Shown piece by piece: positions 1 through 64,000 of a stretch of DNA of 64,000 nt. Made by a program: the position numbers and the translations under genes. The DNA comes from Prevotella sp. (GTDB lineage Bacteria; Bacteroidota; Bacteroidia; Bacteroidales; Bacteroidaceae). The stretch spans positions 62,001-126,000 of the forward strand of contig JAGCDO010000002.1 in assembly GCA_017651265.1 (NCBI GenBank), written 5' to 3'. Under the pieces are notes generated by a model. It worked only from the letters and a program-made list of their open reading frames with translations, was not told where the DNA came from and ran no database searches. The stretch's first letter is position 1. Each line of letters begins with the position of its first letter.

Positions 1-260
1 GTACGCTCTATCCCATTACACAGATTCCGCCAGGAAAGACAAAACTGCGAAACTTTGCATGGTTTGATTATGTGCGCCCTGTGAGTCCTGACGATATCTT
101 CAACTGGCGCGGCAAGGCCCAAGGATCGGAAATGAGAATCCTCGAACGGCATGCTGCACCCTTACAGAAACTATCTGATTTTTCTGAGAACAAGAAAGAT
201 GCGTCTCCTCCCCCTGACACTCTTCAGACAATGGAAGAAGCACAAAAGGAGGATGAGTGA
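1..260 (+). CDS. C-terminal fragment of a hypothetical protein upstream of mutL
   Basis: The frame is open from the window edge (first full codon at position 3) to the TGA at 258-260, giving about 85 residues, so the start lies outside the window. The visible tail is hydrophilic: residues around RPVSPDDIFNWRGKAQG are followed by a Pro-Asp-Glu-rich end. There is no signal peptide or membrane segment in the part seen. The stop overlaps the ATG of the next gene by one base (TGATG), which indicates an operon reading on into the small membrane protein and mutL. From memory, OstA/LptA-like envelope proteins often lie just before mutL in Bacteroidales, so that is a possible identity, but nothing in these residues proves it. 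Confidence 0.6.
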   Translation, partial: TLYPITQIPPGKTKLRNFAWFDYVRPVSPDDIFNWRGKAQGSEMRILERHAAPLQKLSDFSENKKDASPPPDTLQTMEEAQKEDE

Positions 261-553
261 TGATGGGATTCTTCAAGCAGCCAAAGCCTCGTCGCTTCTC
301 TCACCCTTACCAATACGTGGATGAACGGAAAGAACGTATCAAGGAAATAGAGATGCGGGCCAAAAAGGAGTTGGGAATGCAGGATCAGGAGCCGCCGACA
401 GGTGCCACCGTTAAAGGGTCTTTCCTGCGTGCTGCTAGTCATACAACTCAGCATATATCGAAACGTAATGAAGGATCATGGCAGTCGGAGGCAGGACTCT
501 TGGTGTTGCTGATGATCATATTGATAGTAGTAGGTATAGTCTTAATCTATTGA
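260..553 (+). CDS. Small hypothetical protein with C-terminal membrane anchor
   Basis: This is a 97-residue protein if read from the ATG at 260 (a second ATG follows at 263). A good purine-rich site AGGAGG at 248-253 stands before this start, which is unusual for this genome. The first 75 residues are charged and rich in Lys, Arg and Glu. The last 20 or so are a clean hydrophobic helix ([19 protein letters not shown]), so the protein is probably tail-anchored in the inner membrane with its bulk in the cytoplasm. It is translationally coupled to the gene before it, and its stop lies 2 bp before the mutL ATG. The function is unknown. Confidence 0.7.
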
Positions 554-555
554 GC

Positions 556-2364
556 ATGTCGGATATCATACAAGTCTTACCAGACAGCGTAGCCAACCAG
601 ATTGCAGCCGGAGAAGTGATTCAACGACCGGCTTCAGTGATTAAGGAACTGGTGGAAAACGCGGTGGATGCAGGAGCACAACATATCCAGGTGATTGTTG
701 TGGATGCTGGAAGAACATCAATCCAGGTGATTGACAATGGTAAGGGTATGTCTGAGACCGATGCGCGTCTTTCTTTTGAACGACACGCCACCTCGAAGAT
801 TCGTTCGGCAGACGATCTCTTTGCCTTGCACACCATGGGTTTCCGTGGTGAAGCCTTGGCAAGTATTGCAGCTGTGGCTCAGGTGGAGCTGAAGACCAGA
901 AGGGCAGAGGATGAGTTAGGAACAGTCCTTTCGCTATCGGGAAGTAAGGTTATGGGACAGCAACCCGTAGCTTGTCCCGTAGGCAGTAACTTCTTAGTGG
1001 AGAATCTGTTTTTTAATGTACCTGCAAGAAGGAAGTTCCTGAAGTCGAATGCCACGGAACTGAACAATATCCTGACGGCTTTTGAACGTATAGTACTGGT
1101 AAATCCTCAGATAGGGTTCACGTTTCATAGTAATCGAACGGAATTGTTCAATCTGCGTCCATGTGCTTTACGACAGCGAATCATTGACGTTTTCGGTAAG
1201 AAACTCAACCAGGATCTATTGCCTTTGGAGGTGGAAACGACAGTTTGCAAGATCCGTGGATTTGTAGGGAAACCCGAATCAGCGAAGAAGAAAGGGGCTT
1301 ATCAGTTCTTCTTCGTCAACGGTCGCTACATGAGGCACCCTTATTTCCACAAGGCTGTGCAGAATGCTTTCGAAAGATTGGTTCCTACAGGCGAGCAAGT
1401 ACCGTACTTTATTTATTTCGATGTCCCTGCAGAGGATATAGATGTGAATATCCATCCTACAAAAACAGAGATTAAGTTTGAGAACGAGCAGACAATCTGG
1501 CAGATTCTGATGGCTGCGGTAAGAGAGGCCGTGGGGAAGTTCAATGACGTACCCTCGATAGATTTCGACACAGTGGGCAAACCGGATATTCCAGTGTTCA
1601 ACCCGTCGTCAGAAGCAGTAGAGAAGCCTCATCTTCGTGTAGATCCTCAGTATAACCCGTTCAAGCAGCCGACTCCTGTGTGGAAAGGTGCTCCAGTGAA
1701 GGATTGGGAGCAGCTCTATGAAGGAATGCAACGGCAAGAACCTGAGCAGACGAACCTGTTTCAGACATCCTCGCAAGATCAGGATCAGGAAGTGGCTACG
1801 GAAAAGTCGCAGAATCACTACCAATACAAGGGGTGCTATATCATGACAGCGGTGAAATCAGGATTGATGATTATCGATCAGCATCGCGCGCATGTACGTA
1901 TTCTATATAATCAGTACATGCAGTTATTTAAGAATCATTCCTCTACGTCACAGAAAATACTATTCCCGGAAGTCGTGCAGTTCCCTCCTTCAGAGTCTGT
2001 CGTACTCGAGAAGGTGATTCCTGAGATGGAACATCTGGGGTTTGAACTGACAAACTTGGGTAACTGTAGCTATGCCATCAATGCTGTTCCTACCGGACTC
2101 GACGGGGTAAATATGGTGAACTTAGTACAATCAATGGTGGCCACAGCATTGGAGCAGGGAAAGAACATGAGTGAAGAAATCCATCATGCTCTCGCCATTT
2201 GTCTTGCGCGTTGCGCGGCGATACCAAGAGGACAAGTCCTTTCAAACGAGGAAATGGAGGAAATCGTGAATCAGTTGTTTGCTTGTAACGAGGTGAACTA
2301 TACCCCTGATGGAAAACCGATACTAAGCATCCTCAAACAGGAAGATATTGAGCGTTTATTTTGA
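556..2364 (+). CDS. mutL: DNA mismatch repair protein MutL
   Basis: This 602-residue protein belongs to the GHKL ATPase family and couples MutS mismatch recognition to strand removal. The N-terminal ATPase motifs are clear: the helix [17 protein letters not shown] and the lid [10 protein letters not shown], followed by the transducer domain and then the dimerisation domain at about residues 410-600. I chose the ATG at 556 because [22 protein letters not shown] is the family N-terminus; the longer frame runs back into the preceding gene. The C-terminal site that is DQHA-x2-E-x4-E in endonuclease-type MutL reads [12 protein letters not shown] here, and the CPHGRP-like motif is replaced by AAIPRGQ, so nicking activity looks lost. 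The gene is the last of a three-gene operon. Confidence 0.97.
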
Positions 2365-2466
2365 TATGCATTGATAAAACAGTCGGAAATGAGGAAAAAT
2401 GTGCGATTTTTTAAGTTTAATTGCACTTTTTCTTAAAAAAAGTATCGTGATATTAAAAAAAAACGT

Positions 2467-2474
2467 TACCTTTG
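2467..2474 (+). promoter_or_regulatory. -7 box of the promoter for the OmpA-family gene
   Basis: TACCTTTG matches the Bacteroidetes -7 consensus TAnnTTTG and lies 62 bp before the ATG at 2536. I see no good TTTG at -33, so this may depend on an AT-rich upstream region. The roughly 55-nt leader holds no obvious structure. Confidence 0.6.
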
Positions 2475-2535
2475 TACGCAAAATAGACTGGATTCTTAAG
2501 AATTTTATTATTATTGAAGTTAAAATATCAGGTTT

Positions 2536-3750
2536 ATGAAAAGGATTTTAATGCTTCTTGCTGTTGTTAGTTTCTCAACAGCAGCAATGGCTCAGGAGGA
2601 GACTCCTGTGTTGAAGGATGGATTCGTGATGAATTCTTTCTGGAGTAACTGGTTCGTAGAAGCAAATGCTTCTTACACCGCATTCTATTCCAATGAGGAG
2701 AAGTCTCTCGGTTATGCCAAGAGTCCGTTAGAGCACTTCCGTCGCAGCTATGGCTTGTCATTCGCTATCGGTAAGCGTTTCACTCCGGTTCTGGGTCTTC
2801 GTACAAAGCTCTCTGGATTCTGGGGAAAGAGTGTTATCGGTAAGTATAGTAATCACGGTGTTAGTGGTTATGGTGACGCGCGTCTTGATGTTATGCAAAC
2901 TCCAGGTGATGAGTACTGCAATGGTATCAAGTATTTCAACCTGCAGGAACAGTTCATGGTGAACCTGAGTAACCTGTTCTGTGGTTACAATGAGGCACGT
3001 GTTTGGAACGTAACTCCGTATGCTGGTCTTGGTATTGTTCGTAACTGCTCTTACAACACATGGGAACTTGGAATTAGCGCTGGTATCCAGAACTCTTGGA
3101 GACTGAGCGACAAGTTCAAACTCAACCTCGACCTGAGCTACAACATCTGTGGTGATGACTTCGAGGGTGAAGGTAATGTATGGGGTGGTCACAACCAGAA
3201 GAACCACGACCACTGGTTCACCGCTGAGGTGGGTCTGACCTACAATCTGGGTAAGACCAACTGGGATCCAGTTCCCGATGTAGATGCTATCAAGCAGCTC
3301 AGTCAGGCACAGCTCGACGCTCTGAACGCACAGCTTGCTGACGCTAACGCTGAAATCGAGCGTCTGCGCAACCAGCCCGCTCCGGAGCCCGTGGAGACCA
3401 TCGTTACTCAGAGCGTAAAGGACTTTATCACTACTCCGATTTCTGTATTCTTCAACCTGAACAAGACAGAGATTGCTGTGCTGAAGGACCTCGTAAACGT
3501 GAAGGCTCTTGCTAAGTTCGCTATCGAGAACGACCGTAGCATCCTCGTTACTGGTTATGCTGACAGCGCTACTGGTACTCCTGAGCACAACATGTGGCTT
3601 TCTGACAAGCGTGCTGAGCGTGTAAAGAACGAGCTCATCAACATGGGTGTGAAGCCGGAGAAGATTACAACCGCTCACTTCGGTGGTGTGGAGATCCTGA
3701 CTCCGATCGACTTCAACCGTCGTGCTACTGTTCAGATCACAGAAGATTAA
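2536..3750 (+). CDS. OmpA-family outer membrane protein
   Basis: This 404-residue protein has a signal peptide ending in AMAQ, an N-terminal beta-barrel-like region to about residue 245 (repeated strands such as VTPYAGLGIV and FTAEVGLTYNLG), and a short coiled stretch at about 250-285 rich in Ala, Gln and Leu. The C-terminal OmpA/MotB peptidoglycan-binding domain at about 300-404 has ISVFFNLNKTEI, VTGYADSATGTPEHN and SDKRAERVKNEL. It should sit in the outer membrane, tied to peptidoglycan. It is a paralogue of the protein at 17759-18898, sharing barrel phrases such as FMVNLSNLFCGYN / FMFNLSNLFCGWN. It has its own promoter and terminator and strongly biased codons, as expected for a highly expressed gene. 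Confidence 0.92.
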   Translation: MKRILMLLAVVSFSTAAMAQEETPVLKDGFVMNSFWSNWFVEANASYTAFYSNEEKSLGYAKSPLEHFRRSYGLSFAIGKRFTPVLGLRTKLSGFWGKSVIGKYSNHGVSGYGDARLDVMQTPGDEYCNGIKYFNLQEQFMVNLSNLFCGYNEARVWNVTPYAGLGIVRNCSYNTWELGISAGIQNSWRLSDKFKLNLDLSYNICGDDFEGEGNVWGGHNQKNHDHWFTAEVGLTYNLGKTNWDPVPDVDAIKQLSQAQLDALNAQLADANAEIERLRNQPAPEPVETIVTQSVKDFITTPISVFFNLNKTEIAVLKDLVNVKALAKFAIENDRSILVTGYADSATGTPEHNMWLSDKRAERVKNELINMGVKPEKITTAHFGGVEILTPIDFNRRATVQITED

Positions 3751-3771
3751 TTTGACAACAATTTTGATAAA

Positions 3772-3807
3772 AAATCTGCATTCCGTCATTGGAATGCAGA
3801 TTTTTTT
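3772..3807 (+). terminator. Rho-independent terminator after the OmpA-family gene
   Basis: A 13-bp perfect stem, AAATCTGCATTCC paired with GGAATGCAGATTT around a GTCATT loop, is followed by a T run. The next promoter box begins only 2 bp after it. Confidence 0.88.
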
Positions 3808-3808
3808 G

Positions 3809-3816
3809 TATATTTG
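3809..3816 (+). promoter_or_regulatory. -7 box of the promoter for paaK
   Basis: TATATTTG (TAnnTTTG) directly abuts the preceding terminator and lies 33 bp before the chosen paaK ATG. Confidence 0.6.
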
Positions 3817-3848
3817 TACCCAAATCTAACTATTAATGATTTTAAGTG

Positions 3849-5150
3849 ATGATTTGGAATGAAAGTATGGAATGCATGGATCGCGAACAAATGCGAGAGA
3901 TCCAGAGCATCCGATTGAGAAAGATGGCGGATTATGTATATCATAATACCCCTTTTTACCGTAAGAAATTTCAAGAGATGGGTTTGGAGCCTGGCGATAT
4001 CAAGAGCATTGATGATATCGTGAAGCTTCCTTTTACGAATAAACTTGACCTGAGGGATAACTATCCTTTTGGATTGGCAGCAGTGCCGATGAGTCAGATC
4101 GTAAGAATTCATGCCTCCTCGGGAACAACTGGTAAGCCGGTTGTGGTTCTTTATACTCGTAAGGACCTTGCCATGTGGACAGAGAGTATATCACGTGCCT
4201 TTACGGCTTATGGCGCCGCCAAAGATGATATTTTCCAGATTTCCTACGGCTATGGATTGTTTACTGGCGGACTGGGCGCTCATGATGGAGCGACCAATAT
4301 CGGGGCAAGTGTTATTCCCATGTCGTCAGGAAACACACAGAAGCAGATTACGCTGATGCATGATTTTGGAGCAACCGTGCTTTGTTGTACACCTTCATAT
4401 GCGATGTTCCTTGGTGAGGCCCTGCAGGAAAGTGAATGGCCCCGCGAAGAATTCAAGATAAAGATCGGTGCCTTTGGTGCTGAACCGTGGACGGAAGAGA
4501 TGCGCGGAAAGCTTGAGAGTACCTTAGGCATTAAGGCATACGATATTTACGGACTGAGTGAGATTGCGGGTCCTGGTGTGGGTTATGAGTGCGAGTGCCA
4601 GAATGGTACGCATCTCAGTGAGGATTATTTCTATCCTGAGATCCTGGATCCTAACACGGGTGAATCGCTTCCAGAAGGAACCTTTGGTGAGTTGGCATTC
4701 ACCCATCTGACTAAAGAGGGAATGCCGTTGCTGCGTTACCGTACGCACGACTTGACAGCTCTGCATTACGATCGTTGTGAGTGTGGTCGTACATTGGTGA
4801 GAATGGATCGTATCCTGGGCCGTTGCGACGATATGCTTATCATCCGAGGCGTGAATGTATTCCCATCACAAATCGAAGCCGTCATCCTTAGTCTGCCGGA
4901 GTTTGAACCTCATTTCATTCTGACTGTCGATCGTGTGAACAATACCGATACCTCTGAACTGAAGGTGGAGGTGAAAGAGGAGTATTTCACCGATGAGATG
5001 GCACAGTTGGTTGGTCTGCAGAAGAAACTGGAATCTGAGCTCCGCAGCGTCATCGGCATTGGCTTCAAGGTGCGCCTCGTTGAGCCTAAGAGCATCGAAC
5101 GAAGTACAGGAAAGGCCAAGCGTGTATTCGATAACCGTGTATTTAAATAA
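3849..5150 (+). CDS. paaK: Phenylacetate-CoA ligase family protein
   Basis: This 433-residue adenylate-forming enzyme activates an aryl acid with ATP and CoA. The AMP-binding loop HASSGTTGKPVV lies at about residue 91, the YGLSE motif at about 235, and a C-terminal lid with RGVNVFPSQIE at about 338. The length and all motifs fit PaaK-type ligases (EC 6.2.1.30). I start at the ATG at 3849 (MIWN...), since the in-frame GTG one codon earlier has no advantage. In Bacteroidales this gene usually accompanies indolepyruvate:ferredoxin oxidoreductase and makes CoA esters of aromatic amino-acid breakdown products. Here the partner seen is the ACT-domain gene 33 bp downstream, which supports a role in amino-acid metabolism. 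Confidence 0.93.
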   Translation: MIWNESMECMDREQMREIQSIRLRKMADYVYHNTPFYRKKFQEMGLEPGDIKSIDDIVKLPFTNKLDLRDNYPFGLAAVPMSQIVRIHASSGTTGKPVVVLYTRKDLAMWTESISRAFTAYGAAKDDIFQISYGYGLFTGGLGAHDGATNIGASVIPMSSGNTQKQITLMHDFGATVLCCTPSYAMFLGEALQESEWPREEFKIKIGAFGAEPWTEEMRGKLESTLGIKAYDIYGLSEIAGPGVGYECECQNGTHLSEDYFYPEILDPNTGESLPEGTFGELAFTHLTKEGMPLLRYRTHDLTALHYDRCECGRTLVRMDRILGRCDDMLIIRGVNVFPSQIEAVILSLPEFEPHFILTVDRVNNTDTSELKVEVKEEYFTDEMAQLVGLQKKLESELRSVIGIGFKVRLVEPKSIERSTGKAKRVFDNRVFK

Positions 5151-5183
5151 CAATTTACCTGATAATCAAATATAGAGAAGAAT

Positions 5184-5609
5184 ATGAAAGCAAAACAATT
5201 ATCCGTTTTCCTGGAGAATAAAGGCGGTCGTCTGACTGAAGTAACCGATGTGTTGGGAAGTGCAGGCATTAACCTGTCGGCCATGAGTATTGCAGACAAT
5301 AGCGACTTTGGCATTCTGCGCTGTATCGTTTCTGATCCTGATGCAGCGTATAAGGTGCTGAAGGAAGCCGGCTTTGCCGTAAAGATTACTGACGTGATTG
5401 GCTTTACCTGTCCGAATACCAGTGGATCGCTGGCTTTGGTTCTGAAGTACCTTTCGGACAATGGTGTTTTCATCGAGTATATGTACAGCTTCGCTAATGG
5501 TGACGTAGCCAATATCGTTATCCGTCCTACCGATCTTGACAGCTGTGATCGTATCCTCGAAGAGAAAAAAGTAGATCTGATTGCTGCCAGCGACTTATAT
5601 CGCTTGTAA
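5184..5609 (+). CDS. Tandem ACT-domain protein
   Basis: This 141-residue protein consists of two ACT-type modules, the first opening KQLSVFLENKGGRLTEVTDVL and the second from about residue 72 (SLALVLKYLSDNGVFIEYMYSF). ACT domains bind amino acids and regulate enzymes. The gene follows paaK by 33 bp in the same direction without a promoter or terminator between them, so it probably senses an aromatic amino acid or product for the same pathway. It has no catalytic domain. Confidence 0.85.
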   Translation: MKAKQLSVFLENKGGRLTEVTDVLGSAGINLSAMSIADNSDFGILRCIVSDPDAAYKVLKEAGFAVKITDVIGFTCPNTSGSLALVLKYLSDNGVFIEYMYSFANGDVANIVIRPTDLDSCDRILEEKKVDLIAASDLYRL

Positions 5610-5639
5610 GCCAACGTCAAACAGAGGGATTAAGTGCGC

Positions 5640-5679
5640 CACTCTCTTAAGAATTCTCTGGAGAATTTCTGAGAGAGTG
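5640..5679 (+). terminator. Long hairpin after the paaK operon
   Basis: CACTCTCT and AGAGAGTG enclose an inner stem AATTCTC/GAGAATT with short bulges. It is not followed by a T run, so termination is only likely, not certain. Just downstream AACTGCCATA occurs twice (around 5698 and 5722). Confidence 0.4.
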
Positions 5680-5762
5680 ACGTACTTTCTATAGGAAACT
5701 GCCATACTTTACCCTCAAAACTGCCATAGTTTCTACAGAAAATGAAAAAAACTTCGCAAAAA

Positions 5763-5794
5763 TTTGGTGGAATAAAAAAAACATCGTACCTTTG
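5763..5794 (+). promoter_or_regulatory. Promoter for tRNA-Val
   Basis: TTTG at 5763-5766, a 20-bp spacer and TACCTTTG at 5787-5794 form a full Bacteroidetes promoter 19 bp before the tRNA. Confidence 0.85.
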
Positions 5795-5812
5795 CAGCGC
5801 TTTTCAAAACAA

Positions 5813-5890
5813 GGGCGTTTAGCTCAGCTGGTTTAGAGCATCTGCCTTACAAGCAGAGGGTCGGCGGTTCGAATCCGTCAACGCCCACCA
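5813..5890 (+). tRNA. tRNA-Val (anticodon TAC)
   Basis: The cloverleaf is complete. The acceptor stem is GGGCGTT/AACGCCC; the D-stem is GCTC/GAGC; the anticodon stem TCTGC/GCAGA has loop CTTACAA (anticodon TAC at 5848-5850); the T-arm has GTTCGAATC. CCA is encoded at 5888-5890. Confidence 0.97.
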
Positions 5891-5896
5891 AAACGG

Positions 5897-5926
5897 CTTC
5901 CAGTCTCATGGCTGGAAGTTTTTTTT
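5897..5926 (+). terminator. Terminator of tRNA-Val
   Basis: The stem CTTCCAG/CTGGAAG with an 8-base loop is followed by eight T residues. Confidence 0.85.
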
Positions 5927-5979
5927 GATTAGCATAGAAAAAAAGAGGATGTGTTAGCAGGATTATCGAATATTATTGC

Positions 5980-5987
5980 TACCTTTG
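5980..5987 (+). promoter_or_regulatory. -7 box of the purB promoter
   Basis: TACCTTTG lies 37 bp before the purB ATG. The -33 element is weak. Confidence 0.6.
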
Positions 5988-6023
5988 CAATCCATAGAAT
6001 AAATACGTATTATAAAGACAGTG

Positions 6024-7388
6024 ATGAATCTTGATGTTTTGACAGCCATCTCACCGATTGATGGTAGATATAGAAGTAAGACAGAGACGTTGGCAGGATA
6101 TTTCTCAGAGTATGCGCTCATTCGTTACCGAGTACGGGTAGAGATTGAGTATTTCATTACCTTATGTGAATTACCTCTTCCTCAGTTGGCAGATTTCGAC
6201 CAGACACTCTTTGGTCGTCTGCGCTCTATCTATCGTGACTTCTCCGTGGCTGATGCTCAGCGGGTGAAAGATATTGAGAAGATTACCAATCACGATGTCA
6301 AGGCTGTTGAGTATTTCATCAAGGAGAGATTCGATGAGTTCTCAAAAGATGCAGCATGTCCTTCGCTCGACAAATACAAGGAATTCATTCATTTCGGTCT
6401 GACCTCCCAGGACATTAACAATACCAGTGTTCCACTTTCCGTGAAAGAGGCTTTGCAAGAAGCCTATATCCCGATGCTTAGTGAGCTTGTAGAGCAGTTA
6501 AAAGCGTATGCAGAGCAGTGGAAGGATGTGGCTATGCTGGCAAGGACGCATGGGCAGCCTGCCTCACCAACTCGACTTGGCAAGGAAATCCAGGTGTTCG
6601 TATATCGTCTGGAGGAACAGCTGGAGTCGCTGCGTAACATTCCTTTCACTGCCAAGTTCGGCGGCGCGACAGGAAACTTCAATGCCCATCATGTGGCATA
6701 TCCGCAATACGACTGGCAGTCGTTTGGTAACCGTTTCGTCAGTGAGAAGCTGGGGCTGAAGCGTGAGCAATATACCACCCAGATCAGTAACTATGATCAG
6801 TTGGCTGCCGTATTCGACGCGCTTCGTAGAATCAATACCATTATTATTGATCTCGATCGTGATTTCTGGATGTATATCTCCATGGAGTATTTCAAGCAGA
6901 AAATCAAGGAGGGGGAAGTGGGTAGTAGTGCTATGCCGCATAAGGTGAATCCTATCGACTTCGAGAATTCTGAGGGGAATATGGGAATGGCTAATGCCGT
7001 GCTTCTGTTCCTTTCTCAGAAACTACCAGTAAGTCGTCTGCAACGCGATCTGACAGACTCTACCGTATTGCGTAACATTGGCGTACCTTTGGGCCATGGC
7101 ATGATTGCCATACAGAGTACGTTGAAAGGATTGCGCAAGTTGATCTTGAACGAAGAGAAACTAAAGAAAGATCTGGACGATACATGGGCGGTGGTGGCTG
7201 AGGCTATCCAGACCATCTTGCGTCGTGAGGCTTACCCGCATCCGTATGAGGCACTGAAAGCACTTACACGTACCAATAAACATATGACAGAGGAAGCGAT
7301 TCATGCATTTATCCAGACGTTGGATGTAGATGACAAGGTGAAGGCCGAACTGATGGCTATCACACCAGATAATTATACAGGAGTTTAA
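6024..7388 (+). CDS. purB: Adenylosuccinate lyase
   Basis: This 454-residue fumarase/aspartase-superfamily enzyme (EC 4.3.2.2) splits SAICAR and adenylosuccinate in purine synthesis. The N-terminus LTAISPIDGRYRSKTE, the TSQDINNT motif, RTHGQPASPTRLGKEI and the signature loop GSSAMPHKVNPIDFEN near residue 296 are all present. The start is the ATG at 6024; the frame also has a GTG one codon earlier. Length is normal for the E. coli-like PurB group. It stands alone between tRNA-Val and the pseudouridine synthase gene. Confidence 0.97.
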   Translation: MNLDVLTAISPIDGRYRSKTETLAGYFSEYALIRYRVRVEIEYFITLCELPLPQLADFDQTLFGRLRSIYRDFSVADAQRVKDIEKITNHDVKAVEYFIKERFDEFSKDAACPSLDKYKEFIHFGLTSQDINNTSVPLSVKEALQEAYIPMLSELVEQLKAYAEQWKDVAMLARTHGQPASPTRLGKEIQVFVYRLEEQLESLRNIPFTAKFGGATGNFNAHHVAYPQYDWQSFGNRFVSEKLGLKREQYTTQISNYDQLAAVFDALRRINTIIIDLDRDFWMYISMEYFKQKIKEGEVGSSAMPHKVNPIDFENSEGNMGMANAVLLFLSQKLPVSRLQRDLTDSTVLRNIGVPLGHGMIAIQSTLKGLRKLILNEEKLKKDLDDTWAVVAEAIQTILRREAYPHPYEALKALTRTNKHMTEEAIHAFIQTLDVDDKVKAELMAITPDNYTGV

Positions 7389-7392
7389 CTTT

Positions 7393-7408
7393 GCCTAAGC
7401 GATTAGGC
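7393..7408 (+). terminator. Short hairpin after purB
   Basis: GCCTAA/TTAGGC with a 4-base loop is followed by a pyrimidine-rich stretch, ATCTCTTATTTC. It is a weak terminator candidate. Confidence 0.35.
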
Positions 7409-7464
7409 ATCTCTTATTTCTATATTTATAGTATTATTGTTTTATTTTTATTATCATTATTACC

Positions 7465-8904
7465 ATGTCAGAAGAATTAGAAAACAAAACTGAAGGAATG
7501 TCTGCTGAACAGACCCAGCAAGAGGGAAGCCGTGAGGGCTACCGTCCTACAACTGGCTATTCCAACTATCGAACACCGGGACGTAGTCCGCGTCCGCGTA
7601 TTCACACTGCTCGTCCTTATGGCGCTAACAGGGGTAACAAAGAAGAGGAAGGAGGATTCCGTCCGGAAGGATTCGGAGCCGGCTTACAACAGGAAAGCCC
7701 GGCACAACGTTCTTTCCGTCCTCGTAACAACTATGGTAATCAGGGAGGGTATCAGTCTCGTCAGGGTGGCTATAACCAGCATGCCCAGCAAGGAGGCTAT
7801 CGTCCTCGTCCCAACTACAATAGCAATGAGGGTGAAGGTGGTTATCAGCCCCGTCAGAGTGGCTACGGCCAGCGTCCTCAGCAGGGCTATCGTCCCCGTC
7901 CGAACTTCAATGAGGGAGAAGGCGGCTACCAGCCTCGTCAGCAAGGTGGCTATGGTCAGCAGCGTGGCGGTTATGGTCAGCAGCGTGGCGGCTACGGTCA
8001 GCAGCGTGGTGGTTATGGTCAGCAGCGTGGCGGTTACGGTCAGCAGCGTGGAGGTTATGGCCAGCAGCGTGGTGGTTATGGCCAGCAGCGTGGTGGCTAC
8101 GGTCAGCAGCGCGGAGGCTATGATCCGAATGCAAAGTATAGTTTGAAGAAACGTATTGAGTACAAGGAAGTGAACGTGGATCCCAACGAACCGATCCGTC
8201 TGAACAAGTTCTTGGCCAATGCCGGTATCTGCAGTCGTCGTGAGGCTGATGAGTTCATCCTCTCAGGTGCTGTAACAGTAAACGGACAGGTGGTAACGGA
8301 ACTGGGTACAAAGGTGCTTCGTACGGATGAAGTGGTATTCCATGGTGCTCCTGTTTCTCTGGAGAAGAAGGTATATGTATTGCTCAATAAACCCAAAGAC
8401 TATGTAACAACCAGCGATGATCCTCAGCAGCGCAAGACCGTGATGGATCTCGTGAAGAATGTTTGTCCTGAGCGCATCTACCCGGTAGGTCGTCTTGACA
8501 GGAATACAACAGGTGTGCTGTTGCTTACCAACGATGGCGATCTGGCATCTAAACTTACGCATCCGAAGTTCCTGAAGAAGAAGGTTTACCATGTATTCCT
8601 CGACAAGAACGTGGATCCTCAGGATATGGAACGCATCAAGGAGGGTATCGACCTGGAAGATGGTGAAGTACATGCAGATGCTATCGAGTATTGCAACGAG
8701 AACGACAAGAGTCAGGTGGGCGTGGAGATCCACAGCGGAAAGAACCGAATTGTCCGTCGTATCTTCGAAAGTCTCGGCTATCGTGTAGTTAAACTGGATC
8801 GTGTGCAGTTTGCTGGTCTTACCAAAAAGAACCTCCGTCGTGGCGATTGGCGATTCCTGACTGAAAAGGAAGTGGAGATGCTGCGTATGGGTGCTTTTGA
8901 GTAA
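7465..8904 (+). CDS. rRNA pseudouridine synthase (RluB/RsuA family) with RGG/GYGQQ-rich N-terminal tail
   Basis: The 479-residue protein has three parts. Residues 1-230 are a low-complexity tail of Gly, Tyr, Gln and Arg, with eight perfect GGYGQQR units. Residues about 243-300 are an S4 RNA-binding domain ([20 protein letters not shown]). From about 305 follows the RsuA/RluB catalytic domain with GRLDRNTTG, whose Asp is the usual nucleophile. The enzyme isomerises a uridine in 16S or 23S rRNA; which one cannot be told from this sequence. The tail is unlike the compact E. coli enzymes. It resembles RGG and prion-like RNA-binding segments and could bind RNA loosely or drive condensation. The gene is separated from asnS by three heptamer repeats only. 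Confidence 0.92.
7945..8112 (+). repeat. Coding minisatellite, 8 units of 21 bp (GGYGQQR)
   Basis: There are eight contiguous 21-bp units. The amino-acid unit is perfect while third positions vary (GGT/GGC/GGA, TAT/TAC), so the array is held by selection or is not very recent. Changes in copy number would stay in frame. Confidence 0.95.
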
Positions 8905-8924
8905 TTGATAATTGACAATTGACA
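8904..8924 (+). repeat. Heptamer array (ATTGAYA x3)
   Basis: ATTGATA, ATTGACA and ATTGACA run from the last base of the stop codon of the pseudouridine synthase gene exactly to the asnS ATG. It is one member of the heptamer family described under findings. Confidence 0.85.
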
Positions 8925-10373
8925 ATGAAAAGAACAAAGATCATCGATGCGCTCCAAAGCACCGATTATGGAAAGACAATTACCGTGATGGGCTGGGTGC
9001 GCACGCACCGCAGTAGTAAAGCTGTTGACTTTATCGCCTTGAACGATGGATCAACCATCAAGAACATCCAGATCGTAGTAGATGCTGGTAATGTGGATGA
9101 GGCAACACTGAAGAGTATCACTACAGGAGCTTGCATTGGTGTAACAGGTACGCTCGTGGAGAGTCCAGCACAAGGACAGGCTTCTGAGATTCAGTGTACG
9201 GAGATTACTGTATATGGCCTTTGCGGTAGCGATTACCCGATGCAGAAGAAAGGGCAGACTTTCGAATATATGCGTCAGTATGCTCATCTGCGCCTTCGCA
9301 CCAACGTCTTCGGAGCTGTCATGCGTATCCGTCATAACATGGCTATGGCCATCCATACTTATTTCCATGAGCATGGGTTCTACTATTTCCATACCCCGCT
9401 GATTACAGCTAGCGACTGTGAGGGCGCTGGAAACATGTTCCAGGTGACGACCAAGAACCTTTATGACTTGCAGAAGGATGAAGAAGGGAAGATTATCTAT
9501 GACGATGATTTCTTCGGTCAGCAGACTTCCCTGACTGTATCCGGGCAGTTGGAAGGTGAGTTGGGTGCTACGGCATTAGGAGCCATCTATACCTTCGGAC
9601 CAACGTTCCGTGCTGAGAATTCCAATACACCCCGACATCTGGCTGAGTTCTGGATGGTGGAACCTGAGGTGGCTTTCCTGGATCAGGAAGAACTGATGGA
9701 CCTAGAAGAGGATTTCATTAAGTATTGTGTACGATGGGCCTTGGAGAAATGCAAGGACGACTTGGAGTTTATCAACAACAATAAGTTCATCACTCCGCAG
9801 CATGATCTGATTCCTCGCTTGGAGGGAGTGCTCAAGGAAGAGTTCGTTCGTCTGCCCTATACAAAGGGTATCGAAATCTTGCAGGAGGCTATCAAGAATG
9901 GTAAGAAGTTTGAGTTCCCATGCAATTGGGGTGATGACCTTGCTTCTGAGCATGAGCGCTACTTGGTAGAGGAGCATTTCAAGAAACCGGTTATCATGAC
10001 CGACTACCCAGCATGTATCAAAGCGTTCTATATGAAACAGAACGAGAAACAGGGTGAGGGGTCGGTAGGGTATAAAGGTTGTGTGGCTCCTGGACCGACC
10101 ATGCAGGGCACAGATGTGCTCTTCCCGCAGATCGGTGAGATCATCGGTGGCTCTGTTCGTGAAGAGAACTACGATAAGTTGATGGGTGAGATTGCCAGTC
10201 GCGGAATGGAGACCGATAAGCTGTGGTGGTATCTTGATACCCGTAAGTACGGATCATGCCCGCATGCTGGCTTCGGACTTGGTTTCGAGCGCCTCATCTT
10301 GTTCGTTACAGGTATGCAGAACATCCGTGACGTAATACCATTCCCAAGAACTCCCAAGAATGCGGAATTCTAA
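8925..10373 (+). CDS. asnS: Asparagine--tRNA ligase
   Basis: This 482-residue class II synthetase (EC 6.1.1.22) has an N-terminal OB-fold anticodon-binding domain ([23 protein letters not shown]), motif 2 around [22 protein letters not shown], and motif 3 [27 protein letters not shown] at the C-terminus. The AENSN stretch and the C-terminal RTPKNAEF favour AsnRS over AspRS. I use the ATG at 8925; the in-frame TTG before it lies in the heptamer array. It is probably co-transcribed with the pseudouridine synthase gene and is closed by a strong terminator. Confidence 0.96.
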
Positions 10374-10394
10374 GGAAATAGGCTATTTTTATTT

Positions 10395-10422
10395 AAAAGC
10401 TCCTCTTTTGAGGGGCTTTTTT
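10395..10422 (+). terminator. Terminator after asnS
   Basis: The stem AAAAGCTCCTC/GAGGGGCTTTT with a TTTT loop is followed by T residues. Confidence 0.85.
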
Positions 10423-10464
10423 GCTTAAATTATAGTATTTTGGTGCGTTTTTTATGAAAAAAGT

Positions 10465-10494
10465 TTTGTAATTCGGTATCTTTTCATATCTTTG
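10465..10494 (+). promoter_or_regulatory. Promoter for the OB-fold repeat protein
   Basis: TTTG at 10465-10468, an 18-bp spacer and TATCTTTG at 10487-10494. It rules out translation starts upstream of about 10500. Confidence 0.75.
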
Positions 10495-10536
10495 CACTGT
10501 TTTATTATGCAGCATAATAGAGAAAGTATATTACTC

Positions 10537-12870
10537 ATGAAGATGATAAACAAATCAAAGATGTGGATAACTGTGCTATTGGCATTTGTGGCTAGTAGTG
10601 CATTGGGACAGTTGGCTCCGGAAAAATACAAATATTATCGTGTACAGAATACTTCTACCAAGCGTTATGTTTCCGTGAGGGATAACGTAGGGTCTGTAAA
10701 CGTTTCTTCGAAGACGGCAGACGTGAAGGCTGTTGAGATGGTTTCTGGGTTCAACAATGTGGTAAGTGATCCGGCAACGATTATTGGACTTACCGATAAA
10801 GGCGCTGATTATTATGACTTCTCTGCGCAAGGTACTTCGGTTAGTAAAATAATTAATAAGAATAAAGCAAACGTGATTATTAAGCCGGTTACTGATGATT
10901 CTTATTTAGTATATGTAACTTATAAAGGATCAGCAGGTGGAATGACAGGCTATGCAAATGCTTATCTTACTGATCCTGGTTCTGATTTGGCAGTAGGTTA
11001 TGCTGATAGTGAAACAAGTGCTCGTAAGGGGAATGGCATATGGTCTATTATACCTGTTGCGAACGATGGCAGTAACTATTTCGGCGTTAAGATGGACTTG
11101 AATGCCAATGGTAAGTATTACACTACGCTTTATACAGATTTCCCATACCAACTGTCGGAAGGAATGAAGGCTTACGTGGTTTCTGAAATCGATGGCGGCA
11201 AGGTGAACCTTGAGGATATCAGTCCTTATGTGCCGGCAGAAACACCAGTAATCCTCGAAAGCAGCTCTTCTTCAGCATCTGACAATAAGTTGCAGCCACT
11301 GGCTACCGCAGTGAATCCTTCTTTCACTGCTAATAATTTGAAAGGTGTTTATTTCAATCATGATGCAGGCGACAAGCATACAGTGCGTACAGCATTTGCC
11401 AAAAAGACCATGCGGTTGTTGACCGTGAAGGATGGGGAGATTGCATTCGTAAACGAGGGTGATGCCTACATTCCTGCTAATACAGCTTATTTGAAAGTGG
11501 CTTCTGGAACATCTTCCACCTTGACTATTGGCAAGATTTCTTCTTCAGGTTCAACTACCCCTGGCACACAGGAGAATCCTGAAAATAAAATGAATCATGG
11601 TACTGCAACCAATCCTATAAGTGTGGCTGATGCCATTGCCAATGCTAAAGCTATTGGTACAGAGGCTTCAGCAAAGGACTTCTATGTAAAGGGTAAGATC
11701 TGCAGCATTAAGTACGAGTATAGTGCGCAGTATGGTACCGCAACCTATAACATCTCTGACGATGGCTCAACAGAAACAGAATTTACAGTTTACGGTAGCT
11801 ACTATTTTGACAGCAAGAGTTGGCAGGAAGGTGACACACAGATTAGAGTGGGCGATGAGGTGATAGTTTGCGGTAGGATTATTAATTATAATGGTAATAC
11901 TCCTGAGTTTGCCGACAAGAAGAGCTATCTGATCTCTCTGAATGGTAAGACATCATCAGGAACCAGTGAAGACCCAGAGGCTGCTTTGAATCATGGTACA
12001 GCTGATGCTCCTCTGACTGTAGCTGATGCTATTGCTGCTGCCGAGGTTGTTGGAACCAAAGCCTCTACTGGTGATTTCTATGTAAAGGGTAAGATTTGCA
12101 GCATTAAGTATGAGTATAGTGCTGAGTACGGTACTGCTACCTATAACATTTCCGAGGATGGTTCCGAAGGAACAGAATTCACGGTATACAGCAGCTATTA
12201 CTTCGACAATAAGAGCTGGCAGGATGGTGACACACAGATTAGAGTGGGTGATGAGGTAATCGTTTGCGGTAAGATCATCAACTACAATGGTAATACTCCT
12301 GAGTTCGCTTCCAAGCAGAACTATCTGATTTCTCTGAATGGTAAGACATCATCAGGAACAAGCGAAGACCCAGAGGCTGCTTTGAATCATGGTACAGCTG
12401 ATGCTCCTCTGACAGTTGCTGATGCTATTGCCGCTGCCGAGGTTGTTGGAACCAAAGCCTCTACTGGTGATTTCTATGTAAAGGGTAAGATCTGCAGCAT
12501 TAAGTATGAGTATAGTGCTGAGTATGGTACTGCTACCTATAACATTTCCGAGGATGGTTCCGAAGGAACAGAGTTCACGGTATATAGCAGCTATTACCTC
12601 GACAACAAGAAGTGGCAGGAAGGCGACAATCAGATTGCTGTAGGCGATGAGGTAATCGTTTGTGGTAAGATCATCAACTACAATGGTAATACCCCGGAGT
12701 TCGCTTCCAAGCAGAACTATCTGGTTGCTTTGAATAAGGCTACTGGTATCCAGAACGTGAAGATCAGCAAGGCAAATGGTGCTATCTATAACCTTACTGG
12801 TCAGCGTGTCGGAAAGCCTACACAGAAGGGTATTTACCTGATTAATGGAAAGAAAGTGTTGGTGAAATAG
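10537..12870 (+). CDS. Secreted protein with three tandem OB-fold-like repeats
   Basis: This protein of about 777 residues has a signal peptide (MKMINKSKMWITVLLAFVAS..LGQ), so ATG 10537 or 10543 is the likely start. Residues to about 350 form an unrecognised beta-rich region. They are followed by three copies of a 132-residue module (NHGTA..PLTVADAI; FYVKGKICSIKYEYS; VGDEVIVCGKIINYNGNTPEF) that looks like the OB-fold domain found on Bacteroidetes secreted nucleases. The C-terminus (IYNLTGQRV..KGIYLINGKKVLVK) is the short tail seen on many exported Prevotella proteins and is shared with the nuclease at 38783. No catalytic domain is visible. The role may be extracellular binding of nucleic acid or glycan; this is inference. 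Confidence 0.75.
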   Translation: MKMINKSKMWITVLLAFVASSALGQLAPEKYKYYRVQNTSTKRYVSVRDNVGSVNVSSKTADVKAVEMVSGFNNVVSDPATIIGLTDKGADYYDFSAQGTSVSKIINKNKANVIIKPVTDDSYLVYVTYKGSAGGMTGYANAYLTDPGSDLAVGYADSETSARKGNGIWSIIPVANDGSNYFGVKMDLNANGKYYTTLYTDFPYQLSEGMKAYVVSEIDGGKVNLEDISPYVPAETPVILESSSSSASDNKLQPLATAVNPSFTANNLKGVYFNHDAGDKHTVRTAFAKKTMRLLTVKDGEIAFVNEGDAYIPANTAYLKVASGTSSTLTIGKISSSGSTTPGTQENPENKMNHGTATNPISVADAIANAKAIGTEASAKDFYVKGKICSIKYEYSAQYGTATYNISDDGSTETEFTVYGSYYFDSKSWQEGDTQIRVGDEVIVCGRIINYNGNTPEFADKKSYLISLNGKTSSGTSEDPEAALNHGTADAPLTVADAIAAAEVVGTKASTGDFYVKGKICSIKYEYSAEYGTATYNISEDGSEGTEFTVYSSYYFDNKSWQDGDTQIRVGDEVIVCGKIINYNGNTPEFASKQNYLISLNGKTSSGTSEDPEAALNHGTADAPLTVADAIAAAEVVGTKASTGDFYVKGKICSIKYEYSAEYGTATYNISEDGSEGTEFTVYSSYYLDNKKWQEGDNQIAVGDEVIVCGKIINYNGNTPEFASKQNYLVALNKATGIQNVKISKANGAIYNLTGQRVGKPTQKGIYLINGKKVLVK
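11593..12760 (+). repeat. Three 396-bp tandem coding repeats
   Basis: The motif AATCATGGTAC begins units at 11593, 11989 and 12385, an exact 396-bp period (132 codons). Units 2 and 3 are nearly identical at the DNA level and unit 1 is more diverged, suggesting a recent duplication of one module. Confidence 0.92.
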
Positions 12871-13114
12871 CCTGCACACCTTATTATAATAATGCGCGCA
12901 CGCGCGTAACATTTAAAAAATTAAGCCTATGGAGAAAAAAGGAGGAATGATTAAAATGAGTGGAAACGAGGATAAAGACTCGGGGCAATAATTGTGTGCA
13001 CCTTCCAAAATGCGCGTAAATGCTGATGTTTTGCAGGAAATGCGCTCATATTAGGGGCTGAAGGTATATTAAATGTTAAATTTTGTTCCTTTTATGAAAA
13101 AAGATGGAGAATTG
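12871..13114. other. Intergenic stretch, no clear gene
   Basis: The region holds a GC-alternating palindrome (GCGCGCACGCGCG at 12894-12906) and related TGCGCG/TGCGCT motifs near 13010 and 13041. A possible 20-codon frame runs from 12929 to 12991 with a purine-rich run inside it; I do not regard that as a supported gene. No terminator with a T run is visible after the preceding gene. Confidence 0.5.
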
Positions 13115-13146
13115 TTTGCGCAACATAATAAATAAGCGTATATTTG
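13115..13146 (+). promoter_or_regulatory. Promoter for the large surface lipoprotein
   Basis: TTTG at 13115-13118, a 20-bp spacer and TATATTTG at 13139-13146. The roughly 90-nt leader contains a small hairpin, CTCTCC/GGAGAG at 13164-13178, then an AT-rich run before the ATG. Confidence 0.8.
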
Positions 13147-13243
13147 CACAAAATTATTGGCATCTCTCCGCTGGAGAGGTGTGAATTATTGAGAGAATTT
13201 AAGCATAAAGTATATATTTAGTTTAATTTAATTTTTTAGTCTA

Positions 13244-16200
13244 ATGAAAAAGAAAATTTTTAGTACTTTGCTCTTAGTGGCCTTTGCACTGGCTTCTACG
13301 AGCATGTTCGTTTCTTGTAAGGACTATGACGACGACATTAACAAGAATGCCGCCGACATTTCAGCCTTGAGAGCCGAACTTCAAAAGCAGTTGGCAGATT
13401 GCCAGGCTAAATGCCAAGCCGAGCACTCTAAGTTCTTGACAGAACACCAGAGCTTGGAAGGCTACGCAAAGCTGTCTGACATTCCTTCTTTGGAAGGTTA
13501 TGCTACATTGGCAGCTCTTCAGGCAGAGCTTGCAAACTATGTAAAGGCTTCTGAGATCCAGGACGCTCTTGATTACATCAAGGCTCTTCAGGAGAAGGGT
13601 ATCACTGCTGATGGTCTTGCTGAACTGGGTGTAAAGGTTGCTGCTATCGACGAGGCTCTTCTGAAGCTCCTCAAAGTTGACAGCATTGACAAGGCAGCAG
13701 CAGCTGCTGAGAACCTGAGGGCTCAGATCGATGCTTTGAATCTTTACGGCGAAGCTCTTAAGAAGGAGAACATTGATCCTGACAAGCTGGTTGAGCTGCT
13801 GAATAAGATCAAGGATATTAAGACTGACGTTGAGAAGTCTCCTGCAGACAACTTGACAGCTGATGAGGTTAAGACCTTGAAGGATCTGATTGCAAAGGCA
13901 GACGAGTTGATTAACCAGCAGGCTGGTCCTGATATCAACATCATTCAGTACCTGATCGACAAGACTTTGGCTTCTCTCGTGCTGATGCCGAGCGACTATG
14001 TTGCTGGTCTTGCTACTATCGAGGTTCCCGCCCTGTACTATCAGCCGGTAATCTATGCTAAGGGTGAAGGTAAGGATGAGGCTTACTACTATATCGACAA
14101 GAATGGCAAGAAGTTGGATGGCCTTGACTGGCGTTTCGACGATGGCGCAAATGCTCCTTCTGCAACTGTTCCTACATGGGATGAGGGCTTCGGCTATAGC
14201 AATGAGTTTAGCGGTTACGACTATAGAGGTGAGGGTTACAACCCTGTTGGTCCTGATGGTGAAGGCACTATGCTGCCCATCTTCCGTTCTGTTGTTGAGA
14301 AGTATAAGGCTTTGAAGACCGCTCAGTTGGTTCCCGCTGCTATTGCTAAGTATCACGTGAACCCGACAACTGTTAAGCTTGATGATTATAAGCTGAGCTT
14401 CTGGACAAACACTGCTGTTGTTACCGACGAGATCGAGTCTCGTAATTCAGGTTATCTGAATAGCATGGCTAACAACTTTGCTGCTCCTGTTAAGGAGAAT
14501 GGTGCTGACTATGCTGTTTCTGGTGGTATTCTTGAGGTTCCCTTCAAGATTAACAACTGGGAGAACTATGTAGAGGATCTGGTTTACTACTTCGACGGTG
14601 TTGCAATCAACCAGAAGACAAAGTCTAAGGCTGGTATCGTTCGCGACTCTGTGAACTTCATCGCTCTTCAGATGACTAAGGGTGACACTGCTACTATCAC
14701 TTCTGACTATGCTGCAGTTGTTCCCGCTCTGATCCACATCAACGCTATCGCTGATAATGGTCCTGAGAATCCTGTTCTCGACTGCCAGATGGAGAAGACT
14801 TATGAGGGTCTGTGGTACACCAAGCAGACTGAAGATGCAGGTCATATGTTCAAGTATGCTGCTCAGGCTATTGATAAGGACTTCACACACTCTATTCCTT
14901 ACAACAAGACTTTGGATATTCTCCCGTTCGTAGAGACTCACTTTACTTACATTGGAATTAAGTCTGCATGGGCAAGCTACGATCAGAGAATGGATGCTGA
15001 GACCTTCAAGAAACTGGGTCTGAAGTATGTCTTCTCAGTTGTTGACTACGAGGATGGTAACCACGCTACTGGTGAGTCTCGTCACATCACTATCGATGCT
15101 AAGGAGAATGCTGGTGCTGACTTCGGTTATGATGAGGTTATCCTGACTCCGCGTTCAGTGAAGTATGACAAGGATGGTAAGAGCTATTCTACAATCCTGG
15201 ATAAGGTTGCTACTCGCGAGGCTATCGACCGTGAGCCGCTGATTAAGGTTGAGATCGTTGATCCTAACAATAATGTTCTCGAGGTTGGTTACATCAAGCT
15301 GTTGATCACCGACAACTACATGGTTGAGCCGGTTGAGCTTACAGTTGACGATGACTATTGGATGAACTGTACTGATAAGGGTGGTTTGAAGTGGTCACAG
15401 ATTGAGGAGTCTGTACTCTCTCAGCTCGGTGAGAACGGATACACCAAGAAGCAGTTCGAGGATGAATATGAGATCGATCTGAAGGATGCTCAGTATGCAC
15501 AGCGCTTCATCAATGTTGGTGGACAGTGGAAGGTTGATCCGAGTCCTCTGGGTGATGTTGAGTACACTAAGATTACTATCAACGACCCGAAGGATAAGCA
15601 GACTAACGTGATTCTGTGGGCTATCGGTGACAACTATGCTGAGATTGCAAAGGCTATCACTGGTACAGGTACTGCTGATGCTGCACGTGCTGCTTTGTTG
15701 GCAAGCAAGGGTGATGGTACTGATCCTCACAAGCTTACTACAACTGTTCGCTTCGTTAAGAAGGGCATCGACGAGAAGTATAAGGATATGTCTGCTATCT
15801 ATGTAACAATCAATATCCCTGCTCCTCAGGTACACTTCGCTTATGGTACAGTTGAGAAGAAAGACCTCTCTCACTGGTATCGTCTGAATAGCTACAAGAA
15901 CGGTTCTGAGAAGGAAGGAACAGCTATCGACATCCTCGAGAACGTTCCTACACCTGCTGAGAACGGTCAGAAGAACCTCGGTGTTGGTTGTCCGAACTCT
16001 ATCGAGTTTGAGCGTCCTCTCTACGAGAACTTCTTGAATGGTATCGTTTCAGTTAACATGAACGGTAAGGAGAAGAACTTCAGCAAGTACGATTATACTA
16101 ACAACAAGAACATCAGCTTCGAGTTCACACTTCCTGTTGAAGGTGTAAATGCTGAATTCTCACACGTTAACGGTACATGGGAAGTTTATGGATACTCTGG

Positions 16201-17143
16201 CGCTAAGTACACTCTCCACCTGAGTGCAGACAAGAAGCAGATTCTTGACCAGCACGGTGCAGGCGATGTAATTGCTGAGATCGTTGACAAGGACGGTCAG
16301 CCCTACATCCGCATGGTTGACAATGACTGCGCTAACGACATTCTGAACCACTCTGGTCGCTACGATGACTTCGGTAACGATAAGGCTAAGGAAGGTTCTA
16401 GCACACCGTTCTATCTTGAGAATGGTACTAACAAGGAGAGCTTCACTGCTTACCTGTTGATCAAGACTAACGATGAGTGCTATGAGCTCCTGCTCGACAA
16501 CCGTTACTTCAACGCTAAGTTCCTCCGTCCGATCAATGTTTGGGGTAAGTCTTACAACTGGAACGACGCATTCAATGCTGTTCAGGTTCTGAACCCGACT
16601 GAGCTGTTGGTAGCTAAGGATTGGCGTGACTATGACATCAAGCTTGATGTTGACTGGAATGATGGTAACAACACCGCTTATACCTTCAAGGAAGGTGAGA
16701 TTGGTTGGGATTACTATAACATCTATGAGGTTAGCGTGAAGTACGACGAGATCTTCACTGATCATGCTAAGGAACTGCAGGATCGTAAGGATATCGAGGC
16801 TGCTCTTGCAAACAAGGAGACTATTCCTTCAATCATCAAGAACTTCACTCTGAACAGAGTAAGTGAGATTCCTGCTTTGAAGGATCCGTACTTGAAGGTT
16901 AAGGCAGTTGATAATAGCTTGAAGACCTACAATAGTGCTGGTAAGCTCATCGGTACTAAGGCTCCTCAGACTGTTCTCGAGTACACCAACAATGGTGGTA
17001 ACGTTCAGGACTTCCACCTCTTCGTTCCTATCTCAGTTTACTACGGATGGGGTCACAAGGCTGGTAACACCTTCAAGGTATGGGCTACCATCAATGTGAA
17101 GAAGACCACAGGTACAGATAGCCAGGAGGCTAAGAAGAACTAA
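13244..17143 (+). CDS. Large surface lipoprotein with coiled-coil N-terminus
   Basis: This 1299-residue protein has a lipoprotein signal peptide ending FVSC, with the cysteine followed by KDYDDD. Acid residues right after the lipid-modified Cys are a known surface-export signal in Bacteroidetes. Residues about 30-240 are helical and Ala/Leu/Lys/Glu-rich with heptad character (ADISALRAELQKQLADCQAK). The remainder is beta-rich with many aromatic and Asp/Gly turns, without a domain I recognise. Similar N-termini occur on Prevotella and Bacteroides proteins annotated only as hypothetical. Codon use is very strongly biased and the gene has its own promoter and terminator, so it is probably an abundant surface protein, perhaps a structural or adhesive layer. 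Confidence 0.8.
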   Translation: MKKKIFSTLLLVAFALASTSMFVSCKDYDDDINKNAADISALRAELQKQLADCQAKCQAEHSKFLTEHQSLEGYAKLSDIPSLEGYATLAALQAELANYVKASEIQDALDYIKALQEKGITADGLAELGVKVAAIDEALLKLLKVDSIDKAAAAAENLRAQIDALNLYGEALKKENIDPDKLVELLNKIKDIKTDVEKSPADNLTADEVKTLKDLIAKADELINQQAGPDINIIQYLIDKTLASLVLMPSDYVAGLATIEVPALYYQPVIYAKGEGKDEAYYYIDKNGKKLDGLDWRFDDGANAPSATVPTWDEGFGYSNEFSGYDYRGEGYNPVGPDGEGTMLPIFRSVVEKYKALKTAQLVPAAIAKYHVNPTTVKLDDYKLSFWTNTAVVTDEIESRNSGYLNSMANNFAAPVKENGADYAVSGGILEVPFKINNWENYVEDLVYYFDGVAINQKTKSKAGIVRDSVNFIALQMTKGDTATITSDYAAVVPALIHINAIADNGPENPVLDCQMEKTYEGLWYTKQTEDAGHMFKYAAQAIDKDFTHSIPYNKTLDILPFVETHFTYIGIKSAWASYDQRMDAETFKKLGLKYVFSVVDYEDGNHATGESRHITIDAKENAGADFGYDEVILTPRSVKYDKDGKSYSTILDKVATREAIDREPLIKVEIVDPNNNVLEVGYIKLLITDNYMVEPVELTVDDDYWMNCTDKGGLKWSQIEESVLSQLGENGYTKKQFEDEYEIDLKDAQYAQRFINVGGQWKVDPSPLGDVEYTKITINDPKDKQTNVILWAIGDNYAEIAKAITGTGTADAARAALLASKGDGTDPHKLTTTVRFVKKGIDEKYKDMSAIYVTINIPAPQVHFAYGTVEKKDLSHWYRLNSYKNGSEKEGTAIDILENVPTPAENGQKNLGVGCPNSIEFERPLYENFLNGIVSVNMNGKEKNFSKYDYTNNKNISFEFTLPVEGVNAEFSHVNGTWEVYGYSGAKYTLHLSADKKQILDQHGAGDVIAEIVDKDGQPYIRMVDNDCANDILNHSGRYDDFGNDKAKEGSSTPFYLENGTNKESFTAYLLIKTNDECYELLLDNRYFNAKFLRPINVWGKSYNWNDAFNAVQVLNPTELLVAKDWRDYDIKLDVDWNDGNNTAYTFKEGEIGWDYYNIYEVSVKYDEIFTDHAKELQDRKDIEAALANKETIPSIIKNFTLNRVSEIPALKDPYLKVKAVDNSLKTYNSAGKLIGTKAPQTVLEYTNNGGNVQDFHLFVPISVYYGWGHKAGNTFKVWATINVKKTTGTDSQEAKKN

Positions 17144-17177
17144 TCATCGATAGATAACCATCTATTAGATACATTCA

Positions 17178-17206
17178 AAGGGGTGTCAATCGTTGGCACC
17201 CCTTTT
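17178..17206 (+). terminator. Terminator after the large lipoprotein gene
   Basis: AAGGGGTGTCAA pairs with TTGGCACCCCTT around a short loop and is followed by TTT. Confidence 0.85.
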
Positions 17207-17224
17207 TAACAAAAAACATTTAAA

Positions 17225-17746
17225 ATGAAAAAGAATCTGTTTTTCACCATTCTGATGGTTCTGACTCTTTGTATGGTATGTTCATGCGGCAAGAAGAAGA
17301 AAACACTGGACGAGTATCGTGAGGAGTATCTTACGAAGCCAGCCATTTCTCTTACGCAGTCTGACTCTACAGAGGTTAGGGCTTTAGTAGACAATTACCT
17401 GCAGCTTTTACGCGACAATCAGTTCGAGGATGCTGTTGATATGCTCTACTATATGAATGGTCCGAAAATCATCCCGATGCCGGACGAGTTGAAGAAGCCT
17501 CAGTTGGCTATGATTAAGCGTTTCCGCGGAATCAAGTATGAACTGGATCGCATCGTCTATTCTCAGGAGTTAGACAATATAGCTTGCTATGTGGTTACAC
17601 TCTTCGAGAAAGAGAAGAATGATCCTCGTCCTAATACGGCACAATTCTTTCTCAAACCAGTCCGCGTGGATGGCCGTTGGTATCTGACCATGGCCGATTC
17701 ACAGTCGGATAAAACAGGAACTCACGGCACATTAATTAAAAATTAA
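17225..17746 (+). CDS. Small lipoprotein of unknown function
   Basis: This 173-residue protein has a signal peptide and lipobox ending MVCSC, with the Cys followed by GKKKK, suggesting retention on the periplasmic side rather than surface display. The mature part (LVDNYLQLLRDNQFEDAVDMLYYMNG... VRVDGRWYLTM) has the alternation and the closing DGRWYL phrase seen in NTF2-like/DUF4878-type folds, which is a suggestion only. It lies 12 bp before the OmpA-family gene and after a terminator, so the two probably form a unit with leakage from the upstream promoter. Confidence 0.75.
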   Translation: MKKNLFFTILMVLTLCMVCSCGKKKKTLDEYREEYLTKPAISLTQSDSTEVRALVDNYLQLLRDNQFEDAVDMLYYMNGPKIIPMPDELKKPQLAMIKRFRGIKYELDRIVYSQELDNIACYVVTLFEKEKNDPRPNTAQFFLKPVRVDGRWYLTMADSQSDKTGTHGTLIKN

Positions 17747-17758
17747 TAATCAAAGTCT

Positions 17759-18898
17759 ATGAAATTATTCAGAACACTTTTGGCAGTTGCATTGCTGGCA
17801 GCCAGCACAACTGCAATGGCACAGACACGCAAAGTGGTTGATCGTGTTGACCAGCGTGTAGAGAAGGTTCTTGATCGTCAGGATGTATCCTATCAGTTCA
17901 AGAGCCATGCATTCCTGGATCTTCAGGGTGGCGCACAGTATACTCTCGGTGAAGCTAAGTTTAAGGACCTGATCGCTCCTAACTTCCAGATTGGTTTGGG
18001 TTATCAGTTCACTCCGGTATTCGGTGCTCGCATTGCAGCTAATGGACTGACAAGTAAAGGTGGTTGGAAGTCTTATGTTCTCGATGGTAACAGAAAAGAG
18101 AATGTAACTTACGACTTCAAGTACATTGCTCCTGGTATTGACTTCATGTTCAACCTGAGCAACTTGTTCTGTGGCTGGAACCCCGATCGCGTATTTAATG
18201 TTACTGCTTTCTTGGGTGCTGGTGCAAACATTGTTACTGACAATGAGGATGCTGAGGATTTGGCTAAGGCTGGTTATAAGATGCAGCACATCTACAGTGC
18301 CAACTCTACAAGTATTGTTGGCCGTGGTGGTCTGGAGTTCAACTTCCGTCTGAGCGATGCAGTGAGCCTGATGTTAGAGGGTAATGCCAATATCATCAAC
18401 GACCACTACAACAGCAAGCACGCCGACAACCCCGACTGGTACTTCAATGCTTTGGCTGGTCTCCGCATCAACCTTGGCAAGAGTCGCAAGACTATCGTTA
18501 CTGATGTTTATCGTGATGTTGTTCACAATGACACAGTATGGAAGTTCATCGAGGAGCCCAAGAAGATTGAGCCGATTCGTCGTGACATCTTCTTCACCAT
18601 CAACTCTATCGTTGTTGCTGACATCGAGCAGGCTAAGATTAAGGATATCGCTGACTACATGAACAAGTATCCGAAGGCTAAGGTAACCGTTAGCGGTTAT
18701 GCTGACAAGGGTACAGGTAACGCTCAGATCAACGCTCGTCTGGCCGCTGGTCGTGCTGACGTTGTTGTTCGTGACCTGATTGAGAAGTACGGTATCTCTG
18801 CTGATCGTATCACTTACGACAGCTATGGTGACACTGTTCAGCCGTTCGCTGAGAATGATCTGAACCGTGTATCTATCTGTATTGCTAATCCCGAGTAA
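17759..18898 (+). CDS. OmpA-family outer membrane protein (second copy)
   Basis: This 379-residue protein has a signal peptide ending AMAQ, a short charged segment with VDRVDQRVEKVLDRQ, a barrel-like region at about 50-245, and a C-terminal OmpA domain at about 265-379 (RRDIFFTINSIVV, VSGYADKGTGNAQINARLAAGRADVV). It is a paralogue of the protein at 2536-3750, with the same barrel phrases (FMFNLSNLFCGWN) and a related C-terminal domain, but a different linker. It is expected in the outer membrane, contacting peptidoglycan. It sits 12 bp after the small lipoprotein gene and is closed by a terminator. Confidence 0.9.
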   Translation: MKLFRTLLAVALLAASTTAMAQTRKVVDRVDQRVEKVLDRQDVSYQFKSHAFLDLQGGAQYTLGEAKFKDLIAPNFQIGLGYQFTPVFGARIAANGLTSKGGWKSYVLDGNRKENVTYDFKYIAPGIDFMFNLSNLFCGWNPDRVFNVTAFLGAGANIVTDNEDAEDLAKAGYKMQHIYSANSTSIVGRGGLEFNFRLSDAVSLMLEGNANIINDHYNSKHADNPDWYFNALAGLRINLGKSRKTIVTDVYRDVVHNDTVWKFIEEPKKIEPIRRDIFFTINSIVVADIEQAKIKDIADYMNKYPKAKVTVSGYADKGTGNAQINARLAAGRADVVVRDLIEKYGISADRITYDSYGDTVQPFAENDLNRVSICIANPE

Positions 18899-18928
18899 TC
18901 AGAGGACTAATAAATAAATTATCCAAAA

Positions 18929-18966
18929 AGAAGGGGCATCGCTATTGTGATGCTCCTTCTTTCTTT
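18929..18966 (+). terminator. Terminator after the second OmpA-family gene
   Basis: AGAAGGGGCATC pairs with GATGCTCCTTCT around an 8-base loop, then TTCTTT. The gap up to lolD also holds ACTAGTGTTA twice, 17 bp apart (18977 and 18994). Confidence 0.85.
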
Positions 18967-19010
18967 ATAGGATATAACTAGTGTTATTAGTAAACTAGTG
19001 TTACTGGTTC

Positions 19011-19673
19011 TTATTCTGTGGAGTCTATGATAACGCCATCACGCAGGTGAATGGTCCTGTCAGTGATGCTTGCGAGTTCTTCATCGTGCGTAACGATTAC
19101 GAAGGTTTGCCCGAACTTATCTCGCAGATCAAAGAAGAGTTGATGGAGTTCTGACTTGTTTTTCGAATCCAAACTACCGCTCGGTTCGTCTGCAAGGATA
19201 ACAGCAGGATTGTTTACTAAAGCTCTGGCCACTGCCACACGCTGCTTTTCACCACCAGATAACTCATTGGGCTTGTGTGAGGCGCGATCCGTCAGTCCCA
19301 TGAAGTCCAGCAGTTCCATAGCCCGTTTCTTTGCTTCACTACGACTCTTCCCTGCGATATAGGCAGGAATCATGATATTCTCCAGTGCCGTGAACTCAGG
19401 AAGAAGCTGGTGGAACTGGAAAACGAAGCCAATATGAGTATTGCGGAAATCTGACAACTGTTTTTTACTCATCCTACTGATTTCCTTGCCGTCTATACAG
19501 ATCTCACCGCTATCGGCCTTATCCAGAGTACCGATAATCTGCAACAGTGTTGTTTTTCCTGCACCGCTGGGACCAACGATGCTCACCACCTCTCCTTTGT
19601 CGATATGGAGGGTAATGCCTTTGAGCACATTCAGATTTCCGAAACTCTTTCTTACATCTTTAATATCAATCAT
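19011..19673 (-). CDS. lolD: Lipoprotein-releasing ABC transporter ATP-binding protein LolD
   Basis: This 220-residue ATPase of the MacB/LolD group has Walker [11 protein letters not shown]-loop [17 protein letters not shown], signature [15 protein letters not shown] and Walker [13 protein letters not shown]. The [15 protein letters not shown] phrase is characteristic of LolD, which powers release of lipoproteins from the inner membrane. The permease (LolC/E type) is not adjacent here, which is usual in Bacteroidales. It reads on the minus strand, downstream of the antiporter gene with a 55-bp gap filled by a short repeat. Confidence 0.88.
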
Positions 19674-19707
19674 TTTTCTCTACGAATTATACGTATTTTC
19701 TTTTCCT

Positions 19708-19733
19708 CTACGAATTAGGCGAATATGGCTAAT
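19708..19733 (-). repeat. Short dispersed repeat, copy 1
   Basis: A 26-bp element beginning CTACGAATTAG and ending GGCTAAT recurs at 49589-49614 with three mismatches. Its ends (ATTAG...CTAAT) are inverted. It contains the stop codon of the antiporter gene; a truncated form, CTACGAATTA, lies at 19680-19689. Confidence 0.7.
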
Positions 19734-21876
19734 TACTCTTCATTCTTTTCTTATTAGCGAACCAGTCGCGTATCTGCGTGTAAGCACTGAGTTGTTCACG
19801 TTTCTGTGGAGCAGCAAACGACATGCTATCCAAAGCCTCTCCGTATTGATCAGGGAAGATAATCATCAGGTTCTGCTGATGATAGTGTTGTTTCAGTTCC
19901 TGTGGCATCTTCTCGAATACCGATTTATACGACACCGTTCCCTTTCGTGCTGTCAGGACCACCAGCAGGTGGTCATCGTTTACCTGTTGCACCAGTTGAG
20001 GGAACTCGTTCCAGTGCCCCATCTGTTGATAGTCGGCCCTGATGTCAGGATAGATATTCTGAATATACTGACTGATGAGCGATAGGGTGGACTGTTTGCT
20101 ATGGAACTGAATGCGACACTCCAGATTCTCAGCCACACGAGCAAGACGATCGATCCAACGATGGAACCCAGGTTCGAACTCTGCTCTGCTCGGCACGGCC
20201 ACTTGTATTCTCCGTATCGTATTCAGAGGCTGTGCAAGTTTAACGATGATGATCTGTCTGTTCAGTTCCGTGAACAGATCCTCGGTAAACATGCCCCAGA
20301 AACTATCTGATTCGTTGGTCTGCTCATGCATTCCAAGAATGACCTCACTTGCATCAAACTCCTTGAAGGCGTGTATGATACCATTAGCAATATTCGTGGC
20401 TATACGACTCTGAGTCTGCATCCGTACATCCGCAGCAGCCGCAGCCTTTGTGGCATGTTCTAGCAGCTCCTTTCCCAGTTTCTGGTTCTTGGAAGTATTC
20501 TTATCGTCTAATACAACGTTTAGGCCAATCATCCCGCGGTTCAATCGCTCGTTTCTCATCAGGATAGCCAGATTTACCAGCGTATCCATGTTTTCGTGGT
20601 TCTTCAATGCCAATAAGATCTTCTCGTCATCACCCGTCTTTTCTTCATTTACAGGTGTGTCTTCCAAAACAATCTGTTGCGAAGCCTTCTCCGTGACAAT
20701 CGATGAGATGACACAGGTAAACAGAATCATCATCACCACACCATTCAGCATTTCCGCATCCACCATGGCTTGTCCTCCCACCATCAGCTTCATACCCACC
20801 ATGACGATGGCGATGGAACCAGCGGCATGCGCAGAAGTCAGACCGAACATCATGTGTCCGTGCGACAAAGGCAGTCGGAAACCGATGCTTGCCAGATAAC
20901 CCGCAATCATCTTACCTACCGTACCTATTACCACTATGCAGCCCACGATGTATGCAGTATGCCAGCTCTCAAACAGTGCTCTGATATTGATGAGCATGCC
21001 CACACCAATCAAGAAATACGGAATGAAGATGGCATTGCCGATGAACTCAATCCTTCCCATTAGTGGTGAAACACGAGGTATATAGCGGTTCAGAAGCAAT
21101 CCTGCAAAGAATGCCCCGAAAACCCCTTCCAGTCCGATGAATGATGTCATGGCCGCATTAAGGAACAAAATAGCCAGTACGAAGATGAACTGAGTCACCG
21201 CATCCGCATTCCTTCGAAGGAACCAGCGAGTGATTCTGGGGATGACAAAGGTGCCCGCAGCACAGTAGAGAAACAGCTTGACCAATATCCAAACCACCAG
21301 TACCGCCACACTACCCAGTCCTTTACCCTGTTGATACTGTTCAACTACACCCACAAACAACGACAGCGATAACAGAGCCAACAGCAAGGCTATCATACTT
21401 GCTCCTACGCTCAGACTTACGGCTTTATGGCGTTGTAGACCATATTTGCAGACGATAGGGTAGGCAATCAAGGTGTTCGAAGCCATGATGCAGCATAGTA
21501 GCAACGTGGTTTCCTTCGAGTAGTTCATCAAATAGATTCCTGCGAAATACACCAGAATGAAAGGCATCAGGAAAGTAAGCAGACCGAAGATAATCATTCT
21601 CTTCATGTGCTTCTTGATACCTTCCAGATCCATCTCCAATCCTGCCAGGAACATGATATAGTAAAGTCCTACCTGTCCGAACAACTCAAAAGAACCGTCG
21701 CGTTGGAGAATATTCAAGCCATATTGTCCCACGATGACACCAGCCAGTACCATACCGATGATGTGCGGAATACGCAACTTGCTCATAATCATCGGTGCGA
21801 ACAAGATGATGAGCAGTACGATGAAGAAGATCCATGTACTGTCGGTAATGGGGAAGTATGAAGAAAAGTCAATCAT
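19729..21876 (-). CDS. Kef-type cation:proton antiporter with C-terminal universal-stress-like domains
   Basis: The 715-residue protein has about 12 hydrophobic segments in residues 1-400, typical of the CPA2 family (LRIPHIIGMVLAGVIVGQYGLN; LEGVFGAFFAGLLLNRYIP). The cytoplasmic tail at about 420-715 looks like two universal-stress-protein folds (GMIGLNVVLDDKN; SEVILGMHEQTN; RIQVAVPSRAEF) instead of the RCK domain of KefB/C. It should exchange K+ or Na+ for protons across the inner membrane, perhaps gated by nucleotide binding to the tail. The start MIDFSSYFPITDSTW is the only plausible one. It precedes lolD on the same strand. Confidence 0.88.
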   Translation of the reverse strand: MIDFSSYFPITDSTWIFFIVLLIILFAPMIMSKLRIPHIIGMVLAGVIVGQYGLNILQRDGSFELFGQVGLYYIMFLAGLEMDLEGIKKHMKRMIIFGLLTFLMPFILVYFAGIYLMNYSKETTLLLCCIMASNTLIAYPIVCKYGLQRHKAVSLSVGASMIALLLALLSLSLFVGVVEQYQQGKGLGSVAVLVVWILVKLFLYCAAGTFVIPRITRWFLRRNADAVTQFIFVLAILFLNAAMTSFIGLEGVFGAFFAGLLLNRYIPRVSPLMGRIEFIGNAIFIPYFLIGVGMLINIRALFESWHTAYIVGCIVVIGTVGKMIAGYLASIGFRLPLSHGHMMFGLTSAHAAGSIAIVMVGMKLMVGGQAMVDAEMLNGVVMMILFTCVISSIVTEKASQQIVLEDTPVNEEKTGDDEKILLALKNHENMDTLVNLAILMRNERLNRGMIGLNVVLDDKNTSKNQKLGKELLEHATKAAAAADVRMQTQSRIATNIANGIIHAFKEFDASEVILGMHEQTNESDSFWGMFTEDLFTELNRQIIIVKLAQPLNTIRRIQVAVPSRAEFEPGFHRWIDRLARVAENLECRIQFHSKQSTLSLISQYIQNIYPDIRADYQQMGHWNEFPQLVQQVNDDHLLVVLTARKGTVSYKSVFEKMPQELKQHYHQQNLMIIFPDQYGEALDSMSFAAPQKREQLSAYTQIRDWFANKKRMKSN

Positions 21877-21936
21877 TCTGAGTGCAAAATTACGAATTTT
21901 TCCTTCAATTCTGCGTATAATAGTCCGAAAAGTTGT

Positions 21937-22116
21937 TACTTTGATGGCAAACCATCGAACTTACAATGCACTCGGCATAAAAAAAGAATGAATTCTTTTT
22001 GTTCTGCACTCGTTTTTTCGTAACTCTGGCTTCGCCGAAGTTACAATACACTCGGCAATGAAAAGAAAAACAAGCTTTTCTTTTGCATTGCACTCGTTTT
22101 TTCGTAACTTTGCAGC
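21937..22116 (+). repeat. Palindromic promoter-carrying repeat, two tandem units (copy A)
   Basis: Each unit holds a hairpin of the form GTAAC-T-CTGGC-TTCG-CCG-AAGTTAC, then CACTCGGCA, an AT-rich palindrome (AAAGAATGAATTCTTTTT in unit 1, AAAACAAGCTTTTC in unit 2), then TGCACTCGTTTTTTCGTAACTC/TTG. The second unit ends in the -7 box of asd. Related elements lie near 33.2, 38.3, 42.5, 50.4 and 53.8 kb. Confidence 0.8.
22082..22112 (+). promoter_or_regulatory. Promoter for asd
   Basis: TTTG at 22082-22085, a 19-bp spacer and TAACTTTG at 22105-22112. The -7 box is the last part of the palindromic repeat. Confidence 0.75.
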
Positions 22117-22139
22117 CTAAAATCATAAACAAGTACATA

Positions 22140-23159
22140 ATGAAAGTAGCAATTGTTGGTGCCAGTGGCGCAGTAGGACAAGAGTTCCTACGTATTCTTG
22201 ATCAGCGTAACTTCCCGATGGACGAGCTGGTGTTGTTTGGTAGCGAGCGTTCTGCCGGTAGGAAATACACCTTCCGTGGTAAGGAAATCGAGGTGAAGTT
22301 GTTACAGCATAATGACGATTTCAAGGACATTGATATCGCCTTTACCTCAGCAGGAGCTGGCACATCCAAGGAATTTGCAGAGACCATCACCAAGTATGGC
22401 GCTGTGATGATCGACAACTCCAGTGCTTTCCGCATGGATGATGATGTGCCTCTGGTTGTACCTGAGTGCAATGCTGCAGATGCTCTGAACCGTCCTCGTG
22501 GTATTATTGCCAATCCCAATTGTACAACGATTATGATGGTGGTTTGTCTGCAGCCACTGGAGAATCTTTCACATATCAAGCGCATTCACGTGGCAAGCTA
22601 TCAGAGTGCCAGCGGTGCCGGTGCTGCCGCCATGGCAGAGTTGGAACAGCAGTATAGCGAGATCGTTGAGGGCAAGTCTGTTACCGTGAAGAAATTCCCG
22701 CACCAGCTGGCCTATAACGTGATTCCTCAGATCGATGTATTCCAGCCCAATGGCTATACCAAGGAAGAGATGAAGATGTTCAACGAAACTCAGAAGATCA
22801 TGCATACCGATGCTAAGTGCTCGGCCATGTGTGTTCGTGTGAGCTCTTTGCGTAGTCATAGCGAGAGTGTATGGATTGAAACCGAGCGTCCTATCAGCGT
22901 AGAAGAGGCACAGAAGGCCCTGGCTGCCGCTCCTGGCGTTACGTTGAAAGACGATCCTTCCAACCTGGTCTATCCGATGCCGTTAGATACAGCTGGTTTG
23001 GATGATGTCTATGTAGGACGTGTACGTAAGGATCTTTCCGATGAGAACGGACTTACCTTCTGGCTTTCAGGCGATCAGATTCGCAAGGGTGCAGCCCTCA
23101 ATGCCGTACAGATTGGTGAATACCTGTTGCAAGAGAGAGACCTGCCATGCTTTGCATAA
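22140..23159 (+). CDS. asd: Aspartate-semialdehyde dehydrogenase
   Basis: This 339-residue NADPH-dependent enzyme (EC 1.2.1.11) makes aspartate semialdehyde for lysine/DAP, threonine and methionine synthesis. The dinucleotide loop [14 protein letters not shown] is at residue 7, the catalytic Cys lies in [10 protein letters not shown] (about 129), and the active-site His in [13 protein letters not shown]. The start is the ATG at 22140 ([10 protein letters not shown]), since the longer frame runs through the promoter. It stands alone between its own promoter and a bidirectional terminator. Confidence 0.97.
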
Positions 23160-23186
23160 GCATTTTTAAAACAGTTATATACAACA

Positions 23187-23230
23187 ATATCGCGTTTGTA
23201 CTTAGGTTACAAACGCGATATTTCTTTTTT
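23187..23230. terminator. Bidirectional terminator between asd and the tRNAs
   Basis: A perfect 14-bp stem, ATATCGCGTTTGTA/TACAAACGCGATAT, with a 7-base loop. TTCTTTTTT follows on the plus strand; the other side is AT-rich. Confidence 0.88.
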
Positions 23231-23231
23231 G

Positions 23232-23305
23232 TGTCGACAGTTGGATTCGGACCAACGACCCCCACCATGTCAAGGTGATACTCTAACCAGCTGAGCTATG
23301 CCGAC
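23232..23305 (-). tRNA. tRNA-Val (anticodon GAC)
   Basis: On the minus strand: acceptor GTCGGCA/TGTCGAC, D-arm GCTCAGCTGGTTAGAGT, anticodon stem with loop TTGACAT (GAC), T-arm GTTGGTCCGAATCCAAC. CCA is not encoded. It is the second valine tRNA of the window and follows tRNA-Leu in one transcript. Confidence 0.93.
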
Positions 23306-23312
23306 TTTTCCA

Positions 23313-23397
23313 TGGTGCGCCTAACAGGACTCGAACCTGCACGTCGTAAGACACCAGATCCTAAGTCTGGCGCGTCTGCCAATTCCGCCACAGGCGC
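23313..23397 (-). tRNA. tRNA-Leu (anticodon TAG)
   Basis: This class II tRNA has acceptor GCGCCTG/TAGGCGC, anticodon loop CTTAGGA (TAG), a long variable arm, and T-arm with GGTTCGAGTCC. CCA is encoded at the 3' end. It lies 7 bp upstream of tRNA-Val and is first in the unit. Confidence 0.95.
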
Positions 23398-23416
23398 ATT
23401 CATGCAAAATGCGCTG

Positions 23417-23424
23417 CAAAGGTA
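23417..23424 (-). promoter_or_regulatory. -7 box of the tRNA-Leu/tRNA-Val promoter
   Basis: CAAAGGTA on the plus strand is TACCTTTG on the minus strand, 19 bp before the tRNA-Leu 5' end. Confidence 0.75.
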
Positions 23425-23513
23425 CAAAAAATCTGATTAAGTGAGAAGAAAACAAATGAAATTGTTTGTCTGCCGTGCAGTTTTTATTCAATAAGCGAGG
23501 GAACCTATAGTTT

Positions 23514-23594
23514 TTCCCACGCTGGGAATAAAACTTTCCCACGTTGGGAATAATTTGTTCCCACGTTGGGAATATTTCGTTCCCATGTTGGGAA
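23514..23594. repeat. Four palindromes TTCCCA(C/T)G(T/C)TGGGAA at an exact 22-bp period
   Basis: The 15-bp palindromes are at 23514-23528, 23536-23550, 23558-23572 and 23580-23594. The 7-bp spacers differ and are AT-rich. They lie between a divergent tRNA promoter and the secreted-protein gene at 23760. I see no gene in 23398-23759; a partial hydrophobic frame upstream of 23700 has no support. See findings. Confidence 0.93.
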
Positions 23595-23759
23595 TCCGTG
23601 GTGACAAGTCATTTGACCTGTTAAATAATATAAAAATCCTATTGCTGCTTATTCCTCTTTCATCATTTCTTTTTACTTTTGCATTGATAAACGCGTGCAA
23701 GTGTTCGGAGGAAGTGTCTCTATCATGCGGCGCGATGATTGTTAATGTTAAACTAAAGA

Positions 23760-24854
23760 ATGAAAGACATGAATTTCTTCAGGCTTTTATGGTTGTGTGT
23801 GATGTCGTTTTGCTGCAGTACGATGTGTGCAGACGAGGTGTTTCAGAAGGTGAGATCTGTGGATGAACTCAATGAAACCGACACGTATATCATCTGTGAT
23901 GAGAACAGTTCCTATGCCGTCCGCAAGACGAACGGGAACTTCTTGGGTTTAATGGAGATTCGAAAAGACAATCTGAAAGGCGACTTTCTCATCATCGATC
24001 CTGATAAAGGTGTGGTTCCCGATGAGTTCCGATTGGTGTATGTAGCAGGTAATGTCTATTGTATCCAGTATGCTGTCAGCGGTGCGTTCCTTTACTATGA
24101 TGGCAGTAGCAACTATCTGCGAAGCAAACAAGGAATGTCGACGAGCGAAAAGAACTGTCAGTGGTCCTTCAACACCACGGCGAAAGGGGTATGTGTGGAT
24201 TGTACCAACAGGAATAACTATTTCATTTCTCCGTATTACTCAAAGTTCGGCGTATATACCCAGAAAAACGATCATGTCAAGACCTGCTTATATAAAAAGG
24301 TTGCCACGAAGGCGAAGCAAGTGGTAGTGGGCGAGGTAGGGTATGTATCCTTTGTGGCTCCCGCCCAAACTCATGTCACCGTACCTCAGAACTTGAAGGC
24401 TTATGTGGTGAGTCAGGCTTCTGCCGAAGAGGTTCTGCTGACGATGCTCAGTGCCATACCGAAGAATACGGCGGTCATTTTACATGGCGCTCCTGGCACC
24501 TACTACCTGAGTTATGCGCAGAATGCGAGTATCGTGGAAGGTAATCTGCTCAAGGTGAGCGATGGAACAGTAAAGGGTAATCGGCAGACCATCTACTCTC
24601 TTGCGAATATCGGAGGTGTTGTGGCTTTCTATCTGGTGGGCCAAGATGTCGTGATACCTGCGGGAAAGGTCTATCTGCAGATCAACCATCAACAAGCATC
24701 CCAGGCGAGATGTCTTACGATGCGTATGCATGAACAACAAGGAGTGGCAACGGGAGAAGATGAGAGATTAGAGATGAAAGATGAGAGAATAGCGTTGCGA
24801 TGGGAGGGACTGTTATTCAAGAACGGGAGGAAATACTTGATTAAACGGAAATAA
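23760..24854 (+). CDS. Secreted protein of unknown function
   Basis: The protein is 364 residues from the ATG at 23760; the ATG at 23769 gives a cleaner signal peptide (MNFFRLLWLCVMSFCCSTMCA). Residues about 28-185 (VFQKVRSVDELNETDTYIIC ... CQWSF ... CLYKKV) resemble the C-terminal domain of the secreted nuclease at 38783. Residues about 190-315 (VGYVSFVAPAQTHVTVPQNLKAYVVS; IPKNTAVILHG; VVIPAGKVYLQI) resemble the middle of the OB-fold repeat protein at 10537. Near the C-terminus DERLEMKDER is encoded by a heptamer array. The end WEGLLFKNGRKYLIKRK recalls the GIYxxNGKKVxxK export tail. No catalytic motif is visible. Confidence 0.75.
   Translation: MKDMNFFRLLWLCVMSFCCSTMCADEVFQKVRSVDELNETDTYIICDENSSYAVRKTNGNFLGLMEIRKDNLKGDFLIIDPDKGVVPDEFRLVYVAGNVYCIQYAVSGAFLYYDGSSNYLRSKQGMSTSEKNCQWSFNTTAKGVCVDCTNRNNYFISPYYSKFGVYTQKNDHVKTCLYKKVATKAKQVVVGEVGYVSFVAPAQTHVTVPQNLKAYVVSQASAEEVLLTMLSAIPKNTAVILHGAPGTYYLSYAQNASIVEGNLLKVSDGTVKGNRQTIYSLANIGGVVAFYLVGQDVVIPAGKVYLQINHQQASQARCLTMRMHEQQGVATGEDERLEMKDERIALRWEGLLFKNGRKYLIKRK
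24759..24786 (+). repeat. Heptamer array inside a coding region
   Basis: GATGAGA, GATTAGA, GATGAAA, GATGAGA: four units within the frame above, encoding residues 334-343 (DERLEMKDER). The same array type lies in prmC at 53420-53447. Confidence 0.8.
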
Positions 24855-24869
24855 CACGAAAGGACATAC

Positions 24870-25070
24870 ATGAAAACATACGTTCAACCTTGGATCTGTA
24901 AAGTGAAAGGAGAGTCAGAAACAGCGCTGCAATTACAGTCAGCTGAAAAGGTTTTGCAGGTATCGGAAACAGAAATAACCGACTCCAATCAGATCTTGTC
25001 GAAAGAGAATGCTCTATACTTCGACCTTTGGGAGTATAAGGAGGAAGCGGATGGAGTGGAGAGTGAATGA
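24870..25070 (+). CDS. Small hypothetical protein (MKTYxxPxI type)
   Basis: This 66-residue frame begins 15 bp after the preceding gene and stops just before the convergent ABC-ATPase gene. The N-terminus MKTYVQPWICKVKGE and the C-terminal acidic DLWEYKEEADGVESE resemble very small Bacteroidales proteins of unknown role that open with MKxYxxPxI. No signal peptide or membrane segment is present. It may be co-expressed with the secreted protein upstream. Confidence 0.55.
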   Translation: MKTYVQPWICKVKGESETALQLQSAEKVLQVSETEITDSNQILSKENALYFDLWEYKEEADGVESE

Positions 25071-25071
25071 A

Positions 25072-25845
25072 TCACAGCTGTACTTGAATGCTCATATGTT
25101 GCGCGTCAAAGTGCAGACCTGGTCGGTTGAGGAATTGTCCCAGACTGCCATTGGAGGCTAGCTCCTTTGGCGAACCGATAGCGATAGGCTGTTTCGGCTG
25201 CATGAGCCAGAGCGTGTCGGCCATCTGTAAGGCCAGCTCCAGATCGTGAGTGGAGAGGAAGATGGTTTTCTGAGTCTCCCTACTGAGCTTTTTCAGTAAG
25301 TGCAGGATTTCCACCTTACTCGGATAATCAAGGAAGGCTGTGGGCTCATCAAGATAGATCACGGGCGTTTGCTGCGCCAAGGCTTTGGCAATCATCATCT
25401 TCTGTCGTTCACCATCCGATAGCGTCTGCACCATCCGTTCACTCAGTTCCTCAATTCCCACCATTTGGATGCTTTGCCGCACCACTTCCTGGTCATCCTT
25501 GTTCAATCTTCCCCAAAAGCCCGTATAAGGTGCACGACCCAACGCCACCAGTTCGCTAACCGTCATGTTCTGCACATCCGGCTTGGTGGTCAGTACCACT
25601 CCTATCAGTTTGGCAATCTCACGGTCGGTGAGCTGTGCGAGATTCTTTTCGTCAACAAAGATCTCTCCACTCAGCGGTGGTTGGAAGGCACTGAGGGTGC
25701 GGAGCAGGGTTGACTTTCCCACACCGTTAGGACCGATAAGACAGGTGAGCTCGCCAGGACGGATAACCGAGGAAATATGCTCAGCGACAACCTTCTGGTT
25801 GTTCTTTTGCTGGTAGCCGATGGAGAGGGAGTTGAGGGAAATCAT
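25072..25845 (-). CDS. ABC transporter ATP-binding protein (iron-siderophore/heme/B12 type)
   Basis: This 257-residue ATPase has Walker A GPNGVGKST, signature LSDGERQKMMIAKAL, Walker B VIYLDEPTAFLD and the switch His in FLSTHD. The phrases SELVALGRAPYTGFWG and ADTLWLM are typical of FecE/FhuC/BtuD-type importers for iron chelates, heme or cobalamin. Neither a permease nor a binding protein is adjacent, so the substrate cannot be given. It is the last gene of a minus-strand run that starts with parC. Confidence 0.85.
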   Translation of the reverse strand: MISLNSLSIGYQQKNNQKVVAEHISSVIRPGELTCLIGPNGVGKSTLLRTLSAFQPPLSGEIFVDEKNLAQLTDREIAKLIGVVLTTKPDVQNMTVSELVALGRAPYTGFWGRLNKDDQEVVRQSIQMVGIEELSERMVQTLSDGERQKMMIAKALAQQTPVIYLDEPTAFLDYPSKVEILHLLKKLSRETQKTIFLSTHDLELALQMADTLWLMQPKQPIAIGSPKELASNGSLGQFLNRPGLHFDAQHMSIQVQL

Positions 25846-25849
25846 TATA

Positions 25850-25891
25850 AATTGAGAATTGAAAATTGAAAATTGAGAATTGTGAATTGAA
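25850..25891 (-). repeat. Heptamer array (AATTGAR x6)
   Basis: AATTGAG, AATTGAA, AATTGAA, AATTGAG, AATTGTG, AATTGAA fill the gap between the ABC-ATPase start (25845) and the S41 peptidase stop (25894) almost base for base. Confidence 0.9.
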
Positions 25892-25893
25892 AG

Positions 25894-26898
25894 TTAGTGG
25901 GATGCTACAGCGTTTCGGGCGAACTCGATGATGGAGTCAAGTCCGCGTACTGCATCTTCTGACTTCAGCGCCACGGAATAGTCGGGTGCGATACCTCCTT
26001 CAGTACTCTGTTTGTTGATGTCGTACATCGGACAAGCTGAGAAGCGCACGCCCCAGCCGTTAGGCAGTTCACTACTGAAAGGCATTCCCGCACCACCGCC
26101 GGTATGGTCGCCAACGATGATGGCTCCACAGCATTTCATGTATTTCACGAACTCGTTCGCAGCACTATAAACCTGTCGGTTGGTAAGCACAAACACAGGT
26201 TTATGCCAGCGCACCCCATTGCTCGGCTTGAGGCGCTGCTCTTCCATTGCCGAGAAGTCGTTATGCCCCTTTCCGGTCTTGTGGCGCATGTAACCAACAA
26301 GAATCTCCTCATTGGTGAAACGCGCGGCCAGTTTCTCAGCCACAGACAGCAGACCGCCGCTGTTATTGCGGATATCAATGATGAGGGCCTGACAGGGTGC
26401 GAACTCTAACAAAACCTGATCAATGTTCCCTGCCCCGAAGTCGCTCTGGAACGATGAGTACTGCAGGTAACCTACGTTATCATCGAGGATCTTGTACCGC
26501 AGGGAAGAAGCAATCTTATAGTCGGTTCCCAGATAATTATTGATGAGCAGCTCGTCGTAGTTCTCGGGGTAGTCCTCGTGCCACGACCAGTTGCGGGCCA
26601 TGTCGAAAGAAGAGAAGATGTTCACATGACCGTCCTTCAGTTCCGACAGCATGTTGGCGCATACCTCAAAGAGATGAGCATCACTCATGCCGGCATTCAG
26701 CTGCTTTTGGTACTTCGTATGAACCTCATCCCAGTTCACCCCTTTCTCATCGAAGAAACAGTAGTGTTCGTCCATGATCTTCCACAAAGCCTCGAAGTTT
26801 CCGTCAGGACTATCGGGGAACTCCTCTTCGTCGATGCAGGAAGAGAGGAGCAGGGAGCACAGGGGTATGAGAAGGAAGAAATATCGGTAACGTATCAT
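25894..26898 (-). CDS. S41-family peptidase lipoprotein
   Basis: This 334-residue protein has a lipobox LLLSSC followed by IDEEEF, acidic after the Cys as in surface lipoproteins of this phylum. An N-terminal helical subdomain (FEALWKIMDEHYCFF, ELKDGHVNIFS) is followed by the tail-specific-protease core: IIDIRNNSGGLLSVAEKLAARF, VLTNRQVYSAANEFVKYM (catalytic Ser expected in YSAAN) and IVGDHTGGGAGMPF. There is no obvious PDZ domain. It probably cleaves unfolded or C-terminal peptides at the outer membrane. Two bases separate it from the DUF3316-like gene, so the two are co-transcribed. Confidence 0.85.
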   Translation of the reverse strand: MIRYRYFFLLIPLCSLLLSSCIDEEEFPDSPDGNFEALWKIMDEHYCFFDEKGVNWDEVHTKYQKQLNAGMSDAHLFEVCANMLSELKDGHVNIFSSFDMARNWSWHEDYPENYDELLINNYLGTDYKIASSLRYKILDDNVGYLQYSSFQSDFGAGNIDQVLLEFAPCQALIIDIRNNSGGLLSVAEKLAARFTNEEILVGYMRHKTGKGHNDFSAMEEQRLKPSNGVRWHKPVFVLTNRQVYSAANEFVKYMKCCGAIIVGDHTGGGAGMPFSSELPNGWGVRFSACPMYDINKQSTEGGIAPDYSVALKSEDAVRGLDSIIEFARNAVASH

Positions 26899-26900
26899 GA

Positions 26901-27680
26901 TTAACGGAATAAAGGTCGGACCAGTCCGATGAGTAACATATGTGAGTAGGTATGGTATTTCAGCTTATTTACCTCCGCCTGCTGGTAGTCGCCCAGATAG
27001 CCAATGCGGAAAGTGAGTCGCTTCACCGTTACATCGAGTGTCAGCTGCTGTCTTAAAGAAGGAGCACAGAAAGATGTGGTGGGAACGATATTATGGTCGT
27101 AGTTACCACGCGAGAAGATCTCATAATAGCTCTGTCCGTAATTCGGACTGAACATCAGTCCCAACAGCGGAGCAGACAGCTCATAGCGAAGGAACGATTG
27201 CTTGCGGAAAAGCGGGAAACGCCAGACAGACAGTACATCAGGACCGATTTGCAGATAGGCACGGGCTTGTGCCGGGTTGTTGGAATTACGGGTGTTATAC
27301 AGGAAGCCAACGCCCCCTTCTGCTTGTCCGCCTGCCTCTATCCGCCAGCTGTCGTTCAGTTGCCAACCATGTCGGATGGCATATCCGACAGAGAAGAGTC
27401 CACCCAGTTCATTACTGTTATCGGCCCGCTGCGCAGCATGTTGAAACGCTATTGAGAATGTCGTCTGACTGTTCCATTTGGGGCGTTTGAGCCATTGGCG
27501 ATGCGATTGGGTGAGGATGCGCAGTTCAGTACCTGAATACTTTTCAGGACTGATATAGGTATCAAGGATATTGGTGGAGCCGATTCCCACCATGTCAACC
27601 TTGTAGTTAACCTCCTGCGCCGTAGCAACCAGTGTGCAAAACGTGCATAGCGTCCCTATGAACAACTTTTTATAACTCAT
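26901..27680 (-). CDS. DUF3316-like outer-membrane/periplasmic protein
   Basis: This 259-residue protein has a signal peptide ending ATAQ and a beta-strand-rich body with barrel-like alternation (GLFSVGYAIRHGWQLNDSWRIEAGGQAEGGVGF; LTLDVTVKRLTFRIGYLGDY; HMLLIGLVRPLFR). The phrase VDMVGIGSTNILDTYISPEKYSG at the N-terminus fits my memory of DUF3316 proteins from Prevotella and Bacteroides. Function is unknown. The start overlaps the parC stop by 11 bp, so translation is coupled to parC. Confidence 0.7.
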   Translation of the reverse strand: MSYKKLFIGTLCTFCTLVATAQEVNYKVDMVGIGSTNILDTYISPEKYSGTELRILTQSHRQWLKRPKWNSQTTFSIAFQHAAQRADNSNELGGLFSVGYAIRHGWQLNDSWRIEAGGQAEGGVGFLYNTRNSNNPAQARAYLQIGPDVLSVWRFPLFRKQSFLRYELSAPLLGLMFSPNYGQSYYEIFSRGNYDHNIVPTTSFCAPSLRQQLTLDVTVKRLTFRIGYLGDYQQAEVNKLKYHTYSHMLLIGLVRPLFR

Positions 27681-30378
27681 CGGGGAACAAACTTAGTTGA
27701 CCATCTTCTTCTTGGTAGATGTCTGATGGGGTAGAAGAGGTTTCCGGTGAATCCGAAGTTTCCGATTCATCCCCTTCATCTGTTATTTCCGCATCTTCCG
27801 TATCTTCTGTATCCTCCGTTTCCTCTGGTTCAGGGAATCGCTGAGGCTCCAGTTCCTCGATACTGCCGATAGACCATGTACTGATACGCTTCCCCTTCGC
27901 CTTGAAACCCTTCACGGCGATGAATTGCTCCGCATCAATCTCCATCGGTTCGCGGTAGGCATCGTTTCCACCAAAGACAACCTTGATGAGCGGATAGACC
28001 GTATCAGTAAGGATAATCAGTTGCGAGTTGGCATTCTCGCCCAAGAAGTTCTGCTTGCGCTTCGAGGCTTCCACCACAAACCGCTTGAGATAAGGGTAGC
28101 CCTGCTGGTCGGCATCATAGAGAACTACCGTCCACACCTTGTCGGGCTGGTATTTCTCAATGCGCAGGATATTGTTCTCGTAGTGGTTCGACACATCGAA
28201 ATTCGTGAGGTAGAACTCACCGTTCTTCAGAATCACCAATATCTGGTCGTCATCATGGAACTCCCCGAGGAATTGTCCGTGTTCATCGTAGTTCAATCGG
28301 TTGATATCGGGATCGAACCATATCTTTCTGCCACCCAGTGTAGAGTGCCCATGACTCTTCAGTGAGATGCGGTGCACGGGATATTTCGTCAGCAGATAAC
28401 CTTTCGCATTCTTTCCCTTGATGAGCAGCTCACTGAAGTCCTTGTCGATAAACAGTTTCTTCTTATGCACACTGGGTTCGAAGGTAATCTTGATAACCTC
28501 CGCCTCTCCGTTCGGGTTCGCCGTAAAATAGAGAACCCTGCTTCCTTCCTTTCCTTGGGTCAGGTCATACTCACGGTCGCGTGTCACACTGGTCACATTG
28601 AACCTCTTGATGAAATAGAAGCCCTTGCGCCCGTCGCGATACACCACGTTATAGATGGTACGACTGTCGTTCTTCTTGAATACCGCCAGGTAGATGATGT
28701 TCTTACCCACGAAGATCTTGTCTGCCACACGGATAATCTTATATTTACCGTCGCGGTAGAAGATAATGATATCGTCGATGTCGGAACAGTTGCACACGAA
28801 CTCATCCTTCTTCAGTCCTGTACCGATGAATCCGTCCTGTCGGTTGATATACAGTTTCTCGTTGGCCTCGGCCACCTTTGTTGCCTCAATGGTGTCGAAG
28901 TTACGTATTTCCGTAAGACGAGGATGGTCGGCTCCGTATTTATCCTTCAGATACTGGAACCACTTGATGGTGACACGTACCATGTGTGCCAGCTTATCAT
29001 CGATATCGGCAATCTCGTCTTTCAAGCGGAGAATCAGTTCGTCGGCCTTGTCACTGTTGAACTTCAGGATGCGTGCCATCTTGATGTCCATGAGCTTGAG
29101 GATATCGTCCTTGCTCACCTCACGGATCATTTGCGGATAGTACGGTGTCAACCGGTCGTCGATATGTTCACAGGCAGCATCCATGGTTGGAGCCTGCTCG
29201 AATTTCTTGTCCTTATAGATGCGCTCCTCGATGAAGATCTTCTCCAACGAGCAGAAATGCAACTGTTCCAGCAGCTCGTGCTTGCGTATTTCCAGTTCCT
29301 TCCGCAGCAGACCCATCGTACTGTCAACCGAATGGCGCAGCACATCACTCACCGTCAGGAACTGCGGTTTATTGTCCTCGATGACACAACAGTTGGGCGA
29401 GATGTTGATCTCACAGTCGGTAAACGCATAAAGCGCATCAATGGTCTTGTCGGAAGAAACACCTGGTGACAGATGAACCTGTATCTCCACCTCGGCAGAG
29501 GTAAGGTCGGTAACGTGCTTCGCCTTGATCTTCCCTTTCTCAATGGCCTTTGTGATACTCTCACACAAGGTGTTCACCGTCTTGGAATAAGGCAGTTCAC
29601 GAATCACCAGTGTCTTGTTGTCGAGCTTCTCGATCTTGGCACGCACCTTCAGCAGACCGCCCCGCTGCCCGTCGTTGTATTTGCCCACATCAATGCTGCC
29701 GCCAGTGGGGAAGTCGGGATACAAGGTGAATGGCTCTCCTTTCAGGTAGGCGATGGCCGCCTCGCAGATCTCATTATAGTTGTGCGGCAGGATCTTCGAG
29801 CTCAAACCCACGGCAATACCCTCAGCACCTTGAGCCAGCAACAACGGGTATTTGGCGGGCAGGGTAATCGGTTCCTTGTTCCTTCCGTCGTAGCTTAGCT
29901 GCCACTCGGTGGTCTTGGGATTGAAAACCACGTCGAGTGCGAACTTCGAGAGTCGTGCCTCAATATATCGGGGTGCCGCAGCACGGTCGCCCGTCAGGAT
30001 GTTTCCCCAGTTTCCCTGGCAGTCAACCAACAGGTCTTTCTGTCCTAACTGCACCAGTGCATCACCGATGGAAGCATCGCCGTGCGGATGGAACTGCATG
30101 GTATGTCCTACTATGTTCGCCACCTTGTTGTAACGACCGTCGTCCATGCGTTTCATGGAGTGCAGGATGCGGCGTTGCACAGGCTTCAGACCGTCCTCGA
30201 TATGAGGGACGGCACGTTCCAAAATAACGTAAGAAGCGTAGTCCAGGAACCAGTTCTGGTACATACCACTCAGGTGGTGTACGGCAGCCGCATCGAAGCG
30301 GTTTACAGGTTTGTAGTCGGAGTGACTGTCTTCACTCAGTGTGTCGTCAGATTCTATATTCTTGATTTCGTCGTCCAT
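27670..30378 (-). CDS. parC: DNA topoisomerase IV subunit A
   Basis: This 902-residue type IIA topoisomerase subunit separates replicated chromosomes together with ParE, which is not in this window. The breakage-reunion domain has SYVILERAVPHIEDGLKPVQRRIL, FHPHGDASIGDALVQ and the catalytic Tyr in APRYIEARLSKFA. A beta-propeller-type C-terminal domain follows. I start at the ATG at 30378 because the longer frame begins with TTG. The quinolone-resistance position after HPHGD is Ala here rather than Ser, which I believe is normal for this phylum. The last 55 residues are a Glu/Asp/Thr-rich linker ending in QLSLFPDEL, a perfect beta-clamp-binding motif. Confidence 0.95.
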   Translation of the reverse strand: MDDEIKNIESDDTLSEDSHSDYKPVNRFDAAAVHHLSGMYQNWFLDYASYVILERAVPHIEDGLKPVQRRILHSMKRMDDGRYNKVANIVGHTMQFHPHGDASIGDALVQLGQKDLLVDCQGNWGNILTGDRAAAPRYIEARLSKFALDVVFNPKTTEWQLSYDGRNKEPITLPAKYPLLLAQGAEGIAVGLSSKILPHNYNEICEAAIAYLKGEPFTLYPDFPTGGSIDVGKYNDGQRGGLLKVRAKIEKLDNKTLVIRELPYSKTVNTLCESITKAIEKGKIKAKHVTDLTSAEVEIQVHLSPGVSSDKTIDALYAFTDCEINISPNCCVIEDNKPQFLTVSDVLRHSVDSTMGLLRKELEIRKHELLEQLHFCSLEKIFIEERIYKDKKFEQAPTMDAACEHIDDRLTPYYPQMIREVSKDDILKLMDIKMARILKFNSDKADELILRLKDEIADIDDKLAHMVRVTIKWFQYLKDKYGADHPRLTEIRNFDTIEATKVAEANEKLYINRQDGFIGTGLKKDEFVCNCSDIDDIIIFYRDGKYKIIRVADKIFVGKNIIYLAVFKKNDSRTIYNVVYRDGRKGFYFIKRFNVTSVTRDREYDLTQGKEGSRVLYFTANPNGEAEVIKITFEPSVHKKKLFIDKDFSELLIKGKNAKGYLLTKYPVHRISLKSHGHSTLGGRKIWFDPDINRLNYDEHGQFLGEFHDDDQILVILKNGEFYLTNFDVSNHYENNILRIEKYQPDKVWTVVLYDADQQGYPYLKRFVVEASKRKQNFLGENANSQLIILTDTVYPLIKVVFGGNDAYREPMEIDAEQFIAVKGFKAKGKRISTWSIGSIEELEPQRFPEPEETEDTEDTEDAEITDEGDESETSDSPETSSTPSDIYQEEDGQLSLFPDEL

Positions 30379-30395
30379 TTTACTCAAATTTAACG

Positions 30396-30403
30396 CAAAA
30401 ATA
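30396..30403 (-). promoter_or_regulatory. -7 box of the parC promoter
   Basis: TATTTTTG on the minus strand, 18 bp before the parC ATG; it lies back to back with the glyS promoter. Confidence 0.5.
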
Positions 30404-30426
30404 CAAAGAAATTTTGAAAAAAGCAG

Positions 30427-30434
30427 TAACTTTG
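30427..30434 (+). promoter_or_regulatory. -7 box of the glyS promoter
   Basis: TAACTTTG, 31 bp before the glyS ATG. The -33 region overlaps that of the divergent parC promoter. Confidence 0.6.
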
Positions 30435-30464
30435 CGCCAAATTTCGAAATTTTAGTAATTTATT

Positions 30465-32006
30465 ATGGCACAGGAAGACGTTTTTAAGAAGATCGTATCA
30501 CATTGCAAGGAATATGGTTTCGTATTTCCCAGCAGTGAGATCTACGATGGATTAGGCGCTGTTTATGACTATGGTCAGAACGGTGTTGAACTGAAGAACA
30601 ACATCAAGGAATACTGGTGGAAGAGCATGGTACTGCTGCACGATAACATCGTGGGTATCGACTCGGCCATCTTCATGCACCCCACAATATGGAAGGCCAG
30701 CGGACACGTGGATGCCTTCAATGATCCGCTCATCGATAACCGCGACTCCAAGAAGCGCTATCGTGCAGATGTCCTTATCGAGGATCAGATTGCCAAGTAC
30801 GAGGAGAAGATCCAGAAGGAGATTGACAAGGCAGCCAAGCGTTTCGGCGACAGCTTCGACGAGCAGAAGTTCCGCGAGACAAACGGTCGTGTGCTGGAGA
30901 ACCAGCAGAAACGTGACGCCCTGCACGAGCGTTATGCCAAGGCCATGAACGCCATGGATCTTGATGAGCTCAAGCAGATCATCCTCGACGAGGAGATTGT
31001 TTGTCCCATCAGCGGTACCCGTAACTGGACCGATGTGCGTCAGTTCAACCTGATGTTCTCCACCGAGATGGGTGCCTCTGCCGACAACTCCATGAAGATC
31101 TACCTGCGTCCTGAAACGGCTCAGGGTATCTTCGTGAACTACCTGAATGTGCAGAAGACCGGTCGTATGAAGATTCCTTTCGGTATCGCACAGATCGGTA
31201 AGGCATTCCGTAACGAGATCGTGGCCCGTCAGTTCATCTTCCGTATGCGTGAGTTCGAGCAGATGGAGATGCAGTTCTTTGTAAAGCCGGGTACAGAGCT
31301 CGAGTGGTTCCCCAAGTGGAAGCAGACTCGTATGGCTTGGCACCAGGCACTGGGCTTCGGCGCTGAGAACTATCGTTTCCACGATCATGAGAAGCTGGCT
31401 CACTATGCCAATGCCGCTACCGATATCGAGTTCCACATGCCGTTCGGTTTCAAGGAGGTGGAGGGAATCCATTCCCGCACCAACTTCGACCTCTCTCAGC
31501 ATGAGAAATACAGCGGTAAGAGCATCAAGTACTTCGATCCCCAGAGCAACGAGAGCTACACACCGTTCGTCATCGAGACATCCATCGGTGTGGATCGTAT
31601 GTTCCTTTCCATCATGTGCCACTCCTATCAGGAGGAGCAACTGGAGAACGGTGAGACCCGTGTGGTCTTGAAGCTGCCTGCAGCCCTTGCACCTACCAAG
31701 CTCGCCGTACTGCCGTTGGTAAGAAAAGACGGTCTGCCAGAGAAGGCTCGCGAGATCATCGACAACCTGAAGTTCCACTTCAACTGCAGCTACGATGAGA
31801 AGGACACCATCGGTAAGCGCTACCGTCGTCAGGATGCAGTGGGCACACCGTATTGTGTGACAGTCGACTACGACACACTGAAAGACAATACCGTAACCCT
31901 TCGTTTCCGTGATACGATGGAGCAGGAGCGTGTCAACATCGATCAGCTGTTGGGCATCATCGAGGACAAGGTGAGCATCGCCAGTCTGTTGAAGAAGCTT
32001 CAATAA
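30465..32006 (+). CDS. glyS: Glycine--tRNA ligase (single-chain type)
   Basis: This 513-residue class II synthetase (EC 6.1.1.14) is of the alpha2 (GlyQS, archaeal/eukaryotic-like) form. Seen are the N-terminal VFPSSEIYDGLGAVYDYGQNGVELK, RPETAQGIFVNY, motif 2 IAQIGKAFRNEI, motif 3 ETSIGVDRMFLSIM, and the C-terminal anticodon-binding domain from about 410 (KLAVLPLVRKDGLPEKAREI). A charged insertion at about 95-180 is normal for the family. Codon use is strongly biased. The FKBP lipoprotein gene follows after 12 bp. Confidence 0.96.
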   Translation: MAQEDVFKKIVSHCKEYGFVFPSSEIYDGLGAVYDYGQNGVELKNNIKEYWWKSMVLLHDNIVGIDSAIFMHPTIWKASGHVDAFNDPLIDNRDSKKRYRADVLIEDQIAKYEEKIQKEIDKAAKRFGDSFDEQKFRETNGRVLENQQKRDALHERYAKAMNAMDLDELKQIILDEEIVCPISGTRNWTDVRQFNLMFSTEMGASADNSMKIYLRPETAQGIFVNYLNVQKTGRMKIPFGIAQIGKAFRNEIVARQFIFRMREFEQMEMQFFVKPGTELEWFPKWKQTRMAWHQALGFGAENYRFHDHEKLAHYANAATDIEFHMPFGFKEVEGIHSRTNFDLSQHEKYSGKSIKYFDPQSNESYTPFVIETSIGVDRMFLSIMCHSYQEEQLENGETRVVLKLPAALAPTKLAVLPLVRKDGLPEKAREIIDNLKFHFNCSYDEKDTIGKRYRRQDAVGTPYCVTVDYDTLKDNTVTLRFRDTMEQERVNIDQLLGIIEDKVSIASLLKKLQ

Positions 32007-32018
32007 TCATCAACGAGT

Positions 32019-32618
32019 ATGAAGAAAACCACCTATCAAAGATTACTGGTGCTTGCATGGGCAGTGCTGATGGTACTGCCCATGGCATTGTTCACTTCCT
32101 GCAGTGAGAGTGACGAAGAGGTAACGGAGTTCGACAACTGGCAGGAACGGAACGACACCTATTTCAATGAGGTGTACAGCCGTGCCAAGGGCATCAATTC
32201 AGGTGAATGGAGAGTCTTCCCCAAGTGGAGTCTCAATACCGAGGTTGCCACAAAGGCAGAAGACTATATCGTTGTCCAGGTCCTTGAGTCGGGCTCGGGC
32301 AGCGATTGTCCGCTCTATACCGACTCGGTGTCTGTCCATTACTCTGGCCGACTGATACCATCAGCTTCCTATCCGGAAGGGTATGAGTTCGACAAGAGTT
32401 GGGCAGGTTCCTACCAAGCTGCGGTGTCAAAGCCGTATTCCGGAAGGGTTTACAGCTTCGTTGACGGTTTCGCAACAGCACTCCAGCAGATGCATGTAGG
32501 CGACCATTGGAAAGTGTATATCCCCTATCAGCAGGGATATGGCAGTACCTCCGGTAGCATACCTGCTTATTCCACACTGATCTTTGATTTGCGACTGGCA
32601 GGTTGTTATAAACCTTAA
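32019..32618 (+). CDS. FKBP-type peptidyl-prolyl isomerase lipoprotein
   Basis: This 199-residue protein has a lipobox ending LFTSC followed by SESDEE (acidic, surface-export-like). The FKBP domain lies at about 80-197: DSVSVHYSGRLIP, FVDGFATALQQMHVGDHWKVYIPYQQGYGS, and PAYSTLIFDLRL match the substrate pocket and flap. It assists folding of exported proteins in the periplasm or on the outer membrane. It is co-transcribed with glyS and ends at a bidirectional terminator. Confidence 0.9.
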   Translation: MKKTTYQRLLVLAWAVLMVLPMALFTSCSESDEEVTEFDNWQERNDTYFNEVYSRAKGINSGEWRVFPKWSLNTEVATKAEDYIVVQVLESGSGSDCPLYTDSVSVHYSGRLIPSASYPEGYEFDKSWAGSYQAAVSKPYSGRVYSFVDGFATALQQMHVGDHWKVYIPYQQGYGSTSGSIPAYSTLIFDLRLAGCYKP

Positions 32619-32632
32619 GTACCGATAAAAAG

Positions 32633-32666
32633 AAATGAGAAGTGGCTATTTGGTCACTTCTCATTT
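32633..32666. terminator. Bidirectional terminator between the FKBP gene and the small-peptide gene
   Basis: The stem AAATGAGAAGTG/CACTTCTCATTT is perfect. On the minus strand it is followed by CTTTTT; on the plus strand by ATAAAC, then TTTCTTTTTTT after 20 bp. Confidence 0.75.
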
Positions 32667-32711
32667 ATAAACTTGTTCTAAATCTTTCTTTTTTTATGTG
32701 GTATGACCGTT

Positions 32712-32795
32712 TTAGCGGTTCTGCATATCATGGTCTAACCACATGCCTGTAATTGCGAAGACTGCAAACAGGGCGCACAATGTTGAAATACTCAT
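32712..32795 (-). CDS. Candidate 27-residue hydrophobic peptide
   Basis: Read on the minus strand, ATG at 32795 to TAA at 32712 encodes MSISTLCALFAVFAITGMWL followed by DHDMQNR: one membrane-spanning helix and a short charged tail. A strong AGGAAAGGG site lies 7-15 bp upstream, rare in this genome. There is also a full promoter at 33017-33046, a leader of about 215 nt with a GCCC-TCAC-GGGC hairpin near 32855, and the shared terminator at 32633. The stop region is overlapped by an inverted repeat (ATGTGGT...ACCACAT at 32696-32744). It is too short for usual gene callers. The function is unknown; small membrane subunits of transporters or oxidases are of this size. Confidence 0.55.
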   Translation of the reverse strand: MSISTLCALFAVFAITGMWLDHDMQNR

Positions 32796-33016
32796 GTTGT
32801 TACCCTTTCCTGAAATTTAATATGTTCAACTTCTATGTATAGTCCCGCCCTCACGGGCATCGTGTTATCCTTTATCCAACCTTTTCTTACCTTAACTAAA
32901 CCTATTTGATACTCTTTTAAACCTAAAACTAAAAACCTATGAAAACCTATGAAAAAACTATCGAACCTTTATACAATCTTTACCTTAGTAATTCTAATAC
33001 CTCTTGATTTCGAGTG

Positions 33017-33046
33017 CAAAGATACGACTGTTTACGCACACAGCAA
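33017..33046 (-). promoter_or_regulatory. Promoter for the small-peptide gene
   Basis: On the minus strand TTG (33044-33046), a 19-bp spacer and TATCTTTG (33017-33024). No other gene on this strand lies downstream before the terminator at 32633. The rest of 32796-33016 is an A/T-rich leader with AGGTTTTCATAGGTTT repeats. Confidence 0.7.
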
Positions 33047-33142
33047 TGGATTTTCGTCATTTTTATCTTAAAAATGCACTTTTCTTGATTTAAGTCAAAC
33101 ACATTTATCCCTTTGAGACTTAGTTAGTTCGGAAATATGTAT

Positions 33143-33291
33143 TACCTTTGGCTTCGCCGAAAGTACTCCCGCTCGGAAAAACTCAAAATACTTTTTGGTT
33201 TTTCGCTCACTTAATCGTACCTTTAACTCCGTTGAAGGTACTCACGTTCGGAAAAACTCAAAATACTTTTGGTTTTCCGCTCACTTAATCG
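33143..33291 (+). repeat. Palindromic promoter-carrying repeat, two tandem units (copy B)
   Basis: Units start at 33143 and 33218 and the next -7 box at 33292, so the period is 75 and 74 bp. Each unit opens with a hairpin (TACCTTTGGCTTCGCCGAAAG; GTACCTTTAACTCCGTTGAAG), then CTCGGAAAAACTCAAAATAC, an inverted half TTGGTTTTTCGCTCAC, and TTAATCG before the next TACCTTTG. Confidence 0.88.
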
Positions 33292-33299
33292 TACCTTTG
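33292..33299 (+). promoter_or_regulatory. -7 box of the MATE-gene promoter
   Basis: TACCTTTG at the end of the tandem repeat, 7 bp before the first ATG. Transcription would begin close to the start codon. Similar boxes at 33143 and 33218 open the upstream units. Confidence 0.65.
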
Positions 33300-33306
33300 C
33301 AAAAAG

Positions 33307-34689
33307 ATGTCGAATAGGAAGAGTGAAGTGCTGTTGGGCATGATCCGTGGTGGACAGCCCATGACAGGCGGTCAGAAACTCAATCTGATCGTCCAGTTGA
33401 GTATTCCTTCCATCTTGGCGCAGATTACCAGCGTCATGATGTTCTTCATCGATCAGGCCATGGTGGGACGAATCAGTGTGGAGGCGGCAGCCGCCTGCGG
33501 ACTGGTGGAGTCGAGCACTTGGCTCTGCGGTAGTATGACGAGTGCTGCCTCCATGGGCTTCTCCGTTCAGGTGGCACATTTCATCGGAGCAAACGATTTC
33601 GGCAAGGCGCGCGATGTATTCCGCCACGGACTATTATGTACGCTCATTTTCAGCTTGTGTATCATGGTGGCCGGACTTCTGATAGCGCCTCGTCTTCCTT
33701 ATTGGCTGGGGGGTGGTGCTGATATCGCCGCCGATGCCACCACCTATATCTCGGTGTTCATGCTGGCCATCCCTTTCTTCCAACTGTTCGGACTGTCGGG
33801 CGGTATGCTGAAATGTTCGGGTAACATGCGCATCCCGAGTATGTTGAGCATCATCATGTGCGTGCTGGATGTGACGTTCAACTTCATCCTTATTTTCATC
33901 TTCCATCTCGGCGTACTCGGTGTGGCCATGGGAACAGCCCTTTCCATCATTATCGTGGGAAGTGTGCAGACCTACTATGCCGTTGTCAAGAGCGACAAGC
34001 TGGCCTTAATAAAAGAAAGGATTTTGGTTAAATACGTCAACTGGGACTATATCCGCAATGCCTTGCACATCAGTCTGCCGATGGCAGCTCAAGGTATTCT
34101 CATGAGTGGTGCCCAGATTGTGAGTACGATGATTGTGGCTCCGTTGGGGAATATCGCCATTGCCGCCAACACCTTTGCCATCACCGCCGAGAGTCTGTGC
34201 TACATGCCAGGCTATGGATTAGGTGAGGCTGCCACCACGTTGGTGGGACAGAGTATGGGGGCAGGACGAAAGGAGCTGTGCCGCAGCTTTGCATGGATGA
34301 CCGTTTCCTTAGGCATGATGGTCATGGCCGTGATGGGCGCTGTGATGTTCCTCTTCGCCCCGGAGCTGATGATGCTGATGACGCCTGTGCAGGAAATCGT
34401 GGATCTGGGTGCATCCGTATTGCGCATCGAGGCCTTTGCCGAACCGATGTTCGCAGCCTCTATCGTATGCTACAGTGTCTTTGTGGGTGCTGGCGATACC
34501 TTGCGCCCGGCAGCGATGAACCTTTGCTCCATGTGGCTGGTACGACTCACCCTGGCTGCTTGGCTGGCCAAGGACTATGGTTTGCGGGGTGTGTGGACGG
34601 CTATGGCCATTGAGTTAACCTTCCGAGGAATCATTTTCCTGTGGCGCATGCTCCGTGGGAACTGGATGAGAGGGGTGGTTCATCGTTGA
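33307..34689 (+). CDS. MATE-family multidrug efflux transporter
   Basis: The 460-residue protein has about 12 hydrophobic segments in two similar halves, with VQLSIPSILAQITSVMMFFIDQAMVGRIS near the N-terminus and YGLGEAATTLVGQSMGAG in the second half, both typical of MATE (DinF/NorM-like) exporters that use H+ or Na+. It sits in the inner membrane. The start is uncertain: ATG 33307 would give an almost leaderless message, and MIRGG at 33340 is an alternative. It is followed after 17 bp by the helicase gene. Confidence 0.9.
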   Translation: MSNRKSEVLLGMIRGGQPMTGGQKLNLIVQLSIPSILAQITSVMMFFIDQAMVGRISVEAAAACGLVESSTWLCGSMTSAASMGFSVQVAHFIGANDFGKARDVFRHGLLCTLIFSLCIMVAGLLIAPRLPYWLGGGADIAADATTYISVFMLAIPFFQLFGLSGGMLKCSGNMRIPSMLSIIMCVLDVTFNFILIFIFHLGVLGVAMGTALSIIIVGSVQTYYAVVKSDKLALIKERILVKYVNWDYIRNALHISLPMAAQGILMSGAQIVSTMIVAPLGNIAIAANTFAITAESLCYMPGYGLGEAATTLVGQSMGAGRKELCRSFAWMTVSLGMMVMAVMGAVMFLFAPELMMLMTPVQEIVDLGASVLRIEAFAEPMFAASIVCYSVFVGAGDTLRPAAMNLCSMWLVRLTLAAWLAKDYGLRGVWTAMAIELTFRGIIFLWRMLRGNWMRGVVHR

Positions 34690-34706
34690 AGATCATCTGA
34701 AATCGT

Positions 34707-37349
34707 ATGGAAGACTCCAAGCAGTTTAACGAAGAACAGTTGGCGGTGATCGAAGTCATGGGCGGTTACCACCTGGTGCTGGCTCCTCCGGGATGCGGTA
34801 AGACCGCAGTCTTGGCAGAGCGTATCCTGCGTGCCCATCAGCGCGGCGTCCCTTTTGCCGATATGGCTTGTCTCACCTTCACCAACCGGGCTTCGCGTGG
34901 CATGAAAGAGCGTATAGAGGCATCGGTAGGTCCTTTGGATACCAGTGAGCTGTTTGTGGGGAATGTCCATCGTTTCTGTTCGCAGTTCCTGTTTGCCAAC
35001 CAATTGGTGGCCGAAGGAACCACCATCATCGACAATGATATGTCGGTCAGCATCATTGCCGACTACATGGGAGAGGATGAACTGCATATCTTAGGCGACA
35101 ACAAGAAACGACAGCAATATGCGCAGGTGATGAACCTCCAGCATCTGATGTACCAGTGTCGCAAGCATTATCCCGGCGACCTGATGATTCACCGCGAAGT
35201 ACTCTCACCGATGGTCTTGCGTGAGCTGTGCACCGATTTCAGTCTGTCGTACTCGCAAGACTCGGTCATCGAGCTCTATGAACACATTGAGTATTACGCC
35301 AGTCTGCCGATATTCCTGAGCGCTGAGGCGCAGTCGCTTATCAGGGCTTTATATGGTGCATGGTGCTATGAAAAGTATAAACGGGAGCATAACCTGCTCG
35401 ACTTCGAAGACCTGTTGCTGACCACCTACGATGAGGTGACTGCAAAACCTCAGGGCGCTGATGAGGAAAAGCCGCTGAAGAAGTTCCACTGGATACAGGT
35501 GGACGAGGTGCAGGACCTGAATCCATTACAGTTAGCCATCATCGACCTGTTCACTGCCGAGAATGCCACGGTGGTCTATCTGGGCGATGCTCAGCAGGCC
35601 ATCTTCTCTTTCATGGGAGCGAAACTCGACACCCTGAACATGCTGCGGCAGCGTTGCGGAACCACCGGTCTGCATAATTTCTATGTCAACTACCGTTCTC
35701 CTAAGTACCTGTTGGATATCTACAACACCTATGGTGAACAGCAGTTGGGCATTGCCAAGGACCTGCTGCCCAGATCGTATGAAAAGGGTGAGGAAAAGAC
35801 CGAACCTACCGGTCAGGTGGAGTTAGTAGGCAACGACACCCTTGTGGAATCATGTCATGAGGTGGCTCAAAGGGTAAAGCATTTCTATGAGGCCAACCCC
35901 GATGAGACCATTGCGGTGGTAGTGGCCTTTAATGCAGATGCCGACGAGGTGAGTAAGATGCTCCGTGTGCCCCATTTCAAAATCTCCGGTATCGATGTCT
36001 TCAGCACACCCGATGTCCGTCTGCTGCTTTCCCATTTCAATGTGGTGATGCAGGAGAACAACTTCATTGCCTGGGCAAGGATCTTCACCGGACTGAAACT
36101 TTTCGGGAGTCATTCGGCCGCGCGCCAGTTCACGCATGAGGTGATGAACCATGCGCTGTCCCCCACGGATTTTCTGGAGTATGCTGACTCTTCCTATCTG
36201 AATGAGTTCCTGAAAGACTATGCGCAACGGGAGTTCGTGATCTTTGATACGGAGACCACCGGACTGAACGTCTTTGAAGACGATGTGGTGCAGATAGCTG
36301 CCATCAAGGTTAAGGACGGTAGGGTGGTGGATGAGCTCAACATGTTTATCGAGACCGACCGTGCTATTCCCGCCATGCTGGGCGACACCGTGAATCCTTT
36401 GGTAACAGCCTATGCCAATCATGCGCACCTCACGCACCGCGAGGCCATGGCCCGCTTTGCCGAATTTGCGGCAGGAAGCATACTCTTAGGTCATAACGTG
36501 AACTACGACTACCAGATTATGGATCACAATATGCAGCGCTATTGTCAGGGCTGCAGAATGGCACAGCTATGGCCGCATTACTACGATTCCCTCAAGCTGA
36601 TGCACCTTGTGGCTCCGCAACTGAGGAGCTACAAGCTCAAGGACCTGCTGGTAACTCTTCAGTTGGAAGGAGAGAACTCACACATGGCTAACGACGATAT
36701 CCTGGCTACGTTCAATGTGGTGAATTCGTGCTATCAACGGGGAAAGCAGCTGATTGAGGAGCAGCATTCCTTCCTTCAGCACTATGCCTCGTTGGCTGCC
36801 CGTTTTCGTCATCTCTATGGAAACCTCTACTCGCATACCCGTCAGCTGTTGTACCAACGCAGCGCTGAATCCCATCTGGTAACCGAAATGCAGTATGTCT
36901 ATGAGCAGTTGCGTGAAATCAGAAGGATAGGAGATATTCCCAAGCTGCCCTATATCCTGGATTATTTCTCTGACGATATGCTGCAAGGGGAGGAGTCGTT
37001 ATACGAACAGCTCTCAACACATCTACAGGAAATCAACACCATGAAGGAAGCTGATCTCTGCGGCAGTAAGAGTATGCGTGAACGGGTATTCGTCTCCACC
37101 GTCCATAAAGCGAAGGGCTTGGAGTTCGATAATGTGATTGTCTATGATGCGGTAAAAGGGAAGTTCCCCAGCTATTATGCCGATGAAACCGCCATTCAGG
37201 GAGAGGAGGCGCGCAAGTTCTATGTGGCCATCTCGAGGGCCAAGAAACGACTCATCGTTACCTATTCGCGCCAGTCTGTGTCGCCATGGGGAAAGGTCAT
37301 ACGACGGGAAATCACGCCTTATCTGCGTTCCATCCGTTCTTTCTTCTAA
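34707..37349 (+). CDS. UvrD-like superfamily 1 helicase with internal DnaQ-like exonuclease
   Basis: The 880-residue protein has Walker A APPGCGKTAVLAERI (residue about 26), motif Ia FTNRASRGMKERI, Walker B VDEVQDLNPLQ (about 270), motif III GDAQQAIFSFMGA and the NYRSPKYLLDIY motif. The UvrD run is then broken at about residue 510 by a DEDDh exonuclease module: VIFDTETTGLNVFEDD, GHNVNYDYQIM, and HMANDDILAT. The helicase resumes at about 790 with VSTVHKAKGLEFDNVIVYDAV and YVAISRAKKRLIV. It should unwind and trim DNA in repair or in processing of stalled forks. It is separated from the MATE gene by 17 bp and ends before a heptamer array. Confidence 0.9.
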   Translation: MEDSKQFNEEQLAVIEVMGGYHLVLAPPGCGKTAVLAERILRAHQRGVPFADMACLTFTNRASRGMKERIEASVGPLDTSELFVGNVHRFCSQFLFANQLVAEGTTIIDNDMSVSIIADYMGEDELHILGDNKKRQQYAQVMNLQHLMYQCRKHYPGDLMIHREVLSPMVLRELCTDFSLSYSQDSVIELYEHIEYYASLPIFLSAEAQSLIRALYGAWCYEKYKREHNLLDFEDLLLTTYDEVTAKPQGADEEKPLKKFHWIQVDEVQDLNPLQLAIIDLFTAENATVVYLGDAQQAIFSFMGAKLDTLNMLRQRCGTTGLHNFYVNYRSPKYLLDIYNTYGEQQLGIAKDLLPRSYEKGEEKTEPTGQVELVGNDTLVESCHEVAQRVKHFYEANPDETIAVVVAFNADADEVSKMLRVPHFKISGIDVFSTPDVRLLLSHFNVVMQENNFIAWARIFTGLKLFGSHSAARQFTHEVMNHALSPTDFLEYADSSYLNEFLKDYAQREFVIFDTETTGLNVFEDDVVQIAAIKVKDGRVVDELNMFIETDRAIPAMLGDTVNPLVTAYANHAHLTHREAMARFAEFAAGSILLGHNVNYDYQIMDHNMQRYCQGCRMAQLWPHYYDSLKLMHLVAPQLRSYKLKDLLVTLQLEGENSHMANDDILATFNVVNSCYQRGKQLIEEQHSFLQHYASLAARFRHLYGNLYSHTRQLLYQRSAESHLVTEMQYVYEQLREIRRIGDIPKLPYILDYFSDDMLQGEESLYEQLSTHLQEINTMKEADLCGSKSMRERVFVSTVHKAKGLEFDNVIVYDAVKGKFPSYYADETAIQGEEARKFYVAISRAKKRLIVTYSRQSVSPWGKVIRREITPYLRSIRSFF

Positions 37350-37364
37350 ATCATAGTGCTATTC

Positions 37365-37392
37365 TCTTGCCTCTTGCCTCTTGCTTCTTGCC
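37365..37392 (+). repeat. Heptamer array (TCTTGCC x4)
   Basis: TCTTGCC, TCTTGCC, TCTTGCT, TCTTGCC between the convergent helicase and ADP-ribosylglycohydrolase genes. Confidence 0.85.
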
Positions 37393-37399
37393 TCCTTTA

Positions 37400-38188
37400 T
37401 TATATTCTCTCCCCGATGCGATCGTAGAACTGCGTGATGATGTCTAACATCTCGCTGGGCAGATATTCAAAGGCCTTCTCAATCAGTACTTCGGGCACCT
37501 CGTAGAAAGCCTCGGCCAAGGCACCCGTGATGTTCGCCTTCGTGTCGGTGTCACCATCGGCCAGCACGGCAATGCGTATGGCATCCTCAAAGTTCTGACT
37601 CTCTAGGAAACAGCGTATCGCCATCGGAACCGTTTCCATGCAGGTAACATCAAAGTGATTCTCACTACCTATCTTATAGATGTCGCGCAACGGAAGAATC
37701 TCGTATCCCCATTTTTTCTCCACCTTGCGCTCCACCTCGTCCTTGGTAATCCTGCACGTACGCAGCCAGTAGCAAAGGGTGGCAATACACTCCGCTCCCT
37801 TGATACCTTCGGGGTGGTTATGCGAAGGCATGGCTGTAAGACGAGCCTGTTCCTTCACATCTTCGTAATCATCATAGAGCCAGGCCACCGGACTGACGCG
37901 CATAGCCGATCCGTTACCGAACGAATTGTAGGGCTGCGGGTCATCGCTGTTAATCCATTGATAGAACTTCCCCCCATAGCTGCCCATGGGATGAGGATAG
38001 CGGCGGCACCACTCCAAGAGGGCGTCGCGGTAGCTCTTTCCGTTCATAATGGCATCCGCAATGGCAATTGTACAAATGGTATCGTCTGTATAACTGCATT
38101 CAGGTGTAAATAGCTTGAATCCGGGCTTGGGAGGCTCAGAGAATTCAAAACGCGACCCAACGATATCTCCGATGATTGCTCCTAACAT
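37400..38188 (-). CDS. ADP-ribosylglycohydrolase family protein
   Basis: This 262-residue protein of the DraG/ARH fold removes ADP-ribose from modified molecules. Metal-binding motifs are present: GAIIGDIVGSRFEF at the N-terminus, SYTDDT (about 32) and DGDTDTKANITGALAEAFY (about 212). The usual GGDTDT is ADGDTDT here, a mild change. It is a single-domain cytoplasmic enzyme. It could be housekeeping or act on ADP-ribosylated nucleic acid or protein; the sequence does not decide. It is convergent with the helicase gene and directly downstream of tRNA-Arg. Confidence 0.88.
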   Translation of the reverse strand: MLGAIIGDIVGSRFEFSEPPKPGFKLFTPECSYTDDTICTIAIADAIMNGKSYRDALLEWCRRYPHPMGSYGGKFYQWINSDDPQPYNSFGNGSAMRVSPVAWLYDDYEDVKEQARLTAMPSHNHPEGIKGAECIATLCYWLRTCRITKDEVERKVEKKWGYEILPLRDIYKIGSENHFDVTCMETVPMAIRCFLESQNFEDAIRIAVLADGDTDTKANITGALAEAFYEVPEVLIEKAFEYLPSEMLDIITQFYDRIGERI

Positions 38189-38211
38189 AATAATAGGTAT
38201 TTAGTAGTTTG

Positions 38212-38283
38212 TGGTCCAACCGGGAATCGAACCCGGATCTAATCTTTAGGAGAGACTTGTTCTATCCATTGAACTATTAGACC
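38212..38283 (-). tRNA. tRNA-Arg (anticodon CCT)
   Basis: On the minus strand: acceptor GGTCTAA/TTGGACC, anticodon loop CTCCTAA (CCT), T-arm CGGGTTCGATTCCCG. CCA is not encoded. Confidence 0.94.
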
Positions 38284-38295
38284 AAAAAGATAGTG

Positions 38296-38387
38296 CAAAG
38301 GTAGTGCAAACCGAGCGAAAAACCAAGAAAAAGCTTGTTTTTCTTTGTTTTTCCGAGTGCAGCCTACCTTCGACGAAGTCAAAGGTA
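38296..38387 (-). repeat. Palindromic promoter-carrying repeat (copy C), with the tRNA-Arg -7 box
   Basis: Read on the minus strand: hairpin TACCTTTGACTTCGTCGAAG, then GCTGCACTCGGAAAAAC, the palindrome AAAAACAAGCTTTTTC, TTTTTCGCTCG and finally TACCTTTG at 38303-38296, 12 bp before tRNA-Arg. The order of parts is the same as in copies A, B and D. Confidence 0.85.
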
Positions 38388-38522
38388 CGAAAATTAGGAA
38401 AAGATGCCACTGAAAGAAGAAAAAAAAACTGTTTTCGATAACAATTGAGAAAAAATTCACGACTTAACATTTTATCTACTAAAAGAAAACATTTAACTAC
38501 CCCCCTATTACAAAAAAGTCCA

Positions 38523-38530
38523 TACCTTTG
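38523..38530 (+). promoter_or_regulatory. -7 box upstream of the candidate sRNA
   Basis: TACCTTTG on the plus strand; no clear -33 element. Confidence 0.5.
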
Positions 38531-38536
38531 CACACG

Positions 38537-38685
38537 AAACACATAACTACGTTACAATATATATTCGTCATCTTCAGGTGATCTGAATGAATGACAAAGT
38601 CGTTAAAGTTTTGCAGGTTGAACATCAAACTCAAGTTTAGGGAAAAGCTACAGGCTGCACATCCATGTGCAGCCTGATTTGTTTT
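38537..38685 (+). ncRNA. Candidate small RNA (about 150 nt)
   Basis: The unit has a promoter box at its start and an 11-bp perfect terminator-like stem at its end (AGGCTGCACAT/ATGTGCAGCCT at 38652-38675, then GATTTGTTTT). Within it is a 17-codon frame (38588-38641, MNDKVVKVLQVEHQTQV) without a ribosome-binding site. A separate strong promoter for the next gene follows, so this is not simply that gene's leader. It could be a trans-acting sRNA or a tiny mRNA. Confidence 0.45.
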
Positions 38686-38725
38686 CAGGAAATCAAGTCC
38701 CAACTTCAACAATTCCATTGAATCG

Positions 38726-38757
38726 TTTGCTGCTTTCACGAAAAACCACTAATTTTG
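38726..38757 (+). promoter_or_regulatory. Promoter for the secreted nuclease
   Basis: TTTG at 38726-38729, a 20-bp spacer and TAATTTTG at 38750-38757; the ATG is 25 bp downstream. Confidence 0.8.
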
Positions 38758-38782
38758 TAGGCAAATTACAAACCTTTTGCAC

Positions 38783-40357
38783 ATGAAACGAATACTTTTA
38801 CTTCCGTGCCTCTTGATCATGGCTGCTGTGACGTGGGCACAGGGTCCGTATAATTCACGCGATTATTATCAGGCTGCCGATGGAAAGAAAGGGGCGGCAC
38901 TGAAGACCGCGCTGTGTGGTATCATCTATAACAGAACGGAAAGATCGTATGATCAACTATGGACTGATTTTAGAAAAACAGACAAGCGCGATGATGGGAA
39001 AGTGTGGGATATGTATTCAGGTATTTCAAACTATATCTTTGGAACCCATCAGGCCGGTAATTATTCAGGCGAAGGAGAAGAAAATGGAGGCTTATATAAT
39101 CGTGAACACTCGTTTCCTAAGAGTTGGTTTGGGGCAAGTCAAACCGTGAAGCCTCCTATGTACACAGATTTGTTTCACCTTTATCCCACTGACGGTTATG
39201 TAAACGGCATGCGCAGTAATTATCCTTTTGGAGAGACGAAAGGAGAATCATACAAATCCGCTAACGGTTTTAGCAAGTTAGGTTCTTGTACTTACCCTGG
39301 TTATACGGGAAAGGTTTTTGAACCTAATGATATCTACAAAGGCGACTTTGCGCGTACCTATTTTTATATGGTAACGTGTTATGAGGAAAAACTGCCCGAT
39401 TGGTACGCTAACTATTCTGAATCAAAACCAACTCTTGATGGCAACACTTATCCTGGTTTTCAAACATGGCAGTTGAATATGTTGATGACTTGGGCTGCAA
39501 ACGATCAGGTAAGCGATAAGGAATACAACCGTAACATTGCGGTGTATGATATTCAGAAAAACCGTAATCCGTTTATCGACTATCAAGGACTGGAGCAATA
39601 TATCTGGGGTAGCATGAAGGATGAACCTTTCAGCTACGATAACTACAAGGTGCCCGAGAACTATACGGTGTATATACCAGGCGATGGTCCAGGTCCTGAT
39701 GATCCTCCCGGCCCTTTAGGCGATGGGAATGTATATAAGCGTGTAAATTCGATTGAAGATTTGGAAGTTGGTGCGGGCTATATCATCGTGTGTGAGTCGA
39801 AGAATATGGCCATGGCCGAACAGAATAGCACTAACAGCTTCCGCACTCATGTCAGTCTCACCACCACAAATGGTGCTGTGACAACAGAGGTGAACAAAAG
39901 CGGCAAACCTTATGAGCTGACATTAGGCACATACAATGGTAAATATACCCTCTATGATGCTACGGATGAGGTTTATCTCTCCCAAACATCGAAGAACAAT
40001 ATTAACGCTGCAGATAAACCTTCGGCTAATGGAGCCTTATGGACAATTTCTTTCAACGGCAATAACGCAGTTATCACAAGCTCTTACAGTACCGGTTACA
40101 CGATCCAGTATAATAGTAACAAGGGTCAAGAACGATTCGCTGGTTACTCATCGAGTCAGAACCCTGTCCAACTCTACAAGCGCCAGCCTGTAAGCACCGG
40201 CATAACAACAGAGGCAGCCTTCCCCATTGACAAGGCGAAGCCCAACACCATCATCTACGACCTACAGGGCCGCAAGGTGGGTACAACAGTAAATGGAACA
40301 CCCCACCTGAAGAAGGGTGTTTACATTATGAGTGGAAGAAAGGTTATTGCTAAATAG
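38783..40357 (+). CDS. Secreted endonuclease I family protein
   Basis: This 524-residue protein has a signal peptide (MKRILLLPCLLIMAAVTWAQ). The catalytic domain at about 20-275 has the endonuclease I signature GGLYNREHSFPKSWFG with its His and the MYTDLFHLYPTDGYVNGMRSNYPFG stretch. A Pro/Gly/Asp linker (PGDGPGPDDPPGPLGD) leads to a beta-rich domain at about 315-475, shared with the protein at 23760. The tail IIYDLQGRKV ... KKGVYIMSGRKVIAK is the export-type C-terminus. It likely degrades extracellular DNA or RNA for nutrition or biofilm turnover. I use ATG 38783; the frame has a TTG two codons earlier. It converges with metG, 2 bp between stops. Confidence 0.92.
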   Translation: MKRILLLPCLLIMAAVTWAQGPYNSRDYYQAADGKKGAALKTALCGIIYNRTERSYDQLWTDFRKTDKRDDGKVWDMYSGISNYIFGTHQAGNYSGEGEENGGLYNREHSFPKSWFGASQTVKPPMYTDLFHLYPTDGYVNGMRSNYPFGETKGESYKSANGFSKLGSCTYPGYTGKVFEPNDIYKGDFARTYFYMVTCYEEKLPDWYANYSESKPTLDGNTYPGFQTWQLNMLMTWAANDQVSDKEYNRNIAVYDIQKNRNPFIDYQGLEQYIWGSMKDEPFSYDNYKVPENYTVYIPGDGPGPDDPPGPLGDGNVYKRVNSIEDLEVGAGYIIVCESKNMAMAEQNSTNSFRTHVSLTTTNGAVTTEVNKSGKPYELTLGTYNGKYTLYDATDEVYLSQTSKNNINAADKPSANGALWTISFNGNNAVITSSYSTGYTIQYNSNKGQERFAGYSSSQNPVQLYKRQPVSTGITTEAAFPIDKAKPNTIIYDLQGRKVGTTVNGTPHLKKGVYIMSGRKVIAK

Positions 40358-40359
40358 GA

Positions 40360-42429
40360 TTATCCTACTTGACTACCTGGTTTCACATCCTTGGTCGTGG
40401 TAACCACGCTGAGGCTCTCGTCGGCATCCACGGCAGAGAGAATCATACCCTGACTCTCGATGCCCATCATCTTGCGCGGCTCAAAGTTAGCCACGAAGAG
40501 GATGCGCTTGCCGATCAGCTCCTCGGGATTCTCATAGAAGGCAGCAATACCTGAGCAGATGGTGCGGTCGGTACCAGAGCCATCGTCGATGGTGAACTGC
40601 AACAGCTTCTTCGACTTCTTCACCTTCTGACAGTCCTTCACCAAGCCCACACGGATGTCGAGCTTCTCGAACGTTTCGAAGTCCACATTCTCCTTGATAG
40701 GAGCAGCCTTGTAGGCAGCAGCCTCATTAGCCTTCTTGGTAGCCTCTAACTTATCCAGCTGCTTCTGGATCGTCTCGTCCTCAATCTTCTCGAAGAGCAG
40801 AGAGGGCTCGCCTAACTGATGACCATCCTTCAGCAGATCAGTGCTTCCCAACTGTTCCCATTCAAATGAATCGATATTCAACATCTTGCGCAGCTTCTTA
40901 CTGCTGAACGGCAGGAATGGCTCAAAGGCAATGGCCAGGTTGGCAGTCAGCTGCAAGCAGATATTCAGGATGGTCTCGCAACGCTTCGGATCAGTCTTCC
41001 ATACCTTCCACGGCTCGCACTCGGTGATATAACGGTTACCGATACGTGCCAGGTTCATGGCCTCGAACTGCGCATCGCGGAACTTGAACTGCTCCAGCAG
41101 CGCCTCCACCTTCTCCTTCACATCCTTGAACTCCTCCAATGCCTGCTTGTCCACATCGAGCAGTTCACCGCAGGCAGGCACCACACCATTCCAGTATTTC
41201 TTGGTCAGCTGCAGCGCACGGTTCACGAAGTTACCATACACAGCCACCAGTTCGTTGTTATTGCGGTCCTGGAAATCCTTCCAAGTAAAGTTATTGTCCT
41301 TGGTCTCCGGTGCATTGGCGGTCAGCACATAGCGCAGCACATCCTGCTTGCCCGGCATGTCCACCAGATACTCATGCAGCCACACAGCCCAGTTCCTTGA
41401 GGTAGAGATCTTGTCATTCTCAAGGTTCAGGAACTCGTTGGCCGGCACATTATCAGGCATGATATACTTACCATGAGCACGCATCATCACAGGGAAGATG
41501 ATGCAGTGGAACACGATATTGTCCTTACCGATGAAGTGCACCAGTCTTGTGTCCTCATCCTGCCACCATTTCTCCCAGCTGCCCCATTTCTCGGGCTCAC
41601 GGTCGCACAGCTCCTTGGTGTTCGACACATAGCCGATAGGCGCATCGAACCACACATAGAGCACCTTACCGTCGGCACCCTCCACAGGAACAGGGATTCC
41701 CCAGTCAAGGTCGCGTGTCATGGCACGGGGCTGCAGATCCATGTCGAGCCAGCTCTTGCACTGACCATACACATTCGGTCGCCACTCCTTATGCTCCTCG
41801 AGAATCCACTGCTTCAGCCACTCCTGATACTCGTTCAGGGGCAGATACCAGTTCTTTGTCTCCTTCAGCACGGGGGTAGAGCCCGAGATGGTCGATTTCG
41901 GATTGATGAGCTCGGTAGGAGAGAGGTCACGACCGCATTTCTCGCACTGGTCGCCATAGGCGCCCTCTTTATGACAGTGCGGGCACTCGCCCGTCACGTA
42001 GCGGTCGGCCAGGAACTGCTTTGCCTCCTCGTCGTAGAGCTGGGTAGTAGTCTCCTCCGTCAGTTTCCCCTCATCATAGAGTTTACGGAACCATTCGGCG
42101 GCAAACTTATGATGTGTCTCCGATGTTGTCCTGCTGTATATATCGAACGAGATGCCGAACTCCTCGAAGCTCTTCTTGATCATCTCATGGTAGCGATCCA
42201 CCACATCCTGCGGGGTGATCCCCTCCTTACGGGCACGGATGGTAATGGGCACACCATGTTCATCCGAACCACCGATAAACAGCACCTCGCGCTTCTTCAG
42301 TCGTAAGTAGCGCACATAGATGTCTGCAGGTACATATACACCGGCCAGGTGACCGATATGAACACCACCATTGGCATAAGGCAGTGCCGACGTCACCGTC
42401 GTTCTCTTGAATCTCTTGTTCTGTTCCAT
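40360..42429 (-). CDS. metG: Methionine--tRNA ligase
   Basis: This 689-residue class I synthetase (EC 6.1.1.10) has the HIGH motif in [13 protein letters not shown], the zinc knuckle [21 protein letters not shown], and a KMSKS-equivalent KISTSR at about 345. The C-terminal tRNA-binding (Trbp111-like) domain at about 580-689 has [27 protein letters not shown]. All parts are normal for long bacterial MetRS. Its promoter is the -7 box at 42448-42455, part of a palindromic repeat. Confidence 0.97.
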
Positions 42430-42447
42430 TTTTACCTAATTTGGGTG

Positions 42448-42563
42448 CAAAGGTACGAAAATTCTGAGTAAGAGAGAAGGAAAGTTCACTTTTCTTTATA
42501 TTTCCGAGTGCATTATACCTTCGGCGGAGCCAAAGGTAGTAAAAAACGAGAGAAAAGCTTGTC
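42448..42563 (-). repeat. Palindromic promoter-carrying repeat (copy D), with the metG -7 box
   Basis: On the minus strand: CAAGCTTTTCTCTCG, hairpin TACCTTTGGCTCCGCCGAAG (42538-42516), TGCACTCGGAAATATAAAG, a palindromic AT-rich middle, then TACCTTTG at 42455-42448, 18 bp before metG. It begins right after the comM stop codon. Confidence 0.82.
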
Positions 42564-44135
42564 TTACGCTAAGATGCCACGTTCTGCCCAATCACCCCTA
42601 TCCAGACTGCGATACCCGATTGCTTCGCCGATATGAATACTCTGTACCTTCTCCGAGCCGTCAAGGTCAGCAATGGTACGGGCCACCTTCAGAATGCGAC
42701 TGTAGGCACGTGCACTGAGTTTAAGTCGTTCCATGGCCATGCGGAGCATGTTTAGGCTTTCCGCGTCGGGTTCCGCATATTCGTGGAGCATGCGTTCGGT
42801 CATCTGAGCATTGCAGTGGATGCGCCCTTCGCCTTTCCCGGCGGGAAGTGCACTGAAGCGGGCCTCTTGTATCTGTCGGGCCTTGATCACCCGTTCGCGA
42901 ATCTTCTCACTGGGCTCTCCTGGTTCCATCTGAGAGAGCTCAGCAAAGGGAACTGCCTGGATTTCACACTGGATATCTATACGATCGAGTAAAGGTCCTG
43001 ATATCTTATTCATGTAACGTTGTATCTGTCCTGGGGTGCAGACACAATTGTGAGTGACGTCTCCGTAGTATCCACAAGGGCATGGATTCATCGATGCGAC
43101 GAGCATGAAGGAACAAGGATACTCCACATTGTATTTGGCACGACAAATGGTAATCTTTCGGTCTTCCAAAGGCTGGCGAAGAACTTCAAGCACGGCTCTA
43201 CTCAGCTCAGGAATCTCATCTAGGAAGAGCACCCCATTGTGGGCCAAGGAGATTTCACCGGGTTGGGGATTATTACCGCCTCCACAGAGTGCCGCTTGCG
43301 AGATGGTGTGATGCGGGGAGCGAAACGGACGTTGGGAGATGAGACTCATGCCATGTCCTAACTTTCCTGCTACGCTATGGATCTGTGTTGTCTCAAGACT
43401 CTCTGCCAATGATAGCGGAGGAAGAATACTTGGCAGTCGCTTGGCCATCATGGATTTTCCACTACCAGGAGGCCCCACCATGATCAGGTTATGTCCGCCA
43501 GCAGCCGCTACCTCCATGGCACGTTTCACATTCTCCTGTCCGCGAACATCGGCAAAATCCAGATCAAAGTGACACTGCTGCTGAAAGAACTCCTTCCGTG
43601 TGTCGATAACCGTAGGTTCATAATACTTTGAGCCATTGAAGAATTGGATGACGTCCATCAAACTCTCCATGCCATACACGGAGATGTTGTTCACCACTGC
43701 GGCTTCACGGATATTCTGCATAGGCACGATTAATCCCTTGAAATGTTCAGCACGAGCTCGAATCGCAACGGGCAGGGCACCCCTAATGGGCTGTAGTTTA
43801 CCGTCGAGTCCCAACTCTCCGACCACCATGTATTCATGGAGATGACCGCGTTCCACCTTGTTGTTGGCAGCAAGAATAGCGATGGCTAAGGGAAGATCGT
43901 AGGCACTGCCCTCCTTCCGTAGGTCGGCAGGTGCCATATTCACAGTGATATCAGCTACAGGGAATTTGTATCCGATGTTCTGACAGGCAGCTGCAATACG
44001 GTCGCGACTCTCTTTGACTGCACTATCAGGCAGTCCTGTCAGGTGATACAGCACTCCTCTCGTCATGCTCACTTCGATGGTTACGGTGGTAACATCCAAG
44101 CCGTTTACGGCTGCACAGAAAGTTTTAACTAACAT
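42564..44135 (-). CDS. comM: ComM/YifB family Mg-chelatase-like AAA+ ATPase
   Basis: This 523-residue protein has an N-terminal Lon-protease-like fold (GLPDSAVKESRDRIAAACQNIGY; ADLRKEGSAYDLPLAIAIL), then the AAA+ core with Walker A GPPGSGKSMMAKRLPSI, Walker B GVLFLDEIPELSR and sensor region ASMNPCPCGYYGD with cysteines (HNCVCTP). A C-terminal Mg-chelatase domain follows. ComM is a hexameric helicase that promotes branch migration during natural transformation. The neighbourhood also holds comF (51.7 kb), though not in the same operon. Confidence 0.93.
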   Translation of the reverse strand: MLVKTFCAAVNGLDVTTVTIEVSMTRGVLYHLTGLPDSAVKESRDRIAAACQNIGYKFPVADITVNMAPADLRKEGSAYDLPLAIAILAANNKVERGHLHEYMVVGELGLDGKLQPIRGALPVAIRARAEHFKGLIVPMQNIREAAVVNNISVYGMESLMDVIQFFNGSKYYEPTVIDTRKEFFQQQCHFDLDFADVRGQENVKRAMEVAAAGGHNLIMVGPPGSGKSMMAKRLPSILPPLSLAESLETTQIHSVAGKLGHGMSLISQRPFRSPHHTISQAALCGGGNNPQPGEISLAHNGVLFLDEIPELSRAVLEVLRQPLEDRKITICRAKYNVEYPCSFMLVASMNPCPCGYYGDVTHNCVCTPGQIQRYMNKISGPLLDRIDIQCEIQAVPFAELSQMEPGEPSEKIRERVIKARQIQEARFSALPAGKGEGRIHCNAQMTERMLHEYAEPDAESLNMLRMAMERLKLSARAYSRILKVARTIADLDGSEKVQSIHIGEAIGYRSLDRGDWAERGILA

Positions 44136-44188
44136 ATTAGATTTATGATTAATGAATAGATTTCGGAGAGACTGAAGAAGAGGGGAGG

Positions 44189-45199
44189 TTAGGGTGTTTT
44201 CTTCTTCAACAACTCCTCCAGTTTGTTGCGGAGATCATTGGCATTCAGTCCTCGGGCTATAACCCTGCCGCTGGTGTCGTAGATGATATTGTCGGGGATG
44301 GAGGCCAGGCCGAGCTTGGCCATGAGATCGCAGTCGAACATCTTCTCGTCGCAGATAGTTGACCATGTTACCGAATCGTGCTTCAGGTAGTTACGGCAGT
44401 CGCGCTTACTGGCATCCACACAGATGCCTACAACGCCTAATTGATTGCGGTTGTCGTTGGACATTGTGCGCAGGCGTCGGGCAATATCCTGACTCTCGTA
44501 GTTCCATGTGGACCAAACATATACTACTGATACCTTTCCACGCAGGTTGGCATCGGTGACTCTTCGGCCGTAGATGTCAACAGCCGAGAAGGAGGGCATG
44601 GGGGCGTTGAGACGGGAAACCTTCAGGATGTCGATGTCTTGTTTCAGACGGGTGATCTCCTCGTTCTTGGGCTGTGCCTTGGCGAGGATAGCGGCCAGTT
44701 CGGACGCCTGAAGATAGTCGGGTGTAACCGACAGGATGAAGTATTGCTTGAGCAGGTAGATGCTGACGGGTGATTGGGGATTGTCCTTGATGAACAATGC
44801 GGCTGTTTTGATGGCCTCGGGTGGGGATGCGTTGGCCACGGCCTGACGGAAACGACTCATGAGCTCGTTGGCATCGGAGCCTTCGACCATCATCTCCTTG
44901 AGGTGGGTGGCATCGCCCTTGACATGAGCGGTCTTGCCTGATTCGGCAAAGATGGGCTGTTCGGAGAAGTTGGGGAACACCAGCATGATGGTGCCCTTGT
45001 CCTCGCAGGGTATCTGATAGCTGAAGCGACCACCGTTGGTGTGGATGGTGTCAACACCGTCGATGAGTCCGTCGGTGCTATATACATAGAACTCACCCTG
45101 ATTCAGGTTGAGGAAACGTCCTTCGATCTTGAACTGACCGCTAGGTGCTCCACATGAAACCAGAATCAGGGCGAGTAGTATATAGCTATATCGCTTCAT
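44189..45199 (-). CDS. TlpA-like thioredoxin-fold lipoprotein lacking the CxxC active site
   Basis: This 336-residue protein has a lipobox ALILVSC, an N-terminal DUF4369-like beta domain (FKIEGRFLNLNQGEFYVYSTDG) and a C-terminal thioredoxin fold from about 205 (APMPSFSAVDIYGRRVTDANLRGKVSVVYVWSTW ... LGLASIPDNIIYDTSGRVIARG). Where TlpA/ResA proteins have WCxPC, this one has WNYESQ, so disulfide chemistry is not possible at that site. The cis-Pro loop SIP remains. It may act as a binding or scaffold protein in the periplasm. It lies 12 bp after the OmpA-like/TPR lipoprotein gene. Confidence 0.85.
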   Translation of the reverse strand: MKRYSYILLALILVSCGAPSGQFKIEGRFLNLNQGEFYVYSTDGLIDGVDTIHTNGGRFSYQIPCEDKGTIMLVFPNFSEQPIFAESGKTAHVKGDATHLKEMMVEGSDANELMSRFRQAVANASPPEAIKTAALFIKDNPQSPVSIYLLKQYFILSVTPDYLQASELAAILAKAQPKNEEITRLKQDIDILKVSRLNAPMPSFSAVDIYGRRVTDANLRGKVSVVYVWSTWNYESQDIARRLRTMSNDNRNQLGVVGICVDASKRDCRNYLKHDSVTWSTICDEKMFDCDLMAKLGLASIPDNIIYDTSGRVIARGLNANDLRNKLEELLKKKTP

Positions 45200-45211
45200 G
45201 AAAGGCGATGA

Positions 45212-46891
45212 TTATTTGCTGACGTTCAGTAACTCCAGGTCGTTGTTGGCGTAGGCTGCCAGACTGGGATCGAGGTTCAGGGCTTCCTTCAGGAAACCTG
45301 AGGCGATGCTTGAACGTCCCTGGCGGGCGGCTACGAGTGCCTGCAGGTACTTGGTCATGCCATCCTTGTTCTTTACGCTGTTGAGGATCACCTCAGCGGT
45401 AGCGTAGTTCTTGTTCAGCAACTCGGCCAGACCGGCGAGGTTGCTCTCGCTGTTGGCGAGGTTCCTGGCGGCCTCTGCGTAGTTACCCTTGGCAATGTTC
45501 AGGGCACCGAGCACGTTGTTCAGACCGTTGGCGTTGGTGGCCTTACCGATGTAGTTCTCGGCATTGGCAATATCACCGTTCTGCAGGGCAATCATACCGA
45601 GGTTGGCGTTAGCCTCAGGAGCGTTGCTCAGTACGTTGAACACCTTGTTGATATACTCCTTGGCTGCATCGTTGTTACCCTTATTGAACTCGAGGGCTGC
45701 GATGTTGTTCAGTGCACGGTAGTCGTTGGGATACAGCTGGGCGGTCTTCTTATAGATCTCCTCCTGCTTGTTTACATCGTCGGTAAGGGTAGCCGAATAG
45801 AGCAGCTCGTCAACGCTGAGCTGAGCCGGGTCGGCCACATACTGCTGCTGGATCTGCTCGTCGCTGCGACCGATGGTCTCGTAGTTGATGATCATGCGTG
45901 AACGACGGAGCTCGGGCAGGATACCGTCGGCCAGCTCACGATAGCCGGCAGACATGTTGCGGATTTGCTGCTCGCGTTCCTGCGGATCCTTATACATAGA
46001 GAGCACGCGGAGGATAACATCCTTGTCCTGGATGTTGCTGGCCTGTACGAGCTGCTGGAATCCATCCCAGTCCTCTGCGGTGTACTTGGCATTGATATCC
46101 GTGTCAACCTTGGTCTTCTTGAGCTGATCCTTCACATACTGCTCGGCCGTGTTCTGACGCTTGTTAGCCAGCTTGTCGTTGAAGTCGTAAGCACCCTCGG
46201 GAGAAGCGAAGCCCAACACGTCGATGTCCTTGATGGCCAGTGTCTCGCGCTCGCGGTTGATGCGCTTGAGCATCTCCACGAACTCGGTGATGGAGTTGTT
46301 CTTCAGCTCGCTCTTACGCAGGTTAGCCTGGTTGACGAGGAACTTGATCTGTGCCTCCTGCTTGTGGGCGTTGATGCGCTGGAAGGTGTCGGGAGCGATG
46401 CAGGCACCTGTTGATGTGAGCAGGTTGCGATACAGCTCGGAAGTAGCGATAACACCTTCGGCCACCTTCACGGCAGGAACACTCACCTTTTTCTTACCCA
46501 CCTTGGCATCGAAGGTAAGATAGAGATCACTCTTCTGCATGGCAGGAATATAGGTGAAGATATTCTTCATGGTGTAGTTACCACCCAGCTTATACGAAAT
46601 GGTCTGGTCGTTGCCCTGAACCTTTTCACCCTGGAAGGTAGCACTCTGTCCCTGTACCACATCACCGTTGCTGCAACGGAGCTCAGGAATAACAGAAACA
46701 ACAGCCTTCTTCTTCAGGTATTTCTCGGGGAACATCCCGTTGATGGTAACAGGTACTTTTCCGGCTTCAGTTTCCATGGGGTTAGGAACAACGTTGAAAT
46801 TGTCGGCAGAGAGAGCACCCAGCTTCGAGGAGCATGAGGTCATAGCGATCATGCCGACAGCAGAAACGAATAAAATCAGATTTTTGCGCAT
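45212..46891 (-). CDS. OmpA-like/TPR outer-membrane lipoprotein
   Basis: The protein is 559 residues from ATG 46891 (MRKNLILFVSAVGMIAMTSC); the longer frame would run through the tRNA and is rejected. After the lipid-modified Cys come a beta-rich region (VPVTINGMFPEKYLKKKAVVSVIPELR) and an OmpA-like peptidoglycan-binding domain at about 160-290 (DVLGFASPEGAYDFNDKLANKRQNTAEQYV). From about 350 follows a run of TPR-like helices (YPNDYRALNNIAALEFNKGNNDAAKEYINKV; LGMIALQNGDIANAENYIGKA). It probably links the outer membrane to peptidoglycan and scaffolds partners. It lies 20 bp after tRNA-Leu on the same strand and is likely transcribed with it. Confidence 0.87.
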   Translation of the reverse strand: MRKNLILFVSAVGMIAMTSCSSKLGALSADNFNVVPNPMETEAGKVPVTINGMFPEKYLKKKAVVSVIPELRCSNGDVVQGQSATFQGEKVQGNDQTISYKLGGNYTMKNIFTYIPAMQKSDLYLTFDAKVGKKKVSVPAVKVAEGVIATSELYRNLLTSTGACIAPDTFQRINAHKQEAQIKFLVNQANLRKSELKNNSITEFVEMLKRINRERETLAIKDIDVLGFASPEGAYDFNDKLANKRQNTAEQYVKDQLKKTKVDTDINAKYTAEDWDGFQQLVQASNIQDKDVILRVLSMYKDPQEREQQIRNMSAGYRELADGILPELRRSRMIINYETIGRSDEQIQQQYVADPAQLSVDELLYSATLTDDVNKQEEIYKKTAQLYPNDYRALNNIAALEFNKGNNDAAKEYINKVFNVLSNAPEANANLGMIALQNGDIANAENYIGKATNANGLNNVLGALNIAKGNYAEAARNLANSESNLAGLAELLNKNYATAEVILNSVKNKDGMTKYLQALVAARQGRSSIASGFLKEALNLDPSLAAYANNDLELLNVSK

Positions 46892-46911
46892 AATAAACAA
46901 AGATTTGAAGG

Positions 46912-46997
46912 TGCCGCGAGCGGGACTCGAACCCGCACAGCCATCACTGGCCAAGGGATTTTAAGTCCCTCGTGTCTACCAATTCCACCATTGCGGC
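46912..46997 (-). tRNA. tRNA-Leu (anticodon TAA)
   Basis: This class II tRNA has acceptor GCCGCAA/TCGCGGC, anticodon loop CTTAAAA (TAA), a long variable arm and T-arm CGGGTTCGAGTCCCG. The CCA is not fully encoded (ACCT). Confidence 0.95.
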
Positions 46998-47018
46998 ATG
47001 GGTTTATGGAAAACGGTG

Positions 47019-47026
47019 CAAAGATA
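47019..47026 (-). promoter_or_regulatory. -7 box of the tRNA-Leu promoter
   Basis: TATCTTTG on the minus strand, 21 bp before the tRNA. It probably also serves the lipoprotein gene at 45212-46891. Confidence 0.7.
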
Positions 47027-47077
47027 GTCGGAATTCTTCTAAAAGCCAAAATTTTTTGCACCTTTTAATATATGCGC

Positions 47078-47632
47078 TTAATTATTTACAGAAAGGATAC
47101 CATTAGGACCTGTTGTGGAGGCGTGGTAGCGATAGAGTTTCTCGCCAGGACCGCCGTCGATAATGATTCCGCTGTTGTTCATGTCGTAGGTCCGTCCGCA
47201 CCTGCTGCATTTGGCCTTGCCATCGGAGGTCATGGAAAGGAGGTAGCGGGGCCTACTGTCGTTCTCGTAGCAGTTAGGGCACTGGGCATCGTAGGCATAG
47301 AACACAGGCGGATCGCTGAGCAGACCGAAGCCTACGATCACTCCGCTCTCGTTGTTTACGCCAAGGATGGGGAGCCGTTGCTGTTCCACGGATGTCATGG
47401 GCTGCTTGCTGCTTTGTCCGTGACTGTTGGTGAAGGTGAAGTAGTTGCCTGAGACGGATACACGACAGAACGTGCCGGGCGCCATGGCGTTCATGGACAC
47501 CGAAAGGGTTGCATCGAGGTGCAGACTGTTGTCGTAGACCAACCGCACACGGTGTGATGAGTACTCGAACTCACTCTCACCACAACCCCCAAGAACAAAC
47601 AGGGCTAATAGCCCAATAACCCAACGTCTCAC
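47078..47632 (-). CDS. Lipoprotein with a Rieske-like fold pattern and four cysteines
   Basis: This 184-residue protein has a lipobox FVLGGC followed by GESEFEY. The C-terminal half holds CPNCYEN at about 115 and CSRCGRTYDMNNSGIIIDGGPGEKLYRY at about 140. The second part follows the Rieske pattern (C-x2-H-x-x-x-FD...G...GPA...L..Y), but Cys replaces the usual His in both halves, which would give a Cys4 site suited to zinc or rubredoxin-like iron. The identity is my inference from pattern only. It follows argH across a heptamer array, on the same strand. Confidence 0.7.
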   Translation of the reverse strand: MRRWVIGLLALFVLGGCGESEFEYSSHRVRLVYDNSLHLDATLSVSMNAMAPGTFCRVSVSGNYFTFTNSHGQSSKQPMTSVEQQRLPILGVNNESGVIVGFGLLSDPPVFYAYDAQCPNCYENDSRPRYLLSMTSDGKAKCSRCGRTYDMNNSGIIIDGGPGEKLYRYHASTTGPNGILSVNN

Positions 47633-47636
47633 CTAC

Positions 47637-47719
47637 TTTGAACTTTGAATATTGAACTTTGAATATTGAACTTTGAACTTTATGATTACCACTACCGAGA
47701 AACTGTCAATTGTCAATTA
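47637..47719 (-). repeat. Two heptamer arrays (TTTGAAC x6 and RYTGTCA x2)
   Basis: TTTGAAC-type units run from 47637 to 47678, then TTTATGATTACCACTACCGAG, then ACTGTCA and ATTGTCA at 47702-47715. The argH stop codon lies inside the second array. The linker TTTATGATTAC recurs after the arrays at 49045 and 49549. Confidence 0.85.
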
Positions 47720-49040
47720 ATCGCTTAACGGCGATTTCTGTTCGTTCGAAATGGAACTCTCCGAGGATTTGGTTCATCAGCGCCTCGATCTTATCGTTGC
47801 AGAGGTTTCCGATGCTTCCCTCGTGGGTGTGGTGTATCTGCTTGTCAGCATGGAACGTACCTGCCTCGATGTCCAGTCCTACCTTCTTATACGCATCGCG
47901 GAACGGCATACCGTTGGCAGCCAGACGATTCACTTCCTCCACCGAGAAGATCGGGTCGTAGAGTTCGTTGTCGAGGATATGCTCGTTCACCTCCATCTTG
48001 TTGATGATATAGGCCGCCATCTGCAGACAGTCCTTCAGTTCGTCGAAGGCAGGCAGGAACACCTCCTTGATGATCTGCAGGTCGCGGAAGTAGCCCACAG
48101 GCAGGTTGTTCATGATGAGCATGATCTGCTGGGGCAGTCCTTGCAGCTTATTACTCTTGGCGCGAATCAGCTCGAAGACATCGGGGTTCTTCTTATGCGG
48201 CATGATACTGCTACCCGTGGTGCATTCCTTGGGCAGTTTCACGAACGAGAAGTTCTGCGAGTTGAACAGACAGGCATCGAAGGCCATCTTGGCAATGGTG
48301 CCGGCAATGGAAGCCAGGGCGAAGGCCACGTTGCGTTCCATCTTACCACGCCCCATCTGCGCATACACCACGTTATAGTCCATTGAGTCGAAGCCTAACA
48401 AATCGGTTGTCATCTGTCGGTTCAGGGGGAACGACGAGCCATAGCCGGCAGCCGAGCCCAACGGGTTACGGTTCGTCATGCGGTAGGCTGCCTGCAAGAA
48501 CAGCATATCGTCCGTCAGACTCTCTGCATACGCCCCGAACCATAGTCCGAACGACGAGGGCATGGCGATCTGCAGATGGGTGTAGCCGGGCATCAGCACA
48601 TCCTTATACTGGTTGCTCTTGGCAATCAGTTCATCGAACAGGATCTTCACCTGTTCGGCTATTTCCTTCAGTTCATGACGGGTGAAGAGCTTCAGATCCA
48701 CCAGTACCTGATCGTTACGCGACCGTCCGCTGTGTATCTTCTTTCCCATGTCGCCCAGCTTACGGGTAAGCATCAGCTCCACCTGTGAGTGTACATCCTC
48801 GATACCATCCTCGATGACGAACTCACCGTTCTCGCACAGATGATAGATATTGCGCAGCTCGTTCAACAATTGGGGCAGCTCGTCCTTTCCTAAGAGTCCG
48901 ATACTCTCCAGCATGGTGATATGCGCCATGGAACCCAGTACGTCGTACTTGGCCAGATACAGGTCCATCTCACGGTCATGTCCTACGGTGAACCGTTCAA
49001 TCTCCTCGTTCACCTGATAATTCTTCTCCCAGAGTTTCAT
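47706..49040 (-). CDS. argH: Argininosuccinate lyase
   Basis: This 444-residue fumarase-superfamily enzyme (EC 4.3.2.1) performs the last step of arginine synthesis. Motifs seen are DVHSQVELMLTRKLGDMGKKIHSGRSRNDQV, MPGYTHLQIAMPSS, NPLGSAAGYGSSFPLNR, and the signature GSSIMPHKKNPDVFELIR. The last codons (RLIDN) merge with a heptamer array, so the natural C-terminus may have been trimmed or extended by a residue or two. It is flanked by heptamer arrays on both sides. Confidence 0.96.
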   Translation of the reverse strand: MKLWEKNYQVNEEIERFTVGHDREMDLYLAKYDVLGSMAHITMLESIGLLGKDELPQLLNELRNIYHLCENGEFVIEDGIEDVHSQVELMLTRKLGDMGKKIHSGRSRNDQVLVDLKLFTRHELKEIAEQVKILFDELIAKSNQYKDVLMPGYTHLQIAMPSSFGLWFGAYAESLTDDMLFLQAAYRMTNRNPLGSAAGYGSSFPLNRQMTTDLLGFDSMDYNVVYAQMGRGKMERNVAFALASIAGTIAKMAFDACLFNSQNFSFVKLPKECTTGSSIMPHKKNPDVFELIRAKSNKLQGLPQQIMLIMNNLPVGYFRDLQIIKEVFLPAFDELKDCLQMAAYIINKMEVNEHILDNELYDPIFSVEEVNRLAANGMPFRDAYKKVGLDIEAGTFHADKQIHHTHEGSIGNLCNDKIEALMNQILGEFHFERTEIAVKRLIDN

Positions 49041-49044
49041 TTAT

Positions 49045-49129
49045 TTTGAACTTTGAACTTTGATCTTTGAACTTTATGATTACCACAGCGGCAGCAAATT
49101 ATTCACTGTTCACTATTCACTGTTCACTA
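49045..49129 (-). repeat. Two heptamer arrays (TTTGAAC x4 and TTCACTR x4)
   Basis: TTTGAAC, TTTGAAC, TTTGATC, TTTGAAC at 49045-49072, the TTTATGATTACCAC linker, then TTCACTG, TTCACTA, TTCACTG, TTCACTA at 49102-49129. The last unit contains the stop codon of the SRPBCC gene. Confidence 0.88.
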
Positions 49130-49540
49130 CTCGTACTGAATACTAGCCAGCGTCTCGGCCAGTTTCTCCAGTCCTTCGTTCAGCGGACCGGATACCATGC
49201 CCTTGATGAAGGGGTTGATGTCGGCCTTGATGGTGAGTTTCATCTTACACGTCGTCTCAGTTACAGGGAGCAGCTGCACCCATAGATTAAAAGGTATGAG
49301 CGATTGTGTTGCTTCATACTTGATGCACTTCGGCTCTTCGCGTTCCACGATATTCATGGCTACCTTACCCACAGGCTGCACATTGATGCTCACACTGTCG
49401 GCACTGAACTCGAAGTCCTTGAACTTATCCTCCGGGAACTTTCCTTCCAGCTTACCCAGATTGGATAAGTCGCTCAACGTGGCATATACCTTCTCCTGAG
49501 GGTACTCCACGATTTTTACACTACTTTCGAATGTGCTCAT
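49127..49540 (-). CDS. SRPBCC (START/Bet v1-like) family protein
   Basis: This 137-residue protein opens MSTFESSVKIVEYPQEKVYATLSDLSNLGKLEG, the usual opening of the polyketide-cyclase/SRPBCC fold, and ends with a long helix (FIKGMVSGPLNEGLEKLAETLASI). Such proteins bind hydrophobic ligands; the ligand here is unknown. The stop falls in a heptamer array. It sits between pyrE and argH on the same strand. Confidence 0.82.
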   Translation of the reverse strand: MSTFESSVKIVEYPQEKVYATLSDLSNLGKLEGKFPEDKFKDFEFSADSVSINVQPVGKVAMNIVEREEPKCIKYEATQSLIPFNLWVQLLPVTETTCKMKLTIKADINPFIKGMVSGPLNEGLEKLAETLASIQYE

Positions 49541-49548
49541 CCTATTTC

Positions 49549-49685
49549 TTTGAACTTTGAACTTTGATCTTTGAACTTTATGATTACTCTACGAATTAGA
49601 CGAATTTGACTAATATTAACCCGTTCTCGTACCTTCGTCCCCCCGTACCCCCGAGAAACTGTCAACTGTCAATTGTCAACTGTCA
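49549..49685 (-). repeat. Composite repeat: heptamer array, dispersed repeat, heptamer array
   Basis: TTTGAAC-type units at 49549-49576, TTTATGATTACTC, the second copy of the CTACGAATTAG element (49589-49614), a C/T-rich segment, then ACTGTCA, ACTGTCA, ATTGTCA, ACTGTCA at 49658-49685. It fills almost the whole pyrE to SRPBCC gap. Confidence 0.88.
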
Positions 49686-49697
49686 ACTGGCCTTACC

Positions 49698-50330
49698 TTA
49701 TCTTTTCCATCCCGCAGGATCCTTGCGCCACTGCTTCAGCAGTTCCTCGTCGCTGGCGGCGATATAGCCTGTTGCCACGGCCTCGGCCACCACATGCTCG
49801 TAGTCGGAGATGGTGAGGAGCTTAACGCCTGCGGCACGGAATGCCTCTTCGGCCACGGGGAAACCGTAGGTATAGCTGGCCACCATGCCCACTACCTCGA
49901 AGCCTGCCTTGCGCAGGGCATCGACCGCCTTCAGCGAAGAGCCGCCCGTGGAGATCAGGTCTTCCACCACAATCACCTTGGCACCTTCGGGCAGTTCACC
50001 TTCTATCTGGTTCCCCATACCATGATCTTTCGGTTTGGGGCGTACATATACATACGGCAGGTTCAGCTCATCGGCCACCAAGGCACCCTGTGCAATGGCA
50101 CCCGTAGCCACACCAGCCACAGCCTCTGCCTCAGGGAACTGCTCTAGAATCATGTGGGTGAGGGCAAGCTTCACCATCGTGCGCAGCTCAGGGTACGAGA
50201 GGGTCTTGCGGTTATCGGTATAAATAGGTGACTTCCATCCACTGGCCCATGTAAAGGGCTCGTTGGGCTGGAGCTTTACAGCTTTCACTTCCAGGAGTTT
50301 CCTGGCAAATGCTTTCTTCAATGTATCCAT
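49698..50330 (-). CDS. pyrE: Orotate phosphoribosyltransferase
   Basis: This 210-residue enzyme (EC 2.4.2.10) forms OMP from orotate and PRPP. Seen are FTWASGWKSPIYTDNRKTLSYPELR, AGVATGAIAQGALVADELNLPYVYVRPKPKDHGMGNQIEG and the PRPP loop VIVVEDLISTGGSSLKAVDALR. Length and motifs are normal. It begins the minus-strand run pyrE, SRPBCC gene, argH. Confidence 0.97.
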   Translation of the reverse strand: MDTLKKAFARKLLEVKAVKLQPNEPFTWASGWKSPIYTDNRKTLSYPELRTMVKLALTHMILEQFPEAEAVAGVATGAIAQGALVADELNLPYVYVRPKPKDHGMGNQIEGELPEGAKVIVVEDLISTGGSSLKAVDALRKAGFEVVGMVASYTYGFPVAEEAFRAAGVKLLTISDYEHVVAEAVATGYIAASDEELLKQWRKDPAGWKR

Positions 50331-50350
50331 AACTAATTAATTATTGGCGA

Positions 50351-50404
50351 CAAAGGTACGAAGAAGCGAGAGAAATTCCAAAGAAAAGCATGTTTTTCTT
50401 TGGA
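50351..50404. repeat. Palindromic repeat between divergent promoters (copy E)
   Basis: On the minus strand the element ends in TACCTTTG (50358-50351), the pyrE -7 box, after TTCTCTCGCTTCTTCG. Its core CCAAAGAAAAGCATGTTTTT..CTTTGG (50379-50404) is a near-perfect palindrome. Confidence 0.7.
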
Positions 50405-50420
50405 TTTCCATGTCATTTAT

Positions 50421-50451
50421 TTTGTATTGTTTCCACTTGTTCGTATCTTTG
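50421..50451 (+). promoter_or_regulatory. Promoter for the esterase gene
   Basis: TTTG at 50421-50424, a 19-bp spacer and TATCTTTG at 50444-50451. It rules out the upstream in-frame starts. Confidence 0.82.
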
Positions 50452-50482
50452 CAGACGAAACACTAATAACATAGAAAGTAAG

Positions 50483-51655
50483 ATGAAAAAACTATTGTTC
50501 CTGGCACTGTACCTTCTTGCAGCAGTGCCCGTGTTGGCACAACAGACACGTGTCAATATCCAGTACGACCCACAGCGTAACACCGAGGGCATCCTGCCCT
50601 TTAGTACGCAAGTGCTCTCACCTGAGGTGCGCGACGACCATACCGTCATCTTCCGCGTAAAAGCACCCGAAGCCAAGAGCGTGCAGCTCACGGGCTCGAT
50701 GTTTGTAGGACCGGAGGCGCGTAAGAGGGCTGACTTCACCAAAGGCGACGACGGCGTGTGGACCCTGACGTTAGGTCCGCTGCGCCCAGAGATCTACCTT
50801 TATTATATCATCATCGACGGTGTGCAGAACATCGATGCGAACAACGAGTTCACTGGTCATGCGGCCATGCCTTCGTTCAGTATGCTGTTTGTGCATGATG
50901 ACAAACCGGCATGGTACGACCCGAAACCTGAGGTGCCCCACGGTAGCGTCACCACGCATTATTACTATTCCAAGGTGACCAACGGACTCCGTGACATGAT
51001 GGTTTATACACCTGCAAACTACGACCCGAAGAAGAAGTACCCGGTGCTCTACCTGATGGGTGGATCGGGCGACCTTACCGAAACGTGGGTGATGCACGGA
51101 CGGGCGAACTTCATCCTCGACAATATCATTGCTGAGGGAAAGGCACGTGAGATGATTGTGTGCTTCCCCAACGACCAGATGGTGACACGCTCGCATCCCA
51201 AACACACCGAACTGGCCTTCCCCTTAGTGGAGCGCGAGTTGATAGAGTGTGTGATTCCTTATGTGGAATCTCACTATAGTGTCATCAAGGACAAACATGC
51301 CCGTGCGCTCAGCGGACTCTCCATGGGTGGACGTATGACGCAGTATGTAGGACTGCGCAACCTCGATGTGTTCGGCTCCATGGGAATCCTCTCTGCAGCC
51401 ATCGAATTGACGGAAACGCCTGTTGTCAACGAGCCCGATGTGAACAACCGCATCGACTATCTCTTCATCGGCGGCGGTACCTACGAAACGGGCTTCATGG
51501 CTCGTCATGAGCGGTTGCACGAACAACTCGATAAGTTAGGCGTAAAGCATGAGTTCTATGTAGGTGGCGGTGGAGCGCACGATCTCGTGACATGGCGGCA
51601 TCTCCTCTATTTCCGCTTCCTGCCGAACCTGTGGAGAACCAACTATAAATGGTAA
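50483..51655 (+). CDS. Secreted CE1-type esterase with N-terminal immunoglobulin-like domain
   Basis: The protein is 390 residues from ATG 50483, with a signal peptide (MKKLLFLALYLLAAVPVLAQ). Residues about 30-125 form an E-set/CBM48-like domain (HTVIFRVKAPEAKSVQLTG ... WTLTLGPLRPEIYLYYIIIDG). The alpha/beta-hydrolase of the Fes/esterase-D type follows (MVYTPANYDPKKKYPVLYLMGGSGD, nucleophile Ser in ALSGLSMGGRMT, catalytic His in GGGAHDLVTWRHLL). Such enzymes remove feruloyl or acetyl groups from plant xylan and are common in gut Prevotella. Here it has no neighbouring glycanase or SusC/D pair. Confidence 0.9.
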   Translation: MKKLLFLALYLLAAVPVLAQQTRVNIQYDPQRNTEGILPFSTQVLSPEVRDDHTVIFRVKAPEAKSVQLTGSMFVGPEARKRADFTKGDDGVWTLTLGPLRPEIYLYYIIIDGVQNIDANNEFTGHAAMPSFSMLFVHDDKPAWYDPKPEVPHGSVTTHYYYSKVTNGLRDMMVYTPANYDPKKKYPVLYLMGGSGDLTETWVMHGRANFILDNIIAEGKAREMIVCFPNDQMVTRSHPKHTELAFPLVERELIECVIPYVESHYSVIKDKHARALSGLSMGGRMTQYVGLRNLDVFGSMGILSAAIELTETPVVNEPDVNNRIDYLFIGGGTYETGFMARHERLHEQLDKLGVKHEFYVGGGGAHDLVTWRHLLYFRFLPNLWRTNYKW

Positions 51656-51662
51656 AAGGCGG

Positions 51663-52358
51663 TCAGTCTCGTGTGTAACCCAGTGAGAGAATACTGATGG
51701 CACGAGGCTTCGCTTTCATTACCTCCTGACCGCAGGCCACAAGGGTGGCGCCAGTGGTTACTACATCGTCAATCAACAGCACGTGCTTTCCAGTTAGGTC
51801 TGCAGGACGGAGCAACTGGAAAGCATTTTCTACATTCTCCCGTCTCGACCGGCGGTCTTTGAGGGTCTGACTGCCCGCGAAGGCTTTTCTACAAAGACTG
51901 TTGGGTATTACAGGAATACCCGTGGCGCTACGAATGCCCATGGCTATCTCCCAACTTTGGTTGTAACCGCGTTCCTTCTCTCGCTCTGGGGTAAGGGGAA
52001 CGGGAACAAGAATGTCGATACCCTCGAAGAATCCGCTTTCCTTTATCTCCACGGCGGTCATCTTTCCTAATTGTTCCCCAATCTCCGGATGCCCCTTGTA
52101 TTTCAGTTGGTATATCAACCGACTGGCTTCCGACTGTGCCTCATAGTAGAACAGGGCGGCAGCCTTCTCCACAGGTATCTGTATCCAGAACGTCTTGGCC
52201 ATCTCGTTGTCGAGCGGGTGCTCCCAGAAGAAGGTGCGGGGTAGATGACGGTTGCACGAAGCACATAGCACCTCTTCCGTTACCGTCATTCGCATGCCGC
52301 AAACAGGACAGGCACGTGGGGAGATCAAGTCGGCGAACCTTCTGAAGAAACTAATCAT
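51663..52358 (-). CDS. comF: ComF-family phosphoribosyltransferase-like protein
   Basis: The protein is 231 residues from ATG 52358 (MISFFRRFADLISPRACPVCGMRM); the longer frame overlaps recX out of its coding sense and is rejected. An N-terminal zinc finger CPVC...CASC is followed by a type I phosphoribosyltransferase domain with VPVPLTPEREKERGYNQS and VLLIDDVVTTGATLVACG. ComF aids DNA uptake in transformation. Its start overlaps recX by 8 bp, so the two are translationally coupled. Confidence 0.92.
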   Translation of the reverse strand: MISFFRRFADLISPRACPVCGMRMTVTEEVLCASCNRHLPRTFFWEHPLDNEMAKTFWIQIPVEKAAALFYYEAQSEASRLIYQLKYKGHPEIGEQLGKMTAVEIKESGFFEGIDILVPVPLTPEREKERGYNQSWEIAMGIRSATGIPVIPNSLCRKAFAGSQTLKDRRSRRENVENAFQLLRPADLTGKHVLLIDDVVTTGATLVACGQEVMKAKPRAISILSLGYTRD

Positions 52359-52815
52359 CGTTGATGCACTGGTGGATAATGTCCATGGTGAAACCCCGCT
52401 GCATGGCAAAGCGCATGAGTTTCTGGGTGCGCTCATAGTCGTTAGCTGCCTTGATGCTTTTCGCTTTCTGTTGCAGCAGCTGACGGAGGATTTCCACATA
52501 CTCCGATGGGTCGATCTCATCCAACACCCGTTGCTGAATACCCTTGTCGATATGCTTCATGTAGAGCGCCTGCTCGATTTTCCTACGTCCCCATTTATTA
52601 TAGATGATCTTGTCTTTCACGAAGGCACGGCAGTAACGCTCATCGTCGATGAACTGTTTCTCAATCAACTTCTCAACGATGCGTGCCTGATCCTTGGCAG
52701 GAATCTCCCAACGCTGCATCTTCTCTATCATCTCGCCTGAGCAATGCTCGGCAGAGGCGCAGAGGGCAGAGAGCTTGATGTATGCTTCTTCTGGTGTGAT
52801 GGTCTTTTTCATCAT
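52351..52815 (-). CDS. recX: Regulatory protein RecX
   Basis: This 154-residue helical protein has three RecX modules (ALCASAEHCSGEMIEKMQRW; LIEKQFIDDERYCRAFVKDKIIYNKWGRRKIEQAL; RTQKLMRFAMQRGFTMDIIHQCI). It modulates RecA filaments. Its ATG overlaps the prmC stop by a few bases and its end overlaps comF, giving a tight prmC-recX-comF operon. Confidence 0.92.
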   Translation of the reverse strand: MMKKTITPEEAYIKLSALCASAEHCSGEMIEKMQRWEIPAKDQARIVEKLIEKQFIDDERYCRAFVKDKIIYNKWGRRKIEQALYMKHIDKGIQQRVLDEIDPSEYVEILRQLLQQKAKSIKAANDYERTQKLMRFAMQRGFTMDIIHQCINDD

Positions 52816-53744
52816 GATGGATGCTTGTAAAATGTACCACGTGCAAATCGTTGCTTCCCGAAGGAGTCGTGGCGGAAGCGGATATCGCTGAACCCTTCTT
52901 CCTGCATCAGCTGCTCCAGCGGTGCAGCATAGAGCGGGTTGATCTCGAAATAGAGGTTACCGCCATCCTGTAGGGCTGTCGTGGCAAAACGGGTGATGGC
53001 GCGGTAGAACAGCAGGGGGTCTTCATCGGGAACGAACAATGCTAACGACGGCTCATGGTCGAGCACGTTCTGTTCCATCCCTTCGCGTTCCTTGTTACAT
53101 ATATAGGGAGGGTTGCTTACGATGGTATCCCATGATAGTTGATAGTTCTTCGCATAGCGAAGCGGCAGAGCCGAGCGGATAGTTGACAGTTGACAGTTAT
53201 TCGCTTTGCGAAGCGGCAAAGCCGAGGAAGGAGATATGCTTAAGATATCCACTTTCTCGAAGTTGATGTGGACATGGTTGTTTTGGGCATTTTCTTGTGC
53301 TATTCTCAACGCTTCATCAGAGATGTCCCAGGCGGTTACTTTTGATTCAGGGAGTTCTGCGGCCAAGGTGCAGGCAATACAGCCACTGCCCGTTCCTATG
53401 TCTAATATGCTTCCCCCTCTCTCATCTTTCATCTCTCCTCTCTCGTCAATGATCCACTGACATAATTCGGCGGTTTCAGGTCGGGGGATGAGTACGCCTG
53501 GTTCCACATGGAAGTGTCTGCCGCCAAATTCGGTCACGCCCGTTACATATTGCACGGGCTCACCCTGTAGCAGTCGGTTGAGCAATGCGTTCAGCTCCTC
53601 TTCGGCCAAGGTTTCCACCTTACCGCAAAGGATGTCGGTCATGGTCAACCCATAGCGAATTTCCAATAGGTAACGGGCAACCGCCTTCGCCTCACGTTCG
53701 TCATAGACGGTTGTCAACCTCTTCCACACTTCTTCGTACTTCAT
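52812..53744 (-). CDS. prmC: Peptide chain release factor N5-glutamine methyltransferase, with repeat-derived insertions
   Basis: The protein is 310 residues from ATG 53744 (MKYEEVWKRL). PrmC methylates the GGQ glutamine of release factors using SAM. Seen are the N-terminal helical domain, LIPRPETAELCQWI, the SAM loop ILDIGTGSGCIA and the NPPY active site at 211-214. Two stretches are not family-like. Residues 100-109 (DERGEMKDER) are encoded by four heptamers. Residues about 173-204 (SALPLRKANNCQLS..., a doubled unit) are encoded by two copies of a heptamer-plus-hairpin repeat. Both lie in loops next to the catalytic core, and the frame is intact, so the enzyme is probably active. Without them the length would be about 270, the family norm. 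Confidence 0.9.
   Translation of the reverse strand: MKYEEVWKRLTTVYDEREAKAVARYLLEIRYGLTMTDILCGKVETLAEEELNALLNRLLQGEPVQYVTGVTEFGGRHFHVEPGVLIPRPETAELCQWIIDERGEMKDERGGSILDIGTGSGCIACTLAAELPESKVTAWDISDEALRIAQENAQNNHVHINFEKVDILSISPSSALPLRKANNCQLSTIRSALPLRYAKNYQLSWDTIVSNPPYICNKEREGMEQNVLDHEPSLALFVPDEDPLLFYRAITRFATTALQDGGNLYFEINPLYAAPLEQLMQEEGFSDIRFRHDSFGKQRFARGTFYKHPS
53134..53228 (-). repeat. Two tandem copies of a heptamer-plus-hairpin element inside prmC
   Basis: Read on the plus strand: GATAGTT x2 then TTCGC-ATA-GCGAA and CGGC-AGA-GCCG (53134-53177), followed by GATAGTT, GACAGTT, GACAGTT, then TTCGC-TTT-GCGAA and CGGC-AAA-GCCG (53178-53227). The GACAGTT units are the same heptamer as AACTGTC at 49658-49685. 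Confidence 0.85.
53420..53447 (-). repeat. Heptamer array inside prmC
   Basis: On the minus strand: GACGAGA, GAGGAGA, GATGAAA, GATGAGA. It shares the 18-bp run GAGATGAAAGATGAGAGA with the array at 24759-24786. Confidence 0.85.
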
Positions 53745-53748
53745 GATG

Positions 53749-53756
53749 CAAAGGTA
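53749..53756 (-). promoter_or_regulatory. -7 box of the prmC promoter (copy F of the repeat)
   Basis: TACCTTTG on the minus strand ends only 4 bp before the prmC ATG, so the message should be leaderless. Upstream are TTCTCTCACTTATGCG and the palindrome AAAACTAGTTTT (53781-53792), a shortened version of the palindromic repeat. Confidence 0.7.
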
Positions 53757-53826
53757 CGCATAAGTGAGAGAAGTACAAAATAAAACTAGTTTTCTTTTCC
53801 CCAACCTAATCTTATATAAAGAAAAA

Positions 53827-53838
53827 TTTGTATTTTTG
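53827..53838 (+). promoter_or_regulatory. -7 box of the ribD promoter
   Basis: TATTTTTG at 53831-53838, 56 bp before the ribD ATG, divergent from the prmC promoter. Confidence 0.5.
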
Positions 53839-53894
53839 CACTCGTAATAGTGGTGTTAGGATATATGACAACCAAGTAACCGTTCCATCAATAG

Positions 53895-54854
53895 ATGAAA
53901 GAAACTGACGAGAAGTACATGCGGCGTTGCTTGCAACTGGCAGCCAATGGTAGGCAGAACGCTAAGCCGAACCCGATGGTGGGGGCGGTGATTGTATCTG
54001 CCGACGGGCGAATTATCGGCGAGGGCTATCATGTGCGCTGCGGGGAAGGTCATGCGGAGGTGAACGCCTTTGCATCCGTGAGGAAGGAGGATGAGCCGCT
54101 GCTGAAGGAGGCCACCATCTATGTGTCGTTGGAGCCCTGCTCGCACTATGGGAAGACACCGCCCTGTGCCGACCTGATTATTCATAAAGGTGTGCGCCGA
54201 GTGGTGGTGGGCTGTATCGATGAGTTTGCCAAGGTGCAGGGAAGGGGGATACAGAAACTGCGCGATGCGGGAATTGAGGTAACGGTGGGCGTATTGGAAA
54301 AGAAGTGTCAGCTCTTGAACCGCCGCTTCTTTACTTATCACCGTCTGCACCGTCCGTATATCATCTTGAAATGGGCGCAGACGGAAAACGGTTTCATCGA
54401 TGATCATGGAAAACCTCTCGCCATTTCCACGCCCTTCACCAAGATGCTGGTGCATAAGCTGAGGGCAGAAGAGGATGCCATCCTTGTAGGAAGAATTACT
54501 GATGAGCGGGAGCATCCCCAGCTCAATGTCCGCGAATGGGTGGGCCCTAATCCTTTACGAATGGTACTCGACCATGAGCATCCGCTCGACTTGCAGCATC
54601 TTTACGACCAGCAGATACAATCACTCATCGTGGAAGGCGGTGCCAAAACCCTTCAATCCTTTATCGACCAAGATCTTTGGGATGAGATCCGTGTAGAAAC
54701 ATCTCCCCTTCAAGTTGATGACGGCACCCCTGCTCCGATCATTCCTGTCGATGCGGTCATTACCGATTGTCAGGAATACGACGGGAACAAGATTACGTGG
54801 TGGGTTAACTGCCACCGCCGTTCATGGAGTTCACCACCACCTTTCTCGTCATAA
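53895..54854 (+). CDS. ribD: Bifunctional riboflavin biosynthesis protein RibD
   Basis: This 319-residue protein has an N-terminal deaminase (GEGHAEVNAFASV and PCSHYGKTPPCADLI zinc sites) and a C-terminal reductase (RPYIILKWAQTENGFID; LRAEEDAILVGRITDEREHPQLNVR; SLIVEGGAKTLQSFIDQDLWDEIRVETSP). It converts the GTP-derived pyrimidine in two steps of riboflavin synthesis. The family-like sequence ends at about DGNKITWWVN; the last residues (CHRRSWSSPPPFSS) are encoded by DNA that, on the opposite strand, reads as the tail of an unrelated secreted-protein gene. The stop codon therefore looks acquired by a recombination junction near 54805. Activity should be preserved. Confidence 0.92.
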   Translation: MKETDEKYMRRCLQLAANGRQNAKPNPMVGAVIVSADGRIIGEGYHVRCGEGHAEVNAFASVRKEDEPLLKEATIYVSLEPCSHYGKTPPCADLIIHKGVRRVVVGCIDEFAKVQGRGIQKLRDAGIEVTVGVLEKKCQLLNRRFFTYHRLHRPYIILKWAQTENGFIDDHGKPLAISTPFTKMLVHKLRAEEDAILVGRITDEREHPQLNVREWVGPNPLRMVLDHEHPLDLQHLYDQQIQSLIVEGGAKTLQSFIDQDLWDEIRVETSPLQVDDGTPAPIIPVDAVITDCQEYDGNKITWWVNCHRRSWSSPPPFSS

Positions 54855-55041
54855 CCTCTTTCCCGACAGTCACATTAACCATATACATATCCTTTGGCCA
54901 TCCCGCGGTGGAGACGGTTAACGTGCGACTGGTTGAATTCCGCGTGGTCATCATTTTCCTGTCATGGCGTTGTGGATCTCCATCGTCCAAGGCTCCGGCC
55001 GAAACAATCAGAGAATATATTAAGTATTGATAATCGACAAC
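54805..55041 (-). pseudogene. Relic C-terminus of a secreted protein (T9SS-type sorting tail)
   Basis: On the minus strand an open stretch between stops encodes a run ending NSTSRTLTVSTAGWPKDMYMVNVTVGKEVMTRKVVVNSM. The STAGWPKxMYxVxVTxGKExxxxKVVV pattern is that of C-terminal sorting domains of exported Bacteroidetes proteins. There is no start codon, signal peptide or main domain upstream. The rest of 54855-55176 shows no gene. Its 3' end overlaps the last codons of ribD. Confidence 0.6.
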
Positions 55042-55176
55042 TTACGCATTAAACGACAGAGAGGTGGATTGAGGGTTGGACAATGTCAGAACTAAGGAGG
55101 CAATATTAACGTATTTAACCTTTGTTTGGGAACTTCATTGGTTCGTCTGAGGATATTACTAAGATTTCCTTAGGAT

Positions 55177-56397
55177 CTACACCCTGATATAATCAGCTAG
55201 ATTTTCATTCCATTGAATTAAAGCCCTTCCTATCGAAGACATCATCTGATTAACTTCTTCAAGTGAGTCTGGTGGGCACTCCAATCCATTAGGCTCATAG
55301 TTTGATTTTGCATGAACGATGCTATTTCTTGTTGAATACAGAATATTAGCTACTTGCTTTTTCAGACTCATCTGCTGTTCGTTAGAAAGTGCTATTGTTT
55401 CTATTTTCACTTTTTCTTCAATCCCGAGTTGATGTTTCACCGTTTTTTGAAGGGTTTGGGGCAGATGATAGAAATCGGGAACAACATCTATACATGTCTG
55501 AATAACAGAAATGGCCAGAAAATCGTCTTTCTGATTATCCCTATACCCTTTCGCGATGTCAAGAAGGGTATCCATATAGTGATAGTCACGAAGTGTTGTG
55601 TCAGGCAAACTTAAATGCTCATGAAACTGATCAAAAGCATTCTTCTTTGCTACTGCCGGAGAGACATACTCAATCATCTTATAGTAATGTAGAAAAGCAA
55701 TGGATGGATTCATAGCCTCTTTTGCCTCCCTGTACATGTTCAACAACTCTGTATGTTTTGGTATAGCATCAATATCTATCTCCATGTCTGTGCTCACCTC
55801 TTCTGTATCAGCATATATTACAGCATCGTCTTCATCGGCATATCCAATAAACTCATCCACATCTATTACCTCAGACACATACACGGCAATACCTACTCTA
55901 CGTGTCAAATCAAACAAGACTCGTTCCACCAATTTTATCTCATCCTGTTTGTTTAGCCTGTTGTTGTCAGAATATCTTAATTCTAGCGCCCAATATGTTG
56001 AGCATGGGAATAGGCCATAATTATCATCATAATAGTTGTCTCTACTATTCTGTAATCCCACAAGGAAAGGCTCACTTACAACTTGAATTGCATAATTGGG
56101 ACCTGTGTATGATAATTCTTCTAATTTCGAGAGAATATATGGCGAGCCATGCCGATTTGTATCAATAATTATCTGTCTTACATGTTTTGTTGACACAGTG
56201 CTGTTATTAACCCTTTTTAAAGTTTTAATATCGGACATGTAATCCAAGAAGTCGTCAACATCGTAAGATGACGCATCCATTTCATCTGGAAAGTCCACAA
56301 GAACACATTCCTCGTCTTCATCTATTTGACAAGAAACACTATCATCTTCTAAAAGAGTAAAAAACTCTTGTAATTGTTTCTTTTTAAAATCATCCAT
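55177..56397 (-). CDS. HEPN-motif protein (putative RNase)
   Basis: This 406-residue cytoplasmic protein is acidic, especially in residues 1-70. The middle region (YWALELRYSDNN; LVERVLFDLTRRVGIAVYVSEVID) is unrecognised. From about 230 it is helical, with FLHYYKMIEYVSPAVAKKN, and near the C-terminus RNSIVH at 357-362, which fits the R-x4-H motif of HEPN ribonucleases; an Asn after the Arg is the common form. HEPN proteins cut RNA in toxin-antitoxin, Abi and CRISPR-linked systems. The gene is last in the minus-strand island, 172 bp after the TPR-GreC-PIN gene, and is AT-rich compared with the core genes. Family assignment rests on the motif and helical context only. Confidence 0.7.
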   Translation of the reverse strand: MDDFKKKQLQEFFTLLEDDSVSCQIDEDEECVLVDFPDEMDASSYDVDDFLDYMSDIKTLKRVNNSTVSTKHVRQIIIDTNRHGSPYILSKLEELSYTGPNYAIQVVSEPFLVGLQNSRDNYYDDNYGLFPCSTYWALELRYSDNNRLNKQDEIKLVERVLFDLTRRVGIAVYVSEVIDVDEFIGYADEDDAVIYADTEEVSTDMEIDIDAIPKHTELLNMYREAKEAMNPSIAFLHYYKMIEYVSPAVAKKNAFDQFHEHLSLPDTTLRDYHYMDTLLDIAKGYRDNQKDDFLAISVIQTCIDVVPDFYHLPQTLQKTVKHQLGIEEKVKIETIALSNEQQMSLKKQVANILYSTRNSIVHAKSNYEPNGLECPPDSLEEVNQMMSSIGRALIQWNENLADYIRV

Positions 56398-56569
56398 AAA
56401 TGTCGAAATTCACAGTCTAAACGATACTCTGTTGCACATTCGGAAATCTCAATCTTTCTTATTCTTGATCCGAAGAAGCGATTCCTTAATCTATAATACA
56501 TCAATTTCAGTCTTAGCAATAACAATGGATTATTATGCCTATGTGTCGAGAATTCAAATTCGTACAGAT

Positions 56570-59500
56570 CTACTCCTCTGTATACGTATTATACCCCGGC
56601 AGAATGATAACATTACATATTCTGGCTGCATCAGTAAGACACATTTTTACTATCCTTGTGTTCCGGTATTGATAAGGAATCCTCGAAAGGGTATTAGTAA
56701 TAAGTTCGCTTTTCAAGTCATTTCTTAATGACTTTATCATGGCCACAAACATATTAGTTATGGTAATTCTGGCCAAGCTGATGTCCTTTGTCTCCGTCAC
56801 AATCTGAAAACCTGCATTGAGGATATTGGCACAAATAGCTGCATTATGGCTGGCATTCTGCATGATGTAGTTAATCTTGTTTGGCTGTGCCAATTCCATC
56901 TTCTTATACTCTGTTACTATAAATTCCTTTGTCAGGTTGACACCTATATAGTTACATCGTATTAAGAAATCGCAATATGATTTATAGTCTCTTCCTCCAT
57001 CCCTATACTTCATATATGCCTCCGTTGAAATGATAAAGCCTAAACCTCTCAACTTCATCTCTATGGCATGATCATCTGTAACCAGGCAACGTGTCGGTTC
57101 ATTCAGTAGCAGACTGACAGTATTGGCAAGTAGAACCTGTAATTCACTCTTTTCAGGTATAACATCCAACGAGAGAGCTTTTTCAGGGAATACCTTATCA
57201 CAATTCTCATCCATCCACCTTACTAGTTTACTCATTCTTATTTCAACGTCAGCCCACAACCGCTTATTATATCGTTTAAGAATACCCGATGACAGTGCAT
57301 AACTGAATTCTATCATCGATAACAGCCTGCTATTTTTCATCGTTGATACGATATACTCATAGGTCGTCGCTGAAATAAGAAATTTGTCATTGTATTGACA
57401 GCCAGATGATTGTTGATATTCAAACAGCATGATTATAGCTGTCAAATCCAACACATAGGATATTTTGTGACGAACCATTTGAGGCCTCACAACCTCATCA
57501 AACATCTGACATGGTGCAACAAACACTTTTGACGATGTAAATAACCTGTCATAATACCCCTCTATAATCTCATTGCTATTTACTAATTGTGCGATACCAA
57601 TCTCCCCATTCTCATACGCTTCTTGTTGTTGGAGCATCCTTTGATGGTAATTGATAGAATTTGGATCTATCTGCTTCAACACCTCTTCAAGACTCTCAAG
57701 AGGTCTGCTCTCGTCAATCTTGAAAGGTTTCATAAATGGATTTGCGCCAGTAAGATTCTCTTGCATAAGATCAAACTCGAGCTTTCCATATATGTTCATA
57801 ACAGAAACAACGGTAACATTTACAGGTTTGCCTTCTATTGTTATCGACAGTTTATCTCCGTCTTTACATCCTAACAACTGTTCGCCAATCTCATATCCGA
57901 CACCTGCTTCATATAATATCCTTTGGCCGTCTGGCAACAAGCAGAGCACATAAAGACCATTTTTAGCTTCATCAAACTTCTTTCGAGTTAGATTTGCAAG
58001 ATGACCCATAGAACTTTCATGCATATAAAAGGTCTTTATGCCCCAATCAGAAGAGTCTTTTACATTCCTATATAATATTTCTGCAGCTGTATCATAATAG
58101 TTGTTTTCTCCAAATAACCGATAAAGCTGAATAACATTTTGGAAAGAATCATACTTAAAACTGATTGCCTTGCTCTCGTATTCTGATAGTTTCTGTGGAT
58201 AAAGTCTGCCTGTCAGTTTAAGATAGTTCGTAAACGCATTCTCCTCCTGAGGATATTGATTATATAGAATCGAAACAACTTCATAGGCATTCTCATAATC
58301 AGCAACCCTCATGGATAACTGATACTCCATCTCCAAAAGCGGAGTATCATACATTTCTCCACTTTTTCTATTCTCTTTCAGCAACCTGTAAAGATGCGGT
58401 TTCTCCTCTGGCAATTTATTAAGAATATCCAAGAAGATTCGCTGTCTTACATTACTCGTCTTTTCATCTACTTTTGGTGATAATAACTTAAATGCCAACT
58501 TCTCCTCACCATGTTCCGACAAAACCATAGCTGCATAAGCTATCATGTCATCCGACAGCCCCTCCAGACTATTCTTCAACAAATCTACATCTACATTCTT
58601 TCCAGTATAATGCTTGCATAGCTGGGACAACACAATATAGTTATTCTTATCCTCAAAAGCTTCTTTTTCTATGATGCCCTCAATTTCCTGCGCACTTGCT
58701 TTGTTTATACAGAATGCAATATACCTAGATGAATCCGAATTAAAAAGGAATTCGTTATGTTTTCTAACATCAAAAATCCACCTCAGGTATTCTGTATTAT
58801 TCGAGTGATAGCCCATTAAAACGACATAGTTTGCTATCGCAACATTTATTTTATCCTTGATAGATGCAAGATTGGTGAAAGCTTCACTATATCGTTTGCT
58901 CATCATAAGCATCGACGTTTGTGTAAGCACCAAGTCTTCTTGGCGTCTATCCAAATCCCGAGGCTCCATCTTCAATATTTCATCTACCCACGATGGATGC
59001 TGGTCAAGTACATATCCCCAATAGCAGTAGTTTACATGAACCATTTTCAGATGTCGCTCTATCTCTGTCTTACAAAGATAGGAATAGAATGCTTTTGTAT
59101 ATTCAAAGGCACTTTTATACTTACTGAAATCCAAATTTGGAGGAACCGCCAAGAATAACATACCACCCAAATTAACATTATGACATGTAATTCCATAAAG
59201 CCATCCAAAAACATTTAGGTATGTTAAACTCTCATAAGGCTCATCTCCAGTCCCATCAAAAAGAAATTCCGAATCCTGATTTTTATTACCCCTTATTGAT
59301 AATATCTCATACCTAAGATTGTTATTTGACTTCAATTCATTAGGCAATTTCTGATAAGATGCCACTATATCCTTTGAAGCCAAAACACTTGCCACATTTC
59401 TAATAACATTGTCAGAAGGAAGTTCCTCTGACAGTTTTAACGCTTCGCCAGTTTTTCCTTCATACAACAACGTATAACATTCTTTTTCTATTATAAGTTC

Positions 59501-60298
59501 ATCTTTGGGGTACAATTTATAGGCCTCATGAAATAGCTTAAGGGCTTTTTGTGGTGAAGAGAAAAGTTCCGCCATACCTTTCAGTAGAGCAACTTTTGCT
59601 GCGATAATTGGATTTTCTTCTATATAATGTACTAAAGAAGATTCAAGTTCTTTTAGCAACTGTTTTGCACTATCAAGAAGCAATCTGTTAACAAGGTTGG
59701 TTATAGAGACATTCAGGAAAGCTACAATCAATGCCTCTATTGCAGCCTTGTTTTCCCCTGGGGATTCCTTTTGACTCAGTATATTCTTTATTTCTTCTAT
59801 GCGAGATAAAGCCTCCGATAATTGTTGTTGATTTGATTCGAAGCCAGCTTGTATTTGGTCAGATATGAATTCAAGGTGTTGGGTTAGCTTTACATTTTGA
59901 ATCTCTATCTTATTCTCAATAACGAAATCATAACATACGGAATCGCTTTTCAATTCCTCTATCCAGTATTTGATAAGTTCTTGGTATGATTCTGGTATCT
60001 CATTTCCTTCTAAGACTTTTTGCAGATCTTGAAAATGAGTATTCATCCGACTTTTTTCTATATCTCTAACGCCTCTATTAACTGACCATCTCTTGAGTGC
60101 TTTTTTAAAACACTCATCGATTCTGTCACCGAGCCCCTTTTTACGGTTAATCAAATCCCGCAATGTAGGAACATTATTTGCGGCATATGAAATAGCAAAA
60201 TTAGCAAATATACCCATAAGCGTTAATGTAGTCGTTTCCATCATTCCTTTTTCAAACCATAAAGAGGCATGACCACCCTTTTGCCCATACCTCTTCAT
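56570..60298 (-). CDS. TPR / GreA-B-C-terminal-like / PIN-domain protein
   Basis: This 1242-residue protein has a hydrophobic stretch near the N-terminus (TLTLMGIFANFAISYAANNVPTL), coiled helices to about 210, and helical TPR-like repeats at about 210-780 (SPQKALKLFHEAYKLYPKDELIIEKECYTLLYEGKTGEALKLSEEL). At about 785-840 is a segment like the C-terminal FKBP-like domain of GreA/GreB (YEIGEQLLGCKDGDKLSITIEGKPVNVTVVSV). A PIN-like domain at about 945-1095 has VLDLTAIIMLFE (Asp951) and CLVTDDHAIEMKLRGLGF. To my recollection computational surveys of conflict systems describe a TPR-GreAB-C-PIN architecture, and this fits. PIN domains cut RNA. ATG 60241 (METTTLTLMG) is an alternative start. Confidence 0.78.
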   Translation of the reverse strand: MKRYGQKGGHASLWFEKGMMETTTLTLMGIFANFAISYAANNVPTLRDLINRKKGLGDRIDECFKKALKRWSVNRGVRDIEKSRMNTHFQDLQKVLEGNEIPESYQELIKYWIEELKSDSVCYDFVIENKIEIQNVKLTQHLEFISDQIQAGFESNQQQLSEALSRIEEIKNILSQKESPGENKAAIEALIVAFLNVSITNLVNRLLLDSAKQLLKELESSLVHYIEENPIIAAKVALLKGMAELFSSPQKALKLFHEAYKLYPKDELIIEKECYTLLYEGKTGEALKLSEELPSDNVIRNVASVLASKDIVASYQKLPNELKSNNNLRYEILSIRGNKNQDSEFLFDGTGDEPYESLTYLNVFGWLYGITCHNVNLGGMLFLAVPPNLDFSKYKSAFEYTKAFYSYLCKTEIERHLKMVHVNYCYWGYVLDQHPSWVDEILKMEPRDLDRRQEDLVLTQTSMLMMSKRYSEAFTNLASIKDKINVAIANYVVLMGYHSNNTEYLRWIFDVRKHNEFLFNSDSSRYIAFCINKASAQEIEGIIEKEAFEDKNNYIVLSQLCKHYTGKNVDVDLLKNSLEGLSDDMIAYAAMVLSEHGEEKLAFKLLSPKVDEKTSNVRQRIFLDILNKLPEEKPHLYRLLKENRKSGEMYDTPLLEMEYQLSMRVADYENAYEVVSILYNQYPQEENAFTNYLKLTGRLYPQKLSEYESKAISFKYDSFQNVIQLYRLFGENNYYDTAAEILYRNVKDSSDWGIKTFYMHESSMGHLANLTRKKFDEAKNGLYVLCLLPDGQRILYEAGVGYEIGEQLLGCKDGDKLSITIEGKPVNVTVVSVMNIYGKLEFDLMQENLTGANPFMKPFKIDESRPLESLEEVLKQIDPNSINYHQRMLQQQEAYENGEIGIAQLVNSNEIIEGYYDRLFTSSKVFVAPCQMFDEVVRPQMVRHKISYVLDLTAIIMLFEYQQSSGCQYNDKFLISATTYEYIVSTMKNSRLLSMIEFSYALSSGILKRYNKRLWADVEIRMSKLVRWMDENCDKVFPEKALSLDVIPEKSELQVLLANTVSLLLNEPTRCLVTDDHAIEMKLRGLGFIISTEAYMKYRDGGRDYKSYCDFLIRCNYIGVNLTKEFIVTEYKKMELAQPNKINYIMQNASHNAAICANILNAGFQIVTETKDISLARITITNMFVAMIKSLRNDLKSELITNTLSRIPYQYRNTRIVKMCLTDAARICNVIILPGYNTYTEE

Positions 60299-60401
60299 AC
60301 TTTTTATCTTTCATCCACAATTCCTAATATTCATATTTCCAGCTCCGCTTCGTCACCTCACCTCTTGCATCATCTTTCCTTTACTCCTCTCGTTAGTATA
60401 T

Positions 60402-61130
60402 TCACGAAGAAATAAAGTTTACAATCAGTCCCGACATTACTCCCAAGATAATCGTGCATATAATCGTTATAAAGATAAAGTTCCTTGTCTTATCCTTTTT
60501 CTTCATAAACTTTTTCTGCTCTCCTATAACAAAGCCCCCTTCAAGAAAGAGGTAATCCACAATCTTCCTGATACCATATACTGAGGTCAACATACAAATG
60601 AACGACCATCCTGTCAATAATGAGGTCTTGTTTTCTTTCATTGACCATTGCTCCATGCCTAGGCTCAAATAATAATATGCAACCACTACACAGTAAAATA
60701 TGAATCCCAGCGCAACATAAAATGAAGGCCTGTGAAGCCACCAATAAGCAGTCTTAGTGCTCTTCACAAATTCATCTACTCTTTGGGTTATGTGTGTAAT
60801 TTCAGCTTCCTCCAGTTTCTTTAATGTCAGGATACAAGATGCATCATATTCCGACATATCGAAAAGTGAAATCGAGAATTCTGGATAGTAGCCATTACCA
60901 TCTTTATTTTTGTATCCACTAATCGAAATACTTACTATTTTCCTCGAATCTGGATTATTATATGTTATCAAATCATCGATAGTTGGCAATTTATATTTAG
61001 CACCATCGATCGTTTTTATTTCATATTCCACAGCACAAAACCTCTCCTCCACGATACCCGCCAGATACCGTAAATGGTCTTCGTCCACTAAAATGGGGCG
61101 ATTATATGATTTATCCAGTGATCCTATCAT
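60402..61130 (-). CDS. Three-TM membrane protein of unknown function
   Basis: The protein is 242 residues from ATG 61130 (MIGSLDKSYNRPILVDEDHLRYL); the longer frame overlaps the channel gene. Residues 1-135 are soluble and mixed alpha/beta (FCAVEYEIKTIDGAKYKLPTIDDLI; RKIVSISISGYKNKDGNGYYPEFSISLFD). Hydrophobic helices follow at about 135-158, 175-195 and 215-240. Such a soluble-domain-plus-TM plan is common for membrane-acting effectors, but I recognise no family. Its ATG lies 4 bp after the channel stop, so it is coupled to it. Confidence 0.7.
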   Translation of the reverse strand: MIGSLDKSYNRPILVDEDHLRYLAGIVEERFCAVEYEIKTIDGAKYKLPTIDDLITYNNPDSRKIVSISISGYKNKDGNGYYPEFSISLFDMSEYDASCILTLKKLEEAEITHITQRVDEFVKSTKTAYWWLHRPSFYVALGFIFYCVVVAYYYLSLGMEQWSMKENKTSLLTGWSFICMLTSVYGIRKIVDYLFLEGGFVIGEQKKFMKKKDKTRNFIFITIICTIILGVMSGLIVNFISS

Positions 61131-61134
61131 TCCT

Positions 61135-62085
61135 TTATTCCTTCTTCTTAATAATCCCATCCACAATAAACCCAACAACAAACAGGCATATCAGCAATTC
61201 TAGTATTGCCGCAAACCTCGTAGCCCCGTTATTCGGAGCTATATCCCCGAAACTCACGGTCGTACTAACACAGATGCTATAGTATAGAAAGTCCATCCAA
61301 CTCACAGAATTCCTTCTGTTAGCATGGAAATCAACAGCCGATTGTCTGATTCTCGACGTTACATTCCTGCGCTCGCTTTCCACTTCCTGAATGTCCCACG
61401 TCAACTGTATGTAACCATCATTGCACCTCCTTATCTGATGTGAGAGACTGTCTGGTATAAAGTTTCCTATATACTGACCGAACATTGCCTCAACTTTAGC
61501 TTTCCTCTTTGCATACTCGTACTGCAACTGCGCCAATTCCACATACTTACCTTCTATAATCATTTTGGTAGTGTCCTTGCCTTCCAAATAACGTTCCAGG
61601 CTATCTATCCGTTCTTGATAACCTGATAGCAGCTCTACCCTGACCTTATTAACAGAATCAGTCATCATTTTCGAAGCAATGCGGCTCAATGAATCCCACT
61701 GTACTTTTAATTTCTTAATTGCATCCTTTTTCAATATCAGGGAGTCATTTGTAGATTGCAGTTTCTCCAAGTCCGGCATTATCATGTTGCTGAATTCGCT
61801 GATAGTTATGGGCATGCTGTCCTTGGCATTTCTATGATATGCCGCTAGGTCTATATCAGTTTGCAAAAACTCATATCTCTCAACATATTTGTTCAACTGG
61901 TCAGAAATCAAATATGCCGTAGAGTTATTGAAGAATATTAGCCAGTTGACAGTTGCAAACACCACCACGATAAAGACATACGCTACAATCATTGCTTTAA
62001 GGGGATGCTTTTTCGCTTTCTCTTTCAAGCAATCTATTACCCAGTCTATACAAACTGCCAAGTGTTTAACTATCCTCCTCAACAT
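61135..62085 (-). CDS. Two-TM ion channel with a large coiled extracytoplasmic domain
   Basis: This 316-residue protein has TM1 at about 31-52 (MIVAYVFIVVVFATVNWLIFF), about 205 polar helical residues rich in Lys, Glu, Asp and Leu, a pore loop STTVSFGDIAPN at about 272-283, and TM2 at about 288-311. The TVSFGD filter is a variant of the K+-channel TVGYGD. In ordinary two-TM channels the TM1-pore turret is short, so the inserted coiled domain is unusual and may be a sensor or an oligomerisation stalk. Start and stop overlap or nearly touch both neighbours (7-bp overlap with the nuclease-like gene), so it is inside an operon. Confidence 0.8.
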   Translation of the reverse strand: MLRRIVKHLAVCIDWVIDCLKEKAKKHPLKAMIVAYVFIVVVFATVNWLIFFNNSTAYLISDQLNKYVERYEFLQTDIDLAAYHRNAKDSMPITISEFSNMIMPDLEKLQSTNDSLILKKDAIKKLKVQWDSLSRIASKMMTDSVNKVRVELLSGYQERIDSLERYLEGKDTTKMIIEGKYVELAQLQYEYAKRKAKVEAMFGQYIGNFIPDSLSHQIRRCNDGYIQLTWDIQEVESERRNVTSRIRQSAVDFHANRRNSVSWMDFLYYSICVSTTVSFGDIAPNNGATRFAAILELLICLFVVGFIVDGIIKKKE

Positions 62086-63242
62086 TTTCGTAGTCTATTT
62101 ATGTACAACAATAACACATCTAACATGCAACGCCATCTGTTGCCCTTCTTCCGTAATTTCTTTACTCCATATCTGTATTTCCCCTCTTCAAACTTTCCTC
62201 CATACCGCTTCATCAAATCCTCTTCCAGATTTTTAAAGAATTTAAAGCCATATGTATTTTTATCATCATTCACGAAATCGCACGCATGGTGGATGAAGTT
62301 GGTTGTTTTCAGTTCCTCATCCTCGTATCGGTAGAAACCATACAATTTTCTCTTTCCTTTTTCAGAACCAGAGCAGAATATAATACCTTTTATGTAACTG
62401 AATTCATTGCAATTCAGAATTCCTGGCCTTTCCAATAGCTTGTCAAAATTACCTTTTCCCTCAAATTCTGGCCAAGAGAAAATCCGCTCACCTTCTATAC
62501 CAAATGCAATCATCCACAACCTTCCGCTTGCAGAGTAGTGTCTTAGCACATTAGGGTAAACTGGCAGACATTCCTCAACTTTGAAAGGAAACATATATTG
62601 GCTCATATCAACAAACAATATCGTATCCTCCCCGTTCCCATAATTAAACTGGCTCGGCTTGATGTTGTTGCAGATTTTCTTATTAAACTCTTCTATCTCT
62701 GCAGTAGGTCCTGTGTCTTTATCTCCCAATGGCGAGACGCAATATTCCGAAGAGCAAAATCTGCGACCTCTGATACGTTGTTTCTCTATTCGCACATTGC
62801 TCTCAAAAGCCGCATCCTGTGCCTTTTTATATTCTTCATTACCGTTTGCATACGCCAAAGACTTCACCTCAAGATACACTTTTCCCGTCTTCTGAGCCCC
62901 ATCCCCTTCCGTATACGTAAATTCAACTTCAAAGTCAGGGGTTGATGATGATGCCTCTGGAATACCACGGACGATAAATCCACGCTGCAGTAAATCGTAG
63001 TATGTAACTGCCTCGTTATACGCATCAAACGCTGACAGATAGTGACCATTAAATTCGAAGCTACTCGCAAGTTCCAACTCCTTTAAGCATGACTTCACTC
63101 TACTGGCAACGAAACCATCTGTTGGCACAAGGCTGTCCAGTATCTTGCAATAATCCAGATCCATTGCCCCAAGCGTAGGGTTACATGTTATTTGGCTAAC
63201 CTCCTGCTTCTTTTTCAGTACTGTATTGTATAACGATTCCAT
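62079..63242 (-). CDS. PD-(D/E)XK nuclease-like protein
   Basis: This 387-residue soluble protein opens with a helical region, then STPDFEVEFTYTEGDGAQKTGKVYLEVKSLAYANG at about 118-152: an Asp in PDFEVEF followed by LEVKSL, the pattern of PD-(D/E)XK restriction-type nucleases. A later conserved-looking core strand (DTILFVDMSQYM) and a basic C-terminus (KKLRKKGNRWRCMLDVLLLYINRLRKC) follow. It is probably a DNase, either an effector or a core component of the island. It starts the coupled block nuclease-channel-3TM. No promoter box is evident in the 202-bp gap upstream, which holds only C/T-rich stretches. Confidence 0.68.
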   Translation of the reverse strand: MESLYNTVLKKKQEVSQITCNPTLGAMDLDYCKILDSLVPTDGFVASRVKSCLKELELASSFEFNGHYLSAFDAYNEAVTYYDLLQRGFIVRGIPEASSSTPDFEVEFTYTEGDGAQKTGKVYLEVKSLAYANGNEEYKKAQDAAFESNVRIEKQRIRGRRFCSSEYCVSPLGDKDTGPTAEIEEFNKKICNNIKPSQFNYGNGEDTILFVDMSQYMFPFKVEECLPVYPNVLRHYSASGRLWMIAFGIEGERIFSWPEFEGKGNFDKLLERPGILNCNEFSYIKGIIFCSGSEKGKRKLYGFYRYEDEELKTTNFIHHACDFVNDDKNTYGFKFFKNLEEDLMKRYGGKFEEGKYRYGVKKLRKKGNRWRCMLDVLLLYINRLRKC

Positions 63243-63444
63243 GTATTACATCAATTTAAGTTCTCCGTTATTTCGTGTTTCCGCTCTTCGAGCGTCCCCA
63301 TTGAGGCATAAAGAGGTATGCGCAAAAAAACATACCCCTTCAACAATCTCCTATCCCTTCATCTCCATAAATCCATTATTCTGCTCCTCCGCTCAGCGGC
63401 TTCGTCCCCACCTCAGCACAAACTCTAAACATACCCCATATTAT

Positions 63445-64000
63445 CTATAAGCACACCCGCTCAGAGCAAGCTGTACTCCGATATTCATTCTCAAACTTTT
63501 CAATATGCTTTTTCCCTATCTCGACCAACCCTTTCAATTCTTCTGCAGCACCTATTCCCGCTTTAAGCAAGACAATATTGCAATAACCAATCTCCGCATT
63601 GAATTTATCCAGTAAGAATTGTTCGATAGGACTTATCAACTTGCTCTTTGTTCGTATCTCACTATTCAATTGAGCCAAACGTTCACTATAGTAGCCTTTC
63701 ACATCTCCAATCGTAACTACATCATTTACCTTAGAACCAAGAAGATACACTCCAACAGCAGCCTTAACAAAATCGTTCTTCACTAAGTCTTTGGCTTTAG
63801 ATACGATGTTTTCAGCCGACAATTCTGTCAGTTTCTTACATGATGGCAAATCTTTGATAGGTACCATTGTTCTTGCGATATCCTTTAGCTCACAAAGCAT
63901 ATCCACGATATCAAGCGTTGCAATTCTTATATCCAAATCATCTTTGGTTTGATATGCTTTTACCTTATTCACACAACGTTGCATGCCCAACATTGACGTT
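63445..64000 (-). CDS. Hypothetical helical protein, possibly incomplete
   Basis: The frame gives 182 residues from the ATG at 63993 and stays open to the window edge, so the start may lie outside. The sequence is helical with no clear membrane segment (IRIATLDIVDMLCELKDIARTM; LSAENIVSKAKDLVKNDFVKAAVGVYLLGSKVNDVV). It has cysteines near both ends and a long C-terminal helix (GIGAAEELKGLVEIGKKHIEKFENEYRS). No family is recognised. It is the most upstream visible gene of the island on this strand. Confidence 0.6.
   Translation of the reverse strand, partial: TSMLGMQRCVNKVKAYQTKDDLDIRIATLDIVDMLCELKDIARTMVPIKDLPSCKKLTELSAENIVSKAKDLVKNDFVKAAVGVYLLGSKVNDVVTIGDVKGYYSERLAQLNSEIRTKSKLISPIEQFLLDKFNAEIGYCNIVLLKAGIGAAEELKGLVEIGKKHIEKFENEYRSTACSERVCL

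Follow-up and report, generated by a model that had tools for sequence, protein, structure and literature searches.

A probable defense island of separately acquired cassettes, with a candidate nuclease-channel operon, at a Prevotella contig end

The AT-rich region that closes the window (the whole 64,000-nucleotide stretch of Prevotella sp. DNA analyzed here) is probably a defense island of separately acquired cassettes beside a ribD-like gene, not one system. The proposed cassettes would be (i) g1 alone, (ii) g2 alone, (iii) an operon of g5, g4, and g3, preceded by g6 in each of the two copies known, and (iv) outside the window, two gene pairs, Kiwa and DUF262-HEPN. The g5-g4-g3 combination of a nuclease-like protein and a membrane channel may be undescribed and is a candidate module. 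The genes are as follows.

ribD-like gene: 53895..54854, plus strand; left border of the island, named from our own reading of the translation
g1: 55177..56397, minus strand; 406 aa; HEPN-like motif RNSIVH (residue 357) in the C-terminal part
g2: 56570..60298, minus strand; TPR-GreA/B-C-PIN-type protein, 1242 aa as called, PIN by motif only
g3: 60402..61130, minus strand; 242-aa membrane protein with a soluble N-terminal part and two to three helices
g4: 61135..62085, minus strand; putative two-helix channel, pore TTVSFGD, approximately 200 residues from TM1 to the pore
g5: 62079..63242, minus strand; PD-(D/E)XK-like, with invariant T101-P102-D103 and E125-x-K127
g6: 63445..64000 (cut), minus strand; 243 aa, complete in L002:10446-11177, equivalent to window position 64176
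Outside the window, past g6: NusG-like gene, 339-aa gene, KwaB, KwaA, HEPN gene, DUF262 gene

Positions 55177 to 64000 of the minus strand hold a run of six successive open reading frames, exactly where the first-pass annotation had placed six consecutive genes. Its remark that they are richer in A+T than the rest also held, with G+C contents of 36.6 to 40.7% versus 51.7% for window positions 40000 to 54854. The window edge truncates g6; the contig ends 6.2 kb farther on and the island extends that far; its total length is at least 14.6 kb, and it is open at the contig end. Past the edge lie the Kiwa genes (KwaB, 1.3e-84; KwaA, 1e-14) and a DUF262 gene that matches NsnA (1.6e-59) and PD-T4-2_A (8.8e-54) and pairs with a HEPN gene, which bears out the suspected defense context. 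On the other side, an RNase-H-like and/or argS-like gene (names again from our own reading of translations) was found 3' of the ribD-like gene within 6.7 kb in 6 of 10 relatives, five of them within approximately 4 kb; the distance is 6.7 kb at locus L069. Plasmid and phage searches gave nothing of use except one g5 match. Scans of viral contigs with g5, g4, g6, and alignments A1, A3, and A4 were likewise unproductive, as were a scan of genome contigs with alignment A1 and an Rfam search. The counts of promoters (50 versus 53.5 in shuffles) and terminators (11 versus 9.6) were close to those of shuffled sequence.

The first-pass annotation had proposed one undescribed six-gene system. In such a composite conflict system of six or more genes, RNases of HEPN and PIN type would act jointly with a nuclease and with membrane proteins. 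The genes share a strand and have similar G+C contents, and since the gaps between g1 and g2 (172 nt) and between g2 and g3 (103 nt) are short, a single transcript across all of them is possible; the NusG-like gene, which lies upstream of g6, might provide antitermination along the entire run. The g1, g2, and g6 relatives found, however, have no neighbors in common with the island. Although the samples are small, neither of the two full-length g2 relatives has g1 or any of g3 to g6 within the approximately 20 kb fetched. One of the two g1 relatives (genome G009, locus L031) is solitary, without other island genes, and the second sits at a contig end. The three g6 relatives found also have neighbors that differ from those in the window: one (L032) adjoins an MqsA/Panacea-like gene, and a similar 327-aa gene was recognized by eye in L033. 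Moreover, a second copy of the block (L036, described below) keeps g6-g5-g4-g3 though the body of g2 is gone. Within these few relatives, the outcome is the one that the first-pass annotation had named as counting against its proposal, a failure of the genes to co-occur in other genomes. We therefore regard a single system of this kind as very unlikely and prefer the other reading offered at first pass, that of unrelated cassettes in a defense island. In place of the single claim we propose a partition in which g1 and g2 each form a cassette of their own, the latter of a published type, beside an adjoining Kiwa system and one small operon. In L032, a DUF262-like stretch occurs in a gene approximately 6 kb from the g6 relative, so some parts of the island recur near one another. 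No known family for g6 was found in Pfam.

The R-x4-6-H motif that marks the HEPN superfamily is present in g1 as R357-x4-H362 and is kept in all three alignment rows, one of which is 91% identical. Residues 212 to 384, a span that includes the motif, match the PADLOC family DzbB (E, 1.6e-6), and residues 219 to 255 only match Pfam MauJ (8.7e-7; 30.3 bits versus a cutoff of 28); we take both families to be HEPN-like. The HEPN assignment made at first pass is thus upheld by motif and DzbB match, but no HEPN-named model in Pfam, PADLOC, or NCBIfam matched g1. A PDB profile search with g1 was empty, and the labels RamB and SufC, below cutoff, were taken as chance. Through its DzbB match, g1 resembles Dazbog (DzbA/DzbB in PADLOC), a system that needs DzbA; this partner was not found among the six window genes, of which g1 is the only one with a PADLOC match. 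Presumably an RNase, g1 is probably a single-gene cassette.

For g2, the best fit is the family of TPR-GreA/B-C-PIN conflict proteins, which are mostly standalone and variable at the N terminus according to Kaur et al. (2021; PMC8195603); the architecture, which the first-pass annotation had noted from computational surveys, is in print there. In the same paper, the PIN version is termed hitherto undetected, the Gre domain is predicted to dock on RNA polymerase and the PIN domain to cut transcripts, and the N-terminal domain, for which 13 effector types are given, is predicted to be an effector or adaptor. By analogy, g2 would dock on RNA polymerase through its Gre domain and cut transcripts with its PIN domain, its N terminus serving as effector or adaptor. 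Both the standalone habit and the variable N terminus were found for g2, although among few relatives. The likeness to the proteins of PMC8195603 may extend to weak Gre-C and TPR-type signals and PIN-like acidic residues; the two relatives also have no neighbors in common with the window. Other defense-like genes do lie near them (in L010, the R subunit of a type I restriction system; in L009, a DEAD helicase).

Among the individual domains of g2, the signals for GreA/B-C are weak but consistent: the Pfam matches in two of three family members (E, 0.043 to 0.05) are below cutoff, and the only three PDB profile matches (E, 0.75 to 1.8) each fall on a Gfh1/GreA C terminus; a PDB profile search with the whole of g2 gave nothing of use. 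TPR-type matches were also below cutoff only (ARM_TT21_N, 0.0029; TPR_14, 0.09), and an unrelated TehB match (0.014) is of like strength. Four acidic residues, D951, E960, D1017, and D1075, are invariant across three sequences and presumably of PIN type, but no PIN profile in Pfam, PADLOC, or NCBIfam matched, and a comparison of the C-terminal profile with one PIN_4 protein sequence was negative. The PIN and GreA/B-C assignments made at first pass are accordingly kept as putative. Judged from relatives, g2 probably starts at 60244 or 60241. Pfam gives no match for its N-terminal domain, which is also found on large EruA-like proteins in two genomes (G229 and G293). In comparison with PMC8195603, a domain common to TPR-GreC-PIN-type and EruA-like proteins fits the interchangeable effector-associated domains described there. 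The open-licence literature searched gave no paper on the name GreAB-C-PIN or on EruA. Further PIN-domain defense genes are reported in PMC13092281.

The remaining genes include a compact operon: the reading frames of g5 and g4 share 7 nt, and 4 nt separate the end of g4 from the ATG of g3, in agreement with the tight spacing first reported. This ATG is the preferred start of g3, a TTG at 61181 being less likely. The ion channel claimed for g4 was confirmed by an Ion_trans_2 match above the Pfam cutoff (7.6e-10; 39 bits versus 22.5) and by a pore loop with filter and pore helix, as in K+ channels. The filter, TTVSFGD at residue 275, is a variant of the usual TVGYGD, and we infer a two-helix topology from helices at residues 33 to 51 and 294 to 312. 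TM1 and the region after it align with a hybrid histidine kinase of the same genus (G730); in g4, by contrast, a pore and a second helix take the place of the kinase and receiver domains. A reading of this match as chance was dropped, since both TM1 and the next part of the kinase align. Only one such kinase was found, in 1 of 119 other genomes of the genus, and because 2 of 500 pattern-keeping shuffles reached the similarity of the coil alone, the likeness rests largely on TM1. The sensor-like first helix and following region suggest that g4 is a sensor-gated channel. A PDB match of g4 to a ribosomal protein (E, 0.0091) and many labels below cutoff were taken as chance.

Of the three transmembrane segments ascribed to g3, two are strong helices at a cutoff of 1.6, but the third was seen by eye only. 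A diverged relative (23% identity) occurs in G004 without a channel gene. In g5, the TPD and E-x-K residues are invariant in four of four sequences, one of them 93% identical, whereas no PD-(D/E)XK profile matched in Pfam, PADLOC, NCBIfam, or PDB profiles; the proposed PD-(D/E)XK identity is retained as a likeness by conserved residues. Across 301 genomes of the family, its own included, there were no other true matches for g5 and one for g3, and a carrier of g2 (G291) had neither. A further g5 match (E, 7.8e-4), in G167, was rejected because we read the gene as one for ribosomal protein S2.

For this operon we propose, with low confidence, a membrane-sensing defense mechanism. The inter-helix region of g4, resembling a sensor-kinase input module, would detect envelope disturbance at phage entry and open the pore; g3 would be the membrane partner of g4, and g5 would attack nucleic acid. 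As an undescribed antiphage system, to which we would likewise give only a small chance, it would fuse a two-component input module to an ion pore in the kinase's place. Disturbance of the envelope would then open a channel directly, and the membrane partner and a PD-(D/E)XK nuclease would form a second arm. Should the operon prove defensive, the direct coupling of an ion pore to a sensor of kinase type would offer a new and simple route from envelope sensing to cell shutdown. Kiwa, Zorya, and SNIPE pair a membrane sensor with a DNA-acting protein, as described in PMC12904381, and g5-g4-g3 similarly joins membrane proteins to a nuclease-like protein. It differs from them in its K+-channel-type pore and in that g3, g4, and g5 have no PADLOC match (E up to 1), to KwaA or KwaB included; a true Kiwa lies outside the window. 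The operon was not recognized as a defense system in PADLOC 2.0 (2023), Pfam, or NCBIfam, and no paper on Ion_trans_2 with defense was found in the open-licence literature.

The second g6-g5-g4-g3 block, on a rumen metagenome-assembled genome contig (L036), is 96.9% identical in DNA over 3,907 bases. Next to it, g2 is broken off near residue 176, with a frameshift before that point, followed by sce7726, sce7725, and RES genes. Because 2,140 bases are identical between the copies, they are not independent witnesses. The g5-g4-g3 order is known from these two copies only, and L036, a short metagenome contig, may be an assembly mosaic. Alternatively, g5 could be a single-gene cassette of its own and g4-g3 a separate membrane pair, the three-gene operon being a chance junction. 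The identical tract, which holds g4 and g3 entire and only the last 316 of the 1,164 bases of g5, agrees with such a junction, as do the g5 relatives on an Acinetobacter plasmid and in G336, both without a channel gene. The overlapping and 4-nt-spaced reading frames and the conserved order in L036 argue against it, and we give this alternative appreciable, though minor, weight.

The preferred reading, an island of cassettes, also has to be set against that of a decaying, nonfunctional remnant of mobile elements, which the AT-rich composition, the rarity of the genes, and the broken g2 in L036 might suggest. This is the least probable of the explanations: all six frames are intact on this contig, catalytic-type residues are kept in relatives, and between the two copies g5 has a dN of 0.034 and a dS of 0.223 (dN/dS, approximately 0.15).

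Six minus-strand frames, designated g1 to g6 from left to right, are present as the first-pass annotation claimed in the window (positions 62001-126000 on a contig of 132,217 bases; assembly size, 3.16 Mb). They are AT-richer than the rest, with G+C contents of 36.6 to 40.7% versus 51.7% in window 40000-54854, and spacing is tight: the g5 and g4 frames share 7 nt, and the ATG of g3 (at 61130) lies 4 nt after g4. Beyond the window edge, past which g6 (243 aa) extends, the same contig (stretch L002) carries the following genes.

L002:11203-11805, NusG-like gene, some 25 bases from g6 on its upstream side
Past the NusG-like gene and before KwaB, a 339-aa gene
L002:13635-15087 (window-equivalent 66634-68086), Kiwa pair KwaB and KwaA, just past the window edge
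L002:15137-16841, near the contig end, overlapping HEPN_MAE_28990 and DUF262/GmrSD_N genes

The NusG-like gene, which we take to be of the UpxY type, is possibly an antiterminator for the island. PADLOC identified KwaB (1.3e-84) and KwaA (1e-14; a KwaA-like membrane protein), and assigned the DUF262 gene to NsnA (1.6e-59) or PD-T4-2_A (8.8e-54). Judged by similarity, the DUF262/GmrSD_N and HEPN_MAE_28990 genes are a further predicted defense pair of known type. Because Kiwa and NsnA/PD-T4-2_A-like genes adjoin it, the region is a defense island, whatever the six genes are. Its left border is a ribD-like gene. We searched for ribD in 24 genomes of the genus (own included) and fetched flanks from 10, in which gene names are our own reading. 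An RNase-H-like and/or argS-like gene lay 3' of ribD in 6 of these, at about 4 kb or less in L063, L064, L065, L068, and L070 and at 6.7 kb in L069; other genes were found there in L066, L067, L071, and L072. Island genes were absent at ribD in all 10 stretches, of which L068 and L070 reach only ~5 kb past it.

The HEPN-like motif of g1 was confirmed: R-x4-H is present in all three rows of the alignment with its relatives and is covered by a DzbB match, and a MauJ match falls only before it. There were two other g1 relatives among 201 genomes. One is solitary; the other, a C-terminal piece with 94% identity that lies at the end of a contig in another genus (L030:8530-8964), points to a recent transfer of g1. 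For g2, TPR-type and Gre signals were both weak, and conserved acidic residues were read as PIN. Matches occurred in 4 other genomes of 301 (G291 and G280 over most of the length, two in approximately the first 150 residues only), and the 19- to 20-kb stretches around all four held no other island genes. The N-terminal-only matches sit on 1540- and 1567-aa proteins with an EruA-like stretch (EruA being a NACHT protein according to the model name) that scored 49 to 50 bits, far below the model cutoff of 1000. An N-terminal domain without a Pfam match is common to g2-type proteins and these two large ones (L011:10291-10773, L012:8580-9122, and window 59773-60298). For the family that g2 best fits, PMC8195603 describes mostly standalone genes, in agreement with g2 here; it proposes docking on RNA polymerase via the Gre domain, with PIN cutting transcripts and the variable N terminus as a second line.

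Family searches with g3 and g6 gave nothing above a cutoff. One other g3 was found among 301 genomes, without partners, and three other g6 relatives were found among 151 (L032, L033, and L034, the last on a 4.8-kb contig). The relative is accompanied by genes of 121 and 329 aa in L032 and of 114 and 327 aa in L033; the larger gene matches Panacea (above the cutoff) and MqsA antitoxin (below it) models in L032 and looks similar by eye in L033. A g6 relative and its two neighbors (L032:3961-6046, L033:9829-11764) are possibly a three-gene toxin-antitoxin unit. One observation speaks against a reading as separate cassettes: about 6 kb from the L032 relative is a gene that resembles DUF262 along 215 residues (29.8%). 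Co-occurrence samples differ in size from gene to gene; in these samples, the g2 relatives without other island genes, the solitary g1 relative, and the different neighbors of g6 relatives leave the proposed single six-gene system unsupported and favor the alternative raised with it, unrelated cassettes. A defense island of separate cassettes is supported, and the remaining novelty would be a rare, small candidate operon, g5-g4-g3.

The original observation stands in part: the frames and the g1 and g4 motifs were confirmed, and the PD-(D/E)XK-like g5 had no match in a profile search, its TPD and ExK being unchanged in all four sequences. Apart from its own genome, g5 had no real match among 301 family genomes, one relative among 395 phylum genomes (G336, near its contig end), and one among 72,556 plasmids (Acinetobacter); no channel gene lies next to either relative, as far as the G336 contig extends. 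The channel assignment of g4 is upheld by an Ion_trans_2 match and TTVSFGD at 275, with helices at 33-51 and 294-312. No g4 was found among 201 family genomes besides its own, and one other match was found among 120 genus genomes, own included. That match, the sole distant one, lies in G730 (E 2.6e-4) and is a hybrid histidine kinase, with kinase and receiver domains, to which TM1 and the region after it align with a local score of 111 (shuffle maxima, 54 plain and 68 with the hydrophobic pattern kept; 500 shuffles each). TM1 alone scored 55 versus maxima of 44 and 49, and the coil alone scored 66, a value that none of the 500 plain shuffles and 2 of the 500 pattern-keeping ones reached. Because of these scores, the sequence resemblance is well supported at TM1 and moderately supported in the coil. 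A membrane sensor with a DNA-acting protein characterizes the class of Zorya, Kiwa, and SNIPE (PMC12904381). This class is the nearest working analogy, and g5-g4-g3 might at most work like it; no PADLOC match made the operon a member.

A second copy occurs in the rumen MAG RUG13824, on a contig of 7,223 bases (L036) that contains the final 80 residues of g6, followed by g5, g4, g3, and approximately the first 176 residues of g2, frame shifted by a one-base insertion. Identity to the window is 96.9% across 3,907 bases. Every base of g4 and g3 is identical, within a tract (window 62394 to 60255) whose flanks are ~92% and ~95% identical; this tract could stem from recent recombination or from a two-strain mosaic assembly. 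The g2 break is followed by sce7726, sce7725, and a RES-domain gene, so that, if the contig is real, g6-g5-g4-g3 adjoins a different cassette there. The Lachnospiraceae label of this MAG on Bacteroidota-type island sequence reflects either misbinning or transfer.
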